34,042 nucleotides of DNA. Source: a virus. The notes beneath the pieces are model-generated. The model saw nothing but the letters and a program-made list of their open reading frames with translations, was not told the origin of the DNA and did no database searches. The position numbers and the translations under genes were made by a program. Numbering within the stretch: the stretch's first letter is position 1; each line of letters opens with the position of its first letter. Positions 1-34,042 of this stretch are shown here, in pieces. The DNA is taken from IMG/VR virus record IMGVR_UViG_3300031857_000716, positions 1-34,042 of that record; one strand, written 5' to 3'.

Positions 1-38
1 CTGCTAACAGCTCTTGTTTGAGCTGCACCAACTGCTAA
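1..38 (+). CDS. 3' end of a structural-type gene (partial)
   Basis: Only the third frame is open at the window edge. It encodes ANSSCLSCTNC and stops with TAA at 36-38, 12 nt before the next ATG. The Cys-x-x-Cys ending resembles the C-terminus of the major capsid protein (CDTCS) and motifs in other virion proteins here. Joined to the window end, this frame continues the head-completion gene that runs off at 34042, which would give a protein of about 143 residues. That join is inference; the upstream part may belong to another gene. Confidence 0.45.
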   Translation, partial: ANSSCLSCTNC

Positions 39-50
39 AACAGACTAACT

Positions 51-620
51 ATGTCTATCTACTATCCTTCATCTTCATGCGGTGGTGGTTCTATTCCTGA
101 CTACTACTGTAACCCGTGCCTTGACTCTTCAGTCATCGAGTACGGTCGTATTCGTTCAATCGCTTTGATTAAGAATACGTATATCAATACTTTGTTGGCT
201 AACCCGACATCTTCATCCGTATGGTCTACCGGTATCAATAACGCTGACATCATCGTTATCTACCAGACCCAAGGTTCTTACGATGGCGGTACTACGGCTG
301 AACTGACAGGCTTTGGAGACAGTGTAACCTACAATGGTAACACTACTCACATCCTGACTTATAAAGACCCGTTTGCGGCTGATAACTGCGACTTCTACAA
401 CGCTATCCGTAACTCTACGGATTACACCATCGCCTTCCGTACATCTACGAAGACATGGTTCGCTGAAGAGCCAGTTACCTTCACCCCGAAAAATGCTGTT
501 GCTGACGATATTCAAGCGGCTATGGCTTGGGAAGTTCAGTGTAAGTGGCAGAACTCCGATTCCCCTTGTGGTTACACCACTCCAGTGGGCATCTTTGATA
601 CCTGCTATATTCACGCATAA
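51..620 (+). CDS. Candidate major tail (tube) protein
   Basis: A 189-residue protein with no family recognised from motifs. It starts at ATG 51 after an A-rich leader without a Shine-Dalgarno sequence. Near the N-terminus it has a Cys/Gly-rich stretch and a CNPC motif, then a soluble, Thr/Asn-rich, apparently beta-rich body with no membrane segment. Codon use (GCT, GGT, GTT, AAC, CTG preferred) looks like that of the major capsid gene, as expected for an abundant protein, and a strong terminator-like hairpin follows at once. Length, expression signature and position after the head-completion gene suggest a tail tube subunit. This is inference from context; another abundant virion protein is possible. 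Confidence 0.6.
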   Translation: MSIYYPSSSCGGGSIPDYYCNPCLDSSVIEYGRIRSIALIKNTYINTLLANPTSSSVWSTGINNADIIVIYQTQGSYDGGTTAELTGFGDSVTYNGNTTHILTYKDPFAADNCDFYNAIRNSTDYTIAFRTSTKTWFAEEPVTFTPKNAVADDIQAAMAWEVQCKWQNSDSPCGYTTPVGIFDTCYIHA

Positions 621-625
621 TTAAC

Positions 626-649
626 AGGGCAGCCCCGTAAGGTTGCCCT
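626..649 (+). terminator. Rho-independent-type terminator
   Basis: The arms AGGGCAGCC (626-634) and GGTTGCCCT (641-649) pair over 9 bp with one G-T wobble around a 6-nt loop, followed by TATTTA. It sits 5 nt after the stop of the abundant-looking gene at 51-620 and would end or attenuate that transcript before the weaker downstream genes. Confidence 0.75.
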
Positions 650-679
650 TATTTAATCACTAAAAAACAAACCTAAAAA

Positions 680-1075
680 ATGTCATCTACTTGGATTTCA
701 ATGCCCGTTGAGAATGCTAAAGAAGTCGTTCAGCGGCAAATACAAGCTCTATCAGGAACGTTAACCAACTACACAAGTTCTATCGTTACCTATGAAGCTG
801 ACTGCGAGGTATACTTTGATACCAACTATCTTACCAACTTATTTTCCTATAACCAAGACTACGTGTACTTTGGTTATTGGTACTTTGCCACCGATACCGT
901 TATTCCTGAGAGTACTATGCGTATCAATATGGATGACAATCAGGCTACTACGGATGTCTTTGACTCATCAATCTATCCGGTATCACAGTCACACGCTCCA
1001 TTCATTTGGAATAATGTGGTAGCGGCTCCCATAACTCCAGTATCTTTTATCGGATATAAATTCAAGCTAGTATAA
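680..1075 (+). CDS. Unknown virion-region protein, 131 aa
   Basis: Unrecognised. It starts at ATG 680 behind an A-rich leader (CCTAAAAAATG). It is rich in Tyr, Phe and Thr, has no membrane segment or catalytic motif, and reads like a compact beta-rich structural protein. Its stop overlaps the next start (TAATG, 1073-1077), so the two are probably translationally coupled. It lies between the candidate tail tube gene and the exported/lysis proteins, so a head-tail or tail accessory role is possible but not shown. Confidence 0.6.
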   Translation: MSSTWISMPVENAKEVVQRQIQALSGTLTNYTSSIVTYEADCEVYFDTNYLTNLFSYNQDYVYFGYWYFATDTVIPESTMRINMDDNQATTDVFDSSIYPVSQSHAPFIWNNVVAAPITPVSFIGYKFKLV

Positions 1076-1269
1076 TGGAAACATCTAAACTCATTCAGGA
1101 AATCTTCAGCAATGAAGACTATACCAAGGCTGCTATAACAGCCTACCTTTTGACGGGTGAATCTATGTGGTCTATGCTTGAAACCATAGCTAGTGACTGC
1201 AATGAAGAAGCCGATTGCCTCGAAGAAATTTACCATCGTTTACGTTTGAAAATCTCTGACAATGTTTAA
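1075..1269 (+). CDS. Unknown small acidic helical protein, 64 aa
   Basis: Unrecognised. It starts at the ATG of a TAATG overlap with the upstream gene and overlaps the next gene by 8 nt. It is acidic and mostly helical by composition, with two cysteines near residues 42 and 48, and has no signal peptide or membrane segment. Tight packing between two plausible genes supports it being real. Confidence 0.55.
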   Translation: METSKLIQEIFSNEDYTKAAITAYLLTGESMWSMLETIASDCNEEADCLEEIYHRLRLKISDNV

Positions 1270-1795
1270 GACCTACCTCACCGCCGTAGCCATCATGGCT
1301 ACCCTTTCCGTTCAAGCCCAAAAGGCACGGAAGAAACCTACCACCACAACGGTAACCACTACCACCACCACCACGGATACCTTATATACCCGTTGTGAGA
1401 TGACACCAGTGGCCACCGGGTGGATAATGCCTACCGTCAACATAACCAATATCGATACCACTCATCGGTTATCCTTTATCCATGATCCAGCTTTCGGAGC
1501 TATCATGAAGGATGCCCTTGTTATCGCTTTCGATGCTGTCAACGTGCCGGGTAAGACCGTCAAAGGTTATATGCTACTTGCAGGACCATGCGACGGTCGT
1601 GTGGGATGCGGTACCGCCAATGGTCTTTATGCCGCTCAAGTAACCTATGAGGTAACACAGCCCCGCTTCGATATCCTGATGGGATTGTCATGGCTCGGTA
1701 CTGGTATCTACGATGGTATCATATCGGTATCCTTTACCGATAACTGTATCATGTACTCCCAACCGTTTAAATTTCGTGGCCCTGCCATCTACTAA
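1262..1795 (+). CDS. Exported protein with poly-Thr linker
   Basis: A 177-residue protein with a clear Sec-type signal peptide: Lys3, a hydrophobic core over residues 5-17, and a likely cleavage after the SVQAQ/A region near residues 19-22. The mature N-terminus is basic (KARKK) and leads into a run of more than a dozen Thr with few interruptions, a likely extended linker. The remaining ~135 residues contain paired cysteines (GPCDGRVGCG) and look beta-rich. Export together with the lipoprotein downstream suggests a periplasmic or cell-surface role during infection, such as lysis or superinfection exclusion. No family recognised. Confidence 0.7.
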   Translation: MFKTYLTAVAIMATLSVQAQKARKKPTTTTVTTTTTTTDTLYTRCEMTPVATGWIMPTVNITNIDTTHRLSFIHDPAFGAIMKDALVIAFDAVNVPGKTVKGYMLLAGPCDGRVGCGTANGLYAAQVTYEVTQPRFDILMGLSWLGTGIYDGIISVSFTDNCIMYSQPFKFRGPAIY

Positions 1796-1807
1796 AGAAA
1801 CCATACT

Positions 1808-1978
1808 ATGAAAAAATCAATCCTATTCCTTTCCCTAGTAGCCGCTTCATGCGCTACCCCGTCCGCTCCTACTACGGAGACCGTTGACACCGTGACCATC
1901 GACACCGCTATCGTAGTAGATACCGTGGTAAACGCTGACACCGTAATAGCCGATACCAATGAAGTCGTGGTACAATAA
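1808..1978 (+). CDS. Small lipoprotein; candidate outer spanin
   Basis: A 56-residue ORF starting at ATG 1808. It begins MKKSILFLSLVAASC, a lysine-headed hydrophobic signal with a lipobox-like AASC (Cys15 would be lipidated). The mature ~41 residues are Pro/Thr-rich and then repeat a [VI]-[DA]-T pattern. Small size, lipidation and position in the lysis region fit an Rz1-type outer-membrane spanin subunit; a superinfection-exclusion lipoprotein is the main alternative. Its last 20 nt overlap the start of the next gene in another frame. That the lipid signal is real is well supported; the spanin role is inference. Confidence 0.7.
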   Translation: MKKSILFLSLVAASCATPSAPTTETVDTVTIDTAIVVDTVVNADTVIADTNEVVVQ

Positions 1979-2726
1979 CACCCTTGACGATACCGTTAGC
2001 ACATCCGTTACGGCCACTAAACAGGACGTAGATTGGATGAACGCTAACCGTTTCAGCCCTACGGAGACGCAATACGCCTCCCTTTACATCGCTTCATCTT
2101 TAGTCAAACACGCCAACTTCCCCGGCATCGTTGGCTACGCATCTACCAAGAACATTAAGATGGGACTGGCTTACAGTAGCACGTCTCAAATCGATACCCT
2201 GTTAGCCTATAACAAGGCTCAAACGGATATCACAAAGAAGTTAGTCTATGCCATAACCGAGCTTGAACCCTATAACACGGGTGACTATGCCGGGATGACT
2301 ACCAAGATGCAGTACGCATACCCTAAACTCAAAGCATCAGGACTGAAGCACCTTGTTTACATGGGATGGCCAACGGATAGCTATTGGGCTACCATCGTTC
2401 AGAACTGCGATGAAATCAATCTCCATTGCTACCGAACCTCCGCTGACATGACACCTTCCGGAATTTGGGGATATGTTCAGAAACGCCTCGGACTTATCGC
2501 TGATGCCTGTAAGGCTCAAAATAAGCTCCTAAAGGTCAACATCCTGTATTCCTGCGAGCCTTCCTTCGCATACGACTGGTTCAAGGCCAACGGATGGAAC
2601 GCCGCTCACAACGTGTTTTTAGGGCAATATGCCACCAAGGCCACAGCTAATATGAAAGCCTTTCTGAATGTCAATGATTTTGCTATCTTTGTAAGTAAGT
2701 ATGGCAAGCAGATAAAGCCGTTATGA
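1959..2726 (+). CDS. TIM-barrel-like protein, possible glycoside hydrolase
   Basis: A 255-residue protein starting at ATG 1959 inside the lipoprotein gene. Strand-like segments recur at spacings expected of a (beta/alpha)8 barrel: SLYIAS near residue 41, IKMGLAYS near 66, KLVYAITELEPYN near 93, LKHLVYMGW near 130, CDEINLHCYR near 150 and LLKVNILYSCEP near 190. The Glu residues of ITELEPYN are plausible catalytic acids by analogy with barrel glycosidases. There is no signal peptide of its own. It sits between the lipoprotein and the membrane/coiled-coil protein of the lysis region, so degradation of a cell-envelope polysaccharide is a reasonable idea. Fold assignment is by eye; function is unproven. 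Confidence 0.55.
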   Translation: MKSWYNNTLDDTVSTSVTATKQDVDWMNANRFSPTETQYASLYIASSLVKHANFPGIVGYASTKNIKMGLAYSSTSQIDTLLAYNKAQTDITKKLVYAITELEPYNTGDYAGMTTKMQYAYPKLKASGLKHLVYMGWPTDSYWATIVQNCDEINLHCYRTSADMTPSGIWGYVQKRLGLIADACKAQNKLLKVNILYSCEPSFAYDWFKANGWNAAHNVFLGQYATKATANMKAFLNVNDFAIFVSKYGKQIKPL

Positions 2727-2998
2727 CCGAAACCGATGTCCTCTCCGTCATTTATAAGTTTGCTACACCTATCCTTATTGGTGTGGTCTCTTATTTCCTT
2801 AAGGGTATTGGCAAGACAGTCCGTCAGATTGAGTCAGACATTACACGCTTCCGCATTGAATATGAAGGCCACCGTGTCATACTGCAAGAACACAAAGAAA
2901 GGCTTGAGAAAATCGAAAATAAGCTCGACCAGAACGATAGAGACCTCAAAGTATTCTACATGGAATTTGCTTCAGACCTTAAAAAAAGACAATCCTAA
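2723..2998 (+). CDS. N-terminal TM plus coiled-coil protein; candidate inner spanin
   Basis: 91 residues, starting in an ATGA overlap with the upstream stop. Residues 8-27 form one hydrophobic segment (FATPILIGVVSYFLKGIG). The rest is a charged helix with heptad-like spacing of Ile/Leu, ending basic. An N-terminal anchor with a coiled coil matches inner-membrane spanin subunits and also XhlA-like lysis accessory proteins. The lipoprotein at 1808-1978 would be the outer partner. The order differs from classical nested Rz/Rz1, so the pairing is a hypothesis. Confidence 0.6.
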   Translation: MTETDVLSVIYKFATPILIGVVSYFLKGIGKTVRQIESDITRFRIEYEGHRVILQEHKERLEKIENKLDQNDRDLKVFYMEFASDLKKRQS

Positions 2999-3013
2999 AA
3001 CCATAAAAGTAAA

Positions 3014-3376
3014 ATGAAAAACAAATCACTCGTAGTACAAATCCTTTCCATGGCTGTCGTATTAGCCGGTATCTATGGCGGTTTCTTTGGTCCTACAGGA
3101 CAGGCCGCTCTTGGTGTTCTTTCGTTCGCCATCACCGCCCTACTTCAGTCTCCTATCCTGTCATCAGGCACATGGCCTACGGGATGGGAAAAGTCTATCT
3201 GGGTTGCACAGATTGCAGGTGTGGTTATTCAGGTAGCTAACTTCGCAGCTGAGTCATCCGTTATCGACCCTGCCGTGGTTAACATCTTCGTCCTTACCCT
3301 GAACGCTTTCCTTACGACCTTCGTGAAGGACTTCGGATCAGGAAGCATGGTGTCTGCTAAGACCCCCTGCGAATAA
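3014..3376 (+). CDS. Small integral membrane protein, holin-like
   Basis: A 120-residue protein with about four hydrophobic segments, near residues 5-25, 31-48, 63-80 and 88-106. The loops contain Gly, Trp and Pro (SGTWPTGWEK). It has no enzymatic motif. It lies between the candidate inner spanin and the 3-TM holin and is followed by a terminator, so it is probably part of the lysis module as a second holin, antiholin or pinholin-like protein. The family was not recognised. Confidence 0.6.
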   Translation: MKNKSLVVQILSMAVVLAGIYGGFFGPTGQAALGVLSFAITALLQSPILSSGTWPTGWEKSIWVAQIAGVVIQVANFAAESSVIDPAVVNIFVLTLNAFLTTFVKDFGSGSMVSAKTPCE

Positions 3377-3407
3377 TACCTTTTGGGTTCTCTCTGTTGT
3401 GTTCATG

Positions 3408-3439
3408 GGGCGGTTGGTAGAAATACCGCCGCCCTTTTT
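3408..3439 (+). terminator. Rho-independent-type terminator
   Basis: GGGCGG (3408-3413) and GGTA (3416-3419) pair with TACC (3424-3427) and CCGCCC (3429-3434) around a GAAA tetraloop, with a small TT/G internal loop, followed by TTTTT. This is the most canonical terminator in the window, and it separates the membrane-protein gene from the holin-endolysin pair. Confidence 0.85.
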
Positions 3440-3450
3440 ACTTACCTACC

Positions 3451-3870
3451 ATGGCTATTCCAATACCTATAATAGATGCCGCCCTTAAGATTATTGAAAA
3501 GGTCATCCCCGACAAAGAAGCTAGGGAAAAGGCTAAGCTGGAACTTCTTAAAGAGGAAAACCGTAGTACTCTTGAGGAAGTTAAGACCGACTTATCCGCC
3601 ATCGTAGCTGAAGCCAACAGCAGTGACAAATGGACTAGCCGGGCAAGGCCGTCATTCCTTTACTTGATGTACTTCTGTATCCTGCTATGTTTCTTTGGGG
3701 CCATCGTAGGGATATGGTTTCCTACCCATGTAGAAACCGCCGCTTATAATCTGCAGAACCTATTACTGGCTATCCCCGAATCCCTTTGGTGGCTCTTTGG
3801 TGCCGGATACCTTGGATATACCGGTGGTCGCACCTTCGATAAATGGAAACAAACCAAAGTAGGAAAATGA
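3451..3870 (+). CDS. Holin, 3-TM GTA-type family
   Basis: A 139-residue inner-membrane protein that would form lesions to release the endolysin at the end of infection. The N-terminal third is an amphipathic charged helix. The family signature follows near residues 58-67 (DKWTSRARPS), then hydrophobic segments near 68-90 and 103-127, the second ending in a Gly-rich GYLGYTGGR turn. Length and layout match the 'holin of 3TMs, for gene-transfer release' family (GTA_holin_3TM). Its stop overlaps the start of the peptidase gene (ATGA at 3867-3870), the usual holin-endolysin coupling. Confidence 0.85.
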   Translation: MAIPIPIIDAALKIIEKVIPDKEAREKAKLELLKEENRSTLEEVKTDLSAIVAEANSSDKWTSRARPSFLYLMYFCILLCFFGAIVGIWFPTHVETAAYNLQNLLLAIPESLWWLFGAGYLGYTGGRTFDKWKQTKVGK

Positions 3871-4349
3871 CCGAGGCCGAAAAATACAACCGCCTGATAG
3901 CTCGCTACGGTAATCCGATGCGTAATCCAAAGGCTTTTGAGGCCGAATGGATGATAATGTGGAACGTCCCCATGTGGATAGATACCCACATCCCGGCACT
4001 ACCTAACCGTATGTATGTCAATAAGGATATCGTCCCAGTCCTAGAACATACCCTTAACAATATCATAAGTCTTGGAGCTTACAAAGAGATTAAGACCTAT
4101 GACGGTATGTTCAATATCCGTTACATCAGAGGCTCAAAGACAAAACTTTCCATACATTCTTGGGGACTGGCAATAGACCTTAACGCCGCTAACAACCCGT
4201 TGGGAAAAACTAAGGCCGAATGTATTGCTTTGGGACTTAATCCTTTTACTACCTTGTTTGATGAAGTTTGGCGGGATGCCGGATGGACCTGTGGGATAGA
4301 CTTTAAACGAGGGGATGGGATGCACTTTGAATACACAGCACACCTATAA
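3867..4349 (+). CDS. Endolysin, M15 family zinc peptidase
   Basis: A 160-residue peptidase expected to cleave the peptide stems of peptidoglycan. The zinc site of M15 (VanY / phage L-Ala-D-Glu peptidase type) is visible: H97 and D104 in SIHSWGLAIDLN and H153 in GMHFEY. There is no signal peptide, so release depends on the holin just upstream. The start at 3867 is chosen because it makes the ATGA overlap with the holin stop; an in-frame ATG at 3843 would add 8 residues inside the holin gene. Its stop overlaps the next start. Confidence 0.88.
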   Translation: MTEAEKYNRLIARYGNPMRNPKAFEAEWMIMWNVPMWIDTHIPALPNRMYVNKDIVPVLEHTLNNIISLGAYKEIKTYDGMFNIRYIRGSKTKLSIHSWGLAIDLNAANNPLGKTKAECIALGLNPFTTLFDEVWRDAGWTCGIDFKRGDGMHFEYTAHL

Positions 4350-4666
4350 TGATTATCACCTGTAACCGTATCATTTTCCCGCCATCGTTAGAAGATGATG
4401 ATGAGGTTATCCGTGAGGCCAAGATACGGCAGAACGCTAAGAACATCCGTAAGCGTAAGTTTACCTTCCACATCGAAGATGTTGAGAAATACGGTGAACA
4501 TGAAGACAATAGATTTACAGAGCTGTGGTTTTATTATGAGACCATTGTCATAGAGATGACCTTTGAAAAGTTTGACCAAATGTACCGGGAATGGTACGAA
4601 GAAGCACAAATTCAAGAAGACGAAGAACAGGATGATGGCTTTCGCTTTTGGATACCTCTAAACTGA
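4349..4666 (+). CDS. Unknown acidic protein, 105 aa
   Basis: Unrecognised soluble protein. It is strongly acidic, with DDDE near residue 16 and a Glu/Asp-rich tail (EDEEQDD), and basic in the middle (RKRKF). The start is in an overlap with the endolysin stop (TAATG) and its stop TGA shares bases with the ATG of the metallophosphoesterase at 4666. It appears cotranscribed with both. No domain assigned. Confidence 0.6.
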   Translation: MIITCNRIIFPPSLEDDDEVIREAKIRQNAKNIRKRKFTFHIEDVEKYGEHEDNRFTELWFYYETIVIEMTFEKFDQMYREWYEEAQIQEDEEQDDGFRFWIPLN

Positions 4667-5685
4667 TGGGAGTAAACACAACCACTAAAGGACATATAGT
4701 AGTTCAGTATCTTAAAAAGTTCGGCGGACTATCTCACAAACAGATAGGTAAGAAAATCTTTGAAGACCATCCGACCGTCTTTACCGATGTTACCCATGCC
4801 TATAACATGGTCCGCTACTATGCAGGTACCAAAGGTAAACACTCTAGAAAATGTCTAGGCAAAAACGAGACTACCATGATAGCTAAACAGAATGCCGATG
4901 TACTCAAACGATGGGGACTCCAAAAGTCAAAGGCCAAAGGAAAAAAGTTTTATCAAATCCCGGCAGATAAAGATAAGGTTCTTTGGATTTCGGATATACA
5001 TATTCCTAATCATGACGAGACAGCCCTAACGACAGCTCTGGAGTACGGCCTAGCCAACAAAGCTAACTGCATAGTTATCGGTGGCGACCTATTGGATAAC
5101 GCCCCGTTTACCCGATTCCGTACCCCACCTAATAAGAAAAGAGCCAGAGAATACTTTGACATGGCTACGGACTTCCTATCGGCGCTACGTCTCAACTTCC
5201 CAAAGGCCCTGATCATCTATATGGAAGGAAACCACGACCGTTGGTACGTGGACTGGCTTATCGACCATTGCGCCATCGTATTCGATGACCCTCACTACCA
5301 ACTGGAGACCCGCCTAGGACTAGCGGACCTGAATATAGAGTACCTAAAGGAAAGCGTTATCGTTAAGGCAGGAAAGCTCCCGATGCTGCATGGTCACACC
5401 ATCGTTAGGGGTGTCTTTGCGCCTGTAAACGCCGCCCGTGGTGCTTACGTCCGTAGTAAGCATAACCTATTGATAGGACATACGCATCAAGTCTCTATGC
5501 ACTCTGAAAAGGACATCACTGGTAAGGCAACCAAGACATGGAGTACCGGCTGTCTGTGTACCTTATCGCCTGACTATGACCCGCATAACACAAAGCACGG
5601 TCATGGTTTCGCCTTTATAGAGACCGAACCGTCAGGGGCGTTTACGGTAAAGAATTTCGAGATTGTGGATGGTATAATTCGGTAG
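4666..5685 (+). CDS. Calcineurin-like metallophosphoesterase
   Basis: A 339-residue two-metal phosphoesterase. Its motifs run in the expected order: D110-x-H112 (SDIHIP), GGD141, GN189-H190-D, H242 in HGH, and GHTH with H272 and H274. Residues 1-100 are an extra N-terminal region rich in Lys that contains a helix-turn-helix-like stretch (GLSHKQIGKKIF), suggesting DNA binding. Phage enzymes of this kind include SbcD-like nucleases and protein or nucleotide phosphatases; the substrate cannot be told here. Start 4666 (TGATG overlap) is preferred to the in-frame TTG at 4648. Confidence 0.85.
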   Translation: MGVNTTTKGHIVVQYLKKFGGLSHKQIGKKIFEDHPTVFTDVTHAYNMVRYYAGTKGKHSRKCLGKNETTMIAKQNADVLKRWGLQKSKAKGKKFYQIPADKDKVLWISDIHIPNHDETALTTALEYGLANKANCIVIGGDLLDNAPFTRFRTPPNKKRAREYFDMATDFLSALRLNFPKALIIYMEGNHDRWYVDWLIDHCAIVFDDPHYQLETRLGLADLNIEYLKESVIVKAGKLPMLHGHTIVRGVFAPVNAARGAYVRSKHNLLIGHTHQVSMHSEKDITGKATKTWSTGCLCTLSPDYDPHNTKHGHGFAFIETEPSGAFTVKNFEIVDGIIR

Positions 5686-5734
5686 TTGTAACCTTTTCTT
5701 GTTTGGTGACGTTCAACCCGCTAAACAAATTACT

Positions 5735-5890
5735 ATGAAATTAGAAAACATACTTATCATTTTTGCTGTAATTATGATATTTACGGCAATCATCGGCTTC
5801 GCAGAGAACTCTATCCTTTTATTCGGTATCCCTATGGCCGTACTTTATGTGCTGTGGCTCATAGACTTACGATTGAGACGTAAGAATTAG
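5735..5890 (+). CDS. Small membrane protein, 51 aa
   Basis: ATG 5735 gives 51 residues with two hydrophobic segments (about residues 4-21 and 24-42) and a basic C-terminus (RLRRKN), the topology of a hairpin inner-membrane peptide. The longer in-frame TTG start at 5699 adds unconserved-looking residues and is less likely. The role is unknown; it is the last gene before the promoter of the recombination operon. Confidence 0.5.
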   Translation: MKLENILIIFAVIMIFTAIIGFAENSILLFGIPMAVLYVLWLIDLRLRRKN

Positions 5891-5903
5891 GGTACTACCC
5901 CTA

Positions 5904-5935
5904 TTTACAGGTGGTGGTTCTACAATGTACATTTG
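5904..5935 (+). promoter_or_regulatory. Bacteroidota-type promoter for the early operon
   Basis: TACATTTG at 5928-5935 matches the Bacteroidota -7 consensus TAnnTTTG exactly. Twenty nt upstream, TTTA at 5904-5907 is one base from the -33 box TTTG, and the spacing lies in the known 19-21 nt range. Transcription would start near 5942, about 24 nt before the ATG at 5966, and would read through the recombination genes. A short imperfect GC hairpin around 5888-5903 precedes it. Confidence 0.7.
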
Positions 5936-5965
5936 TGCATATCAAAACCCCTAAAAAATTATATC

Positions 5966-6223
5966 ATGTCCTACGACGATTACAAACTCGACAATCCGTA
6001 CTCAGAACGCTACGAACGTGAACCTGACTACGATGCTATCTTTGAGCAACGCCGTGAAGCTGAACACTTCCGTAAGATTGCAGACTACCATGACTTCATG
6101 CAGTCAGTTATCCGTAAAGAGTTCGATGCTGCCAACTACGACCTTCAAAAGTTCATCATTCAAATGGCCATCTACTTTGGATACCGTGAGCTGGCAGCAG
6201 AGATGGAAAGGGACATCCAATGA
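5966..6223 (+). CDS. Unknown early protein, 85 aa
   Basis: First gene of the early operon. ATG 5966 follows an A-rich leader and is preferred to an in-frame GTG at 5933, which lies inside the promoter. The protein is highly charged and Tyr-rich at the N-terminus, then helical. Its stop overlaps the next start (ATGA). No family recognised. Confidence 0.6.
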   Translation: MSYDDYKLDNPYSERYEREPDYDAIFEQRREAEHFRKIADYHDFMQSVIRKEFDAANYDLQKFIIQMAIYFGYRELAAEMERDIQ

Positions 6224-6480
6224 TGTTCCCTTACGACCAAAGGCGGTTGAAAAGGATGCTCGATAAGCATAAGCACCAATTCAACCGCTCACTGATGCTC
6301 CAGAAAGCCATCGAGAATATGCCTACCAATACCATCGAGTACGAATACTCTTTCCGTGACCTTGTCAACGCCCGGCTCGAATGTATTGCAACAGATAAAA
6401 AGATATACCAGAACTTCATAACAACCCAAGAACATGAACAAATCAGAAACAATCAACGAGCTAGCGACAGCCTTGAGTAA
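6220..6480 (+). CDS. Unknown early protein, 86 aa
   Basis: Unrecognised basic, helical protein. The start ATGATG at 6220 overlaps the previous stop, and the 3' end overlaps the ERF gene by 47 nt. Many Lys, Arg and His in the first 30 residues allow nucleic-acid binding, but no defined domain is visible. It is translated between two early genes, so it is probably expressed with the recombination module. Confidence 0.55.
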   Translation: MMFPYDQRRLKRMLDKHKHQFNRSLMLQKAIENMPTNTIEYEYSFRDLVNARLECIATDKKIYQNFITTQEHEQIRNNQRASDSLE

Positions 6481-7012
6481 GGCTCAAGCCGTTATAAAAG
6501 GTGCCGTAGAAGACAGCACAAACCCACATTTCCGTAGTAAGTACGCCTCCCTGCAATCTTACATCGATGCCGCCCGTGACCCACTCAGTAAGAACGGACT
6601 GGCAATAACTCAATTGCTAACGGACATCCACTGCGAGAATATGAACCTAGTAACCATTGAGACCGTCCTGATGCACTCATCCGGCCAATGGATTAGCTCT
6701 ACCTTTAGCGTTCCTGTCTCCAAGGCTGACGCTCAAGGATTCGGTTCTGCCGTCACCTATGCACGCCGTTACTCCTTTGCCGCCATCGTAGGTATCGCCC
6801 CAGTGGATGATGACGGACAAGCGGCTACACAACAGCCAGTGCCGGTAGCTAAGTCCGCAAAGCTCCCTGCTAAAGTATCCGTAGCTATCAATGCCGCTAA
6901 CAGCATCGAAGAGGTGAACGCCGTGGCTAAGACAATGCCGGAATACCACAACCATCCTGACTTCCGTAACCTAGTACAAAAGAGAAGGGAGGCCTTGAAT
7001 GTTAACGCCTGA
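6434..7012 (+). CDS. ERF-family single-strand annealing protein
   Basis: A 192-residue recombinase that anneals complementary single strands, the phage equivalent of Red beta. Family features are clear: NPHFRSKYASL near residue 32, the KNGLAITQ segment near 53, and the QGFGSAVTYARRYSFAA-x-VG block near 101 followed by DDDGQAA. The C-terminal third is Ala/Pro-rich then basic, as in other ERF proteins. It overlaps the RecE-like exonuclease by 14 nt; annealing protein plus exonuclease is the standard phage recombination pair, used for genome circularisation and repair. Confidence 0.9.
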   Translation: MNKSETINELATALSKAQAVIKGAVEDSTNPHFRSKYASLQSYIDAARDPLSKNGLAITQLLTDIHCENMNLVTIETVLMHSSGQWISSTFSVPVSKADAQGFGSAVTYARRYSFAAIVGIAPVDDDGQAATQQPVPVAKSAKLPAKVSVAINAANSIEEVNAVAKTMPEYHNHPDFRNLVQKRREALNVNA

Positions 7013-7769
7013 CATCATCTACCCTATCAGTAACAGTCGGTTGACCGCTTTTAAGCGGTCGCCACTGCACCTGATACACTACCTGACACAGCCTAAAGAT
7101 GCCACTCCGGCGATGACCTTCGGTTCTGCCTTCCACGCCTACCTACTCGAACCCGATAAGTTCAACAGCCTTTACGCTGTCGCTCCAGAGGTGGACCGCC
7201 GTACCAAAGATGGCAAGCTAGAGTTTGATAAGTTCGTCTATGAGTCCGATGGTAAGACCGTGTTGACCAATTCTGACAAGTCAAAAATTGTCAACATGGC
7301 TGAAGCCGTATATGCTAACCCTATCGCCGCTGAACTGATGCAGCAGCTCGTAGCTACCGAGGTGTACCGGGAGTGGACCAGTGACGGCCTTAAGCTACCA
7401 ATGCGTGGTATTATCGATGGCATCGCTACCGACTTCATGTTAGACATCAAGACCTGCATGGATGCCACTCCTAACAAGTTCCAACGGGATGCGTGGTTTA
7501 TGTCCTACCACCGTCAAGCTGCTATCTACCTTGACAGTGACCATAGCATCCTTGACTTTTACTTTATCGCCATCGAGAAAGATGCACCCTACGGAGTATC
7601 GGTTCACAAGGTCACCAATAGTATGCTTGACAAAGGTCGTGAGATATACCTTGACCAACTTATCGAATATAAGGCGTGGGCTGATGCCGGTTGCCCTGCC
7701 GCAGGATATGAATACTGGCATTACTCAGGAACCCACGAATGGGAACTACCAACCTACTTATCTATCTAA
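6999..7769 (+). CDS. RecE-like PD-(D/E)XK exonuclease
   Basis: A 256-residue nuclease that probably resects double-stranded ends to give single strands for the ERF protein. The N-terminus has the family pattern of a KRSPLH helix followed by FGSAFHAYLLEP (about residues 41-52). The catalytic core shows R-G-x-I-D-G near residues 136-141 and the D-x-K of MLDIKT near 147-152, then a Q/Y helix (YHRQAAIYLD). Length and order match the exodeoxyribonuclease VIII C-terminal / DUF3799 group. Confidence 0.87.
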   Translation: MLTPDIIYPISNSRLTAFKRSPLHLIHYLTQPKDATPAMTFGSAFHAYLLEPDKFNSLYAVAPEVDRRTKDGKLEFDKFVYESDGKTVLTNSDKSKIVNMAEAVYANPIAAELMQQLVATEVYREWTSDGLKLPMRGIIDGIATDFMLDIKTCMDATPNKFQRDAWFMSYHRQAAIYLDSDHSILDFYFIAIEKDAPYGVSVHKVTNSMLDKGREIYLDQLIEYKAWADAGCPAAGYEYWHYSGTHEWELPTYLSI

Positions 7770-7771
7770 TA

Positions 7772-8011
7772 ATGAAGACAAAAGAAGACCTCGAAAAGCG
7801 TTTAGAGTGGGCCAACGAACAGTTTATGGACGCTCAAATTAACCTAGCCCGTAAGAACCGTATAGGAAACCACAAATCAATTCAAACCGCCCGAATGGAT
7901 ATCGTTAGCTTCATGATGGAGATTAACGTCCTAGAATGGGTACTTAACACCAGAACCGATGAAGAGAGTGGATACAACAAAGCCGCAGCTGGCGACAGCC
8001 CTAACGATTAA
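7772..8011 (+). CDS. Unknown early protein, 79 aa
   Basis: ATG 7772 lies 2 nt after the exonuclease stop, and an in-frame ATG at 7739 inside that gene is less likely. The product is charged and mostly helical. It contains a KRLEWANEQF amphipathic stretch and a disordered Ala/Gly/Asp tail. No family recognised. Confidence 0.55.
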   Translation: MKTKEDLEKRLEWANEQFMDAQINLARKNRIGNHKSIQTARMDIVSFMMEINVLEWVLNTRTDEESGYNKAAAGDSPND

Positions 8012-8015
8012 CTCC

Positions 8016-8066
8016 ATGTTAATCATAGCCATCTATTACTTACTTAAAGCCATCCAATACACATGA
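8016..8066 (+). CDS. Possible 16-aa hydrophobic peptide
   Basis: The ORF from ATG 8016 encodes MLIIAIYYLLKAIQYT and its stop TGA overlaps the ATG of the gene at 8063. It is the only open frame in the gap 8012-8062. It may be a coupling leader or micro-membrane peptide; chance is also possible. Confidence 0.25.
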   Translation: MLIIAIYYLLKAIQYT

Positions 8067-8266
8067 AAAGAGAAAAAATAAGAGCCGTAATGATACTCAA
8101 CGAAGTAGAAGTCGACATCGCCCGTATCGTTAAATTCGACCCCGATTTTAATAACCTCAAAGAAAAGATTGCAGAAGTCCGAGACATCATCCTGCAAGAA
8201 GAATTTCCACAAACACTCCAGACCGCCCCTGAATTGGACTGGGATAAAATGAAGGAGATATACTGA
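8063..8266 (+). CDS. Unknown small acidic protein, 67 aa
   Basis: Unrecognised, charged, helical protein in the early operon, with two likely amphipathic helices (about residues 8-25 and 28-48). The start follows AATACACATG; its stop TGA at 8264-8266 shares a base with the next ATG, which argues for translational coupling. Confidence 0.5.
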   Translation: MKREKIRAVMILNEVEVDIARIVKFDPDFNNLKEKIAEVRDIILQEEFPQTLQTAPELDWDKMKEIY

Positions 8267-8457
8267 TGGAAAAAGCACCTATAACCAAAGACGTATGTAT
8301 GGACTACGTAGTCGAAGAGATGGCAATCGGAAACCCTATCGTTTGGTCCATGTTCGAATATGAACTAGAAAAAAGCGGGGACTTTTGGATAACTTTTGCT
8401 ACTTTTGACAAAGTTGCTGAAATAGTTTACCAACACGCTATTAAATACGACATCTGA
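8266..8457 (+). CDS. Unknown small acidic protein, 63 aa
   Basis: Unrecognised. Acidic, with several aromatic residues (Trp/Phe/Tyr) in the middle. It has a one-base overlap with the upstream gene and a one-base gap to the HAD gene, so it belongs to the same transcript. No domain visible. Confidence 0.5.
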   Translation: MEKAPITKDVCMDYVVEEMAIGNPIVWSMFEYELEKSGDFWITFATFDKVAEIVYQHAIKYDI

Positions 8458-8458
8458 C

Positions 8459-8773
8459 ATGGCGAAAGTAATCATCTTTGACTTTGACGGAACAGCCAAA
8501 ACCCGCAAAGGAGCTGAAACTGTTGACCGTTGGTTAGCCGGTGGCGATATCATCCACATCGTTACAGCCCGTACCCGTGGCATGGAAGAAGTATATGAGT
8601 GGGCTGAATCACACGGCATCCTTAAGAGCCGGGTACACCAAGTCAACCGGGGAGAAAAGTGGAAGCTCGTCCAACGCCTAGGAGCGGAAAAGCTAATCGA
8701 TAACAACCCTGATGAACTCGAACTTGTAAGAAAGAACACTAACGCACTGGCATGGTCGCCGGAGAGACTTTAA
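8459..8773 (+). CDS. Short HAD-superfamily phosphatase
   Basis: A 104-residue haloacid-dehalogenase fold protein. Motif I is IIFDFDGT with nucleophile D8 and acid/base D10; motif II is T36 in VTART; Lys67 or Lys69 supplies motif III; D81 in LIDNNPDEL is motif IV. It has no cap domain, like phage nucleotidase or polynucleotide 3'-phosphatase domains (PNKP type). Location among replication and recombination genes suggests a nucleotide or DNA-end substrate, but none is shown. Confidence 0.82.
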   Translation: MAKVIIFDFDGTAKTRKGAETVDRWLAGGDIIHIVTARTRGMEEVYEWAESHGILKSRVHQVNRGEKWKLVQRLGAEKLIDNNPDELELVRKNTNALAWSPERL

Positions 8774-8800
8774 TTACTAACCCTTATACAATCAATCACA

Positions 8801-9076
8801 ATGGAAACAACCAAAAAGGTTTACCTGGCTAACCTAAAAAGCTTCGGAAATTTCGGTTCTATCAAAGGTCGTATCTACGCCGATAAAACCGCTGAACACT
8901 GGCAGACAGATGACAAAGGTCGGAAGTACCTGCCTATCATTATCAATCCTAACAAAGAACCAGACCAGTACGGTAACACCCATGCCATAGTCCTTGATAC
9001 ATGGAAGCCGGATACTCAACAGGCACCTGTTAGTAAGTCAAAGACGGAGACAGCTCCTAACGACCTTCCTTTCTGA
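8801..9076 (+). CDS. SSB-like single-stranded DNA-binding protein (candidate)
   Basis: 91 residues: a basic, beta-rich body with several aromatics, then a polar linker and the C-terminal tip APNDLPF. An acidic-Pro-Phe ending is the hallmark by which bacterial SSB recruits repair and replication proteins, and phage SSBs keep it. The body is shorter than a standard OB-fold SSB of about 110 residues, and I do not see a clear family motif. Position just after recombination genes and before the primase block supports the call. Confidence 0.55.
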   Translation: METTKKVYLANLKSFGNFGSIKGRIYADKTAEHWQTDDKGRKYLPIIINPNKEPDQYGNTHAIVLDTWKPDTQQAPVSKSKTETAPNDLPF

Positions 9077-9085
9077 TATTTGACA

Positions 9086-9103
9086 AACTCCGTGCAGGGA
9101 GTT
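9086..9103 (+). terminator. Terminator-like hairpin after the early operon
   Basis: AACTCC (9086-9091) pairs with GGAGTT (9098-9103) around GTGCAG, followed by GGTTTTGGTTAAT. It lies 9 nt past the stop of the SSB-like gene. The T-tract is interrupted, so it may only attenuate. Confidence 0.45.
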
Positions 9104-9123
9104 GGTTTTGGTTAATCATCTTT

Positions 9124-9165
9124 ACCCTATTGCCCGAAGGTCTGCACACCGGAGGGTAGTAGGGT
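9124..9165 (+). other. Long hairpin, possible structured RNA or terminator
   Basis: ACCCTATTGCCC (9124-9135) pairs with GGGTAGTAGGGT (9154-9165) over 12 bp with two G-T pairs. The 18-nt loop can form a small internal GGT/ACC stem. TTTCTC follows. It lies 17 nt upstream of the tRNA, in a region without an ORF, so it may end the early transcript, be a processed leader, or be a small RNA. Confidence 0.45.
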
Positions 9166-9181
9166 TTCTCATTACTTAAAT

Positions 9182-9254
9182 AGTCAGGTGGCGCAATGGT
9201 GACGCTGTGGAGTCGCTCTCTGCATTGATACAGGTTCGAATCCTGTCCTGACTA
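9182..9254 (+). tRNA. tRNA, atypical (formal anticodon CGC)
   Basis: A 73-nt cloverleaf: acceptor arms AGTCAGG (9182-9188) and CCTGACT (9247-9253) pair perfectly; D-stem GCG/CGC with a loop containing GG; anticodon stem GTGGA/TCTGC with two wobbles; T-arm ACAGG-TTCGAAT-CCTGT is perfect, with the canonical TTCGAAT loop. The discriminator is A9254 and CCA is not encoded. The 7-nt anticodon loop GTCGCTC has U33 and would place CGC at 34-36. However, position 37 is T rather than a purine, G32-C38 could pair, and there is no G3-U70, so alanine identity is doubtful. It may be a decayed or specialised tRNA. Confidence 0.75.
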
Positions 9255-9276
9255 CTGATTTATGAATGATATATTA

Positions 9277-9312
9277 TATTGAGTAAAATCACTAACCCTA
9301 TTGAGTAAAATC
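9277..9312 (+). repeat. Two direct 14-nt repeats
   Basis: TATTGAGTAAAATC occurs at 9277-9290 and 9299-9312, a 22-nt period (two helical turns), just before the AT-rich ORF at 9321. Thirteen of the 14 bases recur in inverse orientation at 13376-13388. Two-turn spacing fits a protein-binding site such as an operator or iteron. Confidence 0.6.
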
Positions 9313-9320
9313 TAACGAAA

Positions 9321-9461
9321 ATGACATTTGAACAATTTTATCAAGAAGTAATACAACAAGCAAATATAAACGCTACTAAAGACTATGTTAGAATACTATG
9401 GTCAAACGCTTATAAAATTGAACAGGCGGTATATAATCTTCAAACTATGGATGAATTATAG
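9321..9461 (+). CDS. Small AT-rich ORF, 46 aa
   Basis: ATG 9321 to TAG 9461 encodes 46 residues: acidic N-terminal helix, Gln/Asn-rich, no known motif. Base and codon use (AAA, ATA, TTA, CAA) are far more AT-rich than in the neighbouring operons, as for the HNH gene downstream, which suggests recent acquisition. It follows the direct repeats by 8 nt, so they could regulate it. Confidence 0.45.
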   Translation: MTFEQFYQEVIQQANINATKDYVRILWSNAYKIEQAVYNLQTMDEL

Positions 9462-9493
9462 CACTTTAATATAACTCACATATAAAAAAACCT

Positions 9494-9712
9494 ATGGAAA
9501 AGAAACAGACCGCAGTTGAATGGCTTGTAGAGCAAATAAAAGAGCAACATCCATTTTGGACGAATATATTTAAACAAGCCAAGCAGATGGAGAAGGAGCA
9601 GATGTTTGATGCGCATATCGAAGGACAAAGAGTGTTTGATAAACACCCACATACTCAATGGACTAATGACCAAGCAGAACAATACTACAACGAAACCTAC
9701 GGCAATGGCTAA
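9494..9712 (+). CDS. Small conserved-looking phage protein, 72 aa
   Basis: Starts at ATG 9494 after an A-rich leader. It is Gln/Glu/Lys-rich and helical, with aromatic residues spread through it (EWLVEQIKEQHPFW). It resembles, from memory, small proteins of unknown function common in Bacteroidota phages and prophages; this was not checked. It overlaps the VRR-NUC gene by 8 nt and is probably cotranscribed with it. Confidence 0.6.
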   Translation: MEKKQTAVEWLVEQIKEQHPFWTNIFKQAKQMEKEQMFDAHIEGQRVFDKHPHTQWTNDQAEQYYNETYGNG

Positions 9713-10133
9713 ACGCTACACCCCGGCAATGGTTGACCTGCTCAACAAGGCAATGGAATACAGTAAGACCAACTATCCTTCCATCCCCGACCATGCACGA
9801 CCAAAGCCTTCCTACAAGACCACCGATGCCAATGGACTAACCAAAGCCATCGTAGAATGGATAGACCTTTCGGGCGGTTGGGCGACACGGATCAGCACCG
9901 AAGGACGTTACATCGAGTCACTCGGTAAACGTATCCCTTCATCAGTAAAGAAAGGTACTTCCGATATTCACGCCGTCTGGAAAGGGATGCACCTATCCAT
10001 AGAGGTTAAGATAGGAGCCGATAGGCAGTCACCTGAACAGAAAGCCATAGAGACCGATATCCTAAAGGCAGGGGGTAAGTATTTTATAGCCAAAGACTTT
10101 GATACATTCTATAATTGGATAACATCTTTATGA
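9705..10133 (+). CDS. VRR-NUC type PD-(D/E)XK nuclease
   Basis: A 142-residue nuclease. The core GTSDIHAV-x-KG (D87), IEVK (E100, K102) and QSPEQKA (Q112) followed by AGGKYFIAKDFDTF is the VRR-NUC pattern, found in stand-alone phage enzymes proposed to resolve branched DNA. E51 in the upstream helix may complete the site. ATG 9705 (MAKRYTP) is chosen because it gives a domain-sized product and only 8 nt of overlap; upstream in-frame codons to 9606 lie inside the previous gene. It is coupled to the HNH gene by an ATGA overlap. Confidence 0.85.
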   Translation: MAKRYTPAMVDLLNKAMEYSKTNYPSIPDHARPKPSYKTTDANGLTKAIVEWIDLSGGWATRISTEGRYIESLGKRIPSSVKKGTSDIHAVWKGMHLSIEVKIGADRQSPEQKAIETDILKAGGKYFIAKDFDTFYNWITSL

Positions 10134-10465
10134 TTAACATCTACGAATACATTAAAGAGACTCAATTTATTAGACAGTTGCATATAAATTTAAGTGAGCC
10201 GTGTAAAGAAATAGGTGGTAATTCGACCGTTCATAAAGGCATATTAGCTACCTACTTAAATACAACAATACCAAAAGGTTATGCCGTATTACTTTGCCAC
10301 AAGTGCAATAATTCTAAATGCTCAAACGTAAAACATCTATACTTTGGTACTCCAAAAGAAAATGTAGAAGATAGTAAACATGCCGGCACTTGGAAAAATG
10401 CATGGGATTATAAAGTAGCCAAATACGGATACCAAGAAGCCTGTAAAAGAAACTCTTATAAATAA
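10130..10465 (+). CDS. HNH endonuclease, probable free-standing homing type
   Basis: 111 residues starting in the ATGA overlap at 10130. The C-terminal half holds the HNH core LLCHKCNNSKCSNVKHLYFG then TPKENVEDSKHAG, matching the HNH_3 pattern found in free-standing phage homing endonucleases. The visible histidines and paired cysteines are as expected for the metal and zinc sites. The gene is AT-rich and uses ATA/AAA/TTA codons, unlike its neighbours, so it looks like an inserted mobile gene that kept the translational coupling of the site. Confidence 0.82.
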   Translation: MINIYEYIKETQFIRQLHINLSEPCKEIGGNSTVHKGILATYLNTTIPKGYAVLLCHKCNNSKCSNVKHLYFGTPKENVEDSKHAGTWKNAWDYKVAKYGYQEACKRNSYK

Positions 10466-10471
10466 TAACAC

Positions 10472-10750
10472 ATGATAACCAGAGAACAATACCTACAAGC
10501 ACTAGAGATAGCCGATAAGTATCATCGGCAGTTCCTTCCGGCAGAACGTGACCCTTCGAAACTAACCATACGGGAATGGCTGAACCTCAACTCAGGTAAG
10601 GTATCAACCCGCCTAGAACGAGCGTTGATAACCCTTGTTGAAAAAGGATTCATCTATATATCAGACATTCACGAGTTCGATATGATGAGACTACACGCTG
10701 TAGGTAGCAACACATGGAGAGAATTTATAGCTTTACGAGGTCACCAATGA
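10472..10750 (+). CDS. RNAP alpha-CTD-like (helix-hairpin-helix) small protein
   Basis: 92 residues. After an N-terminal helix (REQYLQALEIADKYH), residues 40-90 follow the pattern of the RNA polymerase alpha-subunit C-terminal domain: S-T-R-x-x-x-A-L, a short loop, YISDI, a helix, then AVGSNTWREF. In alpha-CTD the same positions read S-x-R-x-x-N-x-L, T-x-x-D-L and N-x-G-x-x-S-x-x-E-I. Such a domain could bind AT-rich DNA or compete with the host alpha subunit. Resemblance is by eye; a generic HhH DNA-binding protein is the alternative. Confidence 0.55.
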   Translation: MITREQYLQALEIADKYHRQFLPAERDPSKLTIREWLNLNSGKVSTRLERALITLVEKGFIYISDIHEFDMMRLHAVGSNTWREFIALRGHQ

Positions 10751-10824
10751 GCTGTATCTACTACCCGCCGCCAAAGCCTAAGAAGCCCCGGTCTATTAAG
10801 ATAGGGCATCTGATAAACTCTTAA
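10747..10824 (+). CDS. 25-aa Pro/Lys-rich peptide
   Basis: ATG 10747 overlaps the previous stop (ATGA) and the ORF ends 12 nt before the primase. It encodes 25 residues with a YYPPPKPKKPRS core, basic and disordered. The strict coupling suggests it is translated; function unknown. Confidence 0.4.
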   Translation: MSCIYYPPPKPKKPRSIKIGHLINS

Positions 10825-10836
10825 CCAAAACCAACC

Positions 10837-13341
10837 ATGAACCAACTTATTACAACGGCTAGACAATACCTAGCCAGTGGGATATCTGTCACCCTAACAG
10901 ATAACCGCAAAGTATCACTCCTTAACTGGAAAGATTTCCAAAGCCGTCTAGCTACTGAAGATGAGCTTCAGAGCAAAGCCGATAAGGCACAAGGCATAGC
11001 CATCATCTGCGGAGCTATTAGCGGTAACCTTGAAGTTATTGACATCGATACCAAGTACGACCTGACAGGTAAGCTATTTGATAACTTGATGGTTTTTCTT
11101 GGAGAGCTTGCAGACCTGTTAGTCATCGCACGTACCAAGTCAGGCGGCTACCATCTTTACTACCGATGCGATACCGTACAAGGTAATCAGAAGCTCGCAC
11201 GTAGGCCCGTATCCGAAGCCGAAGCCGCTGACAATCCACACGTGAAGGTAATGGTACTAATAGAGACCCGTGGCGAAGGTGGATACATCGTAGCACCACC
11301 AACGGATGGTTATTCTTGGATACATAACGATTGGCAGGATATCCAAACCATAACCACCGAACAGCGGGATGCTATCTTTGAAATCTGCCGCTCCTTCAAC
11401 GAGTACCTCGAAGAACCTTTAATCCTTAAGAAGTCCGATGCAGAGTCAGGGTTCGGAGTGTCACCCATCGATGACTTTAACAGCCGGGGTGACGTACTTG
11501 CATTACTTCAGAAACACGGATGGACAAAGGTCCGTAATTCCTGTGACCGTACCTACCTACGCCGTCCCGGCAAAGAAGATGGTATAAGTGGCGACTTTCT
11601 GCATGCAAAACGTTGGTTTAGCGTATTCACTACATCCAGTCAGTTCGAGCCTACCAAAGCCTATTACCCATCTGCCGTTTATGCAGTCCTTGAATGTAAT
11701 GGAGACTTTAACGAAGCCGTCAAACGACTGGCAGCGGATGGATATGGCGAAGACATTAGCACCCATAACCGTAAGAAGATACTCGATAACTTTATCAAGA
11801 AGCTACGTGAAAATAACCACGATGATGATGATATCGAGACTATCCTAATACGTGAAAAAAACCTAAAGCCCAAACAGGCAAAGAAAGCCGTTCAGGATAG
11901 CTACAAGATGACAGAGCCGTCCGGGGCGTTCTGGAGTCGTAACGATAAAGATAAGCTTGAAATCAATAAGGCTAAACTTATCGAGTTCCTTGTAAACAAT
12001 GGTTTTTACCTTATGGCTTATGATGCCAATGGTAACGATATGCGCCTTATTAACGTCAAGGACTTCATGATAGAAGAAAGCTCCATCGAAAAGGTAAAGA
12101 AGTGCATCATAAACTACGTCAAGACCATCGACCAAGAAGTCGAGGATTGGATAATGAACCGGCCTAACCTTATCAATGAAGCATTTTTGGAATTCCTTCC
12201 AAAGATAGAACCCAAACTTTTAGAAGATACCAAAACAACCGCCTACTTTCCTTTTATCAATAAGATTGTTAAGATAACCAAGGACGGCATAGAATTAGTT
12301 GACTATGGCGATATAAAAAAACACATTTGGCGGTCGGCTAAGATTGACTATGAGATAGAGATAGAAAAGATACTCTTTGGAGATGAGTTCCGTATCGACC
12401 CTGAGATGGATGTCTATGCCCAATTTATCAGACTTATCTGCAATGAGAATACCGACCGTTGGTTTGCCGTCAACACTCACATCGGGTACCTGCTACACAA
12501 ATACAAAGACCCGACATTGGCAGTAGCCGTAATCCTTGCTGAAGAAACCGATAACGATGCCAAAGGTGGCGGTACAGGAAAGGGAATCTTTGTCAAAGCC
12601 ATCGGCGAACTGGTCAAAGGTGAGACCATCGATGGAAAGAATTTCAAGCTTGATAAGTCCTTTGCCTTCCAACGGGTCGGACTTGATACCCGTATCCTTG
12701 CTATCCAAGATATCCGGGCAAAGGTGGACTTTGAGGGATTCTATTCTATTATAACCGAGGGGATAACCGTTGAAAAGAAAGGGCAGGCGGAAATCTTTAT
12801 TAACTACGACAGGTCGCCAAAGATTATATTCACCACAAACTACATGGTTCCAAATATCGGAAACCACGCAAAACGCCGTCAACGGGTGATACCTTTCTCC
12901 GACTTCTTCAGCCCGGAACGCACTCCGATGGATGTATTTAAACATCAGTTCTTTGCCGGGTGGGATAAGGGCCAATGGAAACTATTTTATAACTACCTTT
13001 TCGCCTGTTGTCAGTACTATCTTCGTAAAGGACTTATAGAGGTTCCGGTCACGGAAGGTATGCAGCTAAAAAGCCTTAAAACCGCATTTGGTGAAGAATT
13101 TAAGAAGTGGTGGGTGGACTTTATTGCCGATGGATTGAACGTTGAGCATGAGTTCAAGGTCTTGTATAATTCCTTTCTGTCAGCATCCGAGATGCCAGAA
13201 CATGAGTACAGCCGTAAAAGATTCCGGAAGGGATTGGACACGGCATCGACCATGTTCGGCCTAGAAATCAAGCATCACAACCATGGACCGATAGGTGGAA
13301 GGATGGTTTCTTTCATTAAAAACGCATCAGTTAATGTATAA
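10837..13341 (+). CDS. PrimPol-helicase replication protein
   Basis: An 834-residue replication protein. The N-terminal third is a bifunctional primase-polymerase (AEP) domain: metal ligands D69 and D71 in EVIDIDTKYD, and H106 in KSGGYHLYYR. The C-terminal half is a superfamily 3-like helicase of the DUF5906 type, with a Walker A loop near residues 573-580 (KGGGTGKG), an acidic strand (ILAIQDIRA) as likely Walker B, and sensor/arginine segments IIFTTNY and KRRQRVIPF. The middle region (about 300-480) is a charged linker. One protein would thus unwind and prime the phage genome. An AT-rich repeat region, a likely origin, begins at its 3' end. Confidence 0.9.
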   Translation: MNQLITTARQYLASGISVTLTDNRKVSLLNWKDFQSRLATEDELQSKADKAQGIAIICGAISGNLEVIDIDTKYDLTGKLFDNLMVFLGELADLLVIARTKSGGYHLYYRCDTVQGNQKLARRPVSEAEAADNPHVKVMVLIETRGEGGYIVAPPTDGYSWIHNDWQDIQTITTEQRDAIFEICRSFNEYLEEPLILKKSDAESGFGVSPIDDFNSRGDVLALLQKHGWTKVRNSCDRTYLRRPGKEDGISGDFLHAKRWFSVFTTSSQFEPTKAYYPSAVYAVLECNGDFNEAVKRLAADGYGEDISTHNRKKILDNFIKKLRENNHDDDDIETILIREKNLKPKQAKKAVQDSYKMTEPSGAFWSRNDKDKLEINKAKLIEFLVNNGFYLMAYDANGNDMRLINVKDFMIEESSIEKVKKCIINYVKTIDQEVEDWIMNRPNLINEAFLEFLPKIEPKLLEDTKTTAYFPFINKIVKITKDGIELVDYGDIKKHIWRSAKIDYEIEIEKILFGDEFRIDPEMDVYAQFIRLICNENTDRWFAVNTHIGYLLHKYKDPTLAVAVILAEETDNDAKGGGTGKGIFVKAIGELVKGETIDGKNFKLDKSFAFQRVGLDTRILAIQDIRAKVDFEGFYSIITEGITVEKKGQAEIFINYDRSPKIIFTTNYMVPNIGNHAKRRQRVIPFSDFFSPERTPMDVFKHQFFAGWDKGQWKLFYNYLFACCQYYLRKGLIEVPVTEGMQLKSLKTAFGEEFKKWWVDFIADGLNVEHEFKVLYNSFLSASEMPEHEYSRKRFRKGLDTASTMFGLEIKHHNHGPIGGRMVSFIKNASVNV

Positions 13342-13543
13342 AAGATTGATAATCAATGAGTATAACCAAAATACCGATTTTACTCAATTCCCTATACTCT
13401 CTCTCTCTCTTTTTATTATTATAATTATTACTATTATAGAATATAGAAAAAATCAGTTAATCAGTTAATAAGAATATAACTATATAACATTCAATAAATT
13501 ATAGAGTTAACAGATTTTAACCGATTCGCTAAATCAGTTAATC
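13326..13543 (+). other. AT-rich repeat region, candidate replication origin
   Basis: The 202-bp gap after the primase is very AT-rich and carries four exact copies of ATCAGTTAAT, at 13326-13335 (inside the primase 3' end), 13452-13461, 13460-13469 (overlapping, period 8) and 13533-13542. It also holds a CT dinucleotide tract (13397-13410), an ATT-rich segment (13411-13440) that should melt easily, and the inverted copy of the 9.3 kb repeat. Iteron-like repeats with an easily melted segment next to a primase-helicase gene is the usual build of a phage origin. No ORF is credible here. Confidence 0.55.
13376..13388 (-). repeat. Inverted copy of the 9.3 kb repeat
   Basis: GATTTTACTCAAT is the exact reverse complement of the ATTGAGTAAAATC core at 9278-9290 and 9300-9312. 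The copies lie on either side of the 4-kb nuclease and PrimPol block. Confidence 0.6.
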
Positions 13544-13774
13544 ATGAGAAAGAACCTAAAAAACGCAGGATTCAAGTTGGTTACCAGCTCCAATAGCTTT
13601 GAACTATGGGTAACCCCTAAAACGGGGCGTATTTGCTATATCGGCCGTTATGATGCTATCGCATCTGCAATAGCGTACAACGGCGGAATAACCGTTGACA
13701 CAGACGCTCCAATCGAGGCCGTCATCCATCAACTCAATTCGGATGAACATTACCTAATTGATAAAATGCTCTAG
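13544..13774 (+). CDS. Unknown protein, 76 aa
   Basis: Unrecognised. ATG 13544 directly follows the last ATCAGTTAAT repeat. The small alpha/beta-looking protein has a basic N-terminus (MRKNLKNAG) and no catalytic motif. The adjacent repeat could control it. Confidence 0.55.
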   Translation: MRKNLKNAGFKLVTSSNSFELWVTPKTGRICYIGRYDAIASAIAYNGGITVDTDAPIEAVIHQLNSDEHYLIDKML

Positions 13775-13802
13775 GACGTGCCATACGTTCGATTTAAGAC
13801 AC

Positions 13803-13810
13803 TATCTTTG
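13803..13810 (+). promoter_or_regulatory. -7 promoter element for the FkbM gene
   Basis: TATCTTTG matches TAnnTTTG exactly. Only 6 nt (CTACAG) separate it from ATG 13817, so the transcript would start at or beside the ATG (leaderless). No good -33 TTTG is seen 19-21 nt upstream, which lowers confidence. Confidence 0.5.
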
Positions 13811-13816
13811 CTACAG

Positions 13817-14419
13817 ATGACAAACTACTCACAAAACGATGAACAGGCCGTTATAACGGCTTATTTTGGCTCAAATGTTGGACACTTTCTCGATATCGGT
13901 GCCTACGATGGCGTAAAGCTCTCAAATACAAGGGCTTTGCTAGAAAACGGATGGACCGGCGTACTGGTAGAGCCGTCACCAATGGTATTCCCCCAACTGA
14001 TGGCCAACACCGTGGACTATCAGGATAAGGTAACTCTAGTCAACGCAGCCATCGTTACCGAGACCACCGACCCGGTAGAATTTTGGGACTCGATGGGAGA
14101 TGCCATCAGTACCACCGACCCGAAGCACTTGGAGAAATGGAAGTCGCACCAATCATGGCGTAAGTTCTGGATTATGCCGCTGCGGGCGCAGAAGTTCTGC
14201 ATGGTCTTCGGCTTTGACTTTGACTTCGTAACCATTGACGTGGAAGGTCAGAACCTTAACGTACTTCGCTCCTTACCACTTGGTAACTTTGATAAGATGA
14301 AGATGCTTTGCGTTGAGTTCGATAATGATGCTGATAAGATTATCCAATGGGTTACTGGTTTAGGTATCGGCATGAAGCTTGTTCACCGTAATGCGGAAAA
14401 CCTTATCTTTGCTAAATAA
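13817..14419 (+). CDS. FkbM-family methyltransferase
   Basis: A 200-residue SAM-dependent methyltransferase. The SAM-binding motif I is FLDIGAYDGVKLSNT (about residue 24), followed by the acidic end of strand 2 in VLVEPSPM and a later FDFVTIDVEGQN strand, the order seen in FkbM (Methyltransf_21) enzymes, which O-methylate sugars and other small groups. ATG 13817 fits the domain and the -7 element; the in-frame GTG at 13778 would place the promoter inside the gene. With the glycosyltransferases at 17.8-19.0 and 26.9 kb it may belong to a glycan-modifying set. Confidence 0.8.
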   Translation: MTNYSQNDEQAVITAYFGSNVGHFLDIGAYDGVKLSNTRALLENGWTGVLVEPSPMVFPQLMANTVDYQDKVTLVNAAIVTETTDPVEFWDSMGDAISTTDPKHLEKWKSHQSWRKFWIMPLRAQKFCMVFGFDFDFVTIDVEGQNLNVLRSLPLGNFDKMKMLCVEFDNDADKIIQWVTGLGIGMKLVHRNAENLIFAK

Positions 14420-14429
14420 ATATATTATT

Positions 14430-15635
14430 ATGAAGGAATTAGCTGTAAAAGACCTTATTTATAATAAGGAAAATCCTCGAAGTATATCTAAAGAAAAATT
14501 AGAAAAATTAAAAAAAAGCATTAGTGACTTTCCAAAAATGTTAAAGTTAAGACCAATAGTTGTTGAGTCTTGGGATAATCTAACTGTTCTTGGTGGTAAT
14601 ATGAGACTAAAGGCTGTAAATGAACTTGGTATAAAAACAGTCCCTGTAATATCTGCTGAAGATTTAAATGATGAAGAAAAAAAGGAATTTATTATTAAAG
14701 ATAATATTGGATTTGGTGAGTGGGACTGGGATATTTTATCTAATCAATGGGATACTGAGAAACTTGAAGAATGGGGTTTAGATATTCCTGATTTTCAAGT
14801 TAAAGAAATTGAAGCAGAAGAAGATGATTATGAAATTCCTGATGAAATAAAAACTGATATTGTAATTGGTGATTTATTTGAAATTGGTGAGCATCGTTTG
14901 CTTTGTGGAGATAGTACCGACAGCGACCAAGTGGCAAAGTTGATGAATGGAGACAAGGCGGATATTGCTTTCACAAGCCCACCATATAACGCAGGAACGA
15001 CACCAACAGAGGTTAAGATGGGTAAAACTTCAAAGTATGCAAATGATGACGATAATAAAGATGAAAGCGAATATCTTAATTTGTTAACTGATTTTACAAA
15101 TAACACACTTTTATTTTCAGATTATAGTTTTGTAAATATTCAGAGTTTAAGCGGTAACAAAACAGCATTAATTGATTTCTTATATAATATGAAAACAGTT
15201 TATGCTGATACAATTATTTGGCAAAAACAAAACGCTCAACCAGCAATGGCAGAAAATGTATTGAATAGTCAATTTGAGTACATTCATATTTTTAGTCATA
15301 AAGCAAATAGAGCAATAGGAGTTAAAAAGTTTAGAGGCACATTAAGCAATGTTTTGGAAATAAGCAAACAAACAAAGAACAAAATAAAAGAACATAACGC
15401 TACATTTCCTATTGATTTAGCAAGTTATTTTGTTTCTAACTTTTCAGAAAAAAGTGTTATTGATTTATTTCTAGGTTCAGGAACTACAATGGTAGCATCA
15501 CATCAACTTAAACGCAAATGCTACGGAATGGAGTTAGACCCTAAATACTGCCAAGTGATTGTAGACAGAATGAAAAAACTTGATTCATCATTGATAATTA
15601 AAAAAAACGGTAAAACAATCGATAAACAATCGTAA
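14430..15635 (+). CDS. ParB-domain DNA methyltransferase
   Basis: A 401-residue DNA modification enzyme. Residues 1-90 are a ParB/Srx-like domain (NPRSISKEKLEKLKKSI, then VLGGNMRLKAVNELGI). The catalytic part has motif IV TSPPY at 182-186 and motif I DLFLGSGTT at 345-353, the beta-class order typical of N4-cytosine and N6-adenine enzymes (the TSPPY form leans to N4C). There is no restriction partner nearby, so it probably protects phage DNA from host restriction. Much of the gene is far more AT-rich than its surroundings, with a more balanced patch near 14910-15020, a sign of mosaic acquisition. Start 14430 is preferred to 14379, which lies inside the FkbM gene. Confidence 0.88.
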   Translation: MKELAVKDLIYNKENPRSISKEKLEKLKKSISDFPKMLKLRPIVVESWDNLTVLGGNMRLKAVNELGIKTVPVISAEDLNDEEKKEFIIKDNIGFGEWDWDILSNQWDTEKLEEWGLDIPDFQVKEIEAEEDDYEIPDEIKTDIVIGDLFEIGEHRLLCGDSTDSDQVAKLMNGDKADIAFTSPPYNAGTTPTEVKMGKTSKYANDDDNKDESEYLNLLTDFTNNTLLFSDYSFVNIQSLSGNKTALIDFLYNMKTVYADTIIWQKQNAQPAMAENVLNSQFEYIHIFSHKANRAIGVKKFRGTLSNVLEISKQTKNKIKEHNATFPIDLASYFVSNFSEKSVIDLFLGSGTTMVASHQLKRKCYGMELDPKYCQVIVDRMKKLDSSLIIKKNGKTIDKQS

Positions 15636-15637
15636 CA

Positions 15638-16009
15638 ATGCCCGGTGGAAAAGGTAAAATAAGACCTGAAGATGGCAAACAATGGCCTAAAGGAAAAAGT
15701 GGAAATCCAAAAGGCAGACCGAAAAAACTGCCACGACTTGATGATTTACTGGTGGATATACTTGGTGAATCAAAAGATGATGTTACAGCAATAGAAGCAA
15801 TACTTAAAGTCTTAAGGTCGAAAGCAGCAAAAGGCGATTTGAAAGCTATTGAAATGTTATTGGATAGATATTATGGTAAACCAATACAAAGTATAAACCA
15901 AAATAATGACTCTAAAGTTAAGGTTGAGGTAGTTTGGGATAATGAGTTCAATGAAAATACAACTGCAACGGCCTCACTTCAATCAGGACAGGGTACTGAA
16001 GGAAGCTAA
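15638..16009 (+). CDS. Terminase small subunit-like protein (DUF5681)
   Basis: 123 residues starting 2 nt after the methyltransferase stop. The N-terminus has the KGKSGNPKGRPKK signature of DUF5681 proteins, which often sit directly upstream of large terminase genes. A helical region (about 35-80) and a disordered tail follow. It would recognise the packaging site and load the large subunit. The 3' end overlaps the large subunit by 59 nt. The first part shares the AT-rich composition of the methyltransferase. Confidence 0.75.
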   Translation: MPGGKGKIRPEDGKQWPKGKSGNPKGRPKKLPRLDDLLVDILGESKDDVTAIEAILKVLRSKAAKGDLKAIEMLLDRYYGKPIQSINQNNDSKVKVEVVWDNEFNENTTATASLQSGQGTEGS

Positions 16010-17162
16010 ACGCTTCAACCTACTTAAGTGTGGACGAAGATTCGGGAAGTCAACGCTATCCATCTACAAGGCAGCTGAAGCCTTGGTAAAAGGGGAGTCA
16101 GTAGCTTACTTTGCCCCTACCTACAAGGATGCTTCGGAATGGTGGAGTGAGATAAATTGGAGACTTCAACCGATGATATCTTCCAAGGACTCGACACTTA
16201 AGCAGATAAAGACCATCACTGGCGGTAAGCTTGACGTATGGTCATTCGATAATCCTGACAGCGGTCGAGGTCGTAAGTACCACCTTGTTCTTATCGATGA
16301 GTGCGAGAAAGGCGGTAACTTTGAGATAGCTTGGAAACAATCCATCCGACCAACGCTAACGGACTACAAGGGTTCTGCATGGTTCTTCAGCACCCCGCAG
16401 TTCGGTCGGACGTTCTTTAAGGAGCTTTTCAACTATCAGGATAGACTGGATGATTGGAAGTCGTGGAAGTTCACGACCTATGATAACCCTTACATCGACC
16501 CGGCGGAGGTGGATGCCGCAAAAAATGAACTCGACCCGTTGACCTTCGCCTGTGAGTACATGGCCGAAGATGTAGACCTTTCTAATAAGCCGTTCGCCTA
16601 TTGCTTTGATAAGACCCGGCACGTTAAGACTGTCAGGTATGAGAGCGGTCACTACCTATACCTATCCTTTGACTTTAACGTGGACCCTATCACGTGCGTA
16701 GCCAGTCAGTACATCAACGGGGAGATACGGTTCATCCGTGAGTTCAGGCTATCCAACTCCAATATCTACGAACTTTGCGACCAGATACGGGCAGTCTATC
16801 CCGATGCGGTCTACATGGTTACAGGTGATGCCAGTGGTCAGGCACGGTCGGCGTTGACCATTGGAAACATTAACTACTACTCGGTCATCCGTGAGAAACT
16901 CCTACTTAATAAGGGACAGTTCAAGGTACCATCGGTTAACCCGGCGATTAGTGACTCTCAGGTATTGACCAACAGTATCCTTCAGAACCATACCGTTTAC
17001 TTTGACCCATCGATGACTTGGACCATCGATGATATGCTTTACGTGGAGGTGACGGATACGGGTGGCATCGATAAGGCCAAGGATAAACATCGGTCTCACT
17101 TATTGGATGCTGTTCGATATACTTTTAGTACCTTTCACAAACATTTAATTAAGGTCTTTTGA
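15951..17162 (+). CDS. Terminase large subunit
   Basis: About 403 residues, the DNA-packaging motor. ATPase: Walker A near residue 25 (KCGRRFGKST), Walker B near 110 (HLVLIDECEK), and coupling motif WFFSTPQ near 140. Nuclease (RNase H fold): acidic residues in LSFDFNVDP, VTGDASGQ and HLLDAVRY, in the expected order. ATG 15951 is favoured; the in-frame ATG at 15942 adds three residues. Both starts lie inside the small subunit gene, so translation is probably coupled. The protein is compact for a TerL, lacking additions. Confidence 0.93.
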   Translation: MKIQLQRPHFNQDRVLKEAKRFNLLKCGRRFGKSTLSIYKAAEALVKGESVAYFAPTYKDASEWWSEINWRLQPMISSKDSTLKQIKTITGGKLDVWSFDNPDSGRGRKYHLVLIDECEKGGNFEIAWKQSIRPTLTDYKGSAWFFSTPQFGRTFFKELFNYQDRLDDWKSWKFTTYDNPYIDPAEVDAAKNELDPLTFACEYMAEDVDLSNKPFAYCFDKTRHVKTVRYESGHYLYLSFDFNVDPITCVASQYINGEIRFIREFRLSNSNIYELCDQIRAVYPDAVYMVTGDASGQARSALTIGNINYYSVIREKLLLNKGQFKVPSVNPAISDSQVLTNSILQNHTVYFDPSMTWTIDDMLYVEVTDTGGIDKAKDKHRSHLLDAVRYTFSTFHKHLIKVF

Positions 17163-17163
17163 G

Positions 17164-17349
17164 ATGCCTACCTATTTCGATAAGGTATTCTACGTCTATC
17201 CCGACAGCAAGCAGCCGGAACTGGCTAGGGTTGACGGGGTATACTGCAATCTGTTTTACCAGTTCAACAGCTATGGAGAGGCATGGTTGTTCCTGTTAGA
17301 GAATCACATCCGGCGTATGGAAGAATATAAGCACGATGATAAGAACTAA
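17164..17349 (+). CDS. Unknown protein, 61 aa
   Basis: Unrecognised. It starts one base after the terminase stop (TGAGATG) and overlaps the next gene by 14 nt. It is aromatic-rich at the N-terminus (Tyr/Phe) and charged at the C-terminus. Probably translated with the terminase; no domain seen. Confidence 0.55.
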   Translation: MPTYFDKVFYVYPDSKQPELARVDGVYCNLFYQFNSYGEAWLFLLENHIRRMEEYKHDDKN

Positions 17350-17767
17350 ACCTTTCTGCCAGTTCCTTTACGATATGCACGACCGCCCGGCAAAGGATGC
17401 GGTCTATCATTTCCTACTGAAGTGGTATGCATCGGATACCCATCCGGACCAACAGCCCAACGAATACGGACGTTACGACTTCCTAATGTACAAGGGAGAC
17501 GATGAGGTCAAGGTCGAGGTACAACGTAAGCTAGGGTGGACGGAACGGGGCAGATGGCAACGGAACTTCAATAGCATCGACATCGAGTACCGTAAGCGAA
17601 AGAGTGAGGCGGACTTGTTCTGCATCGTTAACGCCGCCATTGACACGGTCGCCATCATCCGTAGGGATGTGGTTATGCGAAGCCCTGTCACTGAAAAGGA
17701 TACCCGCTACGGTCGTGAGCCTTTCTTTAATATACCTATATTTAAAGCCTATATCTCTATCATATGA
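17336..17767 (+). CDS. Unknown protein, possibly nuclease-fold
   Basis: 143 residues. The segment YDFLMYKG then VKVEVQRKLGW places D48, E61 and Q63 in a spacing that could be a PD-(D/E)XK site of the E-x-Q variety, on strands flanked by helices; later DLFCIVNAAIDTVAII looks like another core strand pair. This is weak. It is coupled to the glycosyltransferase downstream by a 4-nt ATGA overlap. An unknown non-nuclease protein is equally possible. Confidence 0.5.
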   Translation: MIRTKPFCQFLYDMHDRPAKDAVYHFLLKWYASDTHPDQQPNEYGRYDFLMYKGDDEVKVEVQRKLGWTERGRWQRNFNSIDIEYRKRKSEADLFCIVNAAIDTVAIIRRDVVMRSPVTEKDTRYGREPFFNIPIFKAYISII

Positions 17768-18552
17768 AAATCCTAGTGAAGTGGCCAACACGGTCACGCC
17801 CGAATAAGTTTCTCAAGACCTTGTATCTGTATCAATCTTTGCGGTCAACGGATAACGTGGACTTTCTGATAACCATCGACAGCGATGACCATAGGATGTT
17901 ACAGCGTGACGTAGTCAATACCATGAAGCAGTGGGGCAACCTACGCTATGAGATTATGCAGCCTGCCGGAAAGATAGCCGCTATCAATCACGGCCTTGCT
18001 GACGTTAGCCGTCAGTACGACATCATCCTACTGGCATCGGATGACATGATACCTGCGGTCAAGGGGTGGGATAAGCGGATAGCCGATGACATGGAGCGGC
18101 TCTATCCCGATACTGATGGTGTCCTTTGGTACAACGATGGGTATGTGGGGGATAAGCTCAACACGCTCTGCATCCTTGGGACCAAGTATTACCGCCGCTT
18201 CAACTACATCTATAACCCTGAGTATAAGGCTCTTTGGTGCGATAACGAGTTCATGGAAGTGGCTTCTATGTTGGGGAAACAGACCTACTTTAAAGACGTT
18301 ATCATCCGCCATGAGCATCCTATTCACGGTCACGGACGGCAGGATAATCTAAACCATAGAGACAATCATTTGTATTATGAAGACAAACGAACCTACGACC
18401 TTCGAAAGTCCAACAACTTTGGAATCACAGCCATTACTAAGCCTATTGATACCGACCCTTCAGAACCGGACGGAGCTGTTCGGCAAGTTGCTCAAGGAGA
18501 TAAACAGCCAGATAGCAAACCTAAGCGCAGAAGGAAAGGTTCAAGTGTGTAG
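17764..18552 (+). CDS. Glycosyltransferase, GT-A (GT2-like)
   Basis: 262 residues. The N-terminus has KWPTRSRP then strand FLITIDSDD, and an acidic DDM (D93-D94) after IILLAS that would bind the metal and nucleotide-sugar, typical of GT-A folds. The recognisable domain seems to end near the RTYDLRKSNNFG segment (about residue 218). The last ~45 residues, ending SKPKRRRKGSSV, are low-complexity and lie in the overlap with the next gene, in the other frame. It is plausibly used to decorate virion proteins or alter host surface glycans; the acceptor is unknown. Confidence 0.78.
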   Translation: MKILVKWPTRSRPNKFLKTLYLYQSLRSTDNVDFLITIDSDDHRMLQRDVVNTMKQWGNLRYEIMQPAGKIAAINHGLADVSRQYDIILLASDDMIPAVKGWDKRIADDMERLYPDTDGVLWYNDGYVGDKLNTLCILGTKYYRRFNYIYNPEYKALWCDNEFMEVASMLGKQTYFKDVIIRHEHPIHGHGRQDNLNHRDNHLYYEDKRTYDLRKSNNFGITAITKPIDTDPSEPDGAVRQVAQGDKQPDSKPKRRRKGSSV

Positions 18553-19009
18553 CCTTTCGGATAACAGGCAGATGTCCATCGGTGAGAAGCGTAACCGCTT
18601 GATGGCGATGGCTACGGGTAAGTACATTGCCTTTATCGATGACGATGACACTATCCACCGTGACTACCTACGTCATGTTTTACGGGCGTTGGAACTTGAT
18701 CCTGATGTGGTTGGTTTGGTGGGTGAGATAACCATGCAGGCAACCGGAAGGGGGACTATCCGTAGGAAGTTCTTTCATACCATCCGTAATGATAGGTACT
18801 ACCAGTCGCAACGGGGGTACGAGCGGCCGCCGAACCATCTGAACCCGATGCGTAAGAGTATTGCCCAAAGGTTTGAATTTATCGACAAAAGCCACGGAGA
18901 GGATACGGACTGGGCGATGCGAATCTGCAAGACAAAAGCCTTAAAGTCAGAGGTCATGGTGGATAATATACTTTATTATTACAACTTTAATCCAAATAAA
19001 AAGTATTAA
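18377..19009 (+). CDS. Glycosyltransferase family 2-like
   Basis: 210 residues. Typical GT2 features: LLSLLIPTLQNR near residue 20, IGEKRNRLMAMATGKYIAF leading to an acidic DDDD run near 88-91, and HGEDTDWAMRI near 175 as the catalytic-base region. The start lies 176 nt inside the upstream glycosyltransferase, in the +1 frame relative to it. The first ~19 residues (Thr/Ser/Pro-rich) precede the core. Frame and position also allow a frameshifted fusion of the two domains. The stop is within the -7 element of the next gene. Confidence 0.8.
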   Translation: MKTNEPTTFESPTTLESQPLLSLLIPTLQNRTELFGKLLKEINSQIANLSAEGKVQVCSLSDNRQMSIGEKRNRLMAMATGKYIAFIDDDDTIHRDYLRHVLRALELDPDVVGLVGEITMQATGRGTIRRKFFHTIRNDRYYQSQRGYERPPNHLNPMRKSIAQRFEFIDKSHGEDTDWAMRICKTKALKSEVMVDNILYYYNFNPNKKY

Positions 19010-19014
19010 CTTTG
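19007..19014 (+). promoter_or_regulatory. -7 promoter element for the tail block
   Basis: TAACTTTG matches TAnnTTTG. Its TAA is also the stop of the glycosyltransferase, and ATG 19020 lies only 5 nt downstream, predicting a leaderless transcript. A TTTA 17 nt upstream (18986-18989) is a weak, short-spaced -33 candidate. Confidence 0.5.
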
Positions 19015-19019
19015 TAGGT

Positions 19020-19376
19020 ATGAGCATCAATATCTGTGACTTATGCTATGAGGTGACCGTTCCTGCCTGTCAGGATACGTACACTTTTGATACTGGACTA
19101 ACGGCGGCCACCTATTATACGCTGATTTTAGAGGACATTAACGGCAACCAGTATAATTACATCAGCACCCCGGCTGGCGGTTCGGGGGTATGGACGCTTA
19201 ATACATCCTACTTTCCTGACGGTATGTTCAACCAATGGTCAGGCAGTTATCGAATTACCTTCAGTGCCGATACTAGCGGTAAAGCTACGGTAGGGGATGA
19301 AGAGCTGACTATCGATGGTGGTAGTTACTTCTGCATCATTATGAAGATGGTCAAATCTACATTGGTATACGATTGA
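19020..19376 (+). CDS. Virion-associated protein, 118 aa
   Basis: Unrecognised. It opens with a Cys-rich stretch (NICDLCYEV, then PACQ). The rest is a beta-rich sequence of alternating Thr/Tyr/Gly, like small tail or fibre accessory domains. It has its own probable promoter and overlaps the next gene (TGATG). First gene of the block leading to the tape measure, so a structural role is likely. Confidence 0.6.
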   Translation: MSINICDLCYEVTVPACQDTYTFDTGLTAATYYTLILEDINGNQYNYISTPAGGSGVWTLNTSYFPDGMFNQWSGSYRITFSADTSGKATVGDEELTIDGGSYFCIIMKMVKSTLVYD

Positions 19377-19750
19377 TGGCGTGGTCTGAACTCTTTGCGA
19401 TGGCTTTGGCCAATAGTCTTGTTATCTTTGGGATTAACAAGGCTACCGCTTTTGAGTTCTGCCATCCCGATGATAACGGATCAGATTTCTGCGATGGTGA
19501 CGGGGTGGATAAGGATAGCAAGATGGTACTGTATCGTTTCCGTCTGTGGTCTATCCAGTCCCTTGGTAACTTTTGGAGTAAGCCGCTGTTCACTTGTCCA
19601 CCCTGCATGGCATCCGTTCACTCGACCTACTTCTATTGGGGACTGATGCCAGCCACTCAGGAATCGTTAATACTTTACCCCTTGTACGTATTGGGGCTTT
19701 CAGGGTTAGTAGCACTAATCAATTCAGTAACTAAATATGGAAATTCTTAA
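19376..19750 (+). CDS. Membrane protein with CPPC motif
   Basis: About 124 residues from ATG 19376; the preceding TTG codon is in frame but unlikely. Hydrophobic segments lie near residues 6-24 and 95-117, with an acidic loop (DDNGSD..DGDGVDKD) and CPPCMASVHS near 72-81. The CPPC-plus-aromatic context resembles the DUF1360-type membrane proteins found in some phages; this is a loose match. Unusual in a tail block; function unknown. Confidence 0.55.
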   Translation: MAWSELFAMALANSLVIFGINKATAFEFCHPDDNGSDFCDGDGVDKDSKMVLYRFRLWSIQSLGNFWSKPLFTCPPCMASVHSTYFYWGLMPATQESLILYPLYVLGLSGLVALINSVTKYGNS

Positions 19751-20024
19751 GGAAGCACTGGAAAGAAACGGGTTTGAATACATTGGACCTTGTAAGATAT
19801 GCGGCGGTCGTGGCTTTGAGTACAAGCTCAATAAGACCATAGCAAAGATTAAAAAGGATGACAGAGGTAACGAGCTAAAGGTTACCCTAAGCGGATGGAC
19901 ACAACAGGGACGGCGGATAGTTCCAACACAGATAGAGAAAAAGAACCCGAACCACGTAGAGAATATAGATACCCTAATAAGAAAACATTCAGGTCTAGAT
20001 GACAACTCAAGCACAGAACAATAA
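19737..20024 (+). CDS. Small protein with CxxCxGxG motif
   Basis: 95 residues. Near residue 19 it has CKICGGRGF, one half of a DnaJ-type zinc motif (CxxCxGxG). The rest is basic and charged, ending in a disordered Asn/Ser/Glu tail. A dimer could form a full zinc site. It overlaps its neighbours by 14 and 26 nt. Position before the tail chaperone suggests a role in tail assembly; no family recognised. Confidence 0.6.
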   Translation: MEILKEALERNGFEYIGPCKICGGRGFEYKLNKTIAKIKKDDRGNELKVTLSGWTQQGRRIVPTQIEKKNPNHVENIDTLIRKHSGLDDNSSTEQ

Positions 20025-20622
20025 CGACCATTGGGTAGTTGACGAAGGTCACGTCATAGTTCCGGCATTTATGTCGGGTGGCGTTCAGTACTACCAGATG
20101 AAGGACATCTTCAATAGCTTTGCCGGACGGGCATTGGATGCTATGGCCATCTACGAAAAGTGGTCGATGCGTACCAGTCCTGAGTTCATGACGGCATGGC
20201 TCACGGCTTTGGAGAATACCATCAACGCCAACCCTATCAAGATTACAGAGGTAGCCGACATGATCAATGTCATGCGTGAGCGTATCAACTTCGCTATCCC
20301 TACGGAGTCCATCATTTGGGAACTAGCGGCCGTGGCCTTCTTTGACCGTAATGAGTCACCATACCGTTACGACCCTGAGTATGCTAAGGATAAGGTAGCC
20401 CGTTGGAAACAGGATGAGGGCTTGCCCGCTTTTTTTTTCAAGACCCCACTAAAGGATATGGTCAGCTTTCCCGACTTATCGGAGAAAGGTTTAGAGACTT
20501 ATTTGAAGGCGGTGGAGGCGGTATCAGGGAAACAGTTAGAGAAAGTGCTATCCAAAGTTTTGTCCGGTCAGCTGAATCCCGGTTTATTATCAGTGTTAGA
20601 ATCCGAACGGAGTTTGGTTTAG
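19999..20622 (+). CDS. Tail assembly chaperone (G-like), with -1 frameshift site
   Basis: 207 residues, placed directly upstream of the tape measure gene, as tail assembly chaperones (lambda gpG) are. It is mainly helical, cytoplasmic, and has no known catalytic motif. Codons 145-147 read TTT TTT TTC preceded by T, a perfect -1 slippery run of nine T (20430-20438). In-frame translation continues to TAG at 20620-20622. A -1 slip enters a second frame that ends at 20708, giving a GT-like product of about 236 residues. The zero-frame C-terminus also reads as a good amphipathic helix, so both products look real. Confidence 0.82.
   Translation: MTTQAQNNNDHWVVDEGHVIVPAFMSGGVQYYQMKDIFNSFAGRALDAMAIYEKWSMRTSPEFMTAWLTALENTINANPIKITEVADMINVMRERINFAIPTESIIWELAAVAFFDRNESPYRYDPEYAKDKVARWKQDEGLPAFFFKTPLKDMVSFPDLSEKGLETYLKAVEAVSGKQLEKVLSKVLSGQLNPGLLSVLESERSLV
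20430..20438 (+). promoter_or_regulatory. Slippery T9 site for -1 frameshifting
   Basis: Nine consecutive T, read as GC[T TTT TTT TT]C in the zero frame. Both tRNA-Phe can re-pair perfectly after a one-base backward slip. The -1 frame has its last upstream stop at 20415-20417, 12 nt before the run, and is then open to 20706. Confidence 0.75.
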
Positions 20623-20708
20623 ATGCTAACAAACTTAACGTTTATGAGTATTACCTGCTCTTAGAGCAGTTAGAAAAGTTAAGTCGTGGCAGAAACAGTC
20701 GTCATTAA
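20436..20708 (+). CDS. -1 frame extension of the tail chaperone (GT-like)
   Basis: After the slip at the T9 run, the -1 frame encodes about 90 residues to TAA 20706-20708. It has no good start of its own close to the run, so it is expressed only as a fusion. The stretch includes a Gly run (EGGGGG) that would act as a hinge, then a basic helix and a C-terminal amphipathic part (LNVYEYYLLLEQLEKL) that reads like true protein. It overlaps the tape measure start (GTG 20686) by 23 nt. In lambda the T part of gpGT contacts the tail tube protein while the G part binds the tape measure. Sequencing error in the homopolymer is the main alternative. Confidence 0.72.
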   Translation, partial: FQDPTKGYGQLSRLIGERFRDLFEGGGGGIRETVRESAIQSFVRSAESRFIISVRIRTEFGLDANKLNVYEYYLLLEQLEKLSRGRNSRH

Positions 20709-22989
20709 CATAGAGGCCAATACTCAGGGGCTTCAGTCTACAATCGATTTACTCACCAAGTTAGGTGTGGTAGAGCAGAAGGTCGCCGATGAGTTCCGTA
20801 AGACTAACGAGCAGAACGTCACCTCGCTGAACAAGAACGTTCAGGCTACTACCAAGGAGTTCGAGAAACTTGACAAGGCTGTCAAGGGTATCAAGGCTGA
20901 CAATCAGTTAGCCAAGGGACTAGATGCCAGTAAGGAGATTGCTAAGACGGGCAACAGTTTTACTAGCTTACGTCAACAGTTCAAAGAAGCTACCAAAGAA
21001 GTTGAACAGCTCACAGAAAAGTTCGGTGCTTTAGATGCTCGTACTATTGCGGCTGCACAGAAGGCAGGAGAGTTAGGTAGTGAGATTGATAATATCAATA
21101 AGCAGATAGCGGCACTTACTCCAGAGGGTAAGTTCCAAGCCATTCAGAACCTTGGTGGTGCTATTGCCGGGGTGTTTCAAGTGGCTACTGGTGCCTTACA
21201 AGCTTTCGGAGTTGAGAGTGAACAGGCTACCAAGATAGCCCAACAGTTCCAAGGGGCGTTGAACATCTTCGGTGGATTGTCACAGCTATCTCAGTTGAAG
21301 GATAGTCTGACGGCGGTTAAGGGTGCATTGGGACTGACTACGGCGGCACAGGTTGCCAATACTACTGTTACTGAAGGTGCTACGGTTGCAACTGAAGCAC
21401 AGGCAGTAGCTAATACGACAGCTACAAGCACATTCAGAGCGTTGACAGCGGCCATGGCGGCTAATCCGTTTACCACGGTATTGATAGCCATCACAGCAGT
21501 AGTTGGAGCGATTGCATTATTCAGCGATGAGACTGAAGATGCTACGGAAAAGGTTAAAGACCTTAACAATGCTTTAGAATCCACCAATATCGGTTACGAG
21601 GGTGAAGTAAAAGCTTTGGAACGTATTGGTAAGGTTGAACTGGATAACCTTCAGACCCGTATAGATGTCCGTAAGGCTCAAGGTGCCGGTATCAAAGAGA
21701 TTGCAGACCTTGAACGTAAGTTACTTGAAGAACAGGGAAAACAATTACAGCTACGTGCCAACGCTAACACACGAGCATTGAATGAAGATATAGCGGCATA
21801 CAATCAGCTGATAGGTGTAGCAGGTGAGGAAGCGGCTAAGACCCGTGCTGAACTTGATAAACGCATCGCCGACCGCCGTGACTTTAATAAGCAGGTAGTA
21901 GTAGACGCTCAACTATTAAAGAACGATATCGTTGTCCTTGAAGCCGAAACAACAGCGGCACTAAAGAAGGAATATGATGCACAGGCTAAAGACCGTGAGA
22001 TAGCGGCACAACGTAAGCGTGATGCTGAACTTGGACCTGTAATCAAGGCACCGACAGCAGCTCCGGTTACTGAGATACCGATAGAGCAACCTCCGCAGGA
22101 AATTGTTACAACGGTAAGTTACAAAGTTGACCCACAAGCCCAAAAGGAATACGAGGCTAACGTTCAGTCAGCGAAAGAGCAACTTGAAGACCTAAAGGCT
22201 TCAGTCGGTCAGTTGGCTTTAAATACCGGATTAGATATTGCCTTTCAGCAGATAGATAAACTTTTTGAAGAGCAGCTAGACCGTGTCAATAGATTAAAGG
22301 AAGCGCAACTAGAGGCTATCACCGAAGAAGAGGAAGCCCTTACGGAAAGCTACGAAAATCGTAAGATAGGTAAGCGTGAACTCGAAGAAGAACAGGAACG
22401 GTTAGCACGTCAACGTATTGCCGCTGAAAAGAAAGCCGAAAAGGAAGTTAATGAGATAAAGAAGAAACAGGACATCGCCAACCGTGCTGCTGCCTTGTTT
22501 AACATCGGTATCAATACATGGGTAGCTATATCCAAGACTACCGCTGAACTTGGTGCTGTCCTTGCCGCTCCTTTGATACCACTATTGATTACCCAAGGTG
22601 CTATACAAGCCGCTGCCGTCCTTGCTCAACCGCTACCAAGGTACAAGAAAGGTACGCTGTCTGTTGGCGGGGTTGGTTCAGAAGATAGTGAATTGGCACT
22701 CCTTCAGCCGGGTGAGGCGGTCATCCCTACGGATACTAACCGCCGCTACCATCCTGCCATTAAGGCTATCTACCACGGTAAGATAAAGCCTGAAGATATT
22801 AACAACTTTGTGAACCTCAAACTCCGTGGAGACTATTCCGCATCGGACTCTCGCCCGGTAACGGCAAAGATGGATACCTCCGACCTGTATGCACTGGGAC
22901 GGATAATGAAGAAGAACGATGGCGTTTATGTGAGGAACATAGGCGAATTAGCCGCTTTGATTACTGACAGTTATAATCCAAGAAGATAG
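20686..22989 (+). CDS. Tape measure protein
   Basis: 767 residues starting at GTG 20686. Long helical, Gln/Glu/Lys-rich sequence with coiled-coil stretches (about 30-130 and 545-600). Hydrophobic segments lie near 250-281 (Ala/Ile/Val rich) and 600-650, common in tape measures for later membrane insertion. The last ~120 residues are a compact non-helical end. At about 0.15 nm per residue it predicts a tail near 115 nm, fitting a siphovirus. Position after the frameshifting chaperone is diagnostic. It is coupled to the next gene (TAGTG). Confidence 0.88.
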   Translation: MAETVVINIEANTQGLQSTIDLLTKLGVVEQKVADEFRKTNEQNVTSLNKNVQATTKEFEKLDKAVKGIKADNQLAKGLDASKEIAKTGNSFTSLRQQFKEATKEVEQLTEKFGALDARTIAAAQKAGELGSEIDNINKQIAALTPEGKFQAIQNLGGAIAGVFQVATGALQAFGVESEQATKIAQQFQGALNIFGGLSQLSQLKDSLTAVKGALGLTTAAQVANTTVTEGATVATEAQAVANTTATSTFRALTAAMAANPFTTVLIAITAVVGAIALFSDETEDATEKVKDLNNALESTNIGYEGEVKALERIGKVELDNLQTRIDVRKAQGAGIKEIADLERKLLEEQGKQLQLRANANTRALNEDIAAYNQLIGVAGEEAAKTRAELDKRIADRRDFNKQVVVDAQLLKNDIVVLEAETTAALKKEYDAQAKDREIAAQRKRDAELGPVIKAPTAAPVTEIPIEQPPQEIVTTVSYKVDPQAQKEYEANVQSAKEQLEDLKASVGQLALNTGLDIAFQQIDKLFEEQLDRVNRLKEAQLEAITEEEEALTESYENRKIGKRELEEEQERLARQRIAAEKKAEKEVNEIKKKQDIANRAAALFNIGINTWVAISKTTAELGAVLAAPLIPLLITQGAIQAAAVLAQPLPRYKKGTLSVGGVGSEDSELALLQPGEAVIPTDTNRRYHPAIKAIYHGKIKPEDINNFVNLKLRGDYSASDSRPVTAKMDTSDLYALGRIMKKNDGVYVRNIGELAALITDSYNPRR

Positions 22990-24980
22990 TGTTTAGGTTC
23001 TTTTTAAACGGTACTGAGATAACGGACCAGCCCGAAGGATGGGACGGCATGACTAGTAGCATCAAGCGTGATGACCTTACGGGTGGTCTTATCTTCGATG
23101 CTGACATCAAGTTCAAAAGCTACGGCGGACAGGACTTGTACGTGGCTCTAAAGACGGCATGGGATGCCGATAAGTTTGGCAAGTCGACACTGGATATCTT
23201 TCAGCGGTCGGGTACTGCCGGTAACGTTCTTATCCATGCCGGGACTATCTTCCATAGCGACCTTAAATGGAAACTCATTAACAATGCCGTTGAGTTCAAG
23301 GTCGAGGATGCTTCGTTTTATTCCAAGATTAACGCTAACAAGTCAGTGGAATCTAACGTCGATGTGACGTTAAGCAAGAACCTTGTACCGATTACAGCCC
23401 CTACATTCTTTCAACTTGAATGTCATAAGGTTTCCAACGGTAATTATTATGCCCAAAAGAGATACGCTTACAAGCTATACGATGTCATAAAGTATTACAT
23501 CGACTTTATGTCGGACGGTACGATAGGTTTTGAGTCGGATTGCTTTGGCGTTGGTGGGGTGTTTGAAGGTTATTGTATTGTAGGCGGTGACGAACTATAC
23601 AGCCATGCCCACTTAGTGACTCCACGGATGAGCTTTCAGAAGCTATTCGAGGATTTACGTAAGCGATTTAACGTAAGGTTCAGCATGATAGGAAGCATAA
23701 CTAGTCCTATCATGAAGCTCGAACCAAATGCTTTTTGGTTTGAGTCAGCCGATGTATACACTATTCCAGAACCGCCTGATGAGGTGGTTATGAATGTCAA
23801 TCAATCGTTGCTTTACGCCAATGTCAAGGTAGGCTCTGAAAAGTATGAGACCACATCGGCCATGACGTTCCCTGACGTTCAGTCTTTGGTGGCGTTCCGT
23901 GAGGAAACCTTCCACTTTGAGGGAACGAATAACGTAGATAATACGCTTGACCTTGTAGGTTCTTTGGTTATTTCCAATAGCTCTATCGACCTTTGTTTAG
24001 AACTACTTTCGGGATATGATTCTTATAATGAGGACGTATTCCTTATCCATTACGACACGGTAACCAATAGGACCATAAGTTCCGACTGGTTAGGTCTTGG
24101 ACACCATTTCTATAATGAGACGCTTAATAACGTCAACATCCTTAACCGTTGGTCGGATAGCTTACCCAATAACATTATCGCCAACTTTGCCAATACAAAT
24201 AACAATCGGTTTGAGGCGGTGATGACTAACACGGCTGTTCAGCCTACGGTGGTTATCGCAGGTGGTTCGGGTACTTCCATCGGTGGTCCGTTACGTTTTG
24301 ACGATGACTATACGTTAGGTAATGACCCCGGCGGTAACTATGGCGGCACTACCCCACAGGGATCACCCGTTACACAGCCGTTGAGTATCTATACCGCCCC
24401 GGCTAACGGTCGCTATACATTTACATCGGAAGTCTTACTGGCCTGTCAGCTGACACCTATCGGTGGCAATAATGTCGGGTCAGTTGAGGCCGAGGTATAC
24501 TTTCAGAAGTTTGACAGTACGAATAACCAGATAGATGACTTCTATGCAGGTCGTGTGTTTATCGGGTCTAGTGGTAACGTTAGCCTTTCGGGAACGTGGA
24601 TAACCTATATGTTATCTACTGAATACGTGGCTGTCTATCTTAATTTAGTTAGTCCTAACGTATCGGTAGGTAACGCATGGCTATTCAGTTACCAAGTCCG
24701 TCCGTTCCAAACCAAGTTCCGGTGTGATGCTATTGACTTGGGTGGCGGTGTGCTGTCGGCGGTGAATCCAGAAGCCTATAAGTGTGTGAAAATGGATTTT
24801 AAGTACCCGATGACACTTTCTGACTATCAGTCAATTAGAGCGTCGAAAAGTGGAATAATTGAAGTACCTTTGTTAAATAATGAGTCTATCCGAGGGTGGA
24901 TAGAAAATGTTAAATTCGACCACTACGGTGGGGAAACATCATTTTCGTTAATTACCGATGGCAATACAATTTATAGATAA
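22989..24980 (+). CDS. Tail tip / baseplate protein, 663 aa
   Basis: GTG start at 22989 overlapping the tape measure stop. The gene directly after a tape measure usually encodes the distal tail or hub. The N-terminal ~300 residues are beta-rich with aromatic strands (RFFLNGTEI, DLYVALKTAWDADKFG). The region near residues 430-470 is Gly/Pro-rich, followed by APANGRYTFTSEV and GTWITYMLSTEYVAVYL, which look like a small jelly-roll (C1q/TNF-like) domain of the sort found in host-binding tips. The last ~60 residues return to a mixed fold. Overlaps the fibre gene by 23 nt. Exact role not certain. Confidence 0.7.
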   Translation: MFRFFLNGTEITDQPEGWDGMTSSIKRDDLTGGLIFDADIKFKSYGGQDLYVALKTAWDADKFGKSTLDIFQRSGTAGNVLIHAGTIFHSDLKWKLINNAVEFKVEDASFYSKINANKSVESNVDVTLSKNLVPITAPTFFQLECHKVSNGNYYAQKRYAYKLYDVIKYYIDFMSDGTIGFESDCFGVGGVFEGYCIVGGDELYSHAHLVTPRMSFQKLFEDLRKRFNVRFSMIGSITSPIMKLEPNAFWFESADVYTIPEPPDEVVMNVNQSLLYANVKVGSEKYETTSAMTFPDVQSLVAFREETFHFEGTNNVDNTLDLVGSLVISNSSIDLCLELLSGYDSYNEDVFLIHYDTVTNRTISSDWLGLGHHFYNETLNNVNILNRWSDSLPNNIIANFANTNNNRFEAVMTNTAVQPTVVIAGGSGTSIGGPLRFDDDYTLGNDPGGNYGGTTPQGSPVTQPLSIYTAPANGRYTFTSEVLLACQLTPIGGNNVGSVEAEVYFQKFDSTNNQIDDFYAGRVFIGSSGNVSLSGTWITYMLSTEYVAVYLNLVSPNVSVGNAWLFSYQVRPFQTKFRCDAIDLGGGVLSAVNPEAYKCVKMDFKYPMTLSDYQSIRASKSGIIEVPLLNNESIRGWIENVKFDHYGGETSFSLITDGNTIYR

Positions 24981-26931
24981 TCAGCCGCTTACATGGCGTA
25001 CCGACTGGCCTACGGATAGCGACTGCAAAACGCCATACGATAGGGCTTGTACTCTTTATACCACGAACGACTACATCATGTCGCAATGGAAGCAGACTCC
25101 ATGCGGTGGTGGCGGTAATGAAATTTGCGACCCTACTTTCCCCAATACCAATTCCGAGTTAGTCACCAACGGTAGCTTTACCACTAATACTACGGGGTGG
25201 ACACTAGTTGGATGCACACGGGATGCTACAAATAAACGTATTCAGTTTGCCTCACAAAGTGAGTCCCTTGAACAGACAGGGGTAGTGAGTGCAGGGGTGA
25301 CCTATGATGTTACCTTTACCATCGGTGGCAATAACCGTACTTCGCTGAAGTTATACCTTGGTGGAACACTTCACCCTACCTACTTCAACGCACCGGGAAC
25401 TTATCGGGTGACTATGGTTGCCGGTGGTGCTAACACTAAGATACGCTTTGAGAACTACCTACTTGCACCTGCCTATAATGGATGGATAGATGATATCAGC
25501 GTTAAGCAGAACTCATGGAGTGGCGGATGTTGGAATACGGCTAACCCTACGCTATGGCTTAACAATGGTGACGGAACGGTAACCAAGGTACCGGGAACGG
25601 CATCCGACCTTATCAGTACTGTCAATACCTTACCGTTAGGGGCTTACGTCCGTATCGGTATATCAGTAACTAACCAGACGGCGGGTTCTTTGGAGATTGT
25701 CACTGATAGTAATAAGGGAACGATAACCGCCAACGGAACGTACTACTTTTACGATGACGACTATAATAACGATAACGTAACCCTTTCGGCGGATGCTGAC
25801 TTTGACGGGACTATATCTAACGTATCACTTATAGTTTATTCCAACTACTTTAATGTTATCCTAAAAGATACCAAAGGAGCTACGGATTACGACCTTAGCA
25901 GCTATCTGACTTATGATGAAGACTGGGTGACACTGAACTACCAACTTGGTAGTGTTGACCCGGGATGTTACGAGCTGTGTTTCTATGATGCCTGTGGATA
26001 TAGCGTTAATCAAGAACTGATTTCAGATACTGGCTTTACTCAAGCCATCGGCGGAGCGGCATGGCCTTCATCCGTGGCTACATCAGGAAGCATCGCTATC
26101 ACGGGCGGTGAGCTTGTAGTAACGCAATCTGGCATACCTTTGACAGCATTTGTCGAGGCTAACCCAATCACATGGCAGTCTTTTAACGGCAATACCCTAA
26201 CGGTTATTGATTACGACTTTACTACATCTACAGTTCAATATACTGGCTTTACCCGTATTCAGATATACGATAGTGCAACGGGCTTTGAGCTAACGTTGGT
26301 AACAAGTCCGGCAGCGGGAACGCAATATCAAGGTACTGTCAGTTGGCCTTATGCCATCGGCAATACCTCTAAGCTGGCTATCCGTATACAGTCTACCGGA
26401 GTAGCGGGTACTAAGATAGAGCTGACGGATATGTCTCTTATCGTTCAGGCTTACGTGCCGGGACAAATGGATGAGTATTGCTCTAACTGCGTAGAGATTA
26501 TCGATGATGCCGGATGCACGGTATGGGTGGGCGGTTCTAACGGTTCGGATGCTTTCGGCTTTCATTTCGCCAATAGCTTCCAAGTAGGGGCAAGGGTTCA
26601 GGCTATGCTTATCAATCCTAAATATCAGGGAGAAAATAACCGCTATGCAGATGCCAACGGAAAGTACACGGTCACAAGAGCAAATACGGGAAAGGTCTAC
26701 ACGCTCTTTATCGATTATACGGATGAGCATACTCACGATTGGCTACGGGTGGCCGTACTGTCTGACACTGTACGAATCGGATCATTCACCAACACCAACA
26801 ACTACTACACCGCCCTTGACGGTGGATACGAACCAGAGTGGCCGGACGCTATAGGTAACTGGCCATCGGCACAGGCCCGTATCGATGTTCAGAAGCAAAC
26901 GGACGAACTATATAATAACAATGCAGGATAA
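24958..26931 (+). CDS. Tail fibre / receptor-binding protein with CBM-like modules
   Basis: 657 residues. After a short Trp/Cys-rich N-terminus (residues 12-50) there is a module that begins NSELVTNGSFTTNTTGW (about 65) and ends GWIDDISVKQ (about 180), the layout of carbohydrate-binding modules of the CBM4/9 type. A second, more divergent module starts NQELISDTGFTQAIGG (about 350) and ends ELTDMSLIV (about 495). A CSNC motif follows near 505. Thr/Asn/Gly-rich, non-helical. It would bind host surface glycans. The glycosyltransferase that follows overlaps by 11 nt and may modify this protein. Confidence 0.72.
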   Translation: MAIQFIDNQPLTWRTDWPTDSDCKTPYDRACTLYTTNDYIMSQWKQTPCGGGGNEICDPTFPNTNSELVTNGSFTTNTTGWTLVGCTRDATNKRIQFASQSESLEQTGVVSAGVTYDVTFTIGGNNRTSLKLYLGGTLHPTYFNAPGTYRVTMVAGGANTKIRFENYLLAPAYNGWIDDISVKQNSWSGGCWNTANPTLWLNNGDGTVTKVPGTASDLISTVNTLPLGAYVRIGISVTNQTAGSLEIVTDSNKGTITANGTYYFYDDDYNNDNVTLSADADFDGTISNVSLIVYSNYFNVILKDTKGATDYDLSSYLTYDEDWVTLNYQLGSVDPGCYELCFYDACGYSVNQELISDTGFTQAIGGAAWPSSVATSGSIAITGGELVVTQSGIPLTAFVEANPITWQSFNGNTLTVIDYDFTTSTVQYTGFTRIQIYDSATGFELTLVTSPAAGTQYQGTVSWPYAIGNTSKLAIRIQSTGVAGTKIELTDMSLIVQAYVPGQMDEYCSNCVEIIDDAGCTVWVGGSNGSDAFGFHFANSFQVGARVQAMLINPKYQGENNRYADANGKYTVTRANTGKVYTLFIDYTDEHTHDWLRVAVLSDTVRIGSFTNTNNYYTALDGGYEPEWPDAIGNWPSAQARIDVQKQTDELYNNNAG

Positions 26932-27766
26932 AAGAGGCATACTCTTATTGGCTACGGGTCATCCGTATTACGCCCACATGGCGGTGAATCTGCTCGTTAG
27001 CTTACGTAGCTTCGAGCCTGAACTACCCGTGGCTATCCTGCATGACGGTCAAGGCTTTAGCCTTTTGGAAGGATGGCAACAGGACTATTTCACCACAGCC
27101 ATCGAGCTACCGGCAAAGCTCACGGGTGGTGACCCTTACCGTGTTAAGTTGCATCTGGATGAATTGACACCTTTTGAACAGACCATGTTTATGGATGTTG
27201 ATATGCTTTGGAATAACTTCCATAGTCCGATGGACCTATTCAATGACCTTGATGGTATCGAGTTCACCATGATTAACAGAGGTCGGGTGTCATCGGCTGA
27301 CAGCACGTTGAGCCGATGGGTAAACCTATCCGAAGTGGGAGACGCTTACAAGCTCGATGAGTTCTACGATATTAGCAGTGAGATAATCTACTTTGAAGGT
27401 ACTCCTAAAGTCTTTGCCGAAGCACGTAAGGTCTACAATAAGCCAAAGGTCAAGGTATCGGAGTTCGGCTCTGGACTTCCCGATGAGGCTTTCTTCATGA
27501 TTGCTATCGAGAAACTAGGCATCAAGCTACATCAGTCACCTTGGGAACCTTCCTACTGGGAGCCACGTTACTTCCCTAAACAGCATAACCGTAATCACGT
27601 CACTAGTTTCTACGCCCTTTCTGTTGGGGGTGCGTTCACCTCTAATCACATCAAGAAGATATACGACAGCCTTTGCAGTCACTATTATAGCTCTTTGGGT
27701 ATTGCTTCCAAGCCTTACCAATTACAAAATAAAAGCCGAATAATTAAAGAACGTAGGAAAATCTAA
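26921..27766 (+). CDS. Glycosyltransferase, GT-A fold (GT8-like)
   Basis: 281 residues. N-terminal strand GILLLATGHPYYAHMAVN, then FEPELPVAILHDG, then the nucleotide-sugar site FMDVDMLW with DxD at D92-D94, the layout of GT8 and related GT-A enzymes. Later PDEAFFMIAIEKLG and the aromatic SPWEPSYWEPRYFP fit the acceptor side. ATG 26921 is preferred; the in-frame start at 26885 would lie deeper in the fibre gene. It is the third glycosyltransferase of the window and sits between fibre and portal. Acceptor unknown. Confidence 0.78.
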   Translation: MQDKRGILLLATGHPYYAHMAVNLLVSLRSFEPELPVAILHDGQGFSLLEGWQQDYFTTAIELPAKLTGGDPYRVKLHLDELTPFEQTMFMDVDMLWNNFHSPMDLFNDLDGIEFTMINRGRVSSADSTLSRWVNLSEVGDAYKLDEFYDISSEIIYFEGTPKVFAEARKVYNKPKVKVSEFGSGLPDEAFFMIAIEKLGIKLHQSPWEPSYWEPRYFPKQHNRNHVTSFYALSVGGAFTSNHIKKIYDSLCSHYYSSLGIASKPYQLQNKSRIIKERRKI

Positions 27767-29517
27767 TGGCTATCATCGACATCAGCCAATACCACACCGG
27801 TGGTAAACGTCATCAGTTCTATGCTGAAACCGTTAAGCAATATCATTCTATCAAGACCCATGCCCTTGGTGAGTTTCCCAAGGAGCTAATCTCCGAACGC
27901 CGCCCCGGTGAATCGGAGACCATCAAGCGGTATCGAGAAAAGATATACGTTCCAAAGACTCAGGCTGCGGTAACTAAGATATTCAACAGCCTTCAGAAGA
28001 TACGCAAGTCAACGGACTATCTGATTAGCTTTAACGAGACGGTAGTACCGCCTATGGTTATCCGTGAGGAACGGCCATCGTATTACATGACCGATGAGTT
28101 CCCAAAGTACAAGTCTTTGGATAACTGGTTCTGGTCGGTGGCGTTCAATCAGTACCTGATGGATGCTAACGCTGTCATCATGGTAGCACCGCTGAACGTG
28201 GTTAAGGAGTCCAACGAATACTTTAAGCCATACCCTATCCTTTTCAATAGTCCGCAGGTTCTTGACTTTGTCTATGAGCAGTATGCGGTATTGAAGTCGG
28301 TAGAAGAAAGTACCTATCGCAGTGGTAACCGTAGCTATAAAGGAGCGGTGTACTATTCTGTTGACCGTGAGTCTATTGTTAAGTACGAACAGATAAACGC
28401 AAAGGGAGACTTTTCGGCTACCGAGTTCCTGCATGGTTTGGGTTATGCTCCATGCTTTAAGACTTATGGTATCATCGTTAAGGATGGCGTGGATGATGCG
28501 CTGTATTCTAGCCGTATCGCTCCTATCGTTCCGTCCCTTAACGAAGCGGCACGGGAATGGAGTGACTTACAGGCTGAAGTGGTTCAGCATATCCACAGCA
28601 CCATGTGGGCCATTCAGGGTAAGGAATGTAATGCCTGCCATGGTACTGGAGTCCTACCTAAAGCGGGTGCCAGTCCGATTGAATGTCACGACTGTAACGG
28701 CAAAGGGTTCTTTCCGTTCAATCCTTACGAACACATTACAGTTAAGCAGTCATCTTTGGGAGACCCTACTACTCCTATCCCCCCTGCCGGGTATCTTACC
28801 AAGCCTATTGATATTGCCAAACTGCAAGACCAGCGGGTTCATGACCATATCTACCACGCTCTGTCATCGCTGAACATGGAGTTCTTGGCCGCAGTACCTT
28901 TGTCACAGTCGGGGACGGCTAAAGAGGTTGACCGTGCCGAGCTGAATAACTTCGTTTATTCTATCGCTGAAGATTGCGTCCGTATCTTGGATGAGATTGC
29001 TGAAATGGTTATCGACTATCGCTATGGTGGTATCGTTCCTGACTATGAAAGCCGTGAGCAGTTACGCCCTAGCATTACCGTTCCTGAAAAGTACGACATC
29101 CTTCCTGAAGGTTACTTGGTGGATGAAATTGCTAAACTACGTAACAGCAAGGTTAGTCCATTGATTGTCAATGCCGCTGAATTGGAGTATGCCAGTAAGA
29201 AGTTCAATACCAATAAGAAGATAAAGGAGCGGTTACAGGACATCTATGCTCTTGACCCGTTGGCAGGTATGAACATCGAAGAGATATTGGTAGCGGTATC
29301 CAATAACGCCATAAGTAAAAAGACCTATATCATTCACAGTAATATCCGTGAGTTCGTGGATATGGCGCATGAAGATGATTCTGAGTTCTATCAGTTACCG
29401 ATGATGGATAAAAAGGCTGTCATCAGTGCTATGGCGGATGCGTGGATAATGGAAGAACGTCCTAGAAATATCATGGACGGTTCTGAAGGCATGGGTAACA
29501 TCAGCATCGGAGTTTAA
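27766..29517 (+). CDS. Portal protein with internal DnaJ-type zinc motif
   Basis: 583 residues in the place of the portal: before the head morphogenesis protein, scaffold and capsid. Beta-rich clip/wing-like sequence at 80-250, a long helix region at 330-420 (KLQDQRVHDHIYHALSSLN, then a helix rich in acidic residues), and a helical C-terminus. No sequence motif is diagnostic for portals; the call rests on size, composition and neighbours. Unusually, residues 288-315 contain CNACHGTG and CHDCNGKG (Cys288, 291, 307, 310), two DnaJ-type half-sites likely to bind one zinc. The start overlaps the upstream stop (TAATG). Confidence 0.78.
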   Translation: MAIIDISQYHTGGKRHQFYAETVKQYHSIKTHALGEFPKELISERRPGESETIKRYREKIYVPKTQAAVTKIFNSLQKIRKSTDYLISFNETVVPPMVIREERPSYYMTDEFPKYKSLDNWFWSVAFNQYLMDANAVIMVAPLNVVKESNEYFKPYPILFNSPQVLDFVYEQYAVLKSVEESTYRSGNRSYKGAVYYSVDRESIVKYEQINAKGDFSATEFLHGLGYAPCFKTYGIIVKDGVDDALYSSRIAPIVPSLNEAAREWSDLQAEVVQHIHSTMWAIQGKECNACHGTGVLPKAGASPIECHDCNGKGFFPFNPYEHITVKQSSLGDPTTPIPPAGYLTKPIDIAKLQDQRVHDHIYHALSSLNMEFLAAVPLSQSGTAKEVDRAELNNFVYSIAEDCVRILDEIAEMVIDYRYGGIVPDYESREQLRPSITVPEKYDILPEGYLVDEIAKLRNSKVSPLIVNAAELEYASKKFNTNKKIKERLQDIYALDPLAGMNIEEILVAVSNNAISKKTYIIHSNIREFVDMAHEDDSEFYQLPMMDKKAVISAMADAWIMEERPRNIMDGSEGMGNISIGV

Positions 29518-30419
29518 TGGCGTTAGATGACTTAAATAAGATTGTCCGTACCCTTGACGGCTCTGTCGAAGAGTTCGTCAAGGACCTGCCACTATCCGAG
29601 CAAAAGATATGGCAGAAGGTTCTTTCGTTGACCCGTCAGCTTGACGTTGACGGGATGGGTAAGGTGACCAATAACGTCAATAACCTGCGTATCCTTAATG
29701 ACATCAATAAGGAGATAAACGGCATCGTTCTTACCGATGAGTATAAGCAAAAGGTCGAGAGGTTTACCAATGTCTTTGCTGACTTGGAGACGCTTAATAA
29801 CAAGTACCTGTCATCGGTATTTACTCAGTTCAAGCCTTCCCGTGTTCTAAAGGAGTTGACAAAGGTGTCAATAGATATCACTATTGACCAACTTCAGGAA
29901 ACGGGAGTAGCTTCATCACTGGCATCTGAGCTAAAGGATATCCTAAAGCAGAACATCACTACGGGTGGTAACTATGCTGACATGACAGAGCAGCTAAGAG
30001 CCAGTATCCTTGGAGACCCTCAAACACCAGGAGGTCTTACCCGCTACGCCCGTACCTTTACTACGGATGCTATCAATCAGTATTCAGCTACCTATACTAA
30101 GACGGTAGCTTCCGACTTGGGTGCTGTATGGTACCGCTATACCGGTTCTAACATGGAGACCACCCGACCGTTCTGCGAGCATCTCACTAAAAAGGATGGC
30201 GGTTACTTCCACGTCAATGAAATACCGGGCTTTCTAAAGGGGCAAGTGGGGGATCAGAAAGTTCCTATCTATGCCAAATACAATCTGCCACAGGGCATGA
30301 ATGAGAATACCACAGCAGATAACTTCCTTGTATTACGGGGTGGCTATAACTGCGGACATCAGATATTCCCAGTCTCCAAGGCATCCGTTCCACCTTCGCT
30401 ACGTGCAAGGTTCGAGTAG
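29517..30419 (+). CDS. Head morphogenesis protein (Mu gpF-like)
   Basis: 300 residues. Helical N-terminal two thirds and a C-terminal part with the family pattern: YRYTGSNMETTRPFCEHL, then a Gly/Pro loop, then GGYNCGHQIFPV at the end. The Cys, His and aromatic residues of this block are characteristic of the Mu F / SPP1 gp7-like minor head proteins. These bind portal during procapsid assembly. The gene overlaps the portal stop, and its last 61 nt overlap an antisense ORF. Confidence 0.85.
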   Translation: MALDDLNKIVRTLDGSVEEFVKDLPLSEQKIWQKVLSLTRQLDVDGMGKVTNNVNNLRILNDINKEINGIVLTDEYKQKVERFTNVFADLETLNNKYLSSVFTQFKPSRVLKELTKVSIDITIDQLQETGVASSLASELKDILKQNITTGGNYADMTEQLRASILGDPQTPGGLTRYARTFTTDAINQYSATYTKTVASDLGAVWYRYTGSNMETTRPFCEHLTKKDGGYFHVNEIPGFLKGQVGDQKVPIYAKYNLPQGMNENTTADNFLVLRGGYNCGHQIFPVSKASVPPSLRARFE

Positions 30420-30580
30420 TTCCATTCACGGATAATCCTATCGATTATCTGTTGGCGACCTCTGAACTTTCCTTTCTTAAGTAGTTTTGATTGCTCTTCA
30501 AAGATGATAGCGGCGACTTCATCGCACATCTTATAGGTGAAGGCATGACAGTCGTAGGCACTACGGTTCTTTAGTTTCAT
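30359..30580 (-). CDS. Antisense small helical protein, 73 aa
   Basis: The only credible minus-strand gene. ATG at 30580 (MKLKNRSAYD) gives 73 residues; the further upstream TTG at 30598 overlaps its promoter box. The sequence is charged and helical (VAAIIFEEQSKLLKKGKF, RQQIIDRIIREW), has no membrane segment, and could be a small DNA-binding or RNA-polymerase-binding regulator. The 61-nt 3' overlap with the head gene makes an antisense RNA effect possible. It fills a 248-nt gap in the plus-strand genes. Not a recognised family. Confidence 0.6.
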   Translation of the reverse strand: MKLKNRSAYDCHAFTYKMCDEVAAIIFEEQSKLLKKGKFRGRQQIIDRIIREWNYSNLARSEGGTDALETGNI

Positions 30581-30595
30581 GTTGTATAGGTTATA

Positions 30596-30603
30596 CAAAT
30601 ATA
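30596..30603 (-). promoter_or_regulatory. -7 promoter element, minus strand
   Basis: On the minus strand this reads TATATTTG, an exact TAnnTTTG. Transcription would start near 30589, about 9 nt before the ATG at 30580. No clear -33 TTTG is seen. The surrounding DNA (30590-30625) is AT-rich. Confidence 0.5.
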
Positions 30604-30639
30604 AGTTTATAAAGTCTTATTTCCTACGCTTTTAGGTTT

Positions 30640-30647
30640 GACCTTTG
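30640..30647 (+). promoter_or_regulatory. Candidate -7 promoter for scaffold/capsid genes
   Basis: GACCTTTG differs from TAnnTTTG in the first base, and is followed by TAACTT. It is the best candidate to drive scaffold and capsid genes from the divergent intergenic region. ATG 30668 lies 20 nt downstream. No convincing -33 box. Confidence 0.35.
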
Positions 30648-30667
30648 TAACTTAAACTGGCTAACTT

Positions 30668-31564
30668 ATGGCAACTACCGCAGGTGAATTTATCACAAAA
30701 CTGGCTACAATGGCAGGGCTGTCTACATCAGACCCGGACATCGTAAGCATCCTATCCAATTCCGAATTTAGTAACTATCGTCTCCCTGAAGGAGTTTACT
30801 CCAAAATCAATAGCTCTCTATTGACATTGGACTCTGCACGGAATAACGAAAACTTACGCCGTCACTACCATGCTGAAATCCTCAACGGTCTCGACAATAA
30901 CATCGAGTCAATGTTAGAGCGTTTCGGTATAGATGGTGAAGTGGCTGACACGGTACGTCAAGAAAAGAAGACTACCGAAAAGTACAACCGACTCATCGAG
31001 CGGTTAAACGACCTTCACGCTAAAAAGGCTCAAAGCACTACCAAGAGTGACAAAGCCGAGTTAGAGAATGAAATCTCCAAACTAAACAATCAGGTGAAGG
31101 AATTGAACACCAAACTGCAAACAGCACCCGTAGAACGTGACCAGTTCTGGACAGAAAAGCTCAAGACAAAAGCTGTCCAAAATCTACTCACATCCTATAA
31201 CTACGCAGGGGAAAAAGACATTCCGAAAGATGTTCTAATTGAGACCGCATCCGTTCTGCTTAACCGTAAGCTCAACGAGTCCAAAGTCCGATTAGAGTAT
31301 TCTGCCGATAACGATAATATCAGTCTGAAAACCGAGTCAGGCATGGACTTCTACAAGGATAATACGCCCATATCCTTCAAGTCGTTCGCCGACCAAGTGT
31401 TAGCAGAAAGTAAGCTCTTAGCTATCCCGGCCTCTCAAGGGGCAACTCAACCCGCCGCTTCTTCACAGCCTATGCCTACGCAAACCATCGTACAAGGTAA
31501 CGGGCGTGTCCAAGATGCTTCCAGATACCTTGCGGCACTGGATGACATTGCATCAGGACGTTAA
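30668..31564 (+). CDS. Capsid scaffolding protein
   Basis: 298 residues immediately before the major capsid gene. Charged and strongly helical, with a coiled-coil region at about 95-165 (heptad-like Leu/Ile in KAELENEISKLNNQVKEL), then a disordered Gln/Ala/Pro-rich segment and a small basic C-terminus (AALDDIASGR). This is the standard architecture of a scaffold that is expelled or degraded before packaging. No protease domain seen. The capsid gene starts 14 nt later. Confidence 0.82.
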   Translation: MATTAGEFITKLATMAGLSTSDPDIVSILSNSEFSNYRLPEGVYSKINSSLLTLDSARNNENLRRHYHAEILNGLDNNIESMLERFGIDGEVADTVRQEKKTTEKYNRLIERLNDLHAKKAQSTTKSDKAELENEISKLNNQVKELNTKLQTAPVERDQFWTEKLKTKAVQNLLTSYNYAGEKDIPKDVLIETASVLLNRKLNESKVRLEYSADNDNISLKTESGMDFYKDNTPISFKSFADQVLAESKLLAIPASQGATQPAASSQPMPTQTIVQGNGRVQDASRYLAALDDIASGR

Positions 31565-31578
31565 TACTAATCTAAACT

Positions 31579-32694
31579 ATGGCAAACGGTCTTGCTCCAT
31601 ATTTATTGAACGACATGAAGTCGTTAGTCGGCGGTGCCTATCCCGGCCACAAAGTCGACCTTAAGGGTTTCCTCGCTATGCTTACCTCTGGTAACGGCGC
31701 TAACCCTATCCAAACTTCTAACCTTGCAGGTCACAAGAAAGAAGTACGTTTCTGGTATCGTAACCGTAACACTAAGCCGCAGACTGATACGTCAGCATCT
31801 TGCGACAATGTGTTGACTCCTGCTCGTAAAGAGTACACGGTATCCGTTGGTAACACCCGTCAAATCGCATGGCACCTGCCTGATGAGTTGGTGGCTTCTT
31901 ACATGGATGAGGCTTCTGCCCGTGTAAACATCCCCGGCGGTCCTATCGGCGGTGCTTCTGCTGAACTGTTGGACATCATCCTTTCCGGTGCTAACGGTAT
32001 CCTCGAAGGTGTTAACGATGACCTGTTAGGTCTTATCACTTGGGGTAAGAACAAGGTTAGCGGTTCTAACGCTGCTGTTACCTTGAATATCTCTGCTGAC
32101 TCTTCAGTTCAGAAGTTGACTACTGGCTTCCCTAAGCTGTTGGGAGACTATAAGAAGAACAACCTTTCCGGCGTTCCTAATATCGTTGGTGCTGGTCTGT
32201 TTTACTCTTATATGCTGTCTCAGCCTTTCAAGAGTCCCGACCAGTCAGGTATGAACAGCATGATGGCTGCGGGTGGTGTGAACTTCTTCGCTGACCAAGA
32301 TTTCGCTGATACCGTTGGTGCTGACCAAATCGGTGTATTCGAGCCGGGTTCTATCCAACTCGTTGAGTACCTTGAGTACACTGGTTTCAAAGCAGGTGTT
32401 AAGCCGGGTTCTTCTGAGTTCGGTGTTATCGCTCTTCCTGCTGTTGCTTCTGATGGCTCTCTGTTGCCTGTGAAGTTCGACTGGCAGCTGAAGTACATCG
32501 ACTGTCCTACCACGTTGACGGACGCTTATAGCGGTTCTACGGCTACCTATCAGAAAGGTTGGAGCTTCATCATGAAGAAAGACTTCGGTCTGTTCCAATT
32601 GCCTTCTGACAGCTACCGTCAAGAAGATGGTAACTATTCAGTTAACGGCGCATTGCGTTACAACGTAACGAACGCTTGCGACACTTGTTCCTAA
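31579..32694 (+). CDS. Major capsid protein
   Basis: 371 residues, following the scaffold, with the codon bias of a very highly expressed gene (GCT, GGT, GTT, TCT, AAC). The sequence fits an HK97-fold shell protein: charged, beta-rich A/P-domain-like regions (VRFWYRNRNT, and a LPDELVASYMDEA helix), and a C-terminal segment that reads YRQEDGNYSVNGALRYNV. It has no N-terminal delta domain because a separate scaffold exists. The last residues are NACDTCS; the cysteines could form inter-subunit links. The 19-nt gap to the next gene has no terminator, but a hairpin lies just inside that gene. Confidence 0.85.
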   Translation: MANGLAPYLLNDMKSLVGGAYPGHKVDLKGFLAMLTSGNGANPIQTSNLAGHKKEVRFWYRNRNTKPQTDTSASCDNVLTPARKEYTVSVGNTRQIAWHLPDELVASYMDEASARVNIPGGPIGGASAELLDIILSGANGILEGVNDDLLGLITWGKNKVSGSNAAVTLNISADSSVQKLTTGFPKLLGDYKKNNLSGVPNIVGAGLFYSYMLSQPFKSPDQSGMNSMMAAGGVNFFADQDFADTVGADQIGVFEPGSIQLVEYLEYTGFKAGVKPGSSEFGVIALPAVASDGSLLPVKFDWQLKYIDCPTTLTDAYSGSTATYQKGWSFIMKKDFGLFQLPSDSYRQEDGNYSVNGALRYNVTNACDTCS

Positions 32695-32713
32695 TAGTGC
32701 CTAATCAATCACG

Positions 32714-33649
32714 ATGAATTGTCTAATCGACTATATCGGACTTACTGGATGCGGGGCTTCAAGCCCTGCATCCGGTTTGTTTATTAACTCCCTGCCGGGG
32801 ATAAGCTTCAAATCTATTGAACAACTGGCAGACGCAGAACAACAGACGTACGTAGGAGTTTGGAACGATGTTCAGCTCCGTGCTACCAAGAAACTTGAAC
32901 TAATGCTAAACATGGAGCTGTCAAAAAACCATAAGGTTAAGACGGCCCAATACAGCGTTAATACACCAAAGAGTACAACCGCTACTATCGTTAACCTCGG
33001 TAGTAACGCCGCTATAAAATTCTCTCAGAAATGCGTAAGTCCTTTGCAAGGACATTACATTCAGACGGTTACCATCCGTAAACAAGATATTGGAGACGAT
33101 GCGTATCTGGCTATCTATGATGCCGATACCAATGAGTTGCTGTATTCTGATACCATATTTACTGATGCTGTTAATGCAGATATCACCTTTCAAGTTCATA
33201 AGACTTTCACCAATGAGAATATATTGGTGACAATGTCCGTCAATGGTGGTATCTTCTATACTGAAGATGCTGATAATATATACCGTGACTGCGTGTATAT
33301 CGAATACGGTAACACCGCTAACACCTTCACTAATACGGGACTTAACTACGGCCTTTCTGTAGTCTATGGTCTACGCTGTTCTTTGACTAACCTTGCCTGT
33401 TATGCTAAAGACTTATTTGCTTTGCCACTATGGTATATGCTAGGGTCTGAGATGATGATGGAACGGATGACATCCGAACGTATCAATAAATGGACGGTAG
33501 ACCGTAAGCAGGCCGAAGAACTCAAAGCGTTCTACGATGCTGAAGCTGAAAAGGCACTCAAGGCCGCCATTGCCGGTACGGCTATTAACGACTGCGACTG
33601 CTGCTTAGAATGTGATCCGCCAATAGCTGTAAGAGAGGCACGACTGTAA
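32714..33649 (+). CDS. Virion structural protein (head/connector), 311 aa
   Basis: 311 residues. The start MNCLIDYIGLTGCG-x-SS leads to a SGLFINSLPGIS turn and then EQQTYVGVWNDVQLRATKKL; from memory this opening recurs in Bacteroidota phage structural proteins (not checked). A Thr/Asn/Val-rich beta section occupies 80-210, and the C-terminal helix has a Cys-rich cap (NDCDCCLECDPP). Likely a connector or head-decorating protein. It overlaps the next gene (TAATG). A hairpin in codons 12-20 probably tempers transcription from the capsid gene. Confidence 0.68.
   Translation: MNCLIDYIGLTGCGASSPASGLFINSLPGISFKSIEQLADAEQQTYVGVWNDVQLRATKKLELMLNMELSKNHKVKTAQYSVNTPKSTTATIVNLGSNAAIKFSQKCVSPLQGHYIQTVTIRKQDIGDDAYLAIYDADTNELLYSDTIFTDAVNADITFQVHKTFTNENILVTMSVNGGIFYTEDADNIYRDCVYIEYGNTANTFTNTGLNYGLSVVYGLRCSLTNLACYAKDLFALPLWYMLGSEMMMERMTSERINKWTVDRKQAEELKAFYDAEAEKALKAAIAGTAINDCDCCLECDPPIAVREARL
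32747..32773 (+). terminator. Terminator-like hairpin inside a coding start
   Basis: GGATGCGGGGC pairs with GCCCTGCATCC (11 bp, one G-T) around TTCAA, followed by GGTTTGTTTATT. It lies about 50 nt past the capsid stop, within the 311-aa gene (codons 12-20). It may reduce transcript continuing beyond the capsid gene or control translation. The T-tract is imperfect, so partial termination is more likely. Confidence 0.55.
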
Positions 33650-34042
33650 TGCTAACGATAAGCTCTAACCTCAAAGACGTAACCTCCGCCCTTATGGGTA
33701 GGCTTAAGGCCGTTGCTGACCCTAACGGGGAAGTTAGAGACAAGATGCTTCGTACCATTGCCTTGGATACCGCCGCTCAGATGAAGGTGCGTATCCACCA
33801 AGAAGGTAAGAATAGCGAGGGTGGACAGATAGGAGAATACTCCAACGCCTATCTAAAGGTTCGAGAAAAGAACCGCCGTGGCACGGATAAGAAGGTTATC
33901 CTTTCCCTTACCCGTCAGATGGAGAATGATTTCGGTATCGTTTCAGGAACGGGTGCTACGGGTTACGCCCTTGGTTTCAAGAACCCTGATAATGCCGATA
34001 AAGCCAGTTGGGCTGAAGAACGCTATGGCGATGTCTACAAGC
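33649..34042 (+). CDS. Head-tail completion protein (Mu gpG / HK97 gp10-like), partial
   Basis: 131 complete codons before the window ends. The N-terminal helices (NLKDVTSALMGRLKAVA, then RDKMLRTIALDTAAQMKVRIH) and IGEYSNAYLKVREK followed by VILSLTRQMENDF fit the phage virion morphogenesis / HK97 gp10-type neck family, where the 'I-G-x-Y-S' and 'L-T-R-x-M' segments recur. The ATG overlaps the previous stop (TAATG). The gene is cut by the window edge and may continue at position 1, ending at 38. Confidence 0.72.
   Translation, partial: MLTISSNLKDVTSALMGRLKAVADPNGEVRDKMLRTIALDTAAQMKVRIHQEGKNSEGGQIGEYSNAYLKVREKNRRGTDKKVILSLTRQMENDFGIVSGTGATGYALGFKNPDNADKASWAEERYGDVYK

Follow-up and report, generated by a model that had tools for sequence, protein, structure and literature searches.

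In phage lambda, the tail gene directly before the tape measure gene yields two products, gpG and gpGT, from one start, through a −1 shift that takes place near the end of the first frame, and its slip heptamer is GGGAAAG. Tail assembly chaperones (TACs) diverge widely, and homology to a known TAC family is helpful rather than required. Known stimulators of −1 shifts lie at a spacing of 10–14 nt, and in Escherichia coli dnaX, which combines an SD sequence, a slip heptamer and a hairpin, the SD spacing is ~10 nt. The lambda-type TAC arrangement has been reviewed (PMC5009743). In phage P2, gene E/E′ shifts at TTTTTTG without a hairpin (PMC3091744), and two members of an HK97-like chaperone cluster shift with measured efficiencies of 6% and 7% (PMC3711429).

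We analysed the uncultivated virus record IMGVR_UViG_3300031857_000716 over its whole length of 34,042 bases (hereafter the window), in which a presumed TAC ORF sits directly upstream of the tape measure gene and carries a run of nine T's (T9). The features discussed below, some of them by reference to relatives that have seven T's at this site (T7 relatives), are as follows.

19999–20622, + strand: zero-frame ORF of 207 aa, presumed G-like TAC, with its stop TAG at 20620–20622 (from ORF reading and relatives in IMG/VR)
20411–20420, + strand: purine-rich AGGATGAGGG, in a position matching the AAGGAGG of T7 relatives; candidate weak internal SD, unsupported in the window's own clade
20415–20417, + strand: TGA that closes the −1 frame just 5′ of the slip site
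20418–20708, + strand: open −1 frame, predicted C-terminal domain of the long form, with 90 codons used after the slip (20436 to 20705)
20430–20438, + strand: T9 run with the slip heptamers T TTT TTT (20430–20436) and T TTT TTC (20433–20439) in zero-frame slip phase
20686–22989, + strand: tape measure gene with a GTG start (PHROG tape measure families, E down to 8.5e-7)

The T9 run is followed by a C, and the zero frame reads GCT TTT TTT TTC, so that a slip at T TTT TTT or at T TTT TTC would give the identical fusion, ...LPAFFFQDPTKGYG.... From the CAA at 20439, the −1 frame continues for 89 codons after the T run, to 20705, and ends at a TAA (20706–20708) after overlapping the tape measure start by 23 nt; the predicted frameshift product thus has 146 + 90 = 236 aa. 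An earlier note on this DNA had placed a T9 in slippery phase in the gene before the tape measure, next to a −1 frame closed just upstream and then open for about 89 codons, with a second product of about 236 residues, and all of its coordinates proved right. It had also regarded a pure poly-T slip site as unusual; the T9 itself is indeed there, but such a site is not exotic, given the precedent of TTTTTTG in P2 (PMC3091744).

Like lambda gpG/gpGT, the window gene combines one start and two predicted products with a −1 slip site near the end of the first frame and directly before the tape measure gene, whereas its slip run is T9 instead of the lambda heptamer and its sequence has no detectable relation to known TAC families. 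With P2 E/E+E′ it shares a T-rich slip site, the lack of a downstream RNA hairpin and the position of a tail gene before the tape measure; it differs in that the T9 holds two overlapping heptamers and in protein length (207 and 236 aa in the window versus 91 and 142 aa in P2), with no relation detected between the two. We conclude that the window gene most likely undergoes a −1 ribosomal frameshift yielding G- and GT-like tail assembly chaperones. This kind of frameshift is already known, and the long form is one that simple ORF calling overlooks.

To evaluate conservation, relatives were collected from IMG/VR, with the zero-frame protein or alignments of it as queries and, in one scan, the −1 domain. 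The resulting 56 sequences covering the site (the window and 55 IMG/VR contigs) range from near-identical down to ~36% protein identity; many contigs are near-identical, and 55 of the 56 sequences sort into 29 groups that share less than 95% DNA identity with one another. Searching with just the C-terminal half of the −1 domain, so as to catch members that might use a different slip site, added no new contig, and no relatives were found in isolated phages. We found T TTT TTT in zero-frame slip phase in 56/56 sequences, with the −1 frame open past the slip site in every one and 85–97 codons long in the 52 with a visible end. In all 34 sequences tabulated, the slip begins with the third-position T of a codon for Ala, Asp, His, Ser or Val, and this T ahead of the two Phe codons is retained although its codon switches between GCT, GAT, CAT, AGT and GTT. 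Upstream of the slip, Phe is encoded by TTC 331 times versus 100 times by TTT; nonetheless the slip codons are always TTT TTT. The comparison with homologous genomes that the earlier note had suggested thus supports its proposal of a programmed −1 frameshift in a G/GT arrangement: the T9 is shared within the window's clade, and the second frame is conserved as protein.

The run taken by itself carries little weight. T9 is the sole T run of ≥7 on the + strand of the 34 kb window, but shuffled versions of the window contain on average 0.93 such runs when both strands are counted, and its mere presence is therefore not significant; the significance of the slip site comes from its phase and its conservation in all relatives covering it. 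Since homopolymer runs are error-prone, the true run might also be shorter or longer than nine, with the T9 introduced during sequencing or assembly, and the gene might really be one continuous frame or broken. We consider this very improbable, as T9 is also present in six other contigs belonging to this clade, which come from five metagenomes, and T7 and T9 relatives alike have both frames open. The −1 domain can be aligned across the family (29–95% identity to the window) and has invariant residues, and the zero-frame C terminus is also conserved.

Substitution patterns point in the same direction. When the window is compared with contig L004, zero-frame dS is 0.96 ahead of the slip but 0.18 in the overlap, and in more distant pairs zero-frame dN/dS rises from ~0.1 before the slip to ~0.5–0.75 in the overlap, which indicates that both frames are constrained there. 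Beyond the zero-frame stop (20623–20685), each of the other two frames has several stops, while L004 and L007 differ in the −1 frame by a dN of 0.13 and a dS of 1.42, with no stop codon. Across divergent pairs, −1 frame dN in this region is 0.07–0.13 and dS 0.53–1.42 or saturated, rough numbers given how short the region is. Judging from these values, the −1 frame past the zero-frame stop is under purifying selection.

A reading in which no fusion protein is made, the −1 frame being open by chance or translated as a gene of its own, might draw on two observations: a single open −1 frame is not very rare (with synonymous codons resampled in single sequences, the chance of one across the overlap is 0.3–36%, and 1.5% for the window), and some relatives contain ATG, GTG or TTG in the −1 frame. 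We find it scarcely credible, however, in view of a −1 frame that is open in all 56 sequences, conserved as protein and under purifying selection past the zero-frame stop. The window's own −1 frame has no ATG, GTG or TTG, so a frameshift would be needed for its translation, and a stand-alone −1 gene was accordingly rejected.

No known TAC family matches the protein, and its presumed role as a TAC is therefore based on its gene order, its architecture and weak matches by fold. The position next to the tape measure gene, short and long forms from one start and a retained gene order fit the lambda TAC arrangement: the order terminase, TAC, tape measure is kept in several relatives, and tape measure orthologues come after the TAC in L003, L006, L007 and L048. 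Searches of Pfam, PHROG, NCBIfam and PDB sequences with the chaperone protein gave no match, which leaves the protein family unnamed and without a Pfam, PHROG or NCBIfam model. AlphaFold modelled the zero-frame protein with a pLDDT of 62 and the −1 domain, as three helices, with a pLDDT of 70, which is low to medium confidence. When the zero-frame model was compared with viral folds, every functionally named entry in the best 14 was a TAC, with E-values of 0.23–0.78, none of them significant; neither a search of this model against the PDB nor a fold search of the −1 domain gave a significant match. G/GT-type chaperone genes lie downstream of the gene for the major tail protein; no major tail protein was recognised among the genes upstream of the TAC in the window.

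We hold it highly probable that the gene at 19999–20622 produces a short form and, through a minority −1 ribosomal slip, a long form. Within this explanation, the slip phase, the open second frame, its conservation and purifying selection, and the gene order are shown by the sequences, and we infer the shift itself, its ribosomal nature, its efficiency and the roles of both proteins. The 207-residue short form would come from the majority of ribosomes, which never leave the zero frame. In a minority, with UUU UUU paired to tRNA-Phe in both the P and the A site, the ribosome would move one base backwards at U UUU UUU or U UUU UUC and then read the −1 frame to 20708, giving the 236-residue long form. 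If the two forms work as lambda gpG and gpGT do, the part common to both would bind the tape measure protein, the tail tube subunit would be recruited by the −1 tail, and the short form would outnumber the long one; the ratio of the two forms matters in chaperones of the G/GT kind. A point against this explanation is that no stimulatory RNA structure emerged. Such a structure, whether spanning the slip site or lying downstream of it, was rejected, as folding energies were no better than those of shuffles, and no covariation or compensatory changes were found in the consensus fold of the T7 relatives.

The 34 tabulated sequences comprise 8 with T9 (the window, L002–L007 and L048) and 26 with T7. 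All 26 T7 sequences have AGGAGG upstream of the heptamer, at 16 nt in 22 sequences and at 19 nt in 4 (for example AAGGAGG at L008:4379–4385, 16 nt upstream of the T7 slip; the 19-nt spacing is found in one branch). The Lys and Glu codons that spell AGGAGG are synonymously invariant in the T7 relatives, against a mean codon identity of 0.50 over the gene, and anti-SD pairing energy in the T7 set is better than in 300/300 codon shuffles (mean −15.3 versus −12.3 kcal/mol). Conversely, AGGAGG is absent from 7/8 T9 sequences, the window among them, and the SD-like signal of the T9 set does not exceed the codon-shuffled expectation (232/300 shuffles reach it); an internal SD was thus rejected for the window and retained for the T7 relatives. 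As in E. coli dnaX, an SD-like element precedes the heptamer in T7 relatives, but the family has no hairpin and the spacing of 16 or 19 nt is longer than in dnaX. Being longer than 10–14 nt as well, this spacing counts against a classic SD role in the T7 relatives.

With nine T's, the window's run belongs to the A or T runs of about nine or more and is also long enough for slippage by RNA polymerase (PMC1088944), a rival that the earlier note had not named. The polymerase would add a base on T9 in some transcripts, so that the mRNAs would differ in run length, and those with U10 would be read into the −1 frame with no ribosomal shift, giving the same two proteins. In many bacteria, nine is the run length at which selection against slippage becomes visible, and known functional sites include 9A/9T runs and the U run of Shigella mxiE (PMC1088944). 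The window resembles mxiE and Thermus dnaX (A9) in having a homopolymer of about nine, and mxiE likewise fuses two overlapping frames; moreover, all 8 T9 sequences have exactly nine T's, and the 7 that lack AGGAGG look as if the run alone sufficed. In contrast to those two systems, however, the family includes 26/26 T7 sequences that keep the same arrangement with seven T's, below the usual slippage-prone length, and retain the exact ribosomal heptamer phase, and known TAC cases are described as ribosomal (PMC5009743). Transcriptional slippage seems to us an unlikely explanation. Family-wide, the prevalence of T7 argues for ribosomal slipping; within the window's clade, either the ribosome or the polymerase may slip.

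T9 and T7 sequences form two groups on the protein tree, so the contrast between them rests on one or two changes and is offered as a hypothesis. It is conceivable, though doubtful, that one family has taken two routes to the same fusion, with an SD-assisted ribosomal shift at T7 plus AGGAGG in most members and, in the window's clade, a bare T9 at which RNA polymerase slippage has taken over in full or in part. If this were so and the hosts were Bacteroidota, the T7 branch would represent a −1 frameshift that uses a normally hidden anti-SD.

The host is likely a member of the Bacteroidota. The primase-polymerase matches those of phages of Cellulophaga, Polaribacter and Bacteroides, and also of Arthrobacter, and start sites in the window show no SD enrichment (mean −2.5 versus a background of −3.4 kcal/mol); GTDB genomes searched by TAC and by terminase contained no relative. 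In Bacteroidota the anti-SD is sequestered (PMC9976891), yet prfB keeps its SD-like frameshift site in that class (PMC8710568), which makes a conserved AGGAGG before a −1 slip in such phages a useful test case. The locus thus contributes a frameshift cassette, conserved without exception, from a TAC family of uncultivated phages that has no name so far, and in which T7 plus AGGAGG versus bare T9 amounts to a natural experiment on slip-site requirements, set in a phage without SD enrichment at its starts and probably in a host phylum known for an occluded anti-SD (PMC9976891, PMC8710568).

The surroundings of the gene have features of their own. Late gene order (15942–34041) is unusual, in that the terminase, two glycosyltransferases, the TAC and the tape measure gene precede genes with weak matches to a portal (27766–29517), a head maturation protease (29517–30419) and a scaffold-like protein (30668–31564). 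The tape measure start directly overlaps the −1 frame in the window, unlike in the T7 relatives L008, L011, L012, L035, L044, L086 and L087, which have at least one extra ORF between the TAC and the tape measure gene or next long ORF. The glycosyltransferase-like ORFs (17764–18552 and 18377–19009) overlap by 176 nt in different frames, with a similar overlap in L006 and L007, and a tRNA-Ala gene with anticodon CGC is found at 9182–9255 of the window.
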